Source: a virus. From it: a stretch of DNA of 56,620 bases. Both the position numbers and the translations under genes were made by a program. Positions within the stretch are counted from its first letter, which is position 1. Every line of letters begins with the position of its first letter. The stretch spans positions 1 through 56,620 of the IMG/VR virus record IMGVR_UViG_3300027754_000112, one strand, 5' to 3'. Shown one piece after another: positions 1 to 56,620 of this stretch. The notes under the pieces are model-generated. The model saw nothing but the letters and a program-made list of their open reading frames with translations, was not told the origin of the DNA and did not search any database.

Positions 1-2
1 TA

Positions 3-2201
3 TTATTTTCCGACTATTTTAATGGAACATCTTCATATTCAATTTCTTCCAGTAATACATTGGTTTCAGTATCATCTTCTGTATCAAACAATGCATCTTT
101 TGCATTATCGTCTTCTATTTCCGATATCACATTATATGCAGCTAAAACGTCGTCTACAACGGCATTGGAATCTGATTCTTCCGATTATTCTTTTAAGTCG
201 TATTTATCTGAGACGTCTTCATATTTGAATTATCTCGGACAAGACAATGGAACGGTTGTAAGTTCAAGTTTTTCGGAAAGAGCATTATATACTCCTCTAG
301 CATTTGATATTTTGGATAAAGATAGTGCGGTCGTCGCTATCTCTCAAAAATCGGATTTTTCATTCAAATCCGACTACAGTCTTTCTGTTGTATCAGCATC
401 ACATGCTGAATCTGTGATATATGCTAACGGTTTGTTGAAACGTTTATTTTCTTCAGTAGAATTCTTTATTACAGTAGACACGGAGGGTTCAATAATCGTT
501 AATCCAACTTCTTGGAAAAATGTTGAAAATATTTCCGTAGATCCAGCTAATATTTCTAAATCAGGTGGACGCCAAGGAAACTCCTCACTTACGCCATTTA
601 TAATTTCATTTTTGGTAAAATACAGAAAACATCCTCCAGTATTAGATACTACTGTAAATGTATCAAATATATCTACTGTGGTTATATCTTCCTTAGAACT
701 TGCACAATCAAATCTTATTACAACTGGATGGCCAGGTGGAGGAAATGGTGCTCCTTTTTGGTATTCTAGTGCATATCCATGTGGATTGGATGGATTTGTA
801 ATAAAGGTAATTGCATACTCCTGGTATATCGAGGGTGAAAGCACGTTGACGAACCCGTGGCATCTTGATCTGTTTCGCACCACTTTAAATGGTGCGAGAA
901 TATCTGCCAATGCATTTTGTAATACCGATGATATTTTGGATTTTGGACCAAATTCTGATCTGACCCAAGAAAGAAAAAAACAACTACTACCAGATAGGAT
1001 AAGTATATCCGCACGGATGTCTTTTTCAAAATATAAATCGATAGACATCGGATCCGTTACGCGTGGTGATGTCAACAATAAAATAGTACTTGCAAATTTA
1101 TCGGAAGATACCGATAAGATTGTATCAATAGCATCAGATGAAAACGGCTTTAATATAGTATTATTTAAAACCGGAAATCTATTATACGTATATGAGGAAT
1201 CCGCTGACGTAGTATATAACCCAGTCACACCCGGTCGTACTTGTAATTGTTTATATTATGATCCTCTCAATGGTCAATATATAATCGGAAATTCCAGTGG
1301 AATTGCTTATATAAGTTCAAGTATGATTTCGGGCATGGAAGGTGTTCTTGCAGATGTAAGCACATGGAAATGGAAGCTTCCGGTCTGGACGAATAATACA
1401 TTCACAAATGATGAGCAGAAAAATGTAAAATCAATATGTAGTTTAACTGCGTCTAAATATATATTTATTACAGATAATTCGTTTACAATAAAAAACACGG
1501 GGACAACGTTAAATTCATCGGTATATATACTTCCAACTCTTGGTGCCACCGGCACTTTCTCGAAAACCCCAATATCTTCAACAACTAAACCTGAAATAAC
1601 TATAAAATTAAATAGTATAACTAGAGTAAATGACACGCATGCCATTGCAGTAGGAACATATGGAGTTATTTTATATATAACTTCTAGTAAAAATTCTAAC
1701 GACAGTATAGCATATAGAGTTGATGATGAACGAAGAACTGAAGTTGGAACGCCTTTATACAACTATGCAGATATAAAAAATTTAACCGATGTAAAAGTTT
1801 ATAAGGAAAAATACGTATATGTATGTGGATATGATCAATTCGATACCGCATGTATTTTATCTGCACCCATACCGACTGAAAATCCAGAAAATGCAAAAAA
1901 TTGGATATGGACTGGAAGTATGTTGCAAGCCAAGATCAGAGAAGTATCATTGACCGGTTCTTTAAATTCTATTTTTTTATATGAAGATGAGTTTCTATCA
2001 GTTGGATCGTCTAGTATATCGGATCTGAATGTAGTATACTCTCCAGAGAGAATCGGTGATAATATAAATTTTAATTTTACAGGAAGTAAAGATATCATAT
2101 ATATATCGTCGGGTTGGTTGGGGGACAGGTCATATTTGTTAGGGGGATCACGTAATAATACACCTATATTGGATATATATACCAACACTTTTCCTGGATA
2201 A
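3..2201 (+). CDS. Tail fibre/decoration protein with Ser-rich shaft and predicted beta-propeller (5' partial)
   Basis: The frame is open from the first bases of the window, so the true start lies upstream; the first possible internal start (TTG at 60) is not the real one. About 130 residues of Ser-rich repeats (S-S-x-S-x-S type) are followed by the module DNGTVVSSSFSE, which the next two genes share. The segment TSWKNVENISV is also shared. From about nt 1080 to the end, seven loose repeats of the form L-x-x-I...I-x-V-G-x-x-G-x-I appear (for example HAIAVGTYGVILYITSS). They resemble a Ycf48/BNR-like seven-bladed propeller. The gene ends two bases before the next start, so it is read in one operon with its paralogues. 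A role as a host-recognition fibre or decoration is inferred; no catalytic motif is visible. Confidence 0.7.
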   Translation, partial: LFSDYFNGTSSYSISSSNTLVSVSSSVSNNASFALSSSISDITLYAAKTSSTTALESDSSDYSFKSYLSETSSYLNYLGQDNGTVVSSSFSERALYTPLAFDILDKDSAVVAISQKSDFSFKSDYSLSVVSASHAESVIYANGLLKRLFSSVEFFITVDTEGSIIVNPTSWKNVENISVDPANISKSGGRQGNSSLTPFIISFLVKYRKHPPVLDTTVNVSNISTVVISSLELAQSNLITTGWPGGGNGAPFWYSSAYPCGLDGFVIKVIAYSWYIEGESTLTNPWHLDLFRTTLNGARISANAFCNTDDILDFGPNSDLTQERKKQLLPDRISISARMSFSKYKSIDIGSVTRGDVNNKIVLANLSEDTDKIVSIASDENGFNIVLFKTGNLLYVYEESADVVYNPVTPGRTCNCLYYDPLNGQYIIGNSSGIAYISSSMISGMEGVLADVSTWKWKLPVWTNNTFTNDEQKNVKSICSLTASKYIFITDNSFTIKNTGTTLNSSVYILPTLGATGTFSKTPISSTTKPEITIKLNSITRVNDTHAIAVGTYGVILYITSSKNSNDSIAYRVDDERRTEVGTPLYNYADIKNLTDVKVYKEKYVYVCGYDQFDTACILSAPIPTENPENAKNWIWTGSMLQAKIREVSLTGSLNSIFLYEDEFLSVGSSSISDLNVVYSPERIGDNINFNFTGSKDIIYISSGWLGDRSYLLGGSRNNTPILDIYTNTFPG

Positions 2202-2203
2202 TC

Positions 2204-3346
2204 ATGAATATTATAGATTTAAAAAAATTAAATAGTATAAGTATTTGCGATTCGGATTTATTTATAGTTCAAGACGATATAGCGTCTGAAACTAAAGCAT
2301 TATTATCTGGGGATTTAGCCAATTATATACTATCATCTTCTAATTTATATAATTCGTTAAAAACCGGATCGTTTAGTGGGAGTTTTTATGGAACTTTACA
2401 CGGAACATCACTTACATCTTCCAATTCAAAATATTCTGTATATTCTGAGGATTCAAATGTATTAAATTATCCAAATAAATCTACGTCATCATTTTCAATT
2501 GAAACTTCGTCTTCATTGCGATCATCAAATTCAATTAATTCGTTGACATCTTCATATGCGTCTTCTTCAAAAAATAGTATATCGGCGTCATATGTAAATA
2601 CATATTTGGTATCAAATTCTGAAAATTCTTTTACATCATCGGTTGCGTCAGCTTCATTATATTCAAATGCATCAGATTATATTATTTATGACGGAAAAGA
2701 CAATGGAAAAGTATACAAGTCAATATTTTCAGAATATTCTCCATCCGTCAGTATTGCAAAAACATTGTCTGTAAACAATAATTCTATGGTTTCGTATTCA
2801 CTTACATCATCAATATCGGATGTATCAAATACCGCCGATTATATTGAATTTGTTAAAAAAGCAAAATATTCAGACAGTGTTTTCCAAGCAGACAATTCAA
2901 TTTTTTCTTATTGTAATTTTGATGTTTTCACGGAGGGACTTAAGTATACATTTGCAGTAAATAATTGGAAAAATTTAAAAGATCCAGGAATAGGAATTGG
3001 AGCTGGATTAAACAATAAAAATTTAATAATATTAACAGGATCTTTTGATACACCTTCTGCACACGAATTTTCTACGGTATGTTGTGATATTAATGTGAAT
3101 TTTATTCCAACGGGCATAATAGATTATCATTTTGATTCATATTCATTTCCAATAGATAAGACAGGATTTGCAGTGGCATTAAGAGTTAAAAAAATAATAT
3201 ATCATGGTGATCCTTATATACATCAGTTTATAAATAACGCAAATATTTCGGTTGTATGTTATGCTCCTTTAAATAATTATCCAAAAGAAAGACCAGGAAT
3301 TGAAATATCAAACAATTTGATATCAAATTGTGATAAAATCGGATAA
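2204..3346 (+). CDS. Tail fibre-like protein, paralogue 2 of a tandem family
   Basis: This 380-residue protein begins with LKKLNSISICDSDLFIVQDD followed by ETKALLSGDL. That N-terminal head recurs in the next two genes and is the likely virion-attachment part. Next come GSFSGSFYGTLHG, about 100 residues of Ser-rich shaft, the module DNGKVYKSIFSE, and a conserved step around FTEGLKYTFAVNNWKNL. The C-terminal 130 residues are unique and probably form a small beta-sandwich tip (HEFSTVCCDINVNFIPTG). The start at 2204 follows the previous stop by two bases and has no Shine-Dalgarno sequence. The function, a receptor-binding or decoration fibre, is inferred from architecture and position. Confidence 0.65.
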   Translation: MNIIDLKKLNSISICDSDLFIVQDDIASETKALLSGDLANYILSSSNLYNSLKTGSFSGSFYGTLHGTSLTSSNSKYSVYSEDSNVLNYPNKSTSSFSIETSSSLRSSNSINSLTSSYASSSKNSISASYVNTYLVSNSENSFTSSVASASLYSNASDYIIYDGKDNGKVYKSIFSEYSPSVSIAKTLSVNNNSMVSYSLTSSISDVSNTADYIEFVKKAKYSDSVFQADNSIFSYCNFDVFTEGLKYTFAVNNWKNLKDPGIGIGAGLNNKNLIILTGSFDTPSAHEFSTVCCDINVNFIPTGIIDYHFDSYSFPIDKTGFAVALRVKKIIYHGDPYIHQFINNANISVVCYAPLNNYPKERPGIEISNNLISNCDKIG

Positions 3347-3353
3347 AATTCAT

Positions 3354-4820
3354 ATGTCATATCAAGCTACAAATTTAAAAAAATTAAAAATCGCTCAAAT
3401 AACTGGTAGCGATTTGATAATTGTTACAGACATAACAAGCAGTAATGAATTGCCAGAAACAAAAACAATCAAGTTGCAAGAACTGAAAAATTATTCAACG
3501 TCTTCGTCAAATATAAATTCCACTTTTAGAACAGGTTCATATGGCATCAATTTTTATGGAACATTGACGGGCTTTTCAGATACGTCATCATATTCGGTTA
3601 CAAGTAGTATATCAAATTATACCGATTATTTAATATATCCAAATTCATCTACATCTTCCGTTTCTATACGATCCGATTATGCAAACAATTCATTAAATTC
3701 TGATTACTCAATAAGTGCTTCTGTTTCCGATTATTCCGGATTATCTGTTTCCGCTTCTAATATTGTATTACAAGATACCAGTATAGATACGGTAAATAAG
3801 TCGGATAAATCTCTGTTTTCGGAAAGTTCAACTACATCAAGTTTATCAGAAAAAACCAGATATATTCCGTTTATTAAAGGTATAGATAACGGAACCGTTT
3901 ACCATTCATTACATAGTGATAAATCTGCATATGCTGATGTTGCATTAGAGATTGACTCATCGACTACGAATGTTGATGGCGAACTCGTGGTCGATGGCAG
4001 ACAAACAATAATGACACGGTCAATAAAATCCCTAAAATCAAAACACGCAATAAGCGCATCAAATGCGAATGAGGACATTATCGCGGAGTATGCAAAATCA
4101 GCCGACTTTGCAGACCTAGATGCAAGCGGAGAAACTTTCGCTTATATTACGTTTGTTATATCAGGTGATTCACCGGATATAACTAAATTAAACGTAGATC
4201 CTAAAGTTTGGCGTAATATAAATAATATAAAAGTATCTGCAGTTGAAACGAGCTTTATAAGCGGACTGGAAATTTCTATACACTATCAAGATCCCATTCC
4301 ACCTGGATATTATGCTACTGTAAAAGCCAATGTTTCTCCGATAAGCAATGGGTATGAAGTGAACAAGAGAATTTCTGACAAAATTTCTGACCATTTAGAC
4401 TATTTAGTTGAGAAGCAATTGGGACACACAAGCATGGTAAATTGTTGGGGATCCAGTTGTTCGTCTACTAATGGAAAAATTTCGTTATACATAAAATGGC
4501 TGGGGAGTAAAAAGAATACAAAGTGGCGTAAAGAGCCGATTTACGTATCTGTGGGGGCGGGCGCAGTATACGTAGGCGCCGGCTTGGGCGGTTTGGTCGC
4601 CTTAGCTCCAATCCCAATTGTTATGGTTGCGGCGTTAGTAATCGGGGTTCTTATATCTTTATTCACCAAGAAGAAAAACCTTACTCAGCCTTGGGGATAT
4701 TCAAGTGTCCCTGAATTTTTAAAAAATTCAATATTTTCTTTCGTTGCAACAATATCCAAGACAGCAGATTCGGGATCGATTGATGCACAGGTTCCAACAA
4801 CTCTAAACGTCAAATGTTAA
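3354..4820 (+). CDS. Tail fibre-like protein, paralogue 3, with hydrophobic C-terminal segment
   Basis: I chose the ATG at 3354 (MSYQATNLKKL) over an in-frame GTG at 3330, because the conserved head begins just after it and the GTG overlaps the previous gene. The head (LKIAQITGSDLIIVTD, then ETKTIKLQEL), Ser-rich shaft, DNGTVYHSLHSD module and WRNINNIKV segment match the two upstream genes. The C-terminus differs. About residues 400-440 are Gly/Val/Ala-rich and hydrophobic (AVYVGAGLGGLVALAPIPIV, then VMVAALVIGVLISLF) and precede a Lys-rich KKKN. That would pass as a transmembrane hairpin, which is odd for a fibre. It could be a membrane-contact tip or a buried coiled core; which one is not known. 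Confidence 0.6.
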   Translation: MSYQATNLKKLKIAQITGSDLIIVTDITSSNELPETKTIKLQELKNYSTSSSNINSTFRTGSYGINFYGTLTGFSDTSSYSVTSSISNYTDYLIYPNSSTSSVSIRSDYANNSLNSDYSISASVSDYSGLSVSASNIVLQDTSIDTVNKSDKSLFSESSTTSSLSEKTRYIPFIKGIDNGTVYHSLHSDKSAYADVALEIDSSTTNVDGELVVDGRQTIMTRSIKSLKSKHAISASNANEDIIAEYAKSADFADLDASGETFAYITFVISGDSPDITKLNVDPKVWRNINNIKVSAVETSFISGLEISIHYQDPIPPGYYATVKANVSPISNGYEVNKRISDKISDHLDYLVEKQLGHTSMVNCWGSSCSSTNGKISLYIKWLGSKKNTKWRKEPIYVSVGAGAVYVGAGLGGLVALAPIPIVMVAALVIGVLISLFTKKKNLTQPWGYSSVPEFLKNSIFSFVATISKTADSGSIDAQVPTTLNVKC

Positions 4821-4852
4821 TGATTTTAAAACTTCAATGATATATATAGTAT

Positions 4853-6403
4853 ATGCCAAAAATAAGTGAATTAACACCGTATACAGGAACACTTGCTCCG
4901 GCGGACTTCTTTCCGTTGGTTCAGAGCGGTTCATTGAACGTCTTTAGAGCATCAGTTCAAAATTTAATAAGTTCAATTTCCACAGGTTCTTTTTCTGGAT
5001 CTTTTTCTGGATCTTTAAATGGAACATTCATTGGAAATATGACGGGTTCTGTTCTAGGAAACGTGAATAGTTCTTCATATTCTACTGTTGCGAAGGACTT
5101 ATTATATCCAAATTCATCTACGTCATCGTATTCTATTAAATCGTTGAATAGTGATAATTCAGATATATCAAGTTATGCGAATTCTTTGGTGTATCCAAAT
5201 TATTCGACCGCATCATATTCTATAATTTCACTGTTTAGTGATACATCAAGTTTGTCATCGAATTCAATAAATTCACTAACTAGTAGCTATTCTGTATATT
5301 CTGTATCAAGCGACAGTGCCGTATCAGCTATATCGTCAAATACAGCGATATCATCTGCATTTTGCACATTATCACAGAATTCATACAATTCAGATTTATC
5401 AATATCGTCATCATTTGCTAACACGTCATCTATATCATTCATTTCTATATACTCCAATGAATCATCGTTTGCAACGTCATCATTGACATCATCATTGAGT
5501 ATTACATCAAGTTATTCATTGAGTGCAATAAGTTCGGCATTTGCAATAACTTCTTCATTTTCGAACACTGCAAGTATTGCAAATGTTTCCGATACATCAA
5601 CATATGCATATACTTCAAGTTATAGTAATTATTCTGTAACTGCCGGAAGTTCCTCATATTCTTCTACTGCAAGTTATTTGGCAGTATTTACTCCTACAAA
5701 AACTGTAAAATTCTCTATTCCAGGTAAACATTCGTTTGTGTTGCGAAGTAATCAATTACAACAAAATGGAAATATTTATGGACCTGCTGTTTCTTCTTCG
5801 AATTTAATAAGAATAACATCAGTTGGTGCAGGTGGTGGCGGAGGTGGTGCAACATCAACTGGAATAAATGTTGGTGGTGCTGGCGGCGGTGGCGGTGCAT
5901 TTGCTCAGAGTTTTTATACAATTTCAGACATTTCATCGGACACAATTACCATTGTGGTTGGAGCTGGAGGAGCTGCTGGAACCGGTTCTTTGGGTGCGAG
6001 TGCTACATATGGAGGTGTGGGACAAACTGGTGGAGATTCCTATGTTTATGTCACTGCAAGTACATATATAGTTTATGCAGACGGTGGTTATGGTGCTGGA
6101 ACCGGTACAACTCCAAATAGCGGATCTGGTGGTCATGGCAATCTGTGTACCGGAAGTATAATATATGATGGCGGCGATGGATATACTTCTACGGATCAAT
6201 CTGGATCTGCTGGTGGCGATTGTTATGTTGGCGGTTGTGGTGGAATAAAAAATCCGTATGTATCTTCTAGTTTATCGTCATCTTGGTTTGGTTATGCCGG
6301 TGAATTCCCAGGCGGAGGTGGCGGAGGTGCGAGTTCATTTAGTTCTTCTTTTAGAGTGGATGGTGGTATCGGCGGAAATGGACAAGTTATCATTGAATGG
6401 TGA
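4853..6403 (+). CDS. Tail fibre with Ser-rich shaft and C-terminal glycine-rich domain
   Basis: The N-terminal head ISELTPYTGTLAPADFFPLV resembles the attachment heads of the preceding fibres. It is followed by GSFSGSFSGSLNGTF and roughly 220 residues of Ser-rich repeats. From about residue 280 to the end the protein is a glycine-rich domain with runs such as GAGGGGGGA, GGAGGGGGAF and GGGGGGASSF. This type of domain forms polyglycine-II sandwiches or collagen-like tips in T-even adhesins, where exposed loops set host range (family knowledge). A TATATATA box lies at 4841-4848, directly before the ATG. The same glycine-rich frame occurs in the 24711 gene, where its loop holds an RCC1 insert. 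The adhesin call is an inference. Confidence 0.65.
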   Translation: MPKISELTPYTGTLAPADFFPLVQSGSLNVFRASVQNLISSISTGSFSGSFSGSLNGTFIGNMTGSVLGNVNSSSYSTVAKDLLYPNSSTSSYSIKSLNSDNSDISSYANSLVYPNYSTASYSIISLFSDTSSLSSNSINSLTSSYSVYSVSSDSAVSAISSNTAISSAFCTLSQNSYNSDLSISSSFANTSSISFISIYSNESSFATSSLTSSLSITSSYSLSAISSAFAITSSFSNTASIANVSDTSTYAYTSSYSNYSVTAGSSSYSSTASYLAVFTPTKTVKFSIPGKHSFVLRSNQLQQNGNIYGPAVSSSNLIRITSVGAGGGGGGATSTGINVGGAGGGGGAFAQSFYTISDISSDTITIVVGAGGAAGTGSLGASATYGGVGQTGGDSYVYVTASTYIVYADGGYGAGTGTTPNSGSGGHGNLCTGSIIYDGGDGYTSTDQSGSAGGDCYVGGCGGIKNPYVSSSLSSSWFGYAGEFPGGGGGGASSFSSSFRVDGGIGGNGQVIIEW

Positions 6404-6433
6404 TTAAATAATATATTTGATTTTGCATTTCCT

Positions 6434-6510
6434 GATATGTATTAAAAAAGGTTAGTAGCTGTCCCATTGAAGCCTCCCTACGGCTTTAGACTGTGGGTTG
6501 TTAACTGGTC
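6434..6510 (+). promoter_or_regulatory. Leader element C: GATATGTAT box plus foldable RNA
   Basis: The 137-base gap before the 6541 gene holds the nonamer GATATGTAT (6434-6442). It is followed after 16 bases by CTGTCCCATTGAAGC (6459-6473), which matches leader D at 14 of 15 positions. Possible pairings are CTGTC 6459-6463 with GACTG 6489-6493 (one mismatch), AAGCC 6470-6474 with GGCTT 6482-6486, and the alternative CCCA 6463-6466 with TGGG 6494-6497. The last competes with or crosses the first. The element is non-coding in all frames as far as I can see. It is probably a 5' leader or a small RNA; its function is unknown. Confidence 0.55.
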
Positions 6511-6540
6511 ATACCAAAATAAATCAGAATTATTTAATTT

Positions 6541-7563
6541 GTGAATATAAAAAATATATTAACTTTTCAAAACTTAGTGTTTTTCTCTTCACTTGGGTTA
6601 TCCTTTTGTTCCGCATGTTATTCAATTGTGGGGATTTCATCGTTATTTGCGGGAGCGTGGTTTTCTATAGGTGTGATGGCTGGATTTCTGGAATTATCAA
6701 AAATTGTGGCATCTAGTTTCCTTTATCGTTATTGGAATAAATCTACATTTTTTCTCAAGTTTTATTTAATAATCTCGGTAGTTGTTTTGATGATTATAAC
6801 CAGTCTGGGAATATTTGGTTATTTAACAGGTGCATATCAACAATCTGCAATAGAAAATAAAATAACGCAAGACAAGATTACAAGTATTGAGGATCAAAAG
6901 AAATACTCGCAAGATAAAATTATAACATCAAAAAAACGAATTGAAAATATAACAGTATTACGTAACAGTCAAGAGTCACGTTTGAATGAAAGTATGACAA
7001 ACAGTTTAATTGCGAGAAATCCAATTCAATTGCGTCAAATACAAGAACAAACTTCGGATTTTATTGATCAAAGTCAACATGACAGTGAAAATGAAAATCA
7101 AAAAATTCAAAAGAGTATTGATGAACTTCAATCGTTTGACAAACAGATATCAGAGTTAAAAATACAAAGCGGAAGCAAGAAAGATTTTCAAACTTTCAAA
7201 TTTGTAGCCGATGAATTTGGGGTGGAAATTAACAAAGTGGTAAAGTGGTTTATTATTGTTATTATATCGGTATTTGATCCTCTGGCAATATGTTTGTTAT
7301 GGGCGTATAATACAACATTAACTCAAAAAACAGTGGTAAATAAAACCGAAAGTATAAATAAAATTGTTGGAGATGTAGAAAAAAAAACAACCGAAGAAGT
7401 TGAAAAAGAAACCATTTTTACGGAGATAATTAGAGAAGTTCCCGTTGAAAGAATAGTTGAAAAAGAAGTAATCAAAGAAGTTCCAGTTGAAAGAATAGTT
7501 GAAAAAGAAGTAATTAGAGAAGTTCACTCTCCACAACATAAAATGGGTTATTTTAGTTTTTAA
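6541..7563 (+). CDS. Membrane protein with coiled coil and VPVERIVEKEV repeats
   Basis: A stop codon lies at 6535-6537, so the GTG at 6541 is the furthest upstream start. It is preferred because it keeps two N-terminal hydrophobic segments. Segments near residues 10-35, 40-60, 70-98 and 232-256 look transmembrane. Residues about 100-215 between them are charged and Gln/Glu-rich, typical of a coiled coil. The C-terminus carries a tandem repeat (VPVERIVEKEV twice) and ends in a short aromatic tail. I do not recognise a family. The layout is of a bilayer-anchored protein with a long coiled coil; it could be a virion-associated or host-envelope protein. Leader C precedes it, and no Shine-Dalgarno sequence is present. 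Confidence 0.6.
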   Translation: MNIKNILTFQNLVFFSSLGLSFCSACYSIVGISSLFAGAWFSIGVMAGFLELSKIVASSFLYRYWNKSTFFLKFYLIISVVVLMIITSLGIFGYLTGAYQQSAIENKITQDKITSIEDQKKYSQDKIITSKKRIENITVLRNSQESRLNESMTNSLIARNPIQLRQIQEQTSDFIDQSQHDSENENQKIQKSIDELQSFDKQISELKIQSGSKKDFQTFKFVADEFGVEINKVVKWFIIVIISVFDPLAICLLWAYNTTLTQKTVVNKTESINKIVGDVEKKTTEEVEKETIFTEIIREVPVERIVEKEVIKEVPVERIVEKEVIREVHSPQHKMGYFSF

Positions 7564-7568
7564 ATTAA

Positions 7569-7594
7569 AATTAAAAAAATTTCACTTTTTAATT
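7569..7594 (+). terminator. Possible AT-only hairpin terminator
   Basis: AATTAAAAA (7569-7577) is the reverse complement of TTTTTAATT (7586-7594), with an 8-base loop and a T-rich tail after it. It follows the stop of the membrane-protein gene directly. All pairs are A-T, so the hairpin would be weak and may be chance in AT-rich DNA. Confidence 0.25.
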
Positions 7595-7644
7595 GATTTT
7601 TCCAATTTAACAACTATATTTAGATATCAGTTAAAATTATATAT

Positions 7645-7782
7645 ATGGAACAAACTGACATTAAAGAAGTTATAAAATTATTAAAGTCGTCTCAAAAATT
7701 AGAAGACTGGGAAATGGTCGATGAAGTTATTTTATACTTGTCCGATTATCTTGAAGACGTATGTGAAGCCGACGAGGAATAA
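7645..7782 (+). CDS. Small acidic protein (45 aa)
   Basis: The ATG at 7645 overlaps a TATATATATG run and opens a 45-codon frame ending at TAA 7780-7782. The product is acidic and helical in character (MEQTDIKEVIKLLKSSQKLE, ending DVCEADEE). It sits seven bases before the next start. The spacing, the coding-like amphipathic pattern and the lack of a competing frame support a real gene. The family and function are unknown. Confidence 0.55.
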   Translation: MEQTDIKEVIKLLKSSQKLEDWEMVDEVILYLSDYLEDVCEADEE

Positions 7783-7789
7783 ATAAACT

Positions 7790-8056
7790 ATGGTAATATC
7801 AGTAATTATATTAAGCGTTATATTGACGATATCAATTTGTATCAATGTGTATCTGGGTATGTCACTGGATCGTAATTTTGGAAAAATAGACACCTTGGAG
7901 AGATGGATATTAGAATTTCGTAGTGATGTAGATGTTACGCATAACAAGTTAAAAGAAATAGACGACAAACAAATGTTTCAGAAGGATGATGACGTGGGTT
8001 TTGTGTTCGCAGAAATTATAAAGTTGATTGAAAAACTTAACAAAAGGATCGAATGA
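7790..8056 (+). CDS. Small membrane-anchored protein
   Basis: This 88-residue protein has one N-terminal hydrophobic helix (residues 2-24, ILSVILTISICINVYLGM). A charged, probably coiled-coil region of about 60 residues ends in LIEKLNKRIE. The layout suggests a single-pass protein with its coiled coil in the cytoplasm or periplasm. It overlaps the next gene by four bases (ATGA), so the two are translationally coupled. Small anchored coiled-coil proteins are common in T4-like genomes and mostly unassigned; I cannot name a function. Confidence 0.6.
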   Translation: MVISVIILSVILTISICINVYLGMSLDRNFGKIDTLERWILEFRSDVDVTHNKLKEIDDKQMFQKDDDVGFVFAEIIKLIEKLNKRIE

Positions 8057-9021
8057 AAAAAGGAAAAAATAAAAAAATATTAAAGTTTACCAATTCAACC
8101 GTTAAAAATCCGAAGATTCCAACTAAACGGACAAGTTCTCCAAAATTTAATGGTGTTGGAATTTTAAAAAAGAAAAATATTGTTTCAAAAGAAAAGACAA
8201 AAAATAAATCTAAATTAGATAAGTCTAAAAAGATTAAGCTTGCAAAAAAACCAATCATAATCGTTCCAGAAGAAGTTGCGTCTAAAATAATCGTCCCGGA
8301 AGAAGTTGCGTCTAAAAAGTCTAAAAAAACTTCTACTAATAAAATGTATTTTACGGAAGAAACCGAACGAAATATTATTTTATATAACAAAGAAGAAAGT
8401 CAAGATGTTCGCAATGACATATATAACAATGGTATTAGACATGCATTTGATAAATTGGTAGAAAACATTTTCAATACATTTAAGTTTATATATTTTGATA
8501 ATAGTCCATCTGAAATCAAAAAGGAAACAGTTACACATTTGGTATCAAACATGCACAAGTTTGAAGAGGGTAAAGGAAAGGCATTTAGTTATTTTAGTAT
8601 AGTAGCGAAAAATTATCTGATTCTTCATAACAACGGCAATTATAAGAGATTTAATCAACATATAAGTATTTCCGAAACTCCAGATGGAACTACAATATGT
8701 TTACAATCAGAAGATGCATATCACAAAAATATCGAATTATCTGAATTTATGAAATTGATGATTGAATATTGGGAAAGGAATGTTACTAAAATCTTTACAA
8801 AAGAAAGAGATCTTAATATTGCAAATGCCGTTATTGAATTATTCAGAAACGGAAGTCGTATAGAATCATTTAATAAAAAATCTCTATATCTAAATATCAG
8901 AGAGATTTCATCTTGTAAGACACAACAGATTACGAAGGTTATAAATAAAATGAAACAGTATCAATCTATTATAGCCAAAGCATATCTGAATCGCGGTAAT
9001 CTACAACCAGGAACTTATTAA
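8053..9021 (+). CDS. gp55: Late-transcription sigma factor, gp55-like
   Basis: The core from about residue 125 matches the layout of T4-type gp55, the sigma-like subunit that directs host RNA polymerase to TATAAATA late promoters. The first helical block (NNGIRHAFDKLVENIFNTFK) is followed by SNMHKFEEGKGKAFSYFSIV and AKNYLILHN, equivalent to the H-N-F-D...A-Y-I-T...F-N-A-F segment of gp55. The C-terminal block SFNKKSLYLNIREISSCKTQ fits the longer gp55 versions of large phages. The first 110 residues are an extra Lys-rich tail containing a perfect tandem duplication of IIVPEEVASK (30-bp repeat near 8256-8315). Exact TATAAATA sites in the window agree with the role. The family is assigned by pattern, not alignment. 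Confidence 0.72.
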   Translation: MKKGKNKKILKFTNSTVKNPKIPTKRTSSPKFNGVGILKKKNIVSKEKTKNKSKLDKSKKIKLAKKPIIIVPEEVASKIIVPEEVASKKSKKTSTNKMYFTEETERNIILYNKEESQDVRNDIYNNGIRHAFDKLVENIFNTFKFIYFDNSPSEIKKETVTHLVSNMHKFEEGKGKAFSYFSIVAKNYLILHNNGNYKRFNQHISISETPDGTTICLQSEDAYHKNIELSEFMKLMIEYWERNVTKIFTKERDLNIANAVIELFRNGSRIESFNKKSLYLNIREISSCKTQQITKVINKMKQYQSIIAKAYLNRGNLQPGTY

Positions 9022-9056
9022 CAAAAACACAATCTGTTTCATATATATATAGGTAT

Positions 9057-9428
9057 ATGGATTTAGATTTTGAACTTTTTAAAGGTAAAAAATATTCTTC
9101 AGTATTGAAGGATATTGTTGTAAATTCCGAAGATAAACGCAATCAAATTGATATATTAATATCAGATTTGAGAGGAATGATCAAAACTGCGAACGATGCG
9201 ATGGTAATTGTTCCGATGATTAAAGATTATTTGGATGTTGGTGTAAGAAATGATGAACAACTAATAAAACTTGCTGCCATCGTTCAAAGAATTGTTTCAA
9301 GTAATACCTCCACTGACGAAAACGGGGGTGGCTTTGCACTGAGTGATGATGAACGAAAACAACTCATGGAAGAAGCAGAGAGGATTACCAAAGAATTGAA
9401 CTCCCCAATTCAAATAGTCAAACAATAA
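9057..9428 (+). CDS. Conserved-looking small protein of unknown function
   Basis: This protein is 123 residues, mostly helical, and begins LDFELFKGKKYSSVLKDIVV. A middle region with V-P-M-I-K-D-Y-L-D-V is followed by a Gly-rich linker and an acidic helix (DDERKQLMEEAERI). It ends one base before the hub/spike gene, so it belongs to the baseplate operon and may be a virion or assembly factor. A TATATATA run lies just before the start. I do not recognise a family. Confidence 0.55.
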   Translation: MDLDFELFKGKKYSSVLKDIVVNSEDKRNQIDILISDLRGMIKTANDAMVIVPMIKDYLDVGVRNDEQLIKLAAIVQRIVSSNTSTDENGGGFALSDDERKQLMEEAERITKELNSPIQIVKQ

Positions 9429-9429
9429 T

Positions 9430-11136
9430 ATGTATAGAACCAACAAAATTGGAAATTCATATTCCCAACTTAATAGTTCCACTTATTCGGGAACTCATAC
9501 TGAGTCGGATTTTTATGAAATGGAACCAGGCGTTGTTCTTGATATTATTCTTGACGATTCACATCCAATTTTTAAATCCCCAAACAATTATCCATCAATA
9601 AATCCAACAGATTGGCCAGACGATGTTTCTGGAAATCCTGCATTACAAACAGACAAAAATTTCACATGGATAGGACGTGTGTTGGTTCGTCCGTTGATAT
9701 CACAACAAGGTATAGACAAAGAAAAATTGACATGGGCCATTCCATTGGAAAACACTGGAATAGTAGAATATCCACTCGTAAATGAAACTGTAATTTTAGT
9801 GAATTACTTTAACACTTTATATTATTCACGAAAATTAAATATAAAGGGATTTGTAAATAACAATGTCGACTTTAAGAAGGAAAAAATTTCTGGATTAAAT
9901 TCTGGAAATAGAGAAATTGAAGTTTCAAATTCTGATAAGACTACTCCGTATCAAGGTCCGCTTTCTTATACCGTTTCAAAGAAATACAAAAATGTAGATA
10001 ATGTTGGTGTAATGGGAAGATATTTTTGGTCGAATAATAACATACGATCAATAAAAAAATATGAAGGAGATTCTGTAATTGAAAGTAGATTTGGACAAAG
10101 CATAAGATTCTCCGCATATGATTCGAATCGTAAAAATGATCAAAGTTCTCCTGAATACAAAGATTACGTAAATAAAGATAAATTAATAAATCCAAAATTT
10201 CCAGATTCAATAACCGGCGGCGGAAATCCCATGATTTTGATTAGAAACCGTCAACGTACAATAAAATTAGATACATCGGAAAAGAATACCGGAGGATTCG
10301 TTTCAGAAGATATCAATAACGACGGATCATCAATTCACATTACATCCGGATTAACAGAATCATCATTCACACCTACAATAAAAAAGACAATATTTCAAGA
10401 AGGAAAACAAGAAATTCCCGCATTTTCTCCATCTGGATGTACATCTTTCAAATTCCCGAAACTCATCGGAGATCAAATTATAATAAACAGTGACCGTTTG
10501 GTGTTTAGCAGCAAAGCAGAAGAAACTCTCCATTTTAGTAAAAAACGATATGGAATTATTACTGATAGTGAATATACGGTAGATGCACAAGACCAAATCG
10601 TAATTACATCCAATACAAAGACGGTATTAAATAGCCCAGCAATTTATTTGGGAGAATATAATAAAACAAGTGAACCAGCATTGCTTGGACAAACTACCGT
10701 TGATTGGTTGTATGATTTGTGTGATTGGATATTAAATCACATTCACGGACACCATCACGTTCATCCACATCCACATATACATCCGTTTCCACATATACAT
10801 CCACATCCACATACACATCCCGATACATCAATGCCAATCCCAATCAATACATCAATGCCAATCCCAATCGATACATTAATGCCAATCCCAATCGATACAT
10901 TAAGTGCCAATCCATATCAAACTCAAATATCGTTACAGCAAGAAAGTTTAGCAGCTTTACGGGATTCTTTGGGAAAAATTTTAAGTAAAAGAGTATTTAT
11001 AACAGGTGGGGGATACTCGCCTGGCAAATACATAGGACCATCGTTGAAAACTAAAATAAATACTTTTAGTGGAGAAGGAGTTCCTGGGGGTTATTTTGGT
11101 AAAAATAGAGGGCCAAATCCAACTACAAATATATGA
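9430..11136 (+). CDS. Baseplate hub/central spike protein, gp5-like, with His-rich tip
   Basis: This 568-residue protein starts with an OB-fold-like N-terminal region (FTWIGRVLVRPL, then PLVNETVILVNYFNTLYYSR). The segment EGDSVIESRFGQSIRFS is typical of gp5-type hub proteins. The following region alternates short beta strands (IIINSDRLVFSSKAEE, then TVDAQDQIVITS), as in a spike beta-helix. No lysozyme domain is visible, unlike T4 gp5. Residues 437-465 contain 14 histidines in H-x-H and H-P-H steps, followed by MPIPI repeats. Tail-spike tips of the P2 gpV type hold iron through H-x-H motifs (family knowledge), so a metal-binding tip is plausible. It overlaps the next gene by four bases. Confidence 0.65.
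   Translation: MYRTNKIGNSYSQLNSSTYSGTHTESDFYEMEPGVVLDIILDDSHPIFKSPNNYPSINPTDWPDDVSGNPALQTDKNFTWIGRVLVRPLISQQGIDKEKLTWAIPLENTGIVEYPLVNETVILVNYFNTLYYSRKLNIKGFVNNNVDFKKEKISGLNSGNREIEVSNSDKTTPYQGPLSYTVSKKYKNVDNVGVMGRYFWSNNNIRSIKKYEGDSVIESRFGQSIRFSAYDSNRKNDQSSPEYKDYVNKDKLINPKFPDSITGGGNPMILIRNRQRTIKLDTSEKNTGGFVSEDINNDGSSIHITSGLTESSFTPTIKKTIFQEGKQEIPAFSPSGCTSFKFPKLIGDQIIINSDRLVFSSKAEETLHFSKKRYGIITDSEYTVDAQDQIVITSNTKTVLNSPAIYLGEYNKTSEPALLGQTTVDWLYDLCDWILNHIHGHHHVHPHPHIHPFPHIHPHPHTHPDTSMPIPINTSMPIPIDTLMPIPIDTLSANPYQTQISLQQESLAALRDSLGKILSKRVFITGGGYSPGKYIGPSLKTKINTFSGEGVPGGYFGKNRGPNPTTNI
10738..10905 (+). repeat. His-codon microsatellite followed by 24-bp MPIPI repeat
   Basis: Within the spike gene, 10738-10824 is a run of CAC/CAT codons alternating with CCA, ATA and CCG, giving 14 His in 29 residues. 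It continues into about three copies of a 24-bp unit encoding T-x-M-P-I-P-I-(N/D). Such tandem units can change copy number by slippage. Confidence 0.8.
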
Positions 11137-11705
11137 TATCATTGCCACAACCTCCGTCTATAAATATTCAAAATCCACTTAGCGGAATTTCGAATAACGT
11201 TAATAATTTAATAAGTAGTACGTCTACAAACGTTTTAAATAAACTTCCAGACAAACGTGTTTCTGGTTTAAAATTTGAAAAACCAGATATAGACTGTGCA
11301 AAGTATTCATTAAATTCATTGAAAACTTTGCCAGGTCTACCATCAATATCAATTCCAAAATTAGGATTGCCTACTACAAAAGATCTTACTGATAGAGTAT
11401 CTCAATTTATACCACCCATTCCAAGTTTTACACTTCCATCTATACCCAATTTGCCAAGCATTCCCAATTTGCCAAATTTGCCAAGCATTCCCAATTTGCC
11501 AAGTTTTACACTTCCATCTATACCTCAAGTGTCAATTCCGAAGCTTCCTACGTTGGATTCTATAAATCCATTACCAATTGATCTTAAAGTCAATGCTTGG
11601 TTGGCAGAACCACCTAAATTAACAAGTCTTATTAAAAAATTACTACCAGCAAACCTACCCAATCTTCCAAAACCTCCATTTTTTTCTATAAAATGTTCTA
11701 AATAG
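11133..11705 (+). CDS. Pro/Leu-rich repeat protein
   Basis: This 190-residue protein starts inside the stop region of the spike gene (ATGA overlap) and is probably coupled to it. Its centre is built of repeats of LPSIPNLP and SFTLPSIP (nt 11425-11530), an unusual Pro-rich periodicity that would give an extended rod. The N-terminus has Ile/Asn/Pro-rich steps, and the C-terminus ends KPPFFSIKCSK. It lies between the hub/spike gene and the gp25 block, so it is likely a baseplate part or tape-like spacer. I do not recognise a family. Confidence 0.55.
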   Translation: MISLPQPPSINIQNPLSGISNNVNNLISSTSTNVLNKLPDKRVSGLKFEKPDIDCAKYSLNSLKTLPGLPSISIPKLGLPTTKDLTDRVSQFIPPIPSFTLPSIPNLPSIPNLPNLPSIPNLPSFTLPSIPQVSIPKLPTLDSINPLPIDLKVNAWLAEPPKLTSLIKKLLPANLPNLPKPPFFSIKCSK

Positions 11706-11714
11706 AAACATTAA

Positions 11715-11810
11715 CGAAACTAATCGGATGATGTAAGATATGTATATATTAAAGGTCGGAATTCCTATCCTAGGCTAAAGCCACGGCGGGGTTTTCTTCC
11801 TCCAAAAAGT
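11715..11810 (+). promoter_or_regulatory. Leader element A: GATATGTAT box plus foldable RNA
   Basis: This leader is homologous to leader B (28870-28975) over about 100 bases, from CGAAACTAAT to AAAAAGTATGAA. GATATGTAT is at 11737-11745. The possible hairpin pairs AATTCC 11760-11765 with GGGGTT 11788-11793, GG 11758-11759 with CC 11799-11800, and an inner GGC 11773-11775 with GCC 11780-11782 around a TAAA loop. One pair in the main helix changes from C-G here to T-A in B, a compensatory change. No open frame is visible. Either a regulatory 5' leader or a small RNA would fit. Confidence 0.6.
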
Positions 11811-12344
11811 ATGAAAACAAGTGAATTCAAATCATTAATACAGTCTATAGTTCAATCGGAGTTGAATAAATCGTTACCATCGATGATTTCGCAAATTTTG
11901 ACAGAGATCTTATCCCACAAGTCAGAATCTCGTGTTTTGGATGAACAACTGGAAATACCAACGGTTGCGACAGTAAAGAAACAACCTGTTGTAGTCAAAA
12001 AGGAAGAAACTCGTCAATTTAAAAAATATACTAACAATGATATATTGAATCAGGTTTTGAACGAAACTGTAGGTGGAGTTCCAAGAGAAGGATCTTATGT
12101 TTCATTAACATCTCCGATGACGACTGGTGTGTTATCTCAGAGGTTTATTAACGATCCATCTAACGCAAGTTCTGTTGAACAATTAAATGAATCAGTGATA
12201 GTTCCTCCAACGCATACTCCTGTAAATGAAGAACAAGCAAAAGTGTTGGATGTAATAACCAGAGATTTTAGATCTTTGATGAAAGCCGTAGATAAAAAGA
12301 AAAAACAAGGTAATCTAAACAGTGGATTGGTTCAAACCGAATAG
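11811..12344 (+). CDS. Unknown helical protein before the baseplate wedge genes
   Basis: This 177-residue protein begins FKSLIQSIVQSELNKSLPSM, an amphipathic helix like those at the N-termini of several T4-like head and core proteins. It is followed by a Val/Lys-rich linker, a Gly/Ser/Pro-rich middle and a basic C-terminus (SLMKAVDKKKKQG). Leader A lies directly upstream, and gp25 begins five bases after its stop. It shares the AAAAAGTATGAA start context with the 28976 gene. A baseplate or tail assembly role is inferred only from position. Confidence 0.5.
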   Translation: MKTSEFKSLIQSIVQSELNKSLPSMISQILTEILSHKSESRVLDEQLEIPTVATVKKQPVVVKKEETRQFKKYTNNDILNQVLNETVGGVPREGSYVSLTSPMTTGVLSQRFINDPSNASSVEQLNESVIVPPTHTPVNEEQAKVLDVITRDFRSLMKAVDKKKKQGNLNSGLVQTE

Positions 12345-12349
12345 TATAT

Positions 12350-12799
12350 ATGGCATCTAAACCTACCCTTTTACCAAAATTGTCAAATAGTATTGGTTTG
12401 AAACCACAATCTACTATTGGATTGACTTTACCTTTACAAAGGGGCAACAATGGATATTTTTCGCAGTCATATGATTCCATCACACAAATAAGATCAAATT
12501 TATTGAATTTTTTTAAAACGAGACCGTCTGAACGACGTTTTAATCCGCAATTTGGAACGAGACTATATAATTACTTATTTGAACAAAATATTGATGGTTT
12601 TGATACGATTCTTCAAAATGTAATTCGGGAAGATATACAAACTTGGTTTCCAAATGTCTTTGTAAATAATATATTTTTAGATGTTTCCTCCGCACAAAAA
12701 GTTGGGGATGACAATAATTATATAGTTAGAATAAGTATACAATTTACAATTAATAACCAAACAAGTAGCTTTTCGTTTACTGCAACGAATAACATATAA
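12350..12799 (+). CDS. gp25: Baseplate wedge subunit, gp25/GPW family
   Basis: The family signature is clear. A short N-terminal arm leads to SYDSITQIRSNLLNFFKTRP, then SERRFNPQFGTRLYNYLFEQ and a beta-alpha C-terminal half (VRISIQFTINNQ). The R-P-x-x-R...P-x-F-G-x-x-L...L-F motif is diagnostic for gp25-like wedge proteins, which nucleate sheath assembly at the baseplate. The length of 149 residues is normal (T4 gp25 has 132). It lies five bases after the previous gene and three before gp6, matching the usual gp25-gp6 pairing. The start context is GTATATATGG with no Shine-Dalgarno sequence. Confidence 0.9.
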   Translation: MASKPTLLPKLSNSIGLKPQSTIGLTLPLQRGNNGYFSQSYDSITQIRSNLLNFFKTRPSERRFNPQFGTRLYNYLFEQNIDGFDTILQNVIREDIQTWFPNVFVNNIFLDVSSAQKVGDDNNYIVRISIQFTINNQTSSFSFTATNNI

Positions 12800-12802
12800 A
12801 GT

Positions 12803-14782
12803 ATGGCAAATACAACACAAAAATCATTTCAACCTCAGAATAAGGATGTTAAATACCTTAATCGGGATTTTAATTCATTCAAACAAGGTTTGATTGATTT
12901 TGCCAAGAGTTATTATCCAACGAGTTATCAAGATTTCAGCGATGCATCACCCGGCACAATGTTCATTGAACAGGCAGCATATGTCGGTGACGTTCTTTCT
13001 TACTATATAGATTATCAATTCAAAGAAAGTCTTCTTCCATATGCAGAGGAACGTAAGAATGTTTTGACATTAGCTAAATATCTGGGATATAAACCATACG
13101 CATCAAAAGCAGCAACTACTCAAATTGAATTGTTTCAATTAGTTCCCTCAAAGACCGACGTTGATGGCAATCATATTCCCGACGAATCATATTGTTTGTC
13201 CATTCAACAATATATGCAATTGGAGAATACATCCGGACAAAACTTTTTGATTGCCGAACCAATTGATTTTTCCGTTGATACTTCATTTTCGTCCAGAGAC
13301 GTGTCGGTATATTCCAGAGATGCACTTGGGGTTCCTCAATTTTTCCTTCTCAGAAAGACGGCAGACGCATTCTCAGGTAAATTAGTTACAAAGACTATAT
13401 CCGTTGGTGCAGCGACTCCATTTTTTCATATTGAATTTGACGAAACAAATGTTTTAGAAATAATAGATATTGTTGATAGTAATAATAATAAGTGGTATGA
13501 AGTTGAATATTTAGCACAAGAAGTAATTTTTACTGAAATAGACAATAACGAAACTAACGATGGAACTTTTTATGTTTATAAAACTGAAGTTCCTAAGATA
13601 ATGAAGTCGTTAATGACCTCACGTAAGTTTACACGAAATATTACTGCCGGTAATACAACTTATTTGGAATTCGGAGCAAACACCGACAATGTTGGTGATC
13701 AAATCATATATCCCACCGCAGGTGTAGTTGGAATTGGATTAGCTAATATCAGAAATATTGATATATCCCTTGATAGTAGCAATTTCTTGAAAACCAATTC
13801 ATATGGCACGGCGCCTTCTAATACCACATTGACAATAACGTATGTTGTTGGTGGCGGACTATCATCCAATTGTAATGTAAATGAAATAGTAAGAATAAAT
13901 TCATATCAATTATTGAATGATGGAAGTTCTTTGAATCCATCTCAACAAAATTTATTTAATACGGTCAAACAAACTTTAAAAGCCAACAATTTTATTGCTG
14001 CAACTGGCGGAGCTGGTCAAGAAACTGTAGAAGAAATTCGTCAGAATGCTATAGCAACTTTTGCTTCTCAAAACAGAGCGGTGACCAAAGATGATTATGT
14101 TGTAAGAACATTTGGTATGTCACCCCAATTCGGAAGTATCGCAAAAGCATTTGTGAAATCCGATGCAGATTTGAACTTTGGATTACAAAAAGATGTAAGT
14201 GGATATGTTGATTATAATCAAAATGCAACTGCTACAACCAATGCAATTGAAAATTATTTTAGAAAAATAAATTATGATATTACCAATCCATTTTCAGTAA
14301 ATCTATATGTTCTTGGATATAACTCAAACAAAAACTTGACTCAAATAAATGATGCGTTGACCTATAACATCAAACAATATCTTTCAAAATATAGAATGTT
14401 AACTGACGGTATTAATTTGATTGACGGATATATCATAAATATTGGAGTTAATTTTAAAATTGTAACTTATAACAATTATAATAAAATAGATGTGTTGGAT
14501 CAATGTAATCAAACAGTTCAAGACTTTTTTGACATTGACAAATGGGGATTCTCACAACCAATAAATTTGAGTCAACTTCAATTAGAAATTGCAAAAGTTG
14601 ACGGAGTACAATCTGTTGCAAGTTTAGAAATTGTGAATCTTACATATGTTGATGGAAATTATTCTCCACATCAATACGACATATTAGGTGCTACAAAAAA
14701 TAATATCATTTATCCATCTTTGGATCCTTGTGTTTTTGAGGTTAAATTCCCAACCGTAGACATTCAAGGAAGCGTACTGTAA
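12803..14782 (+). CDS. gp6: Baseplate wedge subunit gp6 (baseplate J-like)
   Basis: This 659-residue protein is almost exactly the length of T4 gp6 (660). The N-terminus carries the familiar RDFNSFKQGLIDFAKSYYP, then SPGTMFIEQAAYVGDVLSYY, then AEERKNVLTLAKYLGYKP. A long middle region follows. The baseplate_J core includes GGAGQETVEEIRQNA, then QNRAVTKDDYVVRTF and SVNLYVLGYNSN. gp6 forms the inner iris ring of the baseplate that opens on contraction (family knowledge). It sits between gp25 and a large tail protein, with spacings of two to three bases. Confidence 0.9.
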   Translation: MANTTQKSFQPQNKDVKYLNRDFNSFKQGLIDFAKSYYPTSYQDFSDASPGTMFIEQAAYVGDVLSYYIDYQFKESLLPYAEERKNVLTLAKYLGYKPYASKAATTQIELFQLVPSKTDVDGNHIPDESYCLSIQQYMQLENTSGQNFLIAEPIDFSVDTSFSSRDVSVYSRDALGVPQFFLLRKTADAFSGKLVTKTISVGAATPFFHIEFDETNVLEIIDIVDSNNNKWYEVEYLAQEVIFTEIDNNETNDGTFYVYKTEVPKIMKSLMTSRKFTRNITAGNTTYLEFGANTDNVGDQIIYPTAGVVGIGLANIRNIDISLDSSNFLKTNSYGTAPSNTTLTITYVVGGGLSSNCNVNEIVRINSYQLLNDGSSLNPSQQNLFNTVKQTLKANNFIAATGGAGQETVEEIRQNAIATFASQNRAVTKDDYVVRTFGMSPQFGSIAKAFVKSDADLNFGLQKDVSGYVDYNQNATATTNAIENYFRKINYDITNPFSVNLYVLGYNSNKNLTQINDALTYNIKQYLSKYRMLTDGINLIDGYIINIGVNFKIVTYNNYNKIDVLDQCNQTVQDFFDIDKWGFSQPINLSQLQLEIAKVDGVQSVASLEIVNLTYVDGNYSPHQYDILGATKNNIIYPSLDPCVFEVKFPTVDIQGSVL

Positions 14783-14783
14783 T

Positions 14784-17255
14784 ATGCACACATTTATATA
14801 TCCATCAAAAGATTCATACATAACGAATGAAAATAGTTATGTTTATAAAAATTTTGGTATTGATGAAATTTTAGAATTGAAATCAGTTCCTCGATTGAAT
14901 AAACTTTTGAACTTATATACAAATGTTCCTGTAAGCGGAACATATTCAAATTCAATAAAAAATTTTAGTGGATCGTTCTACGGAACTATCAGTGGAAGCA
15001 ATATTTCTGTCGCAAAATTTGATATTTCATCAGCATTTTGCTCAGAATCATATGATTCATGTAGTTTATCAAGCAATTTTACGTGCATTTCTGTATTTTC
15101 CAATGCATTTACATCTTCTAATTTTAATGGAACAGTAACTGGTTCTTACAACGGAACACCCACTACTGGATCCATTCTAAGTGGGTTTAGCGGAAGCGTT
15201 AGTGGATTTGTAACCGGAAGTTCAACTGGATCATTTATGGGAACATTTTCATATGCATCCGGATCATTGACATCATTTAATGGAAGGTTGAGTGGAGTTG
15301 TATCTGGTACGATGGATGTGTATGAACCATATTATACTTACCATAATACCCCAGAATTGAGTAGAATATTAATCAAGTTTGATCTTTCAAGTCTTTCATC
15401 TTCACTTGCTACCGGAAATATTACTACAGATAATATAAAATTTAATCTGAAGTTGAAGGCCACTCAAACCGATGAGGTTCCTACCGATTATACAATTTAC
15501 GCATTTCCAGTAAGTCAAAGTTGGAATATGGGTACGGGTCGCTATTCCACCGGAGGAAACTCTATCGGAGTTAGTTGGAATTACACTAATGATGCAGGAA
15601 CTGATGCTGCTTATTGGTATGGAACTGGATCAAATAATTCCTATTCCACCGAACATAACTATTTTCTAACTCAAAGTTTTGCGACAGGTTCATTTTCAAA
15701 TCAAGGAGGAACATGGTATTATAGTGTTCCCAATTCATTTGTTCAACCTACATCAAGTGTAAAAACCGTATTTTTCAATACCGCAAGTTCTACTCCTACA
15801 TTTGAAACTCAATATTCATCGAGTCTATCATCAAGTTTGACTTCTAGTTTTTCTGGTTTCTTGTCATCAAGCTTAAATTTGATACTATCAAGTTCAGTGT
15901 TGTCAAGTTCAAATGCAGACACATCATACAATTTCATAAATTCTTTTGCAACGACTACATATACAAATACATCCGCGAGTATTTCAAGTTCACTTGCTTC
16001 AATTAATATATCAAGCTCGACATATCAAACTGAATACACTTCAAGTGTTCTATTCTTGAATAGTTTGTCGTCGAGTATACAAACAATATTGAGTGATTCT
16101 GCATCATTAGTAACGTATGATTCTCAATCATATCAATATATTCGTTCACTTTCAAGTAGTATATCACCTTCTACTATATATTCTGATTTGTATAATAGAA
16201 TCAATAACTTAGTAACCGCAAGTGTATCTTCTAGTGTATCTGCTTCGTATGTTTATAATGCATATACATCATTTGCTTCAAGTTTATCAAATCAACTTTC
16301 AGCAAGTTATTGGTATAGTTCAAGTGGATGTGTATGTGATCCAACAAATCAATCTGCAAGTTTTTCATCAAGTTTGTTGAATGAACAATTCTTGAGTTAT
16401 GTAAGTTCAAGTGAATCTGCTTCTATCATATCAAGTTATAATAGTTTATTGAATGCAACATTTTCATCGAGTGTTCTACAAGATTTTTCATCAAGTTTGA
16501 TCTCATATTTCAATCAAGGCATTTATAATTTACAAGTTTCCACTTCGGCAAGTGTAGCGTCATCTTTGACGCAATCATTTGCATCTAAGTTCTGTTCCAC
16601 ATTATCTACCGGAAGTTCTTTATTGTCATCACAGGCATTTAGTTATACAACGTCTGATATCAATATGGATATTACCAATGTTGTTAAAGGGTGGTTGTGT
16701 GGATGTGTACCAAATGAAGGTGTAATTTTGATGACTTCTCTTGAATTGTCTGGAATTGACAATATTAATGGAACTATCAAGTTCTTTGGCAAAGAGACCA
16801 ATACCATATATTCTCCATATTTGGATGTATCTTGGGACGACAGTGTATATAACACGGGAAGCATGCTTACTCTCAGTGGATATAATCCATATACAGTAGT
16901 TGTGAAGAATCTTAGTAGAGAATATAAATTTGGCTCTTTGGTTAGAATAAATCTATTTGCAAGAGAAAAGTCGCCTCTGAAGAATTTTGTTAAAGGCACT
17001 CAACAAAGTCAATATTTGAGTTCAAGTTTGTTGTCAACAAATACATATTACGCCATCAAAGACAACGAAAGTGAAAACATGGTGGTTGATTTTGATGATT
17101 ATACCAAGTTGAGTTGTGATGGTTCGGTTCATTATTTTAATCTCGATACAACAACTTTGCCAGTTGCTAGATATTATAGATTACTTATAAAAACAACAAT
17201 CAATGGAGAAGTTAAGATTTTTGATAACGGCAACATATTTACTATAACAAGATGA
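14784..17255 (+). CDS. Large Ser-rich baseplate/tail protein with DNRLRE-like domain
   Basis: The N-terminus (FIYPSKDSYITNENSYVYKN, then FGIDEILELKS) and the segment LSRILIKFDLSSL look like the two halves of a DNRLRE/CBM96-type beta-sandwich. A Ser/Gly-rich insert of about 140 residues (GSFYGTISGS, GSYNGTPTTGS) splits them. Residues about 330-620 are a very long run of S-S-S-L-type repeats, probably an extended shaft. The C-terminal 200 residues return to ordinary composition (NPYTVVVKNLSREYKFGSLV, later ARYYRLLIKTTINGEVKIFD) and probably form a second sandwich. It follows gp6 directly, where T4 has gp7, but I see no gp7 similarity. It overlaps the next gene by four bases. Confidence 0.6.
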   Translation: MHTFIYPSKDSYITNENSYVYKNFGIDEILELKSVPRLNKLLNLYTNVPVSGTYSNSIKNFSGSFYGTISGSNISVAKFDISSAFCSESYDSCSLSSNFTCISVFSNAFTSSNFNGTVTGSYNGTPTTGSILSGFSGSVSGFVTGSSTGSFMGTFSYASGSLTSFNGRLSGVVSGTMDVYEPYYTYHNTPELSRILIKFDLSSLSSSLATGNITTDNIKFNLKLKATQTDEVPTDYTIYAFPVSQSWNMGTGRYSTGGNSIGVSWNYTNDAGTDAAYWYGTGSNNSYSTEHNYFLTQSFATGSFSNQGGTWYYSVPNSFVQPTSSVKTVFFNTASSTPTFETQYSSSLSSSLTSSFSGFLSSSLNLILSSSVLSSSNADTSYNFINSFATTTYTNTSASISSSLASINISSSTYQTEYTSSVLFLNSLSSSIQTILSDSASLVTYDSQSYQYIRSLSSSISPSTIYSDLYNRINNLVTASVSSSVSASYVYNAYTSFASSLSNQLSASYWYSSSGCVCDPTNQSASFSSSLLNEQFLSYVSSSESASIISSYNSLLNATFSSSVLQDFSSSLISYFNQGIYNLQVSTSASVASSLTQSFASKFCSTLSTGSSLLSSQAFSYTTSDINMDITNVVKGWLCGCVPNEGVILMTSLELSGIDNINGTIKFFGKETNTIYSPYLDVSWDDSVYNTGSMLTLSGYNPYTVVVKNLSREYKFGSLVRINLFAREKSPLKNFVKGTQQSQYLSSSLLSTNTYYAIKDNESENMVVDFDDYTKLSCDGSVHYFNLDTTTLPVARYYRLLIKTTINGEVKIFDNGNIFTITR

Positions 17256-17698
17256 TGATGTATCAAGAACAAATAAACAACTTTATTCATAACGGAACAT
17301 ATCAATATCAATTAGATACTTTTGGAAATCTCGTTGTGGATGAAAATAATCCTAATTTTTCTACTAAATATTTAAAAGTTGGATTGTATAACTCTAACTA
17401 TGATGTCAATAAGATTGAATCTCTTCTTCCTTCTGTAAAATTTGAAGAATTTATTCCTATGTTATCTACTCCTATAAATACAAATGTAAATACTTCCAAT
17501 AATTATGTTGAGTCCGTATTGGCAAGTGTTGGGTTCGAATTGGCAGCAGGTGGAACGAGTGAGCGTATTCCTTCACAAGTTATTCCTTCACAAGTTATTG
17601 CTGACCTTGACTATACTATACAACAATTGATCGCAGAACGAGATGATGCAAATACTAAACTAAACAACATTGTTGCAAAATTGACTCCGCCATCATAA
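17252..17698 (+). CDS. Small unknown protein between large tail proteins
   Basis: This protein is 148 residues. Three in-frame ATGs (17252, 17255, 17258) lie at the overlap with the previous stop; the first is given. A beta-rich first half (YQLDTFGNLVVDENNPNFST) is followed by a Ser/Asn linker and a C-terminal coiled coil (TIQQLIAERDDANTKLNNIV). Before the coil, IPSQV is duplicated by a 15-bp tandem repeat. It may be an adaptor between the neighbouring tail proteins, but there is no family match to support that. Confidence 0.5.
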   Translation: MMMYQEQINNFIHNGTYQYQLDTFGNLVVDENNPNFSTKYLKVGLYNSNYDVNKIESLLPSVKFEEFIPMLSTPINTNVNTSNNYVESVLASVGFELAAGGTSERIPSQVIPSQVIADLDYTIQQLIAERDDANTKLNNIVAKLTPPS

Positions 17699-17701
17699 TT
17701 T

Positions 17702-20700
17702 ATGAATTTTCCATATCCATTGGTAAGCACATTCACAAGTAGTTTCAATACGGCGTCATATTTTAGTGCGGATGATGTAAACAATTATAATCAGAATACA
17801 GATAACCCGGATATTTTCTTCGGTAAGTCTGATAGAGATGTTGTTGAGTTTTCTTATTTTAATACCATTGGCGAACAAAACGGATGGATAAAAAAAACTC
17901 CAGATGTAAAATATCTATCTCAAGTTGGTATATATAAAGATGTAGATGAAACCCAATTTACTTATAACTATCGTAAAGTAAAAACCAATTATATTGATTA
18001 TCAAAACAATTTTTTGATGGATGTTGGTTCGGATTTATCATCATCAAATGTTTTTGATGGACAACATATCGTATCATATAATTTTACAAGAACAGTAGCG
18101 GGCAGTCAAAGTTATCCACTGATAATATCAGACATTTCTCCTTCAAGAACTGAATTAAAGTTGATTCCAACTTTTCAAAAACAATCTACTGATAAAAATG
18201 TTTTTTATGAAAATCTTCATTATGAATCATTTTGTAGAAAATTGGTGTTAATAGAAGATGTAGTTGAACTGATCGCTACGTCCCTTGACAATTTTAATTG
18301 TGAAGATAATTACAAATCATATTCACAGTCAAATCCATCGGATATTACAAATTTTAAAAATACATTCGCATTCAAATCTGATGCTGATGCTATATTATTG
18401 ATAAACGCAATTTACGATGGATCTCTAAAACTTGAGTTGGATTTGTTTAATAATACCACAATCAAAAATTTATTTGGCGTTAAAAACTATATTAAATACT
18501 GGTTATATACATATTCAAAAAATATATTAAGTTTCCAAGAACTCAATCAACAAATTAAATACATAGTTCAAAAAGAGTATTTAAATCAACTTGATGTAAT
18601 TAATATTTTTAATGGAGATCTTACAAATAATTTACAAATTGTTTCTACAATCGTATATGACAATTTTGTACAATTAGTATTAAATGTAATTGAAAATGTA
18701 TTCTTAAATAAATTCCATTCGTATTATAAAAACGCATTAAACTTCGGAAATGGTGTAGTATTTAAGTTCGTCGATCATTCATTTTCATCAAAAAGTGAGA
18801 GTGAATCAAAACACATAGAATTACTAGTCAAACTTGATAGTCCGTTGTCATTTGATTATGCAGTAAAAACCAAATGTTGGATTTCTAACATTAGTATAGC
18901 TCCAATTGTTCAAAATGTTATTTTGATTCCTTTAAAGACAGTTCCACAGTATAAAATCAGTGGACCTGATTTTTCTGCAAAAATCAATAATGCAAACAAA
19001 TACGGTTATAATAATATCGGCTCGTTAGATCAAAATTTATCCGATACTACACTATCTCAAATCAATATAATTGATAAATTAAAAAATTTAAATATTGATT
19101 ATAGTAAATTTGAAAACTTTGTAATATTCTCTTCTGCGGCGATTAGAATTAAAATATTTAAGAATAAACTTGAATCTATAAACAATACAAACGTTCAGAT
19201 TCAAACTTTATCTGATGCGGCTACATCTAGTAATACAATAATTTCTGCGTCATATTCGTCTGACATTCAATCTCTACAAAATAACATACTTTCAATTCAA
19301 AATTCATTTGATGGATACGAATCATATTTGTATACCGACCAATCATTGATTCAAGGATCACTGTCTGATACCAATTCAAATTATCACAACTACATTCTTG
19401 ATGCGGAAAATTATGATATTCAAAATATCGATAGTTTGGTAAATAACACACCGGAATATTTGAAGTTAAATGAAGATAATAATGATTATCTATTGTTCTT
19501 GTCAATGGTAGGACATCACTTTGATAACATATATCAATATATAAAATCTTTTCCAGTTTTAAATAAATTCACATCAAGCGAAGATTATCTTCCTGATTTG
19601 GTTTACTATATGTTAAAGACTTTCGGTTGGAACACATCAACTGACTTTGCTAATAAAAGTACACTCTTATCTTATTCATCGGATTCATCGGATTCATCGG
19701 CAGTTTCAGCAAAAAACAAGAATGAAATTATTTGGAAACGAATTTTAGATAGTCTTCCACAAATTTATAAAACAAAAGGTACGGAAGAATGTATCAATTT
19801 GTTATTATCTTGTTATGGAGTTCCGTTAAATATTTTAAGTATTCGTGAATTTGGAGGAAATGATATATTCCAAAGTAACAAAACGAGTTATGTATATGAC
19901 GCAAAGTATTATTTTACCAAATACCAATCTGGTAAGGAATATGTAAAAATTCCATATACGTCGTCGGCAAAGTCTCTGGAATTCACTTTCAAAACAGAAA
20001 AGAGTTATGTCCAAAATCAAAGAATAAATTTGGTAACTAAAGACACGTGTTGGAATCTTTCTTTGTTAAAATCCAAAGTTGATAATTATGGCGATATAAT
20101 TTTCAATATACAAAACAAGTCAATGAAAATAGAAAATGTCCCTATATTTAAAGGCGACAATTTCTATAATGTATTGTTGAGAAGAAATTCAACTTCATCG
20201 TTCCTTGATACAAATTCAAACGAAAATTATATTCCTACGCAATATGATTTGGTTGTCAAGTCATACGATGGTGATCGTGAAGTGTTTAATCACTCTTCAA
20301 GTATAGTTTTAACCAAAACATACAATGAAATATTTTCGCAAGACGGATATTTATATTTTGGAAATTATCCTACATCAAATAAGAATTTCACTGGGTTGTT
20401 GGATAAAATTAATTTGATACAAAATCCAATTTCGAATGAATATTTCTCCGAATATTCAAGAAACTATAATTTCTACGGAAACAACGATGTCACTAACACT
20501 TGGAACGATCTTGTTTTTAGATATAATTTTGAATATCCTATTAATTTGGCATCATCAAGTATTAGCAGACCTTATACAGAGGCTACCGTGGCAGCGTGGG
20601 GGGATAATAGCGAAGGGCAGAGGACAGTGCCTGCCGGGCTGACCGACATTACTGCAATCGCAGCCGGTGACAAGCACACGGTGACATTGAAGAGCGATGG

Positions 20701-22996
20701 GACGGTTGTGGCGTGGGGGAATAATGGACAAGGGCAGAGGACAGTGCCTGCTGGGCTGACCGGAGTGACGGCGATCGCAGGGGGTCAGTATCACACGGTG
20801 GCATTGAGTTCCTCGGGGACGGTGGTGATGTGGGGGTATAATACCTCTGGGCAGACGACATTGCCTACCGGGTTGACCGGAGTGACGGCGATCGCAGCGG
20901 GTGGGTCTCACACGGTGGCATTGAAGAGTGATGGGACCGTGGTGGCGTGGGGGTCTAATGAGTATGGGCAGACGACAGGATCATTTGGGATGTTCAACGT
21001 GACGTCATTCGACATAACTCAGCTGATCGGAGTGACGGCGATCGCAGCGGGAGGTTACCACACGGTGGCATTGAAGAGCGATGGAACCGTGGTGGCGTGG
21101 GGGAGAAATAATTACGAGCAGACGACAGTGCCTGCCGGGCTGACGGGAGTGACGGCGATCGCAGCGGGTTGGCAACACACGGTGGCATTGAAGAGCTGTG
21201 GGACCGTGGTGGCGTGGGGGAATAATGACTATGGGCAGACAGGGTCAGTCGGGCTGACCGGAGTGACGGCGATCGCAGCGGGTTTCGGTCACACGTTGGC
21301 ATTGAAGATCGATGGGACCGTGGTGGCGTGGGGGTTTAATGGACAAGGGCAGACGACAGTGCCAGAAGGGCTGACCGGAGTGACGTCGATCGCGGCCGGA
21401 GGTTATCACACGGTGACATTGGGCAGATCGATTGGTTATAGTATAGTTCCGGTATTGCCACATTTACCTACCGGTCAATCCACTCTGACAGGGAGTGCTT
21501 ATAATTTCGTTAATAATAGTGTCACTCAGTCTAACGAGTGTACCTTTTATTCTCAATCAATTTATCCATATCAGTTTGAAGAAGTGGATGTTCTACAATC
21601 TATATTGGTTTCTCATTATGGTCCCAATAAGTTGAAAAATAACAAAATCCGTAAAGTAAAACAAATATTGACATCGACACCGTCACCAGTTCAAATAGTT
21701 TCTAAAAATGTTGATACATTTTCTTCGGATTCAAATTTGATGGGTGTATTTATTTCTCCATTTAAGGTTAAAGATGATGATATCATCAATTTCTTGGGCG
21801 ATTATAATGTTATGAACTCGGTTGCAGATCCTGGTAATATTTATCAATCTTCATATACAGATTTGAAATCTTTGAGTCAAAATTATTATAAATATAACGG
21901 TGAACCTGTTTTATATCAAGAATTCATGACTTTGTATAAAAACTATATTGACAATTCTACATTTGATTCTATACGAAATGTTGTGCCAGCGAGAACGAAA
22001 CTTTTAACCGGCGTTCTGATTGAACCTTCGTTATTAGAAAGACCGAGAATTCAATTGCGTCCACCAATGCGTGAGGAAGTTAATATAAATGTTGGTGAAA
22101 TTGATACTAAAGATAATGTTTATGCAAATATACAGTCTTCCGAAAAATATTCTTCAACTATTGATGAAAATGTCAGCAGAAATCAAATAAAACAATTTAA
22201 TTTGAATAACGGATATATTTCAAATGATGAAACCGATTATTATTTAACTCAATATGTTCAACAAAATGTTCCGTTCTTTGATTATAAACAAAACAAAGTT
22301 TGTAGTCTAAGAGAAGTTGAGAATGTACAATATGTTTATAGTAATGATAAATTGGAAAATCCTATAAAAATCAAACTTCGCAAAATTATAGCAGTTCCTT
22401 CATCGGTTTCGTCTCAGGTGGGATCTGAATATACAACAAATGTTGATATAACATCTACAATAACGAATGTGTTTCCATTCCAACACTTGAGTTATAAAAA
22501 CAAACCAATGTCAAAATTTGCGATATATTTAAATGAAAAACCTTTATATTTCCCGAGTGATACTAAATCGAGTGATACTAAATCGAGCGATACTAAATCT
22601 AAAAATCTGGCGACACCCCTGGCGACGCAATTGCTACTTAATGCCGCTGTTTCATTAACAGGGATCGCAGGGATCGCAGGGATCGCGGGGATCGCGGGGA
22701 TCGCGGGGATCGCAGGGATCGCATTGAGAGAAATTACGCCGTTTATCCCTGGAACTTTATATTTCCCGAGTGATACTACATTTACAGACATCGATGGAAA
22801 TTCAATTGAAATATCTAATACGACATTTGGTATAGGAAACTTTTCTTTGGATGATATTTTTGTAAAATCTCAAAACAGTAAAAACACAACCATAATTAGT
22901 TCGTATGAAATTACTTCTTCTAACGGAGCGGTACTCTCATATTCTCCTATATTAATCCAAAGTTCAAGTATGAGTCAAAGCGTTTTCGTAATATAA
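17702..22996 (+). CDS. Giant tail/baseplate protein (1764 aa) with RCC1 propeller insert
   Basis: The first 700 residues are mixed alpha/beta. WKRILDSLPQIYKTKGTEEC, followed by INLLLSCYGVP, is the hallmark T-K-G-T...Y-G-x-P step of phage tail-protein-I-like modules. Residues about 745-905 look like a concanavalin/LamG-type sandwich (KSLEFTFKTEKSYVQNQRIN). Residues about 958-1241 are seven RCC1 repeats (see separate entry). After these, ordinary phage sequence resumes, including VVPARTKLLTGVLIEPSLLE and RPRIQLRPP, a step seen in large T4-like structural proteins. Near the C-terminus, residues about 1614-1692 hold a repeat-bounded insert containing (GIA)n. A position after gp6 suggests a gp7-like baseplate role, but the similarity is not evident. 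Confidence 0.65.
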   Translation: MNFPYPLVSTFTSSFNTASYFSADDVNNYNQNTDNPDIFFGKSDRDVVEFSYFNTIGEQNGWIKKTPDVKYLSQVGIYKDVDETQFTYNYRKVKTNYIDYQNNFLMDVGSDLSSSNVFDGQHIVSYNFTRTVAGSQSYPLIISDISPSRTELKLIPTFQKQSTDKNVFYENLHYESFCRKLVLIEDVVELIATSLDNFNCEDNYKSYSQSNPSDITNFKNTFAFKSDADAILLINAIYDGSLKLELDLFNNTTIKNLFGVKNYIKYWLYTYSKNILSFQELNQQIKYIVQKEYLNQLDVINIFNGDLTNNLQIVSTIVYDNFVQLVLNVIENVFLNKFHSYYKNALNFGNGVVFKFVDHSFSSKSESESKHIELLVKLDSPLSFDYAVKTKCWISNISIAPIVQNVILIPLKTVPQYKISGPDFSAKINNANKYGYNNIGSLDQNLSDTTLSQINIIDKLKNLNIDYSKFENFVIFSSAAIRIKIFKNKLESINNTNVQIQTLSDAATSSNTIISASYSSDIQSLQNNILSIQNSFDGYESYLYTDQSLIQGSLSDTNSNYHNYILDAENYDIQNIDSLVNNTPEYLKLNEDNNDYLLFLSMVGHHFDNIYQYIKSFPVLNKFTSSEDYLPDLVYYMLKTFGWNTSTDFANKSTLLSYSSDSSDSSAVSAKNKNEIIWKRILDSLPQIYKTKGTEECINLLLSCYGVPLNILSIREFGGNDIFQSNKTSYVYDAKYYFTKYQSGKEYVKIPYTSSAKSLEFTFKTEKSYVQNQRINLVTKDTCWNLSLLKSKVDNYGDIIFNIQNKSMKIENVPIFKGDNFYNVLLRRNSTSSFLDTNSNENYIPTQYDLVVKSYDGDREVFNHSSSIVLTKTYNEIFSQDGYLYFGNYPTSNKNFTGLLDKINLIQNPISNEYFSEYSRNYNFYGNNDVTNTWNDLVFRYNFEYPINLASSSISRPYTEATVAAWGDNSEGQRTVPAGLTDITAIAAGDKHTVTLKSDGTVVAWGNNGQGQRTVPAGLTGVTAIAGGQYHTVALSSSGTVVMWGYNTSGQTTLPTGLTGVTAIAAGGSHTVALKSDGTVVAWGSNEYGQTTGSFGMFNVTSFDITQLIGVTAIAAGGYHTVALKSDGTVVAWGRNNYEQTTVPAGLTGVTAIAAGWQHTVALKSCGTVVAWGNNDYGQTGSVGLTGVTAIAAGFGHTLALKIDGTVVAWGFNGQGQTTVPEGLTGVTSIAAGGYHTVTLGRSIGYSIVPVLPHLPTGQSTLTGSAYNFVNNSVTQSNECTFYSQSIYPYQFEEVDVLQSILVSHYGPNKLKNNKIRKVKQILTSTPSPVQIVSKNVDTFSSDSNLMGVFISPFKVKDDDIINFLGDYNVMNSVADPGNIYQSSYTDLKSLSQNYYKYNGEPVLYQEFMTLYKNYIDNSTFDSIRNVVPARTKLLTGVLIEPSLLERPRIQLRPPMREEVNINVGEIDTKDNVYANIQSSEKYSSTIDENVSRNQIKQFNLNNGYISNDETDYYLTQYVQQNVPFFDYKQNKVCSLREVENVQYVYSNDKLENPIKIKLRKIIAVPSSVSSQVGSEYTTNVDITSTITNVFPFQHLSYKNKPMSKFAIYLNEKPLYFPSDTKSSDTKSSDTKSKNLATPLATQLLLNAAVSLTGIAGIAGIAGIAGIAGIAGIALREITPFIPGTLYFPSDTTFTDIDGNSIEISNTTFGIGNFSLDDIFVKSQNSKNTTIISSYEITSSNGAVLSYSPILIQSSSMSQSVFVI
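20575..21430 (+). repeat. GC-rich RCC1 repeat insert 1 (seven repeats)
   Basis: Seven copies of A/M-W-G-x-N...T-A-I-A-x-G-x-x-H-T-V-A-L-K-S-D-G-T-V are encoded. Five perfect GCGATCGC octamers lie at 20771, 20888, 21038, 21155 and 21269. Successive spacings are 117, 150, 117 and 114 bp, so the unit is about 39 residues. Seven RCC1 repeats fit one seven-bladed propeller. The DNA is visibly GC-rich against AT-rich flanks within a single gene, which indicates recent acquisition. Confidence 0.88.
22542..22778 (+). repeat. 213-bp in-frame insert bounded by 24-bp direct repeats
   Basis: A 24-bp sequence beginning CTTTATATTTCCCGAG occurs at 22542-22565 and again at 22755-22778, a period of exactly 213 bp (71 codons). 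Between the copies lie a three-fold SDTKS repeat and a run of GGGATCGCA/GGGATCGCG units encoding (GIA)6. The reading frame is kept. Confidence 0.85.
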
Positions 22997-23034
22997 AATA
23001 ATAAAAACCGTAAAATTAAACTATTTATATACAT

Positions 23035-23661
23035 ATGGCATATCTAGATAACAAATCAATTATAGTTGATGCAACACTAACCAAAAAAGGAAGAGAGTTG
23101 TTAGCTCAAAACGGAAACTTAAACATCACATCGTTTGCTTTGGCAGACGACGAAATTGATTATAGTTTATATGACCCCAATCATCCAGAAAGTTCCAATT
23201 ATAATGACTTTGCGATCCGAAATACCCCAATTCTTGAAGCTTTCTTTGATGAAACTCAATTGATGAAATACAAATTGGTTACCTTAAGTCAAGGAGTCAC
23301 TACTATCCCTGTAATTACGTTGAACGTCACCAATATAAATGTACCATATACATTCACAGGAGACTCAATTATATCTCCAAGTACAAGTCCAACATATAAT
23401 ACAACACTTGGATATACAGTTATATTGGCAAACAGTAACGTAGGAACAATTATTCCAACCATAAATGTATCTTCCACAACCGTATCAAATATGGTAACAT
23501 CTTTTACTGGAATTTCTGTTGTAACTTCACAAGTTGCAGTAGGATTACAATTCAAGTTTTTACCGAATCCAGGTATCGCTCAAACCACGACTACCAATTT
23601 AACAATCATCGGAAATGAAAGTGGTGGAAGTGTAACCATTCCAATAACAGTAACCGTATAA
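23035..23661 (+). CDS. Virion structural protein of unknown role
   Basis: This 208-residue protein has a distinctive N-terminus (NKSIIVDATLTKKGRELLAQ, then ALADDEIDYSLYDPNHPES). I associate that type with structural proteins of large T4-like phages near the baseplate genes. The remaining two thirds are Thr/Val/Ile-rich and beta (TTIPVITLNVTNINVPYTFT), likely an Ig-like sandwich. The start follows TATTTATATACATATGG with no Shine-Dalgarno sequence. It lies five bases before the next gene. A baseplate-periphery role is inferred from position. Confidence 0.55.
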   Translation: MAYLDNKSIIVDATLTKKGRELLAQNGNLNITSFALADDEIDYSLYDPNHPESSNYNDFAIRNTPILEAFFDETQLMKYKLVTLSQGVTTIPVITLNVTNINVPYTFTGDSIISPSTSPTYNTTLGYTVILANSNVGTIIPTINVSSTTVSNMVTSFTGISVVTSQVAVGLQFKFLPNPGIAQTTTTNLTIIGNESGGSVTIPITVTV

Positions 23662-23666
23662 TTTTT

Positions 23667-24704
23667 ATGCTATTTACCCAATTTCAACCAACTGACGTAG
23701 TTACCGGAAAAATCACCAGAGTTTCTTCGCCACTTTGGCCAGGCGGAAACGTTGGAGCACCACAGTCTTCATTTTATACAAATCCAACCCAAGTTGTAGC
23801 TACAGGTTCGGTTATAACTGATTTGAAAAACGGGTTGTATTACAATGATGTATATTATGCAGGTCAACCTTTCTTCTCAGTTGCATTCGGAAATGCATAC
23901 GGAAATGGAACTTCTGCTACAGATGTAACTACCGTTCATGCATATCCATCGAAAGTTATATATTCTCAATATAAGAACATTTTGTTGCAATCAACAGAAA
24001 AATCATTTACATTTTTGACCGCGTCGTCTGGCACTACTACCACAACAATCACTTCATCAAATATTTATGTTTTGGCATTCTCGGTCAACCAATATAAAGA
24101 TAGAATTGACGAAGGTCATATTCAATTTTCTTTGAGTGGAAGTAAAGGATTATTTACATTCATTGATGATTATACTTTAACTAACACGGTCAACGATTCT
24201 TACAATATTATTAGTGGAAGTATAGTAAATGGAGTTGCGTCGGCATATTCAAACGGACAATATAATGCTATTGGAAATCTATATCCAAAAGCTGGTATTA
24301 TAGTATTAAACGCGGATCAATTGGGAACTGTAGTTGGTTCTGAATTATCGGGAAGTCGAAGCAATACTGGCGCATATAAATTGAATCAACAATTAATATT
24401 GTCAGCAATTACTAAGTGTCGAAACAGTTATTTCCAAGTAAGAAAATCTGAGTATTTACCGTCAAAACAATATTTCATTCGTGTAAAAAACCAAGAATAC
24501 AATTATTCCAACAACCCAACTTTCGTGACTGGGACCAACGGAAGGATTCGTTTCACCGAGTTTTATACAAATCCACAAACTTACATAACCACGATTGGAT
24601 TATATAATGAAAATAATGATTTGGTAGCTGTAGCAAAAACAAGTCAACCAATAATGAAGAGTTTTGATACAGAAGCGTTAATAAAAATAAAATTAGACTT
24701 CTAA
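23667..24704 (+). CDS. Baseplate/tail structural protein, position and length like gp8
   Basis: This 345-residue beta-rich protein has a WPGGN-containing N-terminus and a well-defined end (ITTIGLYNENNDLVAVAKTS, then QPIMKSFDTEALIKIKLDF). T4 gp8, a 334-residue baseplate wedge protein, ends in a comparable P-I-I...I-N-I-L-F-T-F strand and has a similar size and relative place, so a gp8-like role is possible but weak. The same C-terminal module ends the 28976 gene (ITTVGLYSGTDLVAIGKLGT), which suggests a shared way of docking. Seven bases separate it from the next start. Confidence 0.5.
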   Translation: MLFTQFQPTDVVTGKITRVSSPLWPGGNVGAPQSSFYTNPTQVVATGSVITDLKNGLYYNDVYYAGQPFFSVAFGNAYGNGTSATDVTTVHAYPSKVIYSQYKNILLQSTEKSFTFLTASSGTTTTTITSSNIYVLAFSVNQYKDRIDEGHIQFSLSGSKGLFTFIDDYTLTNTVNDSYNIISGSIVNGVASAYSNGQYNAIGNLYPKAGIIVLNADQLGTVVGSELSGSRSNTGAYKLNQQLILSAITKCRNSYFQVRKSEYLPSKQYFIRVKNQEYNYSNNPTFVTGTNGRIRFTEFYTNPQTYITTIGLYNENNDLVAVAKTSQPIMKSFDTEALIKIKLDF

Positions 24705-24710
24705 TAGATC

Positions 24711-27700
24711 ATGATTAAGTCATTAAAAAGAAATGACATACGATCTACTCCATTTGTTGCGAATAAATCTTGGAATTCTCAAAATCAAACATTTGATAAT
24801 ACAATAAGTTGGCAAAGCGGGAGTCAGAGCGGATCTTTGTTTTTAAGTTTTGTGGATTATAAAGATGGAACTCAATTATCTTTACATTCTTCATCTATAG
24901 CATATCAACAGCAGGATCCCGATTTTTTGCGATTTCGAATTGGACAAGAAATAACAGGCACTACATTTTATCCGACTTCAAGTAAATATTACGATTCATT
25001 GGTTAATCCTACGAATATAGATGGAACGTATCAGGGGTTAGTATACAATACTCTTAAAAATTTGTTTTACAAAGAGACTGCGAATCCGACTCAAATTTTT
25101 GGATTGGAGTCATTGAATCCTGTTGATGTGAACCGAACATTGACAAAACAAATTAATGTATTTAATGTTCCACAAAACAAATTTGGAGAAAAAATAGTTC
25201 CGAATAGTATAGAAATAAAACAACAATTAGATGATGGACACTTTGTTGTAATAGATGATGGTAATACCAATTTAAAATTGAGTGGGTCACATTTTGTTGA
25301 TGTTCAAAATGCAATGTACAATTGTGTATCTGCGATTGTAAATGTCACGAATACTAGTTATACATATGATGGTTCTCCAAAATCTGCATCAGTTACTACA
25401 AATCCTTCGGATTTAATAACTATAACTACATATAATGGTTCGGAGACGCCGCCTACAAATGTCGGAACATATACAATACTTTCTACAATTTGGGATGGGT
25501 ATTATTGTGGATCTACAGGTTCCACTTTCGTTATAAATAAGGCAACCGCAGCAATTACAGTAACAGGTGACGAAGTGACATATGATGGCAAACCTCATTT
25601 TGCCACTGTGACTACAACTCCATCGAGTCTTGATTATGATATTGTATATACTTTAAACGGTGCGACCATACCAGATAATAATCCAATCAATGTTGGAAAG
25701 TATACTGCTACTGCAACAATCAGGGGAAATCCAGAAGTAAAAGGCGAAGCATTCGTTATTATAACTCCTAAATCATTGAGTGTGACGTTTTATCCAATTG
25801 ACGATCAGGTATATGGAACATCAGATCCAATTCAGTTGAACGCAAGTTATTCTCCTCTAGATCTGACATCTGGTATAAATATAGAATATAGTATAACATC
25901 CGGAAGCAATTTAGCAACAATTGTAGATCCACTAAAGCCTGAGGTTACAATTTTCGGTTGGGGGTCATATGGCAATCACAAAACTGGCTCTGTCACAGTA
26001 AAAGCATCAACCAACGTTCCACCAAATGGAAATTATTTGACAGACGTTGCATTTCAAACTTTTAACGTTACTCCAAAACCAATTCGGTCTGGTCACCATA
26101 TTATATATACGACTCCAGTAACATCGGATCAAACATATACTAATACACCTGCTAATTTCGGATTCGGCTGGGAGGAAAATGAATTTTTAAAATTCGTTAA
26201 AAAATCTGGAGACGATGTTCGTATATTAGGTTCTTATAACGTAATAATTCGTCCTTCTGATTCTGGAAGATATACAGTCAATATCGGATCGCCATTTTAC
26301 TTCTCTGGATTGGACATGGAGAAATATTCATTGGAACAACCAACGCAGGAGGTGAATATTTATCCAACAACTATACAATTATCCGATAGCTTCTTCACAT
26401 ATGATGGCGAACCATATACAATCGCAGATATTATAAATAAAGGATTCGCTACACTTGAATCGAATATTAATTATACAATAAAATTTTTTAATAATGCAGG
26501 AAACGAAATATTTACAGACAAGTATAATTCAACCACAGTAAACCCGACTTATGTTGGTCCGACTAATAAAGGATATTATAAAGTAACAATAACAAATAAT
26601 AATGTTACATCGGATACAAAAACCGTTAACCTAACTATTAATCAAGCAAACGCAACTGTTACTTTTAACATCGAACCGCCAGATGGTGTGTTTGAACATT
26701 TGCAATTTAATAATTGCGATGATCAAATTAATAAACTAAAAAATAATGGAATAAAACCAGTCACAATAAAAGGCGTATCCTATAAGGATCGAACCGGCGT
26801 GGAACAAGTAATTAGTCCTATTCCACCCGAACTCAAAGTCACATACCAATCTGATATATACAATAAATCTGAAACTGTCCCAACGGTGAGCGGATACTAT
26901 CAGATTGGTATAAATGGAACGAATGCTAATTTTCTGTTTGTACTCCCCGGTACTTCTGAAGTAACCTTTAATGAAGTTATATATATAGTATATCGCAATG
27001 GTCATAGTTTTGTTCAAGACTCGTCTCGGAGAGACGGTCTACAGATAACGTCGTCACAATATTATACAAGTAGCAATCATAATCTTTTAAAATTCTACCA
27101 GCCATCTGCAGTAGTTCAAAATTGGAATACAATCTATAATAATAAGTCAAAATTAAACAATTATAAATTCACTGATTATACAGGGTCTTCCCCCGTCGAT
27201 TTGGGTGTATCTTTCGTATCAATAGGTGCCGGCGGTGGCGGCGGTGATGGATCGTTGATTGGCGATGGGACGGTTGTGAGCTGGAATCCTCCTGCCGGTC
27301 GTTATGGTAATAGCGATGTCTATGCGATGGATTCGCCTGCCGGGTTGGCCGGAGTGACGGCAATCGCAGCGGGATGGGGTTTCACGGTGGCATTGAAGAG
27401 CAATGGTACCGTGGTGGTGTGGGGGGATACGGGTCCATATGGGAATAAGAAGATACCTAACGACCTACAAAATGTGTCGACCAATCCCGTGACGGCGATC
27501 GCAGCGGGTGGGAATATCGTTGCGGCATTGAAGAGCGATGGGACGGTTGTGGCATGGAACGCCGGGTCGTGGAGTAGTGGCGATTATTTCCCCAACATGC
27601 CTCAGAAGTTGAAAAATAAGAGAGTGACGGCGATCTTCGTGGGTCATGGTGCTGTCTTCGCATTGTATGACGCAGGCACTGTGGCAACGTGGGAGCCTCC

Positions 27701-28790
27701 TGGTGGTTATGGTGGTTATTTTCGGGAGGTAAAAGACGGTGACGGGCTGAAAGGAATCAAGCAGATCTCTTTCGGAGAAGGGTGGTCGGTGGCATTGAAG
27801 ATCGATGGTACGGTGGTGACGTGGGGGACGCAGCATCCGAAGTCAACGAATGTGCCTAACGAGCTCCAGGTAATAAATCTGGACAATCCCGTGACGGCGA
27901 TCGCCGCAACAGGAATCAGAACGTTGCTATTGAAGAAAGATGGGAAGTTGTACTGGTTATATGATGGCAACGTATCCAGTGAAGACCGAGCGACCGACGT
28001 GACGGCGATCGCAGCGGGATACGCTCACTTTGTGGCACTGAGGAGAAATAACACCGTCTTCACTTCGCCAACTTCGATGGGGGGAAAAACGGTTTATCTG
28101 ACCGGTGGCGATACACTGACCGGAGTTACGGCGATCGCAGCGGGTGATAATAACACGGCGGCATTGAAGGGGCAGACAATATCAGTTGGGGGCGGCGGTG
28201 GTGCTTACGTTGGATTTTCTATGCCTGCCAAATATTTGGTTGATAATAATATAAACACCATGAAAATGGTTACATATGGAGTTGGTCAAACAAGCCCCTC
28301 AGTAACTGCCGGTGGTCCTGCATTTTTTGTAACAGAAAGTTCTTATACAACAAACTCAGCGTGGTTGGGAATATATGCCGCCGGTGGTGGTGGTACTACA
28401 ACGTCAGTGATTGGGGTTGGTGGAAAATCTTATATCAATAAACAAATATACAGTGGTAGTTTGTATGCAGATCCAGATCATCTCTATAACAGATTTATTG
28501 ATGGTAATAATTATTATGAAGAGACACTTAAAAATCAAGGAATTAGATATAACAATGAAGTAATTAATGTAGGTATGATTGACGAGTTTAATACTGCACA
28601 ATACGGATTGAACGGTGACTTGGGGGGTTTAAACGGAATCAAAAGAATATCAACATTTGAAACACCACATCTTCGATGGGGGCGGGGAAGTTCCACGAAC
28701 AATTCATCAATGTGTGAAATCAGAATACGACATAGTATTTATCAAATTTATTTGAATGGAACGAAAATATATGATGTAAATAATATTTAA
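24711..28790 (+). CDS. Giant adhesin-like tail fibre with MBG, Gly-rich and RCC1 domains
   Basis: This 1359-residue protein opens with a virion-anchor-like region of about 200 residues (SLKRNDIRSTPFVANKSWNS). MBG-type Ig repeats follow from about residue 210 to 460 (SYTYDGSPKSASVTTNPSDL, VTYDGKPHFATVTTTPSSL, then NVGTYTILST and NVGKYTATATI). A further Ig-like unit (FFTYDGEPYTI) comes near residue 560. MBG domains are typical of bacterial surface adhesins. From about residue 836 a glycine-rich domain starts (SIGAGGGGG), is broken by a degenerate seven-repeat RCC1 block (about 843-1155), and resumes as SVGGGGGAYVGFSMP. A C-terminal sandwich (ICEIRIR-like strands) ends the protein. A receptor-binding fibre is inferred. 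Confidence 0.68.
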   Translation: MIKSLKRNDIRSTPFVANKSWNSQNQTFDNTISWQSGSQSGSLFLSFVDYKDGTQLSLHSSSIAYQQQDPDFLRFRIGQEITGTTFYPTSSKYYDSLVNPTNIDGTYQGLVYNTLKNLFYKETANPTQIFGLESLNPVDVNRTLTKQINVFNVPQNKFGEKIVPNSIEIKQQLDDGHFVVIDDGNTNLKLSGSHFVDVQNAMYNCVSAIVNVTNTSYTYDGSPKSASVTTNPSDLITITTYNGSETPPTNVGTYTILSTIWDGYYCGSTGSTFVINKATAAITVTGDEVTYDGKPHFATVTTTPSSLDYDIVYTLNGATIPDNNPINVGKYTATATIRGNPEVKGEAFVIITPKSLSVTFYPIDDQVYGTSDPIQLNASYSPLDLTSGINIEYSITSGSNLATIVDPLKPEVTIFGWGSYGNHKTGSVTVKASTNVPPNGNYLTDVAFQTFNVTPKPIRSGHHIIYTTPVTSDQTYTNTPANFGFGWEENEFLKFVKKSGDDVRILGSYNVIIRPSDSGRYTVNIGSPFYFSGLDMEKYSLEQPTQEVNIYPTTIQLSDSFFTYDGEPYTIADIINKGFATLESNINYTIKFFNNAGNEIFTDKYNSTTVNPTYVGPTNKGYYKVTITNNNVTSDTKTVNLTINQANATVTFNIEPPDGVFEHLQFNNCDDQINKLKNNGIKPVTIKGVSYKDRTGVEQVISPIPPELKVTYQSDIYNKSETVPTVSGYYQIGINGTNANFLFVLPGTSEVTFNEVIYIVYRNGHSFVQDSSRRDGLQITSSQYYTSSNHNLLKFYQPSAVVQNWNTIYNNKSKLNNYKFTDYTGSSPVDLGVSFVSIGAGGGGGDGSLIGDGTVVSWNPPAGRYGNSDVYAMDSPAGLAGVTAIAAGWGFTVALKSNGTVVVWGDTGPYGNKKIPNDLQNVSTNPVTAIAAGGNIVAALKSDGTVVAWNAGSWSSGDYFPNMPQKLKNKRVTAIFVGHGAVFALYDAGTVATWEPPGGYGGYFREVKDGDGLKGIKQISFGEGWSVALKIDGTVVTWGTQHPKSTNVPNELQVINLDNPVTAIAATGIRTLLLKKDGKLYWLYDGNVSSEDRATDVTAIAAGYAHFVALRRNNTVFTSPTSMGGKTVYLTGGDTLTGVTAIAAGDNNTAALKGQTISVGGGGGAYVGFSMPAKYLVDNNINTMKMVTYGVGQTSPSVTAGGPAFFVTESSYTTNSAWLGIYAAGGGGTTTSVIGVGGKSYINKQIYSGSLYADPDHLYNRFIDGNNYYEETLKNQGIRYNNEVINVGMIDEFNTAQYGLNGDLGGLNGIKRISTFETPHLRWGRGSSTNNSSMCEIRIRHSIYQIYLNGTKIYDVNNI
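27237..28200 (+). repeat. RCC1 repeat insert 2 inside a glycine-rich domain
   Basis: Seven degenerate RCC1 repeats are encoded (VSWNP, VVWGD, VAWNA, ATWEP, VTWGT, LYWLY and a last FTSP copy). Each is followed by a T-A-I-A-A-G-like step and an A-L-K-type strand. GCGATCGC occurs at 27495, 27897, 28005 and 28131. The decamer GGCGGCGGTG bounds the block at 27237-27246 and 28191-28200. The flanks read as one glycine-rich domain if the block is removed. Confidence 0.8.
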
Positions 28791-28800
28791 TTTAAAAAGT

Positions 28801-28836
28801 ATGAATTTTACAATAAAAAATGAAAATTGTGTATAA
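28801..28836 (+). pseudogene. Duplicated, truncated start of the 28976 gene
   Basis: ATG 28801 begins an 11-codon frame (MNFTIKNENCV, stop 28834-28836). It is identical for its first nine codons to the start of the downstream propeller gene at 28976. It is a left-over of the duplication described at 28794-29003, not a working gene. Confidence 0.8.
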
Positions 28837-28869
28837 AAACATCAAAAAAGTTAAAATAATTTTGTGGTT

Positions 28870-28975
28870 ACCGAAACTAATTGGTTGATGTGAGATATGT
28901 ATATATGGATATATGTTAAAGGTCGGAATTTCTACCCTAGGATAAAACCATAGGAGGTTCATTCCTGCAAAAAGT
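28870..28975 (+). promoter_or_regulatory. Leader element B: GATATGTAT box plus foldable RNA
   Basis: This leader is homologous to leader A. GATATGTAT is at 28894-28902, followed by an extra ten or so bases and then AAAGGTCGGAATTTC. Possible pairing joins AATTTC 28927-28932 with GAGGTT 28954-28959, GG 28925-28926 with CC 28964-28965, and an inner GG 28940-28941 with CC 28948-28949. The perfect Shine-Dalgarno-like AGGAGG (28952-28957) is 18 bases from the ATG and lies within the helix. It could therefore be masked rather than used directly. Confidence 0.6.
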
Positions 28976-31306
28976 ATGAATTTTACAATAAAAAATGAAA
29001 ATTATGGATATAGTGTTGCGACATATGGCGATTATGTTGCAATAGGATCTCCGCCGTCTTTTCTTTCCGGCAGTGGATTTTCAGTCGGTCAAGTATCGGT
29101 CAAAAAGTATAATTATTCAAATAATGAATATGAAAATTATTTGACACTACAAAAGACACTTGATCAAGGTGATTACACGGTTTTTAATTTGTCTCAAGCT
29201 GATGATTTGTTGACAGAAACAGGAGACGTTATAACAGGTGACCTTAATGATAATATTTCGATAAATAAAGTTGAAAATGAATATGGACATTCACTTTCTA
29301 TTTACGGAAATGATTTGGCAGTTACAACTAGATATTTTAAATGTAGCGTGGTGAATTCTCCTACAGTTATTACTGGATCCAATGTTGATATTTATGATTT
29401 GTCTACGCTCGCAATTATTCCAAAATTTACTATAACCAGTTCTTTCAATGATGAAACTGGCAGTTTTGGTTATAATGTTTCGGTTGGCAAAAATGTTTTA
29501 GCAATAGGTTGTATTGGAAAGTATAACAACAAAGGTGCGGTTTATATTTACAACAAATCAGAATCCGTTTGGAATTATGCGCAAACATTAACTGGAAGTA
29601 ATAGTGTATCTGGCGATTGTTTTGGTTATTCATTAAAATTGGATCCGAGTGGCAGTAACAAATTGATTATAGGAAATAGTTCATCCGTATCATCATTTGG
29701 CTCTGTTTATATTTTTGAATCATCATCATTGGGATGGACGCAAAATTCAATTTTAAATGCGGATAATGATTTTAATTATGTTCTGCCCAACGTAAATGTG
29801 TATCCATATTCGGCGCAAACACAAAGTTATAACGGATTTGGTTATAGTGTATCAATTTATGGAGATAAAGCTATAGTTGGATGTCCATTTGAATCACAAT
29901 ATCTTGAATATAGTGAATCCCTACTCCGAAAACGTGGATCGGTATTCTTATACTACAAGTGTAATTTAACAAATAAATGGGTATTTGACAATAAATTTTA
30001 TAGTGGAATATTTGATGAAAATGATGCCGTTTTCAAGGATAATAAACTAGGATATAAAGTTGATATTTTTGAAAATTATTGTATTGCATCGTCTTTGAAA
30101 TGGAATTATCCATACAGTTCAAGTTATATATCAGGTACGTTAAATAGCGTTCTTTATAACGAATCTCTAATAAATTATTATAATACTCTTGGCTACGTTT
30201 ATTTATATGAATATCAAAGTGGAAGTTGGTCTTCTTTAAAAAATTTATCAAGAATAAAAAATGTTGGAAATCCATATAGTGTCTATGGATATGATGTTTC
30301 TTTGTCGGACAAATCAATCGTCGTTGGTTCTCCGTGTTTATTATCTGCCTTGAATAGAACCATAACATCATCGGTTGAAAATTATAGAAATATAAGAGGT
30401 TATTCTTTCGTTTATAACTTTGATGATTTTGTCGCAGATCATCATATAGGAAATTCATTTTATAGAAATGGAGCATTGGTCATAAAAACCAATGGATCTA
30501 TTTTTGATAATATGATGACGCAACACAGAATTTATGATGATGCATTGCCATATTATAATCTTAAATACAATTCACAAATAACTTTGCACGAAAATCAAAC
30601 AATTTGTCAAATTATGCCGGGAGAGTTTAATGTCAGCACAAATCCAACTGCGGTATATAGAGACACATTCACATATGATATAAATCAAGATAAGAAATTT
30701 GATTTCCAAGATGTAGACTTGATTTTAAGATATATGTGCAATTTAAATTTAGGAAATGAACAATGGTGGAATGTTGTGATAGAAAATGACTATGAAACCA
30801 GTTTATTTAACTATTATAGTGGATTACAAAGTGATATTCAAAATGCACCTATATCAAGAACGGTAAGCAATTATTTCAGTGGGTCATTATTAACCACCGA
30901 ATATTCTACATATTTGAATGGTATCAAAGATGATTTGGATACTGATGGAAATGGATCTGTAAACATAAACGATATGTTTATATTATGGCAGTATTTTACT
31001 CATCAACTAACTGACAATATATATAAGACTCTTGTCACACCCAAATCTAAACGTTCTAAATATACAGATGTTCTCGATTATTTGGATACCAAGACAAGTA
31101 AGATAAACCCATCTTACATTACGCCTGAGTTCTTTAACTATCAATATAGTTCTTCAGTTGATAATACCGGTTCATTTTTAGCTCCATACATCACAACTGT
31201 TGGATTATACAGTGGAACCGATTTGGTTGCAATTGGAAAATTGGGAACTCCTATTAAAAATAGTGGAGATTTTCCGATAAATATTTTGGTAAAATGGGAT
31301 GTTTGA
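28976..31306 (+). CDS. FG-GAP-like propeller protein with dockerin-like EF-hand pair
   Basis: This 776-residue protein starts directly with repeats of the integrin-alpha/FG-GAP type: YGYSVATYGDYVAIGSP, YGHSLSIYGNDLAV, FGYNVSVGKNVLAIG, FGYSLKLDPSGSNKLIIG, FGYSVSIYGDKAIVG, LGYKVDIFENYCIAS and YGYDVSLSDKSIVVGSP. Seven copies suggest a complete seven-bladed propeller. Near residues 568-590 and 652-675, DINQDKKFDFQDVDLILRYM and DLDTDGNGSVNINDMFILWQ are calcium-loop EF-hands spaced as in a type I dockerin. The end (ITTVGLYSGTDLVAIGKLGT) matches the C-terminus of the 23667 gene. Leader B precedes it. A tail-peripheral binding protein is inferred. Confidence 0.68.
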   Translation: MNFTIKNENYGYSVATYGDYVAIGSPPSFLSGSGFSVGQVSVKKYNYSNNEYENYLTLQKTLDQGDYTVFNLSQADDLLTETGDVITGDLNDNISINKVENEYGHSLSIYGNDLAVTTRYFKCSVVNSPTVITGSNVDIYDLSTLAIIPKFTITSSFNDETGSFGYNVSVGKNVLAIGCIGKYNNKGAVYIYNKSESVWNYAQTLTGSNSVSGDCFGYSLKLDPSGSNKLIIGNSSSVSSFGSVYIFESSSLGWTQNSILNADNDFNYVLPNVNVYPYSAQTQSYNGFGYSVSIYGDKAIVGCPFESQYLEYSESLLRKRGSVFLYYKCNLTNKWVFDNKFYSGIFDENDAVFKDNKLGYKVDIFENYCIASSLKWNYPYSSSYISGTLNSVLYNESLINYYNTLGYVYLYEYQSGSWSSLKNLSRIKNVGNPYSVYGYDVSLSDKSIVVGSPCLLSALNRTITSSVENYRNIRGYSFVYNFDDFVADHHIGNSFYRNGALVIKTNGSIFDNMMTQHRIYDDALPYYNLKYNSQITLHENQTICQIMPGEFNVSTNPTAVYRDTFTYDINQDKKFDFQDVDLILRYMCNLNLGNEQWWNVVIENDYETSLFNYYSGLQSDIQNAPISRTVSNYFSGSLLTTEYSTYLNGIKDDLDTDGNGSVNINDMFILWQYFTHQLTDNIYKTLVTPKSKRSKYTDVLDYLDTKTSKINPSYITPEFFNYQYSSSVDNTGSFLAPYITTVGLYSGTDLVAIGKLGTPIKNSGDFPINILVKWDV

Positions 31307-31335
31307 TAATATTTATAATAAACTAACTATAATAT

Positions 31336-31614
31336 ATGCCTAATCCAATTTCAAGAGATTCTTTGGTTAAAACCCTAGAAGATAGATATAACACTCAATC
31401 GGCCGGTGGCGCATTCAATGCTAAAAAAATTGATACTGTTGCGGGTAATATAGTTCCGACGGATCGTAATGCTGTAAATGTTCAAGATACACTTTATCGT
31501 GAGGGTGGTTTTAAAATTAAATATACTAAAACGGGTTTCAAAGATGTTCTGGGATATGTATCTAGACAACTATCTCAATATATAAAGGGATTTAATAATA
31601 AACGTTACAAATAA
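31336..31614 (+). CDS. Small unknown protein (92 aa)
   Basis: This is a basic protein with an N-terminal helix (ISRDSLVKTLEDRYNTQSA), a middle DTVAGNIVPTDRNAVNVQDT, and a C-terminal helix ending in QLSQYIKGFNNKRYK. It lies between the tail proteins and the recombination genes, with about 30 bases of AT-rich DNA before it and 20 after. It could be a minor virion component. No family is recognised. Confidence 0.5.
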   Translation: MPNPISRDSLVKTLEDRYNTQSAGGAFNAKKIDTVAGNIVPTDRNAVNVQDTLYREGGFKIKYTKTGFKDVLGYVSRQLSQYIKGFNNKRYK

Positions 31615-31634
31615 AACATACTATATATTAGTGT

Positions 31635-32186
31635 ATGGTTATATTGGGACTGGATTCATCTACGTCTGTAACAGGTTGGTCGTTTTGTGAAAGTGCAACA
31701 ATACTTGACGCGGGATTTGTTGATACTAAAAAATTTGATACTACCAAAGAAAAAGCTTTATTGGTTATATCCGAATTACAAAAGAATCCACTCATCAAAA
31801 AGATGACACAAATCAACTTGGAAGCCGCATTAAGTGGCTTCGCCGGGGGTTTTACGTCCCAACAAATTCTCATTAAACTTGCACGGCATAATGCCGTGTT
31901 TGCATATATAATGGAAGAACATTTCAAATGTCCAGTAAACTTGTTGTCGGTCAATACCATGAGAAAACAGTTATTTGGAAAATGTAGAATAAAGGGGGTC
32001 AAGTCCAAGGAATTTGTAAAGTCAGAATTAGAACGTCTAATGCCTGATATTAGAAAATTAACGGTTTTAAATAAAAAAGGCAACTGGGATGAACGAAATG
32101 GCGATATGTATGATGCTGTAGTCGCCAGCTGTTATGACCCAACAAAAGATAATAGAATTGATAAGAAAAGTAAAAGCTCTCGCTGA
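31635..32186 (+). CDS. RuvC-like Holliday junction resolvase
   Basis: The RNase H-fold pattern is clear. ILGLDSSTSVTGWSFC supplies the first acidic residue (D7), NLEAALSGFAGG the second (E63), and GDMYDAVVASC the last pair (D157, D160). At 183 residues it is about the size of bacterial RuvC. It would cut branched DNA to clear junctions before packaging, the job done in T4 by the unrelated endonuclease VII (gp49). It heads a cluster with the DUF2786, primase and Mre11-Rad50 genes and overlaps the DUF2786 gene by 53 bases. Confidence 0.78.
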   Translation: MVILGLDSSTSVTGWSFCESATILDAGFVDTKKFDTTKEKALLVISELQKNPLIKKMTQINLEAALSGFAGGFTSQQILIKLARHNAVFAYIMEEHFKCPVNLLSVNTMRKQLFGKCRIKGVKSKEFVKSELERLMPDIRKLTVLNKKGNWDERNGDMYDAVVASCYDPTKDNRIDKKSKSSR

Positions 32187-32826
32187 CAAGGGAGTCCGTG
32201 GGGAAGCTGTATCCGCAAAAGAAAAGCTTAAACGGTTATGTAAAAAGTATAATATATCCGAAAACGACCTTCGTGATTTAGAAGAAAAAAATGATTATAT
32301 TCTTTTATTTAGAGACAAAAATGAAAGAGAATTGTTGTTAAATATAGTGTGTATGGTACTAGACGTTCCCGTATTCAAGTGGAACGAAAACAAATTGTGT
32401 GCAAAAATAAAGCTCACAGAGTCCCAATATAAAGATATAATTTCTGCATTTGAATATTATCAGAAAATGTATGATGACTACAAACGATATTTAATTCACG
32501 GTATATTATCAAGAAATGCCGTTGGTTATGTTCCAAAACCTCAGAGATATACACAAGAAAATGTAGTTCAACCAGATATTCCACCTACACCACCACAAGA
32601 AGATACCGTAGAAGAGTCAGACAAAACTAAAACTGATTCTTTAAACGAGGAAACTGGTTCAATGGGTAATTCAAAAAAGAAGAAGAAAAAATACGAAGAC
32701 GTTGAATCTCCAATTGATCCCATTAAATTAATGAAAGTTGCAGTTGCACTTGATAAGACTCCGTGGGTAAAAACCGATTTAAATAAAAAATTGATAGAAG
32801 AGGTTTCTGATGATATCATATACTAG
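32134..32826 (+). CDS. DUF2786-domain protein
   Basis: The N-terminal 40 residues (KIIELIRKVKALADKGVRGE, then AVSAKEKLKRLCKKYNI) match the helical pattern of DUF2786, a short domain found in phage and bacterial proteins of unknown function. The domain needs the start at 32134, so the 53-base overlap with the resolvase gene is probably real. The middle is helical (YYQKMYDDYKRYLIHGI). A Pro/Glu-rich linker and a KKKKKK run precede a short C-terminal helix. The following primase GTG starts directly after its stop, so the two are coupled. A role in DNA metabolism is inferred from neighbours. Confidence 0.6.
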   Translation: MTQQKIIELIRKVKALADKGVRGEAVSAKEKLKRLCKKYNISENDLRDLEEKNDYILLFRDKNERELLLNIVCMVLDVPVFKWNENKLCAKIKLTESQYKDIISAFEYYQKMYDDYKRYLIHGILSRNAVGYVPKPQRYTQENVVQPDIPPTPPQEDTVEESDKTKTDSLNEETGSMGNSKKKKKKYEDVESPIDPIKLMKVAVALDKTPWVKTDLNKKLIEEVSDDIIY

Positions 32827-33774
32827 GTGTTATTATATCAAGAAACCATAATAAACAGTTTAAATAAACTGCTAAATCAGACTGCCAAGATACGAAAGGG
32901 AACTGATGCGGTATATTTTTGTCCAGTTTGCAAACATTATAAAAGAAAGCTGGAGATCAATTTGGTGACGGGTAAGTATCACTGTTGGGTTTGTGGTTTT
33001 GGTGGTTTAAATTTAAAAACCCTATTCAAAAAACTCAAAGCACCGGCGTCTTATTATAATATATTTGGAGAAAACAAAGCTTTTTCTACTCCAAAGAAAG
33101 ACTTTGAAATAATTTTTGATGATGTAGAGGAAGTTTCCAACACAGTTTTACAATTGCCAAATGAGTATAAACCGATGTGGGAACCAAGTTTAGAACTTCC
33201 GTATCGTCATGCGTTAGTATATCTCAAAAACAGAGGAATAACGAGGGAAGATATAATAAGATATAACATAGGATATGCAACTGAAGGTGAGTTGAGAAAC
33301 AGAATAATCATACCATCCTATGATTCTGAAGGATATTTGAATTTTTATACTGCCAGAAGTTTTTATGACACCAAATACCTAAAGTATGTTAGTTGTTCAT
33401 TTTCAAAGAATATAATTGGATTTGAACTTTTAATAAATTTTGAAGAACCAATCACACTTGTAGAAGGACCGTTTGATGCGATGACAGTAAGAACCAATAC
33501 AGTGCCACTTTTCGGAAAAACTTTAAGCAAAAAATTGAAAATGAAATTATTGGAATATGATGTTCCAATGGTAAATGTATTGTTAGACAACGACGCATTT
33601 GATGATGCAATTAAAATATGTGACTTTTTGATTAAAAATAATATACCAACCAAGTTAATAACTATGCAAGATAAAGATCCAAATGTCTTGGGATTTGAAA
33701 AAACTTGGAAAATAATAGAAGAATGTGATATTATAGATTTTGAGAAACTATTTAAACTAAAGGTTATGAGATAA
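32827..33774 (+). CDS. gp61: DNA primase, gp61/DnaG-like
   Basis: A zinc ribbon uses C32-P-V-C35 and C53-W-V-C56. A linker with HALVYLKNRGITREDIIRYN follows, and then the TOPRIM core: TLVEGPFDAMT, with E213 in the first motif and D217, and VNVLLDNDAFDDA as the D-x-D-like step. At 315 residues it is close to T4 gp61 (342). It would make RNA primers at the replication fork. The start is a GTG directly after the previous stop (TAG 32824-32826), and the Mre11-Rad50 fusion begins one base after its end. No helicase is visible in the window. Confidence 0.8.
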   Translation: MLLYQETIINSLNKLLNQTAKIRKGTDAVYFCPVCKHYKRKLEINLVTGKYHCWVCGFGGLNLKTLFKKLKAPASYYNIFGENKAFSTPKKDFEIIFDDVEEVSNTVLQLPNEYKPMWEPSLELPYRHALVYLKNRGITREDIIRYNIGYATEGELRNRIIIPSYDSEGYLNFYTARSFYDTKYLKYVSCSFSKNIIGFELLINFEEPITLVEGPFDAMTVRTNTVPLFGKTLSKKLKMKLLEYDVPMVNVLLDNDAFDDAIKICDFLIKNNIPTKLITMQDKDPNVLGFEKTWKIIEECDIIDFEKLFKLKVMR

Positions 33775-33775
33775 T

Positions 33776-36700
33776 ATGGTTACCAAGTTACAATGTAAAA
33801 TAAGTGAGTTTACAAACATTTTGCACATTGCAGATGTTCATATAAGGCTCACAAAAAGACACGATGAATACTTGGAAGTGTTCAACCGTTTATATAAAGC
33901 GATTGAAAAAACTCCATCCACCACATTAATTGCTGTTTTGGGTGATTTGTTTCACAGTAAAAGTGATTTGAGTCCAGAATGCGTAAAGCTTGCTTCCGAC
34001 TTTCTACAAAATTTAGCAAGATTACGACCTACTATTTTGATCGCGGGAAACCACGATGCTACATTGGCGAACAAAAACAGATTGGACAGTTTGACTCCAA
34101 TCGTTGAACCAATCAAAAATGAAAATCTATTTTATTTGAAAGATTCTGGCATTTATATCATCGGCGATATAATGTTCAATAACTTTTCGGTGTTTGACGA
34201 ACACGAACTGGAAAAGTATGTAAAGTATAAAGACATTCCAAAAAACTGTCTCAATGAAACACGTTACCGAATCGCATTGTTTCATGGTGCAGTAAATGAT
34301 GCAGTCAATGATATTGGATATAAGATTTCAAATAAATCTATTCAGAATGAAATGTTTGATAATCATCAAATTGTATTATTGGGTGATATTCATAAACATC
34401 AAGTTCTTCAACAATATGATGAAGACCAAAATAAACCTGTAATTGTGTATGCATCCAGTATGATTCAACAGAATCACGGCGAAGATTTGAATGGTCATGG
34501 ATTTGTATTTTGGGACTTAAAGACCAAAGTATTTAAACATTTTGAAATTGCGAATGATTATGGGTTTTATACAATAGAAGTTAACAAAGGAAAGTTAAAA
34601 ACAGATATCCAAAACATTCCTAAGAAAGCTAGATTGCGAATCAAATGTTTTGAAAGTGTAGCGACAGAAGTAAAAGCGGTTCTTGCCGAAATCAACAAAG
34701 TTTCAAACGTAACCGAAGTTTCTTATGTTAGAGTTGACGACGAAAGTTCGTCTTCAAAAAATATAATTGATAATACAAATTTAAATATTAATAATATTGC
34801 AGACGTTGATTATCAGAACAAATTGATATCAGAGTATGTAAAAAATAAAGTTAAGGTAGATGATGACGATTTGTTACAAAGAGTATATACAATCAACAAA
34901 GAACTAAATGCATCACTACAAAAAGAACATGTTGTCAGAAACATTCGATGGAAACCCAAGAAGTTTGAGTTTGATAATATGTTCAGTTACGGAGAAGATA
35001 ATGTCATTGACTTTTCAAAGATGAAAGATGTAGTTGGATTATTTGCATCCAACGCATCCGGAAAATCAAGTATATTGTCAGCATTATCATTCTGTATTTT
35101 TGACAAATGTGACCGCGCCTTTCGCGCTTCTCACGTATTAAATACTCAAAAGATGTCATTTAAATGTAAATTTAACTTTGAAATTAACAAGGTGGATTAC
35201 TACATTGAACGCAAAGGATTATCTGATAAGAAGGGAAATGTAAAAGTAGATGTCAAATTTTGGAAAGAAGAAAACGGAAAAGTTACAGAACTTAACGGTG
35301 AAGCTCGTCGTAGCACCAATGATATTATTAGAGATTATGTCGGAACTTATGACGATTTTATTTTGACGACATTAAGTATTCAAAATAACAGAGCAGTATC
35401 TTTCATTGATATGGGACAAACAGAAAGAAAGGATTTACTTTCCCAATTCATGGGACTCAATATATTTGATACGTTGTATAATTTGGCAACCGAAAAGACC
35501 AAAGAAATTAATGTATTGTTGAAAAACTTTAAAAACAATGACTATACTCAAAAGTTGGTATCATTGAACAATATAATAGAAGTTTCTTCCAGTATGATGA
35601 CAAGTGAAAGAAATTTACTTGAACAGTTAAATCTTGACCGTGAACATCAAAATAATAATTTATTGAAAGAAACCGAAAAGTTGATTAATATAAACTCAGA
35701 GTTTACCGACATTTTGATTCTTACCAATAAGGAAATTTCATATAATAATAACATTACAAACTTATTATCGGAATTATTAACCCATCAATCTCAACAAAAA
35801 TTGATTGAAAATGAATTGATTACGGTCAGTGGGTCTGTCAGTTCGTTTGAACAACACAAAGTTGAAGTTAAATATAAAGAATATACGCAATTACAAAAAC
35901 AATACCAAGACAAAAAAAATGAATTAGATCGTATAAAAATTGTAGTTTATAACAAGTTAGAAAAGTTAAAAACACTTGAACAACATAAGTATGATCCAAA
36001 TTGTGAATTTTGTATCAACAATGTGTTCGTGAAAGACGCAATCAAGACCAAAGAAGAAATTGATAAAGATAAAGCTGACGCTTTTGTATTGTTTGAGTCT
36101 TATACACAGTTAAAAAATCAAATAAATTCATATTCTACAATAGAAAGTGATTATGAATCATATAAAAATTTACTGACACAAAAATCAAATTTAGAAAATA
36201 AGACCAATAAAATTAATAATACGATACTTTCAACCGAAAACAAAATTGCATCAGATAAAAATAAATTAGAGTCGGTGGTTCAACAAATTGCCGATTTCAA
36301 TAAACAAAAAGATGTTATTGAATCTAATGCAAAAATCAAGATCGTCATTGAAAATATAAGAAACCAAATAAAATTAATAGATCAAAAGATCAAACAGAAA
36401 AATAATGACATGATTACTGTAAATTCCAATTACAATACTTCATTGGACCAAAAGAAAAATATAGAGAAAATCATTGAAGATACCAAAAAAATGGAAAGTC
36501 AATCAGACGCATATCAATTGTATGCGTCTTCTATTGGCCGAGATGGTATTCCATATGAATTGATTTCTCAAGCTATGCCTGCTATTGAAAAAGAAGTCAA
36601 TAATATATTGAGCCAAATCGTCGAATTTACAATAAGTCTATCAACCGATGGGAAAAATGTCAGTGCTTTTATAAATTACGAAGATAAAAAATGGCCATTG

Positions 36701-36982
36701 GAACTATCAAGTGGTATGGAACGATTCATTAGCTCTCTTGCTATACGAGTCGCATTGATTAATATATCTAACCTACCAAGACCTAACATATTAATTATAG
36801 ACGAGGGTTTTGGGTGTCTAGACTCAACGTATTTATCAGGCATTAAATCATTGTTTTCATATTTAAAGTGTGTTTTTGATTCAATAATCATCATTTCACA
36901 TTTAGATATCATTAAAGACTGTGTAGATACAACTATGGAAATAACAAATGAATCTGGGATGTCAAAAGTCAAATTTATTTAA
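33776..36982 (+). CDS. Fused gp47-gp46 (Mre11/SbcD nuclease + Rad50/SbcC ATPase)
   Basis: Residues 1-390 are an Mre11/SbcD-type phosphoesterase: ILHIADVHIRL (D20, H22), VLGDLFHS, IAGNHDATL, LFHGAV and LLGDIHKHQ. Residues 400-1068 are a Rad50/SbcC-type ATPase. The P-loop is ASNASGKSS (424-432, with Ala in place of the usual first Gly). Two long coiled-coil arms flank the zinc hook C743-E-F-C746. An SSGMERFISSLAIR signature and the Walker B step PNILIIDEGFGCLD (D1009, E1010) complete it. In T4 the two are separate genes (47 and 46). They resect ends for recombination-dependent replication. There is no stop or frameshift between the halves. Confidence 0.88.
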   Translation: MVTKLQCKISEFTNILHIADVHIRLTKRHDEYLEVFNRLYKAIEKTPSTTLIAVLGDLFHSKSDLSPECVKLASDFLQNLARLRPTILIAGNHDATLANKNRLDSLTPIVEPIKNENLFYLKDSGIYIIGDIMFNNFSVFDEHELEKYVKYKDIPKNCLNETRYRIALFHGAVNDAVNDIGYKISNKSIQNEMFDNHQIVLLGDIHKHQVLQQYDEDQNKPVIVYASSMIQQNHGEDLNGHGFVFWDLKTKVFKHFEIANDYGFYTIEVNKGKLKTDIQNIPKKARLRIKCFESVATEVKAVLAEINKVSNVTEVSYVRVDDESSSSKNIIDNTNLNINNIADVDYQNKLISEYVKNKVKVDDDDLLQRVYTINKELNASLQKEHVVRNIRWKPKKFEFDNMFSYGEDNVIDFSKMKDVVGLFASNASGKSSILSALSFCIFDKCDRAFRASHVLNTQKMSFKCKFNFEINKVDYYIERKGLSDKKGNVKVDVKFWKEENGKVTELNGEARRSTNDIIRDYVGTYDDFILTTLSIQNNRAVSFIDMGQTERKDLLSQFMGLNIFDTLYNLATEKTKEINVLLKNFKNNDYTQKLVSLNNIIEVSSSMMTSERNLLEQLNLDREHQNNNLLKETEKLININSEFTDILILTNKEISYNNNITNLLSELLTHQSQQKLIENELITVSGSVSSFEQHKVEVKYKEYTQLQKQYQDKKNELDRIKIVVYNKLEKLKTLEQHKYDPNCEFCINNVFVKDAIKTKEEIDKDKADAFVLFESYTQLKNQINSYSTIESDYESYKNLLTQKSNLENKTNKINNTILSTENKIASDKNKLESVVQQIADFNKQKDVIESNAKIKIVIENIRNQIKLIDQKIKQKNNDMITVNSNYNTSLDQKKNIEKIIEDTKKMESQSDAYQLYASSIGRDGIPYELISQAMPAIEKEVNNILSQIVEFTISLSTDGKNVSAFINYEDKKWPLELSSGMERFISSLAIRVALINISNLPRPNILIIDEGFGCLDSTYLSGIKSLFSYLKCVFDSIIIISHLDIIKDCVDTTMEITNESGMSKVKFI

Positions 36983-37042
36983 TTTGTGTGCGTTATAAAA
37001 ATAAAAACGGGTTCAATAAACTATAGTTTCTCTAAAAAAAGT

Positions 37043-37050
37043 TATAAATA
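37043..37050 (+). promoter_or_regulatory. Late promoter TATAAATA before the sheath gene
   Basis: An exact T4-type late octamer lies in the 145-base gap between the gp47/46 gene and the sheath gene. Transcription would begin near 37056 and give a leader of about 70 AT-rich bases. That leader ends in GAAAGGA (37111-37117), one of the very few Shine-Dalgarno-like sites in the window, 10 bases before the ATG. I see nothing else in this gap. Confidence 0.65.
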
Positions 37051-37127
37051 TTGATATCTTGAGTTTTTTTGGAATATTTATATTTAACATTTTAAAAAAA
37101 TTATTTTTTTGAAAGGAAATATATAAT

Positions 37128-40100
37128 ATGCCAATTACACAAGGTGGAAACTTTAGTCCCGAAAATACAATAGTTAGTCCGGGAGTATTTACAAGAGAAA
37201 ATGATTTATCAGGTATCGCACAAGGCGTTGCCGACATTGGTGCCGTAATCGTCGCACCATTCTCAAAAGGTCCTGGCTTTACTCCGAAACTATTGACTAA
37301 TGTTGCGGATCTAGAAAATACATTCGGAACCTCCGACGGTACATACTATGGACCATATACAGCCAAACAATACCTCAATGAAAAAGGATTTGTTACCGTA
37401 TGTCGCGTCGGTGGTTTGACCGGCTACAACCAACAATATCCATTAGCACTTTATGCTGAGCCAGGTTATTATACCCGACAAGGTGACGTGGGATCTATCG
37501 TAAGCGCATCTTCATATCTCTACCTTTCTTCATCAACGGCTCTTATTAGTGGTTCTTCCGATTATTTGACTGGCAGTTTGAGTGCATCAGTGAATACAAC
37601 CGGCAGTTCTGGATCATATATTCAATCTGCGTCTCTCCTAATAACCATACCATCTGCGTCATTTACATTTACATTTGCGTCTACAGCTGGATCTTCTAAT
37701 ACTTCTTCGAGTAGTATAAATGGTTCAAGTGGCAGTTTGTTGTTCGCAGGATCCACCATCACAACCACTCTGTCTTCTTATAGTAATTTGACATTCAATA
37801 CTTCGTGGACATCTTCCTCCCAGACGTCAGTGACAACAAGTTCTAATGCTAGATCGATCTATGATTATGGCTTTTCAAACAATATTTTAACATCATCTGC
37901 GTTGCTCAGTCAAAGTATTCTATTGAAAGGTGGTACCGCTCCATTCGATACCGCAACTTTGATCAGTGGTTCTATTGTGAAATACAAAGGAAGTTGTGCA
38001 GATCCAATATTTAGAGTTGAAGGTATTATATCCGGGGCATTTGGTAAATATACTGGACAATTCACATCATACGGAAGCGGAAGCGATGACGGATGTGGTA
38101 ATTGGACAAACAATTATCGTTCTGGATCTGCTGTTTTGTTGGCAGTTTTTGCTGATACCTCAAACAATTCTCCAAATACTAGTTTGGTTTCACCCGGTTT
38201 CAGTGGATCTTCATTGAATACCGCATCTGTATTGAACAGTAACAGTTCAAGTATTATTTCTGACTACTTCTTGAATTTGTCTGGATCAACTAAGGGTGCA
38301 TACGGAACCTATGAATTCTCATTGGATCAAGCAAATACTAAATACATCAAAAATGTATTCCCAATATCTGCCGCAACTTCGCTTTCTACAACAAATACGT
38401 ATTTGTATAATATCTTTGAAGATAGTATCAAAAAAATTGCTGCAAATCCAAGTGGATATGGTATCAAAGTTATATCATTACCTGGTTCAGAATTTTCTGG
38501 TTCCATTCCATTAAATTTCACTGACACCAATTCGTTTGCTCCACAAAATGGCGATAGTGAGTTCAGTTTGAATAATGCAATTACTCCATTCATCGTATCT
38601 CAAAAGATCGCATCAGTCAATGGAACAGATTCTAGGTATGAACTGTTCCAATTGATGACTCTTTCAGATGGCACCAATACAAATACTCAATATAAGATTG
38701 AAATCAGTGATGTTCGTTTGGCAGGTAACAATCCTGGCAGTGATTGGGGAACATTCACTCTTGGAGTTCGGGACTTCAATGATACTGACAAACGTCCTAA
38801 GTATCTTGAAATATATACCAACTTAAGTTTGGATCCAAATTCCTCAAACTTCATTGCCCGCCGTATCGGTGATCGTTACAACTATATCACTTATAATGGC
38901 AAGATCATTGAATTTGGAACATATTCCAATCTAAGTAAATGTATTCGTGTAACAATGTCTACAAATTCATATCCAGTAAGTGTAGTTCCTTATGGATTTC
39001 AATCATATTCCGCGCCAGTCGCGGGTCATATTGCTAAAATAACTCCAACATTGAAGTATAGTAATGCTTCTCTATATGGAACTTCAATTGGTAAGTATCC
39101 ATCTGGTGTAATATTCAACGATGTTCCATCAACCGATTCTGAAATCGTCAGTTTATATCCTACTTCTTCAACTGGAGTACCTGTATATCATGACAATCTC
39201 CAATACTTTGCTCCTATTCCAAGTGGTGCTACTGCTGGGTATAATGTTGCATTCGCTCTTGATAACACAATAACTGGATCCAATACTGGTTCGGTTCTTG
39301 CTGCAAGTTTGAGTGGTAGTATTCCTTCAACTTTAACTGCACTTGAAACAACGTATGTTAAGATGCGTAAGTTTATTCTAGGATTCCAATCTGGATTTGA
39401 CGGTCAATCACCTGCAATTAATATTAACTTGGGAGGTGATATTGTTGCAGGTAACACTCAGGGTTTGAATTGTACCAACATTAACAGTGCAGGATCAGTT
39501 GGTTATAAACAGGCGGTTGCTGCTCTTGGAAATGCTGACGAGTTTGATATCAATTTGATTGTAACTCCGGGTATCTTCCATCAACGACACAGTTATGTAA
39601 CACAACTCGTAACTGACATGTGTGAAGCTCGTGGTGATTGTTTCTATATCATGGATAACGTAGTATTCCCGTCAAATCCACAACAAAGTATTGGATTGAT
39701 TGATGCCGCTGTAAATGACGTATCCACAATTGATAGTAATTATGTCGCAACTTATTATCCTTGGGTCAAGATTCTTGACACCAACATCAACAAGATTGTA
39801 AGTGTTCCTCCATCTGTAGTATTGCCCGCAGTTTTCGCTGCCAATGACAATGTTGCTGCCGAATGGTTCGCACCTGCTGGTTTGAATCGTGGTGGTATCT
39901 CACAAGCAGTTCAAGTTCTTGACAGAACCACTCATCAAGAACGTGATACCTTATATCAAGGCCGTGTCAATCCAATCGCTGCCTTTCCTGGTCAAGGTAT
40001 CTGTGTTTGGGGACAAAAGACTCTACAACAAAAGTCAAGTGCTTTGGATAGAGTCAGTGTTCGCAGATTATTGATCGGATTGAAGAAATACATTGCTTCT

Positions 40101-40367
40101 ACAAGTAAATACCTTGTATTTGAACAAAATGTTGCTTCAACTCGTAATCGTTTCTTGAGTATCGTAAATCCGTATTTAGAAGGAATTCAACAACGCAGTG
40201 GTTTGTATGCTTTCCAAGTAAAAATGGATGATACTAACAATACACCAGATATAATTGATCGTAACATCCTATATGGTCAAATCTTTATTCAACCAACCCG
40301 TACATCTGAATTCATAGTTCTCGATTTCAATGTGCTTCCTTCAGGAGCAGTTTTTCCTGGAGCCTAA
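37128..40367 (+). CDS. gp18: Tail sheath protein gp18, enlarged
   Basis: The N-terminal domain has the standard SPGVFTREND, followed by GAVIVAPFSKGPGFTPKLLT and TVCRVGG. The C-terminal core is typical of gp18 (SQAVQVLDRTTHQERDTLYQ, GICVWGQKTLQQKSSALDRV, SVRRLLIGLKKYI, then RTSEFIVLDFNVLPSGA). At 1079 residues it is far longer than T4 gp18 (659). Much of the extra length is a Ser/Thr-rich block at about residues 125-265, with a beta-rich region after it, likely projecting from the sheath surface. It has its own late promoter and Shine-Dalgarno sequence and is followed by a strong terminator, as expected for a very abundant protein. Confidence 0.92.
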   Translation: MPITQGGNFSPENTIVSPGVFTRENDLSGIAQGVADIGAVIVAPFSKGPGFTPKLLTNVADLENTFGTSDGTYYGPYTAKQYLNEKGFVTVCRVGGLTGYNQQYPLALYAEPGYYTRQGDVGSIVSASSYLYLSSSTALISGSSDYLTGSLSASVNTTGSSGSYIQSASLLITIPSASFTFTFASTAGSSNTSSSSINGSSGSLLFAGSTITTTLSSYSNLTFNTSWTSSSQTSVTTSSNARSIYDYGFSNNILTSSALLSQSILLKGGTAPFDTATLISGSIVKYKGSCADPIFRVEGIISGAFGKYTGQFTSYGSGSDDGCGNWTNNYRSGSAVLLAVFADTSNNSPNTSLVSPGFSGSSLNTASVLNSNSSSIISDYFLNLSGSTKGAYGTYEFSLDQANTKYIKNVFPISAATSLSTTNTYLYNIFEDSIKKIAANPSGYGIKVISLPGSEFSGSIPLNFTDTNSFAPQNGDSEFSLNNAITPFIVSQKIASVNGTDSRYELFQLMTLSDGTNTNTQYKIEISDVRLAGNNPGSDWGTFTLGVRDFNDTDKRPKYLEIYTNLSLDPNSSNFIARRIGDRYNYITYNGKIIEFGTYSNLSKCIRVTMSTNSYPVSVVPYGFQSYSAPVAGHIAKITPTLKYSNASLYGTSIGKYPSGVIFNDVPSTDSEIVSLYPTSSTGVPVYHDNLQYFAPIPSGATAGYNVAFALDNTITGSNTGSVLAASLSGSIPSTLTALETTYVKMRKFILGFQSGFDGQSPAININLGGDIVAGNTQGLNCTNINSAGSVGYKQAVAALGNADEFDINLIVTPGIFHQRHSYVTQLVTDMCEARGDCFYIMDNVVFPSNPQQSIGLIDAAVNDVSTIDSNYVATYYPWVKILDTNINKIVSVPPSVVLPAVFAANDNVAAEWFAPAGLNRGGISQAVQVLDRTTHQERDTLYQGRVNPIAAFPGQGICVWGQKTLQQKSSALDRVSVRRLLIGLKKYIASTSKYLVFEQNVASTRNRFLSIVNPYLEGIQQRSGLYAFQVKMDDTNNTPDIIDRNILYGQIFIQPTRTSEFIVLDFNVLPSGAVFPGA

Positions 40368-40387
40368 TTAAGACTGATTAAAACAAA

Positions 40388-40417
40388 CCCCACTTTTTAA
40401 AAGAAGTGGGGTTTTTT
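40388..40417 (+). terminator. Rho-independent terminator after the sheath gene
   Basis: CCCCACTT (40388-40395) pairs with AAGTGGGG (40404-40411), followed by six T. The hairpin is perfect, starts 20 bases after the sheath stop, and is one of the two clearest intrinsic terminators in the window. Confidence 0.92.
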
Positions 40418-40436
40418 GTAAATTTGTATTATACTT

Positions 40437-40471
40437 ATATCATATACGAAATAGATACTAGTAAATGATAT
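40437..40471 (+). promoter_or_regulatory. Inverted repeat overlapping the start of homing endonuclease 1
   Basis: ATATCAT (40437-40443) is the reverse complement of ATGATAT (40465-40471), and the second arm contains the first bases of the ATG (40470). In read-through RNA the hairpin would mask the start. The arms are only 7 bp and AT-rich. Confidence 0.35.
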
Positions 40472-42272
40472 GAACAAGTGTAAAGTGTGTGATATTTATA
40501 CCAATAATGATAATTATTGTTCGATGAAATGTAGGGATTCATCAAGAAAAAGCAAATCTTGGATTGTCAAAAAATGTAAAGTTTGTGAAAGCGTATTTGA
40601 ATGTAGAGTATCCAGAATTAAAATATACTGTTCGTGTAAATGTGCAAGTAATGACAAATATATTACTATTAAAAAGAATGAAAAGGCAAAAGAAACAAAT
40701 ATAAAGAAATATGGGTGTCATCCATCGAAGACGGATTTGGTAAAAGAAAAAATTAAAAATAGTTTAATAGAGAAATATGGGGTAGACCATTATAGTAAAA
40801 CCGAGGATTATAAGACAAAAGTAAAGTCTACTAATTTAAAGAAATATAATGTAGAATATCCCCAACAAAACGAATTAATAAAAGAAAAAACAAAAATAAA
40901 AGTAAATGAAAAATATGGGGGGTTTACATTAAAATCGAAAAAACTTTCTGAAAAGGTTAAGTCAACAATTTTAGAAAAGTATGGTGTTGATAATGTTCAG
41001 AAAAATGAAAATATTAAAAATAAAAAAGAAAATACAAATTTGAAGAAATATGGGTTTAAAAGTCCATTAAAAAATGAAAGTATAAAATCTAAAATAAAAG
41101 ATACTTTGTTTAAAAAATATAATGTTACTAATATTTCACAAGATTTTAATACAAGATGTAAAATATCTGCAACGATTCATAAAAAGTTTTATGAATATTT
41201 GATAAATGAAAAACTAAAAAATATATGTAAGCCTCTTTTTTCCACGGAAGAATATACGGGTGTAGAATATTACAAAAAATATCAATTTGAATGCATCAAA
41301 TGCAACAATGTATTTTCTGATTATTTGTATGGGGGAAGAATCCCAAAATGTCAAATTTGTTATCCGTTTATACAAAGTAAACCACAAAAAGAAGTCTATG
41401 ATTTCGTTCGGGACATTTTACCAAAAAACATTGAAATAATAGAAAATACTAAGAAAATTTTACCAAGTGGAAAGGAATTAGATATATATATTCCATCAAA
41501 AAATATAGCGATAGAATTTGATGGATTATACTGGCACAGTGAAATTAACGGACAAAAAAATAAAAACTATCATTTGGATAAAACAGAAGAATGTGAAAAA
41601 CTTGGTATAAAATGTATTCATATTTTTGAAAATGAATGGACATTAAAAAATGACATTATAAAAAGAAAAATATCGTATATGTTAAAAACAAAATCAAACA
41701 AGGGGATTTATGCTAGAAATTGTATAATAAAGGAAATAGATGAAAATGAGAAACGGTTGTTTTTGGATAAATATCATATTCAAGGAAATGATAAGAGTAA
41801 AATAAAATTGGGAGCTTTTTATCAAAATGAATTGGTAGCCGTAATGACATTCAGTAAACAACGACTTGCTCTCGGTAACAAAACTTCAATTGACGGTGAA
41901 TATGAATTAATAAGATTTTGTGTTGGAAATGAGAATGTGATTGGAATAGGAGGTAAACTATTATCTTATTTCATCAGAAAATACGATCCAATAAAAATTG
42001 TGAGTTATGCGGATAGAAGATATAGCGATTCCAAGTCGTTTTATCAAAAAATAGGTTTTAATTTTGTTGGAGTAACAAATCCCAATTATTGGTATTTTTT
42101 GCCCGATAATTATTTAAATTTAACTCACCGATTCAATTTCAGAAAAAATATATTACACAAAAAACTTGAAAAATTTGACTCCAATTTAACTGAATGGCAA
42201 AATATGCAAATTAATGGATATGATAGAATCTGGGATTGTGGACATTTAAAATACGAATGGTTGCGTAGTTAA
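40470..42272 (+). CDS. Free-standing homing endonuclease, Hef/EDxHD-like (HEG 1)
   Basis: This 600-residue protein has two N-terminal Cys clusters (CKVCDIYTNNDNYCSMKC, CKVCESVFECRVSRIKIYC). Five or six repeats of the form K-Y-G-V-x-N-x-x-K-x-E-x-I-K follow, a DNA-binding module of phage endonucleases, then another Zn site (FECIKCNNVF...CQIC). The nuclease core (ELDIYIPSKNIAIEFDGLYW, then IHIFENEW) is of the Vsr/EDxHD type. The C-terminal third (KLGAFYQNELVAVMTFSKQR, then KIVSYADRRYSDSKSFYQKI) looks like a GNAT-fold domain. It is inserted between the sheath terminator and the terminase operon and is a paralogue of the 51190 gene. It would spread by cutting phages that lack it. Confidence 0.78.
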   Translation: MNKCKVCDIYTNNDNYCSMKCRDSSRKSKSWIVKKCKVCESVFECRVSRIKIYCSCKCASNDKYITIKKNEKAKETNIKKYGCHPSKTDLVKEKIKNSLIEKYGVDHYSKTEDYKTKVKSTNLKKYNVEYPQQNELIKEKTKIKVNEKYGGFTLKSKKLSEKVKSTILEKYGVDNVQKNENIKNKKENTNLKKYGFKSPLKNESIKSKIKDTLFKKYNVTNISQDFNTRCKISATIHKKFYEYLINEKLKNICKPLFSTEEYTGVEYYKKYQFECIKCNNVFSDYLYGGRIPKCQICYPFIQSKPQKEVYDFVRDILPKNIEIIENTKKILPSGKELDIYIPSKNIAIEFDGLYWHSEINGQKNKNYHLDKTEECEKLGIKCIHIFENEWTLKNDIIKRKISYMLKTKSNKGIYARNCIIKEIDENEKRLFLDKYHIQGNDKSKIKLGAFYQNELVAVMTFSKQRLALGNKTSIDGEYELIRFCVGNENVIGIGGKLLSYFIRKYDPIKIVSYADRRYSDSKSFYQKIGFNFVGVTNPNYWYFLPDNYLNLTHRFNFRKNILHKKLEKFDSNLTEWQNMQINGYDRIWDCGHLKYEWLRS

Positions 42273-42331
42273 AAAAATTAAGATTAAAATAAAATATTAT
42301 ATATATAGTTATCACATTAGATACATCGCCA

Positions 42332-42403
42332 GATATGTATTTTAAGGGGCAAGGACTGTCCTATTGAAGCACCTATGGCGTTAGCCTAGCGACAGTGAGG
42401 TTC
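42332..42403 (+). promoter_or_regulatory. Leader element D: GATATGTAT box plus foldable RNA
   Basis: GATATGTAT lies at 42332-42340, followed after 15 bases by CTGTCCTATTGAAGC (42356-42370), the same block as in leader C. ACTGTC 42355-42360 pairs perfectly with GACAGT 42391-42396. Inside, CTA 42373-42375 plus GGC 42377-42379 pair with GCC 42384-42386 plus TAG 42387-42389 around a GTTA loop. The conserved CTATTGAAGC lies in the internal loop. AGG 42398-42400 could instead pair with CCT 42360-42362, crossing the main stem. A TATATATA run precedes it at 42299. Confidence 0.6.
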
Positions 42404-42407
42404 CAAT

Positions 42408-42434
42408 TATAAATATCAATAATATAAAGGGTGG
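42408..42434 (+). promoter_or_regulatory. Late promoter TATAAATA and Shine-Dalgarno site for the terminase operon
   Basis: TATAAATA occupies 42408-42415, five bases after leader D ends. Transcription would start near 42421. AAAGGGTGG (42426-42434) is a usable Shine-Dalgarno site 10 bases before ATG 42445. The order leader D, late promoter, gene suggests that D acts on transcripts from a different, probably earlier, start. Confidence 0.6.
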
Positions 42435-42444
42435 ATTATAAGTT

Positions 42445-43152
42445 ATGAGAAGTAATACCGGCAAAAATATAAAATTAAAAACAGGTAAATCTAATTTGGA
42501 TATAGTTAAAAGTTACATTGACGGAGAAAGAGCATTCGTACAAGTTGGTTATGATGAAAATTCGCAACTATCAAGTAGAAAAGAAGGAGAGGAATGGGAA
42601 GATAGTCAAGGTAAAACTTGGATAAAACAGAACGGAGTAAAGAAAAGAGTTTCTAAAAAATCTATAATTAATATTGAACAGAAATGTTCTATATGTGAAG
42701 CGGACATGAAATGGGGAAATTATTTGGATCAAAGAGTATATCCAAGATGTGGAAAATGTTATGATTGTAGTATTATATTTGACGACCGTTTAAAATTACT
42801 TGGAGTTTTCAACGAATATGCTCGATATACTGTATTTAAAAATCAACTTTCAAAGTTAAATGACATAAAGTCAAAATTGCAAGAAAGCATAGATTACTTG
42901 GAAAATTATGATTCGTCATTGAAATATTATAATAGTGATGGCACTCATGAAGTTTGGACAGATAATACGGACACTCGTGAAAAAGTTCTTACAGATTTAC
43001 GTAAAGATATGACAGAAGTAGATGATCGATTAAAAGAAACACACGAAGCATTGAGTCAAATTTCATATGATTCTTCGGTGGAAGAAAAGGCAAAACAAAT
43101 GACTTTGGAAAGTTTAAAAGCTAAAGAAAAAATGAAATTTGATACTCTATGA
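42445..43152 (+). CDS. Zn-ribbon coiled-coil protein before TerL (possible small terminase role)
   Basis: This 235-residue protein carries the segment RKEGEEWEDSQGKTWIKQNG and a four-Cys zinc ribbon (C-S-I-C-E-A-D-M...C-G-K-C-Y-D-C). The second half is a long helical region (FKNQLSKLNDIKSKLQESID, then DDRLKETHEALSQI) likely to be a coiled coil. It overlaps the large terminase gene by four bases. T4 has the small terminase gp16 in this position, and coiled-coil oligomerisation would suit such a role. I see no helix-turn-helix and no direct gp16 similarity, so this is inference from context. It has a late promoter and Shine-Dalgarno sequence of its own. Confidence 0.55.
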   Translation: MRSNTGKNIKLKTGKSNLDIVKSYIDGERAFVQVGYDENSQLSSRKEGEEWEDSQGKTWIKQNGVKKRVSKKSIINIEQKCSICEADMKWGNYLDQRVYPRCGKCYDCSIIFDDRLKLLGVFNEYARYTVFKNQLSKLNDIKSKLQESIDYLENYDSSLKYYNSDGTHEVWTDNTDTREKVLTDLRKDMTEVDDRLKETHEALSQISYDSSVEEKAKQMTLESLKAKEKMKFDTL

Positions 43153-44738
43153 GTCAAAAAACTCTAAAAGATGTAATAAAAGAAGAGTATAAAAAATGTT
43201 TGGTTGATCCGATGTATTTCATGAAAAAATATGTCAAAATTCAACATCAAACCCGTGGCATTATTCCGTTTGAATTGTATCCATTTCAAGAAGAAACACT
43301 TCAAAATTTCATAGATAACGATAGAAATATCGTGCTAAAGTCTCGTCAAATGGGTATTTCAACTCTCGTTTCTGCTTATGCATTGTGGACAATGATCTTC
43401 AATCCTGGCAAAAATGTTTTGATATTATCAACCGTTCAAAACACATCAAAAGAAATTGTTTCCAAAATTCGGTTAGCTAACAACAATCTACCAAGTTGGT
43501 TGAAGGTTCCGACTGTGGAAGATAACAGATTGTCTTTGAAGTTTAAAAATGAATCCAGAGTATTGGCAGCATCATCCGCAGCCGACAGTTCTCGTGGTTT
43601 TAGTTCATATCTATTGGTAATGGATGAATGCGGCTTTATAGAAAATGCTGAAGAGGTCTGGACATCTGCACAACAAACTATGGCAACCGGAGGTAGAGCT
43701 ATATTACTTTCGACTCCGAATGGAGTTGGAAATTTCTTTCATCAAATGTGGGTAGATGCAGAAGCAAAGAAAAATACTTTTAATACAATAAGATTAAAAT
43801 GGAATTTACATCCAGAAAGAGATCAATCTTGGAGAAACAGACAAACTGATGAATTGGGTCAAAAACGATCATCTCAAGAATGTGATACGGAATTTTTATC
43901 TTCAGGAAATACTGTAGTTGATCAGGGGATTATTGAATTTTATAGAAATTCCAAGGCTAAAGATCCGATAGAAATCCGTGGCATTGATCAAGGTTATTGG
44001 ATTTGGGAATATCCAGATTATAGTAGAAATTATATAGTATGTGCTGACGTTGCAAGGGGTGACGGTGCAGATTTTAGTGCATTTCATATATTGGACGTTG
44101 AAACACTCACACAGGTTGCTGAATACAGAGGTCAGATGGATACCAAAAATTATGGGAATTTCTTGGTGGAAGTTGCAACTGCGTATAATAATGCTTTGCT
44201 GATTGTAGAAAATAATAATTATGGATGGGCGGTATTACAACAGATCATTGATAGACAGTATCAAAACACATTCTATAGCAGCGAAGATTTACAATACGTG
44301 GACGTTGAACGTCAACTCAGTAACAAATATAATCGTGACGAAAAAAAGATGATTCCTGGCTTCACAACCAGTTCCAAGACTCGCCCATTATTGATTTCCA
44401 AACTTGATACATATTTCAGAGAACAGTCTGTAAATGTATATTCTAAGAGGTTATTGGACGAACTTTCCGTGTTCATATGGAATTCCAATAAAGCCGAAGC
44501 AATGAGAGGTTATAATGATGACTTGGTGTTGTCATTAGCAATAGGATTGTGGGTCAGAGACACTGCATTACGATTACGTCAACAAGGTATGGATATGAAC
44601 CGCAGTCTTATTAATGGAATTTCAAGAGTTTCAAATGATAATATTTATACATCAAAAACACAACCAAATGAAACTGGTTGGTCTATGAAATTGGGACAGA
44701 ATAACGATAAACAAGAAAATCTCACATGGTTACTGTAA
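43149..44738 (+). CDS. gp17: Terminase large subunit gp17
   Basis: The ATPase half begins FELYPFQEETLQNFIDNDRN. The P-loop LKSRQMGIST (K64 before S-R-Q, and Ile70 where T4 has Lys) is followed by the Walker B step YLLVMDECGFI and the coupling motif LLSTPNG. The RNase H-like nuclease half has ADVARGDGADFSAFHI (D300), LLIVENNNYGWAVLQQI and a final NDDLVLSLAIGLW. At 529 residues it is somewhat shorter than T4 gp17 (610). It packages concatemeric DNA into proheads through the portal encoded next. The start overlaps the upstream gene by four bases. Confidence 0.93.
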   Translation: MSQKTLKDVIKEEYKKCLVDPMYFMKKYVKIQHQTRGIIPFELYPFQEETLQNFIDNDRNIVLKSRQMGISTLVSAYALWTMIFNPGKNVLILSTVQNTSKEIVSKIRLANNNLPSWLKVPTVEDNRLSLKFKNESRVLAASSAADSSRGFSSYLLVMDECGFIENAEEVWTSAQQTMATGGRAILLSTPNGVGNFFHQMWVDAEAKKNTFNTIRLKWNLHPERDQSWRNRQTDELGQKRSSQECDTEFLSSGNTVVDQGIIEFYRNSKAKDPIEIRGIDQGYWIWEYPDYSRNYIVCADVARGDGADFSAFHILDVETLTQVAEYRGQMDTKNYGNFLVEVATAYNNALLIVENNNYGWAVLQQIIDRQYQNTFYSSEDLQYVDVERQLSNKYNRDEKKMIPGFTTSSKTRPLLISKLDTYFREQSVNVYSKRLLDELSVFIWNSNKAEAMRGYNDDLVLSLAIGLWVRDTALRLRQQGMDMNRSLINGISRVSNDNIYTSKTQPNETGWSMKLGQNNDKQENLTWLL

Positions 44739-44766
44739 TCGTTTGATATATATACTATAACAAATT

Positions 44767-47700
44767 ATGCCATCAGAAGAATTCCAAATATTAAAACAAC
44801 AATCTTTATATTCGCGTTTAAAGAGACTGTTTTCTACCGATGTAATCGTTCGTAATGTCGGCGGAAAGAAACTAAAAATCGTTGATACTGATCAAGTAAT
44901 GTATGCGACGGATCGCAATACATTACGTGACAGATTTAATCGCATTCGTACCAGTTCATTTAATCAGTATAGCAGAGACTTTACACTGAGTTATCAAGCA
45001 GCTCGTGTTGAATTATTCCGTGACTATGACTGCGTTGGACCAGATACAATTATTCCCCTTCCAGATGGATCACGTCCCACCATAGCCGAATTAACAGAAA
45101 AGTATAAGGATAAACCCCAAGAAAGGTTTCATGTATTTTCATACGATCACGAAACTGATAGTATCAAATTAGGAAAAGCATATCATCCTCGCAAAAAAGG
45201 ACATCGGATGGAAGGATATAAAGTGACATTTGATGATGGTAAATTTGTTATTGGAAGCGAAAACCACCCATTTCTTATGCGGAACGGTGAATATAAAGTA
45301 ATAAAAGATCTCCAAATTGGGGAGTCGGTAATGCCGTTTTATCAACATACCAATAAACTTGGGTATCGGAGTATTTATAATTATTCTCATAGATGGGTGT
45401 CTGAACACAAACTTATTGCCACACAATTTTATGGAGCAATAAACGAAAATGAATGTGTTCACCATAAAAATTTCAAACATGATGATAACAGCCCATCCAA
45501 TTTAGAAATCATGTTAAAAGACGATCATAAAGCATTTCATGCCAACCATAATAAAAATGTGTTGTGGGGGGATGAAAATTATGAAAATCAGCTTAACAAA
45601 ATGAAATCACATCCGAATTACGTCAATCGGGAATTTCATCATTGGGACGGAGAGAGATCAGGTAAAAATAACCCATTTTTTGGCAAAACTCATTCAGATG
45701 AATCCAATGAGAAACGATCTAAAACATTAAAAGAAGTGTTTGTTGATAGAGATCAAACCGGAGAAAAAAATCCAAAATATAGAGGGGATCTTACGGTAGA
45801 AATATTGAAAATTAAAGCTACAGAGCATTATAAAAATAATGGAAAATTAACGGCATGGGGGTTGGTGAAAGACATCGGATGTGATTATTCTGTTCTTCAA
45901 AACAGGTTAAAAGATTCTAATACTGATTGGTCCACATTCAAAAATGACGTAGTATCAACACTAAATCATAAAATCGTATCTATTGAAATGATAGGTGAAA
46001 CGGATGTCTATGATATTACAGTAGAAAAATATCATAACTTCGCGACGGATAGTATAATCTCTCATAACACAATGGACATGGATCCAATCCTAGCATCTGC
46101 ACTTGATATTTATGCGGATGAATGTGTTACAAAGAATGAATTGGGTAAGATTTTAACAGTAACTACCGATGACAATAATATCAAACAGATTTTGGAAAAT
46201 TTATTTTATGATATTTTAAACATTGAATTTTTCTTGTGGAGTTGGACTCGTAATTTGGTTAAATATGGAGATTTTTATTTAAAATTATATATTAGTCCTG
46301 AATATGGAGTTTATCTGGCTGAGCCAATTAGTTCATATAGTGTTACCCGAGTAGAAAACAGTGACATCAATAATAAGAATTATACTAAGTTCCAAATTAA
46401 TTTACCTGAAGGTGGAAAAATTGAAGATGTTGAAAACTATCAGATGGCACATTTTCGTTTATTGAGTGATAGCAATTTCTTGCCGTATGGTAAAAGTATG
46501 ATCGAAGGTGCTCGTCGTGTATGGAAGCAATTGAGTTTGATGGAAGACGCGATGTTAATTCATCGTGTTATTCGTGCGCCTGAAAAGCGAATTTTCAAGA
46601 TTGACGTTGGAAATATTCCACCACAGGAAGTCGATCAGTATATCGAAAAAATCATCAATAAAACCAAGAAAATTCCATATATTGATCCAAACACTGGTGA
46701 TTATAATTTGCGTTATAACATTCAAAATTTATTGGAAGATTTTTATTTACCGGTGCGTGGAAGTGATAGTGGAACTAGCATTGAACCGTTGAGTGGAATG
46801 GAATTTACAGGTATTGACGATATTGAATATCTGCGAAACAAGATGTTAGCTGCATTAAAGATACCCAAGGCATTTTTAGGATATGAAGAAGATTTGTGTC
46901 TGGTTCCTGAGACAGTGATACCCACTTTGAGTGGTAAAAACAAGACCATCAAGCAGTTGATTGAAGATTATAATAATGGTGTAAAAAATTATGTGTATTC
47001 AATTGATGAAATCACGAAAAACATTGTGATGGGAGAAGTTGAATGGGCAGGTTACACAAGAAAAAATGCAAAATTGGTGCGTGTATCTCTTGATAACGGA
47101 GAATATATTGATTGTACTCCTGATCATAATTTCTTGACCAGAGATGGTTTGTGGATTGAGGCGCAAAACCTTAAACCGAATCAATCATTGATGCCTTTAT
47201 ATAGAAAGAATGAAGTATTTTATGGAAAATCTGACTATGAAAAGGTTTACAATCCAGGTTTAAATTCTTGGGAATGGACGCATAAATTGGTTGATAATCA
47301 GGTGAATGGTGGAAATGTATCTCAACCGAGTCCATTTAACTTTGATGAGATGATTGTGAGGCATCACAAAGATTTTAATAGATTTAACAATGATCCAACC
47401 AATATAGAGAGAGTCACAAATAAAAATCATAAGCAATATAAATCAATTGATAATATCGGTATAACTTTTGGTTTGTCTAAGAATCAAATCAAATCGTTTT
47501 CAAAAAAGCAAACACCAATTTTAAACCATAAAGTGATTAAAGTTGAATTTTTAGTTGAAACCAAGGATACGTGTGATTTAAGAATAACAAAGTATCATAA
47601 TTTTGCTACTGCGGCGGGAGTAATTGTTCATAACAGTGGAAAAGCTACACTTGCGAGTGAAGATGTTCGATTTGCGAAGACAGTGAATCGTATTCAAAAG

Positions 47701-48456
47701 ATTCTTGTAAGTGAACTGAAGAAGATTGCAATTGTACATTTATATGCACAGGGATATACGGATGAATCGTTGGTGAATTTTGATTTGGAATTAACAAATC
47801 CGTCTGTAATTCTTGAAGCGGAAAAGGTAAAAATCTGGTCTGATAAAGTGACGTTGGCAAAAGATATGGTTGAAAATAAGTTATTTAGCCGTAAATGGAT
47901 ATATAATAATGTATTTAAGTTGGCAAATGAAGATGTTGATCAACAAAAGAATGACATTATTGAAGATGCGAAAGACAATTATAGATTCAAGCAAATTGAA
48001 GAAGATGGTACAGATCCAGCAAAACCATTCAATAAAATTAAATCAGATGGAGAATCCGAAGAGCCTTCCTCTGAAGCCGATGGTGGATCTCCGGATGCAG
48101 CGGTTACTGGTGGAAACCCGCTTCCTGACGAAGTTCCAAAAGAAACACCTGCGCCGGCGGCTCCAACTGAACCTTCTTTAACGGAGAAGTCTAAGAGACC
48201 GTCTCAAGCAGGTGAACACAAGGATAGAAAAGACATTCGATTTGGGTATGATCCGATGGGGAACCGAGAAAATACAAGAATTTCAAAAACTGATCCATTA
48301 AGATCTGCGTCAAAATCAAAATCGCCATTAAGTTTAGAAAATTTAACTGGCCTTCGTGCGTATTTACAATCTCAAGTAGAAACTAAGAAAGATTTGTTAA
48401 AAGAAGAATCATCAAAATCATTGTTAGATGAGTCTAATATAATAACAGACGAATAA
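44767..48456 (+). CDS. gp20: Portal protein gp20 precursor containing two inteins
   Basis: This 1229-residue frame encodes three portal pieces. They are residues 1-88 (LKRLFSTDVIVRNVGG, ending LFRDYD), 435-710 (MDMDPILASALDIYADECVT, AHFRLLSDSNFLPYGKSMIE, RVWKQLSLMEDAMLIHRVIR, RAPEKRIFKIDVGN and KMLAALKIPKAFLGYEEDL) and 957-1229 (GKATLASEDVRFAKTVNRIQ). Removing the inteins leaves 637 residues, longer than T4 gp20 (524), partly because of an acidic and Pro-rich C-terminal tail. The portal is the dodecameric DNA entry ring at the head vertex. No free portal gene without inteins is present, so virion assembly should depend on splicing. It follows the terminase gene by 28 bases. Confidence 0.92.
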   Translation: MPSEEFQILKQQSLYSRLKRLFSTDVIVRNVGGKKLKIVDTDQVMYATDRNTLRDRFNRIRTSSFNQYSRDFTLSYQAARVELFRDYDCVGPDTIIPLPDGSRPTIAELTEKYKDKPQERFHVFSYDHETDSIKLGKAYHPRKKGHRMEGYKVTFDDGKFVIGSENHPFLMRNGEYKVIKDLQIGESVMPFYQHTNKLGYRSIYNYSHRWVSEHKLIATQFYGAINENECVHHKNFKHDDNSPSNLEIMLKDDHKAFHANHNKNVLWGDENYENQLNKMKSHPNYVNREFHHWDGERSGKNNPFFGKTHSDESNEKRSKTLKEVFVDRDQTGEKNPKYRGDLTVEILKIKATEHYKNNGKLTAWGLVKDIGCDYSVLQNRLKDSNTDWSTFKNDVVSTLNHKIVSIEMIGETDVYDITVEKYHNFATDSIISHNTMDMDPILASALDIYADECVTKNELGKILTVTTDDNNIKQILENLFYDILNIEFFLWSWTRNLVKYGDFYLKLYISPEYGVYLAEPISSYSVTRVENSDINNKNYTKFQINLPEGGKIEDVENYQMAHFRLLSDSNFLPYGKSMIEGARRVWKQLSLMEDAMLIHRVIRAPEKRIFKIDVGNIPPQEVDQYIEKIINKTKKIPYIDPNTGDYNLRYNIQNLLEDFYLPVRGSDSGTSIEPLSGMEFTGIDDIEYLRNKMLAALKIPKAFLGYEEDLCLVPETVIPTLSGKNKTIKQLIEDYNNGVKNYVYSIDEITKNIVMGEVEWAGYTRKNAKLVRVSLDNGEYIDCTPDHNFLTRDGLWIEAQNLKPNQSLMPLYRKNEVFYGKSDYEKVYNPGLNSWEWTHKLVDNQVNGGNVSQPSPFNFDEMIVRHHKDFNRFNNDPTNIERVTNKNHKQYKSIDNIGITFGLSKNQIKSFSKKQTPILNHKVIKVEFLVETKDTCDLRITKYHNFATAAGVIVHNSGKATLASEDVRFAKTVNRIQKILVSELKKIAIVHLYAQGYTDESLVNFDLELTNPSVILEAEKVKIWSDKVTLAKDMVENKLFSRKWIYNNVFKLANEDVDQQKNDIIEDAKDNYRFKQIEEDGTDPAKPFNKIKSDGESEEPSSEADGGSPDAAVTGGNPLPDEVPKETPAPAAPTEPSLTEKSKRPSQAGEHKDRKDIRFGYDPMGNRENTRISKTDPLRSASKSKSPLSLENLTGLRAYLQSQVETKKDLLKEESSKSLLDESNIITDE
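45031..46068 (+). mobile_element. Intein 1 in the portal protein (346 aa, with HNH/NUMOD region)
   Basis: It starts at Cys89 (CVGPDTIIPLPDGSRPTIAE) and ends with DVYDITVEKYHNFATDSIIS followed by H-N; the next extein residue is Thr. Block B is GSENHPFLMRNGEY. The central part has an HNH-like stretch (CVHHKNFKHDDNSPSNLEIM) and a NUMOD3-like step (GKNNPFFGKTHSDESNEKRS), so it may be a complete homing intein. The insertion lies next to the conserved M-D-M-D-P of the portal. Confidence 0.92.
46897..47634 (+). mobile_element. Intein 2 in the portal protein (246 aa, reduced HNH region)
   Basis: It starts at Cys711 (CLVPETVIPTLSGKNKTIKQ), with block B CTPDHNFLTRDGLW. It ends CDLRITKYHNFATAAGVIV followed by H-N before extein Ser957. 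The centre keeps an HNH-like RHHKDFNRFNNDPTNIERVT but is 100 residues shorter than intein 1 and has no NUMOD3. The endonuclease may be minimal or decayed. The insertion is between EEDL and SGKAT of the portal. Confidence 0.9.
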
Positions 48457-48524
48457 ATATTACAATTAAATGGATTTTATCGGGATTTTATTATATTTAT
48501 AAACTAGGACAATAATATTATTAT

Positions 48525-49391
48525 ATGCAAAAAGCGAAACATTCCAAGTTTAAAAACACGGGAATATTATTTGAATTACTTGCTCATCAAGTAACTGCGG
48601 ACATTTTGTCGGGAAAAGATGAATCTGCCGCAAAGAACTTGTTGTTCAAATATTTCACAGAGAACAAAGAATTGGGTAAAGAATGGCAACTGTATAATTT
48701 TCTTTTGAACGAAAAAACAAAAGATGATTTTCAAGCAGAAAAGTATATTAATGTCATTTTAAAACAAAGAGAAAAATTAGATTGTAAAAAACTTACCGAA
48801 CAAAAATATAATCTAATCAAAGAAATCAAAGATAGTTACCCAATAGAAGATTTATTGAAATCTAGCATTAAAAATTATAAAATACATGCTTCTATTTATA
48901 AGCTTTTTGAGAACCACGTCAATACTTTTGTAAAATTTGATATAAAAGAACTTATTCAATCACGTAATACTCTCACGGAAAATCTTTGTGGAAAGAAAAT
49001 TCCATCTAAGGAATCCGAAGATGAAATGATTAATTTCTACAAACAACAAAATGAAGATATTAGATTATTAAGTTATAAATTGTTAGTCGATTCATTAAAT
49101 GAAAAATACAAAGATTTGGATTCCAATCAAAAGCGTTTGTTGAAAGAATATATCAATAATATAAGCAATACAAATTCTCTAAATGAATTTATTGAAGTTG
49201 AAATTGTCAACATCAAGAAGACCATCGGCGAATTGTTGCCAAAAATTTCAAATGAAGTTGTTAAAATTAAGATAAATGAAGTTATAAAACAATTGGATGG
49301 TATAAATTGTAAGAAATCAGTTAAAGATAATCAAATTACTATATTGTTGCTTTCACACGAACTCATAAAAGAAATCAAGAACCAAATTTAA
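48525..49391 (+). CDS. Head-region protein of unknown function
   Basis: This 288-residue, largely helical protein begins KHSKFKNTGILFELLAHQVT, then ADILSGKDESAAKNLLFKYF. I have the impression this start recurs in proteins next to the portal in T4-like phages. The rest is Lys/Glu/Asn-rich helix. It occupies the slot where T4 has the prohead core genes 67 and 68, so a core or portal-assembly role is possible. There is no enzyme motif and no Shine-Dalgarno site close to the ATG. Confidence 0.55.
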   Translation: MQKAKHSKFKNTGILFELLAHQVTADILSGKDESAAKNLLFKYFTENKELGKEWQLYNFLLNEKTKDDFQAEKYINVILKQREKLDCKKLTEQKYNLIKEIKDSYPIEDLLKSSIKNYKIHASIYKLFENHVNTFVKFDIKELIQSRNTLTENLCGKKIPSKESEDEMINFYKQQNEDIRLLSYKLLVDSLNEKYKDLDSNQKRLLKEYINNISNTNSLNEFIEVEIVNIKKTIGELLPKISNEVVKIKINEVIKQLDGINCKKSVKDNQITILLLSHELIKEIKNQI

Positions 49392-49411
49392 TACTGTTTA
49401 AAACAAAATAT

Positions 49412-49969
49412 ATGAAGATCAAAAATGCCGATGAGAAAAAAGCCGATGAGAAAAAATTGATTATCAGTTCATTAAAAGAACTTATCAAAAAGATGATTCG
49501 TAAAGAAATGGACGAGGCTTCTGGAACTGGTGCTGTTGCTGGGTTTCAAACACCATATGCATTTTCTAAAAAACAATCAGGCAATAATCATAAAGATATG
49601 GGAAATGTCAAAGCTGCAACTGCTTCTACTGGGTATACCAGAGTGGATGAAAAGGTTGAAAAGAAAGAAAAGGTTGTTGCTCCAAAACCCGATGCAAAAC
49701 CTGCTGCAAAACCTGCTGCAAAACCCGATGCAAAACCTGCTGCAAAACCCGATGCAAAACCTGTTAAGAAGATAGTTCCTGTTGGAAAAGAAACCACTCC
49801 GGATGTAGTAAAAGATAAAAAACATCGTGGAGTAAACAAAAATGATTTATATATTTTGACTAAAAGACATGCTATTGCCGTGTCTCAAGGCGATGAAAAA
49901 TTAGCAGATCATTATCAAGTACTTATAGATTTGGCCAAGAAAACGTTGAAAAAATCAATCAACCGTTAA
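49412..49969 (+). CDS. Prohead-region protein with KPAAK/KPDAK repeats
   Basis: This 185-residue basic protein has an N-terminal amphipathic helix (SSLKELIKKMIRKEMDEASG), then GAVAGFQTPYAFSKK. About nine short repeats of KPAA or KPDA follow (nt 49687-49767), then a C-terminal helical block (DLYILTKRHAIAVSQGDEKL). The Lys-Pro-Ala linker resembles histone-like or DNA-compacting tails. A role as a prohead core or internal head protein is inferred. It ends one base before the next gene. Confidence 0.55.
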   Translation: MKIKNADEKKADEKKLIISSLKELIKKMIRKEMDEASGTGAVAGFQTPYAFSKKQSGNNHKDMGNVKAATASTGYTRVDEKVEKKEKVVAPKPDAKPAAKPAAKPDAKPAAKPDAKPVKKIVPVGKETTPDVVKDKKHRGVNKNDLYILTKRHAIAVSQGDEKLADHYQVLIDLAKKTLKKSINR

Positions 49970-49970
49970 T

Positions 49971-50516
49971 ATGTATATCAGTTTAAAAAGATTATTGGAG
50001 GCAGAAGCAGTTCCAGCACCAAAGTCACCGGTTGCAAATGCTGCTGTGCCTGGTCCGACTAACCCCACATCTGATCCAGTTAAAAAGACGCCACAATCAG
50101 ATACACAATCAGATACATCATCTGATAATTATAATTTGAAATTTGATATTGATGATTTTGAAAACAAAATGTCTCAATCATCTGAAAAACTTAAGAATGA
50201 CTTTAAGGATAAAATCTTGTTAAAGATTGGAAATAAAAAAATTCAAATTCGTGCTTCAAAGGGATATGGACAACCTGAGAAGGACTTTGTTGTAAATGTT
50301 GATATGGTAAGTATTGATTTTTACTATGAAAAATATGTTGTTGTGATCAAAGGGAGAGAACCTAACAAACAAAAAGAAGGAGAGTATTTTATTAAGCCTC
50401 CGTATGTCATAAAGTTATTGGGAACCGCTTCTGTTCAAAAGAACAAAACACCATCTCAAAAACCTTCGCCGGTAGTTCCTGACGTGACTCAAAATGTTGC
50501 AACGAAGGGGATTTAA
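49971..50516 (+). CDS. Prohead-region protein of unknown function
   Basis: The 181-residue product begins MYISLKRLLEAEAVPAPKSP and has a low-complexity Pro/Ser/Thr linker with a repeated SDTQ. A folded beta-rich middle follows (KILLKIGNKKIQIRASKGYG, then DFVVNVDMVSIDFYYEKYVV), and then a second low-complexity tail. The gene is packed between the KPAAK-repeat gene and the protease gene with spacings of one and five bases. It probably belongs to the prohead core or is a protease substrate; that is inference. Confidence 0.5.
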   Translation: MYISLKRLLEAEAVPAPKSPVANAAVPGPTNPTSDPVKKTPQSDTQSDTSSDNYNLKFDIDDFENKMSQSSEKLKNDFKDKILLKIGNKKIQIRASKGYGQPEKDFVVNVDMVSIDFYYEKYVVVIKGREPNKQKEGEYFIKPPYVIKLLGTASVQKNKTPSQKPSPVVPDVTQNVATKGI

Positions 50517-50521
50517 TTATT

Positions 50522-51145
50522 ATGATCAATAAAAAATTATTAATGGATTGCATATCGTTTGAAATAAGCCGAGATGTAATCAACGAAGCAATGAAGAGAA
50601 ACGGTCCTTTTTTAGTGAAAGGGACTCTTCAACGTGCTGACGCAAAAAATCAAAACGGTCGCATTTATCCAAAACGCATTCTTGAAAGAGAAGCTCAAAA
50701 ATACGAAGAACATTTTATTAGAGAGAGAAGAGCCCTCGGTGAATTGGACCACCCAGAAAGTTCGGTTGTTAACTTAAAGAATGTAAGTCACACTGTAACC
50801 CGCATGTTTTGGGAAGGGGACGATTTGATGGGGGAAGTTGAAGTGTTACCGACTCCAAGTGGAAACATTCTTAAAGAACTTTTTGCATCTGGCATTCGTT
50901 TGGGGATAAGTTCCAGAGGCATGGGCAGTGTTCGTAAAAATGTACATGAATCAGCAGATGAGGTTCAAGACGATTTTGAACTAATTGCATTTGACTTCGT
51001 ATCAAATCCCAGCACTAAGGGTGCTTTTCTATCTCCCGAATCTGACACGTCTTTGAATGAGAGTATAGTAATAAAAAACCCAGAAAAAAATAAGTGGGAA
51101 AATGTTGAAAATATTATTCGTGATATTTTAGGCGAAATTAAATAA
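50522..51145 (+). CDS. gp21: Prohead core protease gp21
   Basis: The gp21/S78-type protease pattern is visible: FLVKGTLQRADAKNQNGRIY at the N-terminus, the catalytic His in GELDHPESS (H77), and the Ser in RLGISSRGMGS (S130/S131). IAFDFVSNPSTKGAFL is typical of the family. The length of 207 residues agrees with T4 gp21 (212). The enzyme sits in the prohead core and cleaves scaffold and capsid proteins before packaging. It follows the prohead-region genes, and the second homing endonuclease gene separates it from the scaffold block. Confidence 0.9.
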   Translation: MINKKLLMDCISFEISRDVINEAMKRNGPFLVKGTLQRADAKNQNGRIYPKRILEREAQKYEEHFIRERRALGELDHPESSVVNLKNVSHTVTRMFWEGDDLMGEVEVLPTPSGNILKELFASGIRLGISSRGMGSVRKNVHESADEVQDDFELIAFDFVSNPSTKGAFLSPESDTSLNESIVIKNPEKNKWENVENIIRDILGEIK

Positions 51146-51160
51146 TAATTAGTTTGACTA

Positions 51161-51190
51161 TATAGCATATGACTTGATACATATGCTATA
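51161..51190 (+). promoter_or_regulatory. Perfect 11-bp inverted repeat ending at the start of homing endonuclease 2
   Basis: TATAGCATATG (51161-51171) is the exact reverse complement of CATATGCTATA (51180-51190), with an 8-base loop. The last base of the second arm is the first base of the ATG at 51190. The hairpin in RNA would hide the start codon. Confidence 0.75.
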
Positions 51191-52881
51191 TGGACACAAC
51201 AGTAAATTGGCTTAAACAACATATATTACATGACCGGGGATTAATTTCAAAGAAATGTAAAAAAGAATGGTTTGATAAGTATAATTTTTCAAATCAATAT
51301 CAAGAAATATTAAATTTCACAAATTTTTTGGATGAAATAAATCCGTCATTGCCACAAAGAATTTGGCATTTGTTAAATAACAAGTTAGAAAAAAATAAAT
51401 GTAAAAATCAAGGATGTAGTAATACTACATCTTTTTTTTCTTTTAATAGGGGTTATTTAGATAACTGTGGGCATAAATGTGCGCAAAAGAACACAAATAC
51501 TTCAGAAAAAATAAAATCCACAAATTTAAAAAAATACGGAGTGGAATATGGATTAAGTAATAAAGATGTTATAAATAAAAGAAATCAAACTGTTAGAAAT
51601 AAATATGGGGTGGATAATATATCACAATTAAAAGAAACTTCAGAAAAGAAAAAACAAACATGTTTGAATAATTATGGGGTTGAATGGATATTGATGGATT
51701 CCGTCATAAGAAGAAACGGAATGATTGAAAAATATGGAGTGGATAATAATACCAAACGAAAAGAAATAAGAGAAAAATATTCCAAAGAAAGGCGGGAGAG
51801 TTTTTATGATTCTTTGTTTTCAACCAACAGATTAAATGGAAAAATAGTGCCGTTGTTTACCAAGGAAGAATATAAAGGATCAACACATGACCATATATTT
51901 AAGTGTATAAAATGTTCAAATGAATTCGTTGACAAACTTGAAGACGGAGACCTTCCCCGTTGTAAAATTTGTTATCCAGTAAGCGGGTCGTCTCTTTTTG
52001 AAAAAGAAATAACCGAATATATTAAAACACTACTTCCCAATGATATTGTTTTAGAAAATGATAAAAAAGTATTGCGTGGATTAGAATTAGACATTTATAT
52101 TCCATCAAAAAATATAGCAATAGAGTGTAATGGACTATATTGGCATAGTGAAATTGGTGGTAATAAAAATAAACAGTATCATATCAACAAAACAAATGAA
52201 TGTGAAAAACAAAATATTCACCTGATTCATGTTTTTGATGACGAATGGATAGACAAAGAATATATCGTAAAATCAAAATTGCGTCATATATTAAATTCAA
52301 GTGTCACGGATAAGAAAGTCTATGCTAGAAACTGTGTAATAAAAGATGTAACTATATCAGAAAAGAATGAATTCTTACAAAAATATCATATTCAGGGAGA
52401 AGATTACAGTCAAATTAAATTGGGTGCGTTTTATGAAAATGAATTGGTTGCGGTGATGACTTTTGGAAAACCCCGTGTTGCTATGGGTCATAAAAATATA
52501 AACAAAGGCGATTATGAATTGATACGATTCGCTACATCAAAAAATGTAGTTGGTATAGCTAGCAAACTATTATCATATTTTACAAAATTATACACTCCAC
52601 AAAAAATTATAAGTTATGCGGACAGACGTTGGACATATCTGAATAAAAATGTATATGAAAAAATAGGATTTGTTAAAATATCAAATGGAACTCCAAATTA
52701 TTGGTATATTTCGCCTAAATCAAATAAACGAATCTATAGATATAATTTCAGAAAACAAACACTGAAAGAGACGTTACAGATATTTGACCCAAATCTTACC
52801 GAGTGGCAAAATATGCAATTGAATGACTATGATAGAATCTGGGACTGTGGGTCGATAAAATATGAATTAATTTGTAAATAA
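51190..52881 (+). CDS. Free-standing homing endonuclease, Hef/EDxHD-like (HEG 2)
   Basis: This 563-residue paralogue of the 40470 gene has the same parts: an N-terminal Cys site (CKNQGCSNTT...CGHKC), four or so K-Y-G-V-D-N repeats, a Zn site (FKCIKCSNEF...CKIC) and the Vsr/EDxHD core (LELDIYIPSKNIAIECNGLY, then LIHVFDDEW). The C-terminal GNAT-like part (KLGAFYENELVAVMTFGKPR, then KIISYADRRWTYLNKNVYEK) is also shared, as is the ending LTEWQNMQLNDYDRIWDCG. The N-terminus differs from HEG 1 and contains NWLKQHILHDRGLI. In the core, Asp of F-D-G-L-Y-W-H is Asn here (C-N-G-L-Y-W-H), which might affect activity. Confidence 0.78.
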   Translation: MDTTVNWLKQHILHDRGLISKKCKKEWFDKYNFSNQYQEILNFTNFLDEINPSLPQRIWHLLNNKLEKNKCKNQGCSNTTSFFSFNRGYLDNCGHKCAQKNTNTSEKIKSTNLKKYGVEYGLSNKDVINKRNQTVRNKYGVDNISQLKETSEKKKQTCLNNYGVEWILMDSVIRRNGMIEKYGVDNNTKRKEIREKYSKERRESFYDSLFSTNRLNGKIVPLFTKEEYKGSTHDHIFKCIKCSNEFVDKLEDGDLPRCKICYPVSGSSLFEKEITEYIKTLLPNDIVLENDKKVLRGLELDIYIPSKNIAIECNGLYWHSEIGGNKNKQYHINKTNECEKQNIHLIHVFDDEWIDKEYIVKSKLRHILNSSVTDKKVYARNCVIKDVTISEKNEFLQKYHIQGEDYSQIKLGAFYENELVAVMTFGKPRVAMGHKNINKGDYELIRFATSKNVVGIASKLLSYFTKLYTPQKIISYADRRWTYLNKNVYEKIGFVKISNGTPNYWYISPKSNKRIYRYNFRKQTLKETLQIFDPNLTEWQNMQLNDYDRIWDCGSIKYELICK

Positions 52882-52914
52882 CAATTTTTTCTTTATATTT
52901 ATATGTATAATCAT

Positions 52915-53319
52915 ATGATAAAATTAAAACCAATTGTAGAAGATGTAAGTGCCAAATCAATGGTTTCGTTGGAAGAAACACCTCGAAAATTAACAAAGGA
53001 AGAAAAAAAGGCTTTACATGATTTAGTTAGTGAATATAACAAATATGGAAAAGTATTACGCCAATATGAGGAAATTACAAGCGTAGCAGAAACACTCAAG
53101 AAAATCGCAGAATATGCTGAGGTTTATGCCGTCAATGAATGTTGCGATTGGATGCAAGCCGGTGTAGCAAAACGTCATTTTGCTGAAATTAAAAAACACG
53201 CCGACGGTTTCAAAAAACTCGCAAAAGATGTTCATGAGAAAAATACTCATATGGTTGCTCTTTATGAAGATATGGGATCAATTTTGCAACGTTATTTTAC
53301 CATCGTATCCGAAAAATAA
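52915..53319 (+). CDS. Small helical protein of unknown function
   Basis: I prefer the ATG at 52915 (MIKLKPIVEDVSAKSM) to the in-frame ATG at 52903. The earlier one is embedded in the TATTTATA box, and M-I-K-L-K is a common start of T4-like head proteins. The product is 134 residues and nearly all helical (LTKEEKKALHDLVSEYNKYG, then FAEIKKHADGFKKLAKDVHE). It is the last plus-strand gene before the terminator at 53352. A role in head assembly is only a guess from its place between protease and scaffold. Confidence 0.5.
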   Translation: MIKLKPIVEDVSAKSMVSLEETPRKLTKEEKKALHDLVSEYNKYGKVLRQYEEITSVAETLKKIAEYAEVYAVNECCDWMQAGVAKRHFAEIKKHADGFKKLAKDVHEKNTHMVALYEDMGSILQRYFTIVSEK

Positions 53320-53351
53320 AATAAATAAAATTTAATCCTCACAATAAAAAA

Positions 53352-53380
53352 CCCTCTATTCTAAAAAAATAGAGGGGTTT
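53352..53380. terminator. Bidirectional terminator between convergent genes
   Basis: CCCTCTAT (53352-53359) pairs with ATAGAGGG (53369-53376). There is a T-run after it on the plus strand and an A-run before it, which becomes a T-run on the minus strand. It lies between the plus gene ending at 53319 and the minus gene ending at 53399, so it can stop both transcripts. Confidence 0.9.
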
Positions 53381-53398
53381 TGTTTTACAAGATATAAC

Positions 53399-53722
53399 TT
53401 AAATTTCAACTGCTCCATGTTTGTTAATATGATTTATCATATCAATAAAAGTACGAAACACATGTTTTCTAACATTCACAACTAACCAATATCCACGTTT
53501 ATCTTTATATACGGTAATTTTTAGTGGGGTTGAATGGATACCTTGATGTCTATCTTTAACATGATTATATTGTAATCTGGTTTCTCCTTCTGGAGCGAAT
53601 CCCATTCCAAATAACCAATCCAATTCTGTCCAATCCCATCCATTTGGATGGTCAATGTCATCTATTTTATATTCGGACAAAGACGTGTCTTCTTTTGAAA
53701 TTAATGATCTTAAATGTGTCAT
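53399..53722 (-). CDS. Minus-strand protein of unknown function (107 aa)
   Basis: The product is a mixed alpha/beta protein with the acidic/aromatic stretch DIDHPNGWDWTELDWLFGMG and a beta-rich second half (KITVYKDKRGYWLVVNVRKH). Its ATG overlaps the stop of the other minus-strand gene by four bases, so the two form a coupled pair transcribed against the main operon. The C-terminal half could be a small single-domain binder. No family is recognised. Confidence 0.55.
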   Translation of the reverse strand: MTHLRSLISKEDTSLSEYKIDDIDHPNGWDWTELDWLFGMGFAPEGETRLQYNHVKDRHQGIHSTPLKITVYKDKRGYWLVVNVRKHVFRTFIDMINHINKHGAVEI

Positions 53723-54372
53723 AGATTTATATTCATTGATTTTTTCATAAAATTATACAACAAACCGGTAGTTTCTGCTTTTTTGTTTTGATCCAATGTA
53801 TAATTATTGTCTTTATCTTTGATTAAATTATCAATTGGATCGGATAGTCTGTAATAGACGGTGGTCGATTTGATTGGTTCTTTTAAATAATCATCTTCAT
53901 TTTGATATTTTATATACCAAATTCCATATTTCATAGAAGTGGAACTACTGTCTGACTTGTTTATCAATTTTTTAATTACAAAGTAAAAATTATTTCCATT
54001 TACGTCTTTTGAAAAACTCAATTCATGACCACGTACAGATGATGGATTTTCTAAATTTGGACTCACAGGACTTATAATTTCTTTAATTTTATCAATTTCA
54101 AATTGTTCAAATTTTAATCCAAAATTATTAGATAACTCTTTTCTTATATCAGAATTGTTCTTTTTCATATCAATATCTTCGTCGATAATTGAATTAGATG
54201 TTATTAATTTTTTAAGAAATTCCTTCAATTTTGTTCGGATTTCGTTCTTTTTTGCATCAGAAACATTGGCGTGTAATGCTGAAAGGTATCGTGTTATACT
54301 ACCTTTTGTGCATCCAACTTTTTTGCCCGTGTCTTGTTTATAGATACATTTACCTCGGATTGAATATGGCAT
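53719..54372 (-). CDS. Minus-strand protein with MPYSIRGKC start motif
   Basis: I chose the ATG at 54372 over upstream alternatives (TTG 54408, ATG 54402), because MPYSIRGKCIYKQDTGKKVG followed by CTKGSITRYLSALHAN is a compact module that starts exactly there. It resembles a short phage motif (V-K-K-D-T-G-K-V-V-G...A-L-x-A-L-Y-A) often found at the N-terminus of phage proteins. The rest is Lys/Asn-rich with a beta region (NNFYFVIKKLI, GIWYIKYQNEDD). It is the first gene of a two-gene minus operon with a consensus late promoter. The function is unknown. Confidence 0.55.
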   Translation of the reverse strand: MPYSIRGKCIYKQDTGKKVGCTKGSITRYLSALHANVSDAKKNEIRTKLKEFLKKLITSNSIIDEDIDMKKNNSDIRKELSNNFGLKFEQFEIDKIKEIISPVSPNLENPSSVRGHELSFSKDVNGNNFYFVIKKLINKSDSSSTSMKYGIWYIKYQNEDDYLKEPIKSTTVYYRLSDPIDNLIKDKDNNYTLDQNKKAETTGLLYNFMKKSMNINL

Positions 54373-54413
54373 AATAATATAAATATCAAAAATTTTATAC
54401 ATTTTCAATTTTT

Positions 54414-54427
54414 TATTTATATTTATA
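54414..54427 (-). promoter_or_regulatory. Two overlapping late promoters TATAAATA on the minus strand
   Basis: TATTTATA at 54414-54421 and 54420-54427 on the plus strand read TATAAATA on the minus strand. The nearer box would start RNA near 54408, giving a leader of about 35 bases before ATG 54372. This supports late expression of the minus pair. Confidence 0.65.
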
Positions 54428-54438
54428 TTTTAGTATTA

Positions 54439-54502
54439 CGGCTTTTCTTTGCCGCTTCGATTAATTATGAATCCTAATTGAAGTTCATTATCAATAACTT
54501 CA
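54439..54502 (+). promoter_or_regulatory. Two hairpins in the leader of the scaffold gene
   Basis: CGGC 54439-54442 pairs with GCCG 54451-54454, and TGAAGTT 54479-54485 with AACTTCA 54496-54502. Between them, TCCTAATTGAAG (54472-54482) faintly recalls the TCC-Y-ATTGAAGC block of leaders C and D. No GATATGTAT box is present. It may be a translation-control leader of the scaffold gene. Confidence 0.35.
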
Positions 54503-54525
54503 GAACAATATAATACTAAATCAAT

Positions 54526-55530
54526 ATGTCAAATTTATTAAAGGAGGCAATTGCCGACGCTAAGGCGGTTCGTGCTACTGCCCTCGCGAATGCAAAGGCT
54601 GCATTGGAAGAAGCTTTTAATACAAAAGCTGAAGCAATGTTAGCAGAAAAACTTAAACAAGAAATTTTCGGTAACGAAAATGCTGAAATGGCAGAGTTTG
54701 TGCCAGCACAATCGTCCGGTATTTCAAATCTAGATCCAACTGGTGACAGTGATGGTATGCCATTGACAGTTGATCGATATCCGGATGGAATATCTGAAGA
54801 AGAAGTAACAAGTGAAGAACTTGATGAAATTCTTGCTGAACTTGAAAAAGAAATGGGAGATGAACCAACTGCACCAGTTGCACCAGTTGCACCAGTTGCA
54901 CCAGTTGCACCAGTTGCACCAGTTGCACCAGTTGCACCAGATGCACCAGTTGCGCCAGATGCATCAGATGTTCCCGCTGCACCAGAATCATCGGCAACTC
55001 CCGACGAAGTTGATGAAGAAATCAATCTACAAGAACTTCTGGACACCTTGAGTGAAGAAGTAGACGAAGATGTAGATGTAGATACAGAGGAAAATTCTGA
55101 AGAGGGTGCCGAAGAATATGCCGAAAGTATTAAAATCAAGAACGACTTGAATGAGGCTTATAAGGTAATTGAATATCTTCGTTCTCAAATCAACGAAATC
55201 AATTTGTTGAACAGTAAGTTGCTTTATACCAACAAGTTGTTCAACGGATTCAATTTGACCAAGGGACAAAAGACCACGGTCATTGAAACATTTGACTTAG
55301 CGAAGAGTGTTCGTGAAGTCAAGTATGCATACACAATTTTGTCCGAATCATATAGTTCAGGTGGATCGACCGTCAAGAAAACTAATACGGTTGCAAAAAC
55401 TATCACCGAAGGTTTGGCAAGTAAACCGATTGCATCAACAGCTCCTTCACGGGACGTTATTGTTGAAAATAGCAATGAGTTGGCTGCAAGATTCCAAAAA
55501 CTCGCCGGAATCAAAAGAGCAGTTAAGTAA
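54526..55530 (+). CDS. gp22: Prohead core scaffold gp22-like
   Basis: The scaffold character is evident. The N-terminal helix is Ala-rich ([20 protein letters not shown], then ALEEAF). A strongly acidic middle follows, interrupted by ten A-P-(V/D) repeats (54871-54960), and another acidic stretch ([18 protein letters not shown]). The C-terminal helical region ([20 protein letters not shown], later [17 protein letters not shown]) is typical of T4-like gp22. At 334 residues it is longer than T4 gp22 (269) by roughly the repeat and acidic part. It lies between the protease block and the capsid gene, as in T4, and would be degraded by gp21. Confidence 0.82.
54871..54960 (+). repeat. Ten 9-bp repeats (GCACCAGTT type) in the scaffold gene
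   Basis: Ten tandem 9-bp units encode A-P-V seven times, then A-P-D, A-P-V and A-P-D. The copies are nearly identical at DNA level, so the number can vary by slippage without loss of frame. Confidence 0.9.
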
Positions 55531-55578
55531 AACGTAAACTTAGGCGAGTAAAATCCAAACAAATAAAATAGAAATTAT

Positions 55579-56620
55579 ATGAATGATATTAAGTCATTAT
55601 TGACAAACAATATGAATCCACAAGCCAAATTGATGGCTGAAACTCGTGGATTACAACAGAAGTGGGATAAAACTGGCTTGCTCGAAGGTCTACAAGGATC
55701 CGATAAAGCAAACATGAGTATCCTGCTTGAAAACCAAGCAAAACAGTTGCTTGACGAAGCTACCGCAACCGGTACTTCAGGAAATAGTGAACAATGGGCT
55801 GGCGTTGCTCTCCCACTCGTTCGACGTGTATTCGCAGAAATCAGTGCCAAGGAATTCGTAAGTGTACAACCTATGAATCTTCCTTCTGGTCTGATCTTCT
55901 ATCTTGACTTCAAGTATGGTACCAATGTCCCTTCTTCTACAGTCAGTGATTACTCTGGATCCGGTAACAGCTCATTGTTCGGTGGAACTGCCAATGCAAA
56001 ACTCGGTTCTACCGATGATGCTACTGGCGGTCTATATGGAGCAGGTCGTTATGGTTTTAGTGAAAAGTGGAATGTGTCGACCGCGTATACTACTGCGTCC
56101 GGAAACTTTACTACCGGGTCCGCAACCGCCAACGATCTTCAGCAGGATGCTGCTTACACTTCTAGTATATTGGGATTCACTGGAAACAAGATTACTATAA
56201 TCGTTGGATCTAATAGCCAAAACATTGATTTGAACGCGGCTCGTTCACTTCAACTTTCAGGTTCCGCTATCACCAGTTCCAATATCTTAAGTGAGTATAC
56301 CAAGGTATTGAATACTGGTACTTTGGCTAGTCCAAATTATCAAATAGTATTCATTCATTCCGGCTCAGTGGCGGTACCGGCAGGTGGAGGCACCGCTTAT
56401 GTATTGTACAGCACGCAACCTACTGATAGTACTCGGGGTGACTTTGAAGATAAGTTTACTACTGCTGGTGCTGGAACTTCTGGTTTGAGTGCGGATATCG
56501 GCATTCCTGAAGTCAACTTGGAACTCAAGAGCGAACCAATCGTCGCTAAGACTCGTAAGTTGAAGGCTGTCTGGACTCCAGAACTTGCTCAAGACTTGAA
56601 CGCATATCACTCTATTGATG
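55579..56620 (+). CDS. gp23: Major capsid protein gp23 (3' partial)
   Basis: The frame runs from ATG 55579 to the window end, 347 codons without a stop. The N-terminal delta region includes SLLTNNMNPQAKLMAETRGL. SEQWAGVALPLVRRVFAEIS, followed by AKEFVSVQPMNLPSGLIFYL, is the strongest gp23 signature; T4 has the same V-A-L-P-x-x-R-x-x-F...P-M-N-x-P-x-G-x-x-F-x-L step. The end (SEPIVAKTRKLKAVWTPELA, then QDLNAYHSID) also fits. A region with little gp23 likeness at about residues 175-290 (NKITIIVGSNSQNIDLNAAR) may be an insertion-type domain. It follows the scaffold gene by 48 bases. Confidence 0.93.
   Translation, partial: MNDIKSLLTNNMNPQAKLMAETRGLQQKWDKTGLLEGLQGSDKANMSILLENQAKQLLDEATATGTSGNSEQWAGVALPLVRRVFAEISAKEFVSVQPMNLPSGLIFYLDFKYGTNVPSSTVSDYSGSGNSSLFGGTANAKLGSTDDATGGLYGAGRYGFSEKWNVSTAYTTASGNFTTGSATANDLQQDAAYTSSILGFTGNKITIIVGSNSQNIDLNAARSLQLSGSAITSSNILSEYTKVLNTGTLASPNYQIVFIHSGSVAVPAGGGTAYVLYSTQPTDSTRGDFEDKFTTAGAGTSGLSADIGIPEVNLELKSEPIVAKTRKLKAVWTPELAQDLNAYHSID

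Follow-up and report, generated by a model that had tools for sequence, protein, structure and literature searches.

In an uncultured, T4-related phage, a short noncoding leader (leader B) lies inserted in front of a late virion-type gene, and the start of this gene has been duplicated around it. We consider it fairly probable that this was a recent insertion, found in this lineage only, of a promoter/5'-UTR cassette that entered by a template switch and is one of four leaders spread in the genome.

Table 1. Position of the leaders, the repeat and the neighboring features in the window.
Feature	Coordinates	Strand	Evidence
Leader D, before 340-aa gene (GTG start 6541)	6424..6540, left edge uncertain	+	GATATGTAT and CTGTCCYATTGAAGC shared with C
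Leader A, before 177-aa gene at 11811	11711..11815	+	homology to leader B; identical in L003; absent from relatives
Direct repeat copy 1 (original gene start, now dead)	28794..28828	+	exact match to 28969-29003
11-codon dead start ORF (ATG..TAA, MNFTIKNENCV*)	28801..28836	+	read from the sequence itself
Inserted segment, 140 bp, between repeat copies	28829..28968	+	absent at all 17 orthologous junctions
Leader B	28867..28980	+	homology to leader A (88 of 103 aligned bases; blastn E 8e-20)
Direct repeat copy 2 (working gene start)	28969..29003	+	exact match to copy 1
FG-GAP repeat gene, 776 aa, late virion-type protein	28976..31306	+	Pfam FG-GAP_2 E 1.7e-20; orthologues
Leader C, before 235-aa gene at 42445, upstream of terL	42312..42444, left edge uncertain	+	GATATGTAT and CTGTCCYATTGAAGC shared with D

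The phage

The window, that is, the whole stretch of DNA analyzed, is a single IMG/VR virus record of 56,620 bases. It has structural and replication genes of the T4 type, namely those for the gp25 baseplate protein, the tail sheath and a T4-type terminase, as well as an SbcCD-like fusion gene. The closest isolate in which this fusion turned up was Microcystis phage Mel-JY01 (37% identical). A search for tRNA and tmRNA genes gave none. The cyanobacterial octamer HIP1 (GCGATCGC) occurred in 9 copies vs. 0.14 expected, all within two RCC1-repeat stretches (20771-21276 and 27495-28138), and in 0 copies across the relatives' contigs compared; this confinement, together with the absence from those relatives, may point to a cyanobacterial origin, with the host as one candidate. 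Two large DUF7487 homing-endonuclease-like genes (40470-42272 and 51190-52881) were both present in one relative, L092, at around 90% identity. A perfect 9-bp tandem array (54870-54931; unit TGCACCAGT) was located within a coding frame starting at 54526.

The duplicated gene start and the inserted segment

The original prediction of a perfect 35-bp repeat around leader B, with an 11-codon dead start left in its first copy, was exact in its coordinates and in the spacing of 175 bp. Around the 35 exact bases, a longer stretch was identical at 40 of 42 positions. Among exact repeats of at least 20 bp in the window this was the only pair situated at a gene junction, the rest being tandem or coding. 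The longest exact direct repeat in 10 dinucleotide shuffles of the window (spacing 20-300) was 12-14 bp; since no shuffled window exceeded 14 bp, the repeat was not attributable to chance. Copy 2 opens the FG-GAP gene (protein start MNFTIKNENYGY...), a start backed by the orthologues, and the start context of the 11-codon ORF is the same as that of the real gene.

The insert is composed of an AT-rich left part (28829-28866) followed by leader B, and 38 bp of it were found nowhere else in the window. Leader B contains a GATATGTAT core (28894-28902), a hairpin (CCTAGG-ATAAAA-CC-A-TAGG, 28936-28954) and AAAAAGT ahead of the ATG. The 12-mer AAAAAGTATGAA was present in exactly three copies in the window, one of them ending leader A, as had been foreseen when both leaders were said to share this junction; it was not found in the relatives' contigs checked.

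Empty sites in relatives

Orthologous loci of the FG-GAP gene were compared on other phage contigs (n = 17, 34-67% identical). In all of them the gene started 1-40 bp past the preceding stop, at a single-copy junction (gaps of 1-15 bp in most relatives), and neither the leader nor the repeat was found at any of the 17 loci. This agrees with the earlier proposal that the gene once began directly after the preceding one. Relatives had also been expected to lack the 175-bp insert and to carry a single AAAAAGTATG start; the former was the case at 17/17 loci, but the AAAAAGTATG start was carried by none. An old and static arrangement with diverged repeat copies in all relatives, the situation that would have contradicted the prediction, was seen in none of the 17. 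The same long gene was also present upstream in L088 and L107, its C-terminal end homologous (IYLNGSSIYNVDQIT vs. IYLNGTKIYDVNNI), and was followed by a 1-bp gap, so that this empty site corresponds to the window on both flanks. In L004, the closest homologue at the protein level, the gap was 9 bp, but the gene ahead of it was much shorter. The size of the gene adjoining the insertion (24711-28790, MBG and RCC1 domains) was strongly plastic among relatives: 1359 aa here, 1323 aa in L088 and 205 aa in L004.

Since the leader was lacking at 17 of 17 orthologous junctions, leader B is, to judge from sequence comparison, a derived insertion specific to its own phage lineage, and the identity of the repeat copies indicates that it is recent.

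Leader A and the age of the insertion

Leader A precedes a gene adjoining gp25 and unrelated to the one behind leader B, at the same relative position and with the same AAAAAGTATGAA end. An independent 5.5-kb assembly of the same phage (L003, 99.8% identical to the window) contained it unchanged. A search with the 177-aa gene gave 80 loci, and leader A was absent from 79, the exception (L007) being L003's contig; in the upstream sequences of relatives that were read, its position was usually filled by an AT-rich motif of type TGATAATTATATAGTATATG. No flanking duplication above chance was detected at leader A (P = 0.71), and the homology of its left end with the native intergenic region of relatives was not significant. 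The duplication therefore belongs to the event at B and is not a hallmark of the leader unit, so that the claim that a leader-bearing segment arrives with duplication of its target stood at B but not at A.

Leaders A and B differed at around 15% of the aligned bases, in contrast with none between the repeat copies. If the insertion at B were as old as the split between A and B, and assuming similar rates, 35 unchanged bases would be expected with P of about 0.004. Leader B thus came in recently, from a source that had by then diverged from the genome's own leader A, and not as a fresh copy of it.

Leaders C and D and searches for further copies

Leaders C and D have CTGTCCYATTGAAGC exactly in common, and the GATATGTAT core is common to all four leaders. 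This 9-mer occurred six times in the window vs. 1.35 expected; the four noncoding copies corresponded exactly to the four leaders, and the other two lay within coding sequence that relatives also have. Leader C was absent at the orthologous loci of L092 and L097, and leader D at those of L106, L098, L094, L104, and L103. The AT-rich, promoter-like stretch native to the gene in L092 was still recognizable upstream of the position of C, which places C between this stretch and the start codon. The homology of A and B to C and D was modest: the score of A against C was reached by 6 of 1000 shuffles, and B against C was not significant. At C and D, direct tests for the decayed remains of a duplicated start were not significant, and the left flank of C compared with the native start in L092 was only suggestive (P = 0.02-0.09). 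A tie between leader C and a homing endonuclease was considered and rejected, as L092 has the adjoining endonuclease gene but no leader C.

Patterns built on the leader DNA matched only L003, the same phage, among viral contigs. The loosest pattern matched 14 other viral contigs, all of them attributed to chance from their flanks and nhmmer, and the single match among genome contigs (L090) was likewise judged to be chance. With blastn against phages and plasmids only chance matches were obtained, and no donor copy was found elsewhere in viral or genome contigs.

In our reading, the four leaders are mobile promoter/5'-UTR cassettes of one small family, which were found only in the source phage and probably move between genes. 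The suggestion that the leader moves as a unit fits its recurrence elsewhere in the genome, as A and in the more distant forms C and D, and its absence from these positions in relatives; the movement is read from this distribution.

Putative promoter and 5' UTR

The GATATGTATATA core of leader B may act as the gene's own putative late promoter, as it resembles TATATATA-like motifs lying about 5-20 nt before the ATG at other late genes of the clade. Motif sites of this kind were located at 4853, 9057, 23035, and 31635, and also in L092, L094, and L106. This short distance suggests that many late-type genes of the clade have very short 5' UTRs. A transcript from the putative promoter would begin near AAAGGTCGG and have a 5' UTR of around 60 nt, in which a small hairpin could form. 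The gaps of 1-15 bp in most relatives indicate that, until the leader was inserted, the gene probably relied on read-through and translational coupling from the one ahead of it.

No sigma-70-type promoter was found on the plus strand at A or B, nor any terminator-like site in 28600-29100 or 11500-11900, the hairpin being without a T-run. Folding of the leaders was no better than that of shuffled controls (z between about -1.3 and +0.3), and consensus folding of the four gave no shared pairs. With Rfam 15 covariance models, no part of the window reached a gathering score, and at relaxed thresholds A, B, C, and D had only chance-level matches; a self-splicing intron was discarded for lack of an Rfam match.

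Entry of the leader

Replication of T4 is recombination-dependent (reviewed in PMC3678771). In such a setting, the replicating strand of this T4-related phage would leave the gene just after its start, copy a leader-bearing segment from another locus or from a co-infecting phage, and return to the original template at AAAAAGTATGAA, which both the leader 3' end and the gene start contain. Whatever lies between the points of re-entry and departure would be copied twice, giving the 35-bp repeat and the observed order in one event, and the insertion would swap upstream read-through for an own late promoter and its 5' UTR. Microhomology-mediated switching is a known variant of recombination-dependent replication in general. 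The microhomology step needs the AAAAAGT before the dead start to be native, and no counterpart of it was found in the relatives. That the leaders are a new class of phage mobile element, noncoding promoter/5'-UTR cassettes of around 105-140 bp that spread between genes by landing at start codons through start-site microhomology, with leader B as one insertion caught soon after the event, we put forward only tentatively.

The same product would result if a co-infecting phage had an allele of this gene with the leader already in place and homologous exchange with it, through an unequal crossover, left both starts; T4-like phages recombine heavily, and the 35 bp could be common to two alleles of one species. 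We regard this as unlikely, given that leader and FG-GAP gene occurred together in 0/17 orthologous loci and that leader patterns disclosed no such case either. Rather less likely is a dedicated enzyme that inserts the leader, as a non-autonomous mobile element, in a transposition-like manner with a 35-bp target-site duplication. A discrete insert between perfect direct repeats, related elements at four loci and the two homing-endonuclease-like genes in the window are in its favor, but duplication at A, C, and D was not above chance, no terminal inverted repeats pair the leader ends, and both endonuclease genes are also present in L092, where no leader C lies beside one. Thus neither the terminal inverted repeats nor the duplication at each insertion that characterize a transposon or MITE was found, which disfavors a transposase with fixed duplication and, as the duplication exists only at B, argues for a one-off template switch. 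Usual target-site duplications are far shorter than 35 bp.

Short repeats can cause misjoins and the contig is metagenomic; nevertheless, an assembly artefact at the 35-bp repeat is very improbable, since leader B is unique sequence that differs from A and includes the 38 bp without another copy in the window, leader A is confirmed by the independent assembly, and leaders of the same kind occur at three more loci. Least credible of all is an old conserved regulatory design in which the 11-codon ORF serves translational control: the matching start contexts would suit it, but the arrangement was absent in 17/17 relatives and the identical repeat copies are hence young, so that as regards age this reading is refuted.

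Comparison with known systems

Shuffling of T4-type genomes by mobile regulatory cassettes has been proposed, but the insertion itself can rarely be seen. The insertion of leader B keeps the duplicated start together with clean empty sites in 17 relatives, so that both the entry mechanism and the effect on expression are testable. It suggests that rewiring by cassettes can reach late and virion genes as well as early gene regions.

Closest among known systems are the promoter-early stem-loops (PeSLs), mobile cassettes with a regulatory role in T4-type phages (Arbiol et al., 2010; Comeau et al., 2014; as presented in PMC4503421 and PMC3950731). As described there, and compared by description and not by sequence, they join an early promoter to a terminator stem-loop, and shuffled regions are rich in them. 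Like them, the leaders are short intergenic cassettes with an apparent promoter and a hairpin, repeated in one T4-related genome and present or absent between relatives (four leaders, none at orthologous loci). In contrast, the leaders have a putative late-type promoter, a hairpin without a T-run, and abut the start codons of late or virion genes; no early-type (host sigma-70-like) promoter was found, the core resembling the AT-rich start-proximal motif of the clade, and neither was a terminator stem-loop. Since these two defining features are lacking, we file the leaders as working like PeSLs and do not class them as members.

A conserved motif of the haloarchaeal myovirus HGTV-1, a TATA-box plus inverted repeat before many ORFs, has also been likened to PeSLs (Sencilo et al., 2013, cited in PMC3950731). 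By description, the leaders are alike in having a TATA-like element with an inverted repeat behind it, repeated ahead of ORFs in a single myovirus, although HGTV-1 is an archaeal virus. The putative mobile promoters of bacteria are promoter-bearing noncoding segments copied to new genes, usually as near-identical copies. Unlike these, the leaders are diverged copies in a phage, with a duplicated gene start at one insertion.
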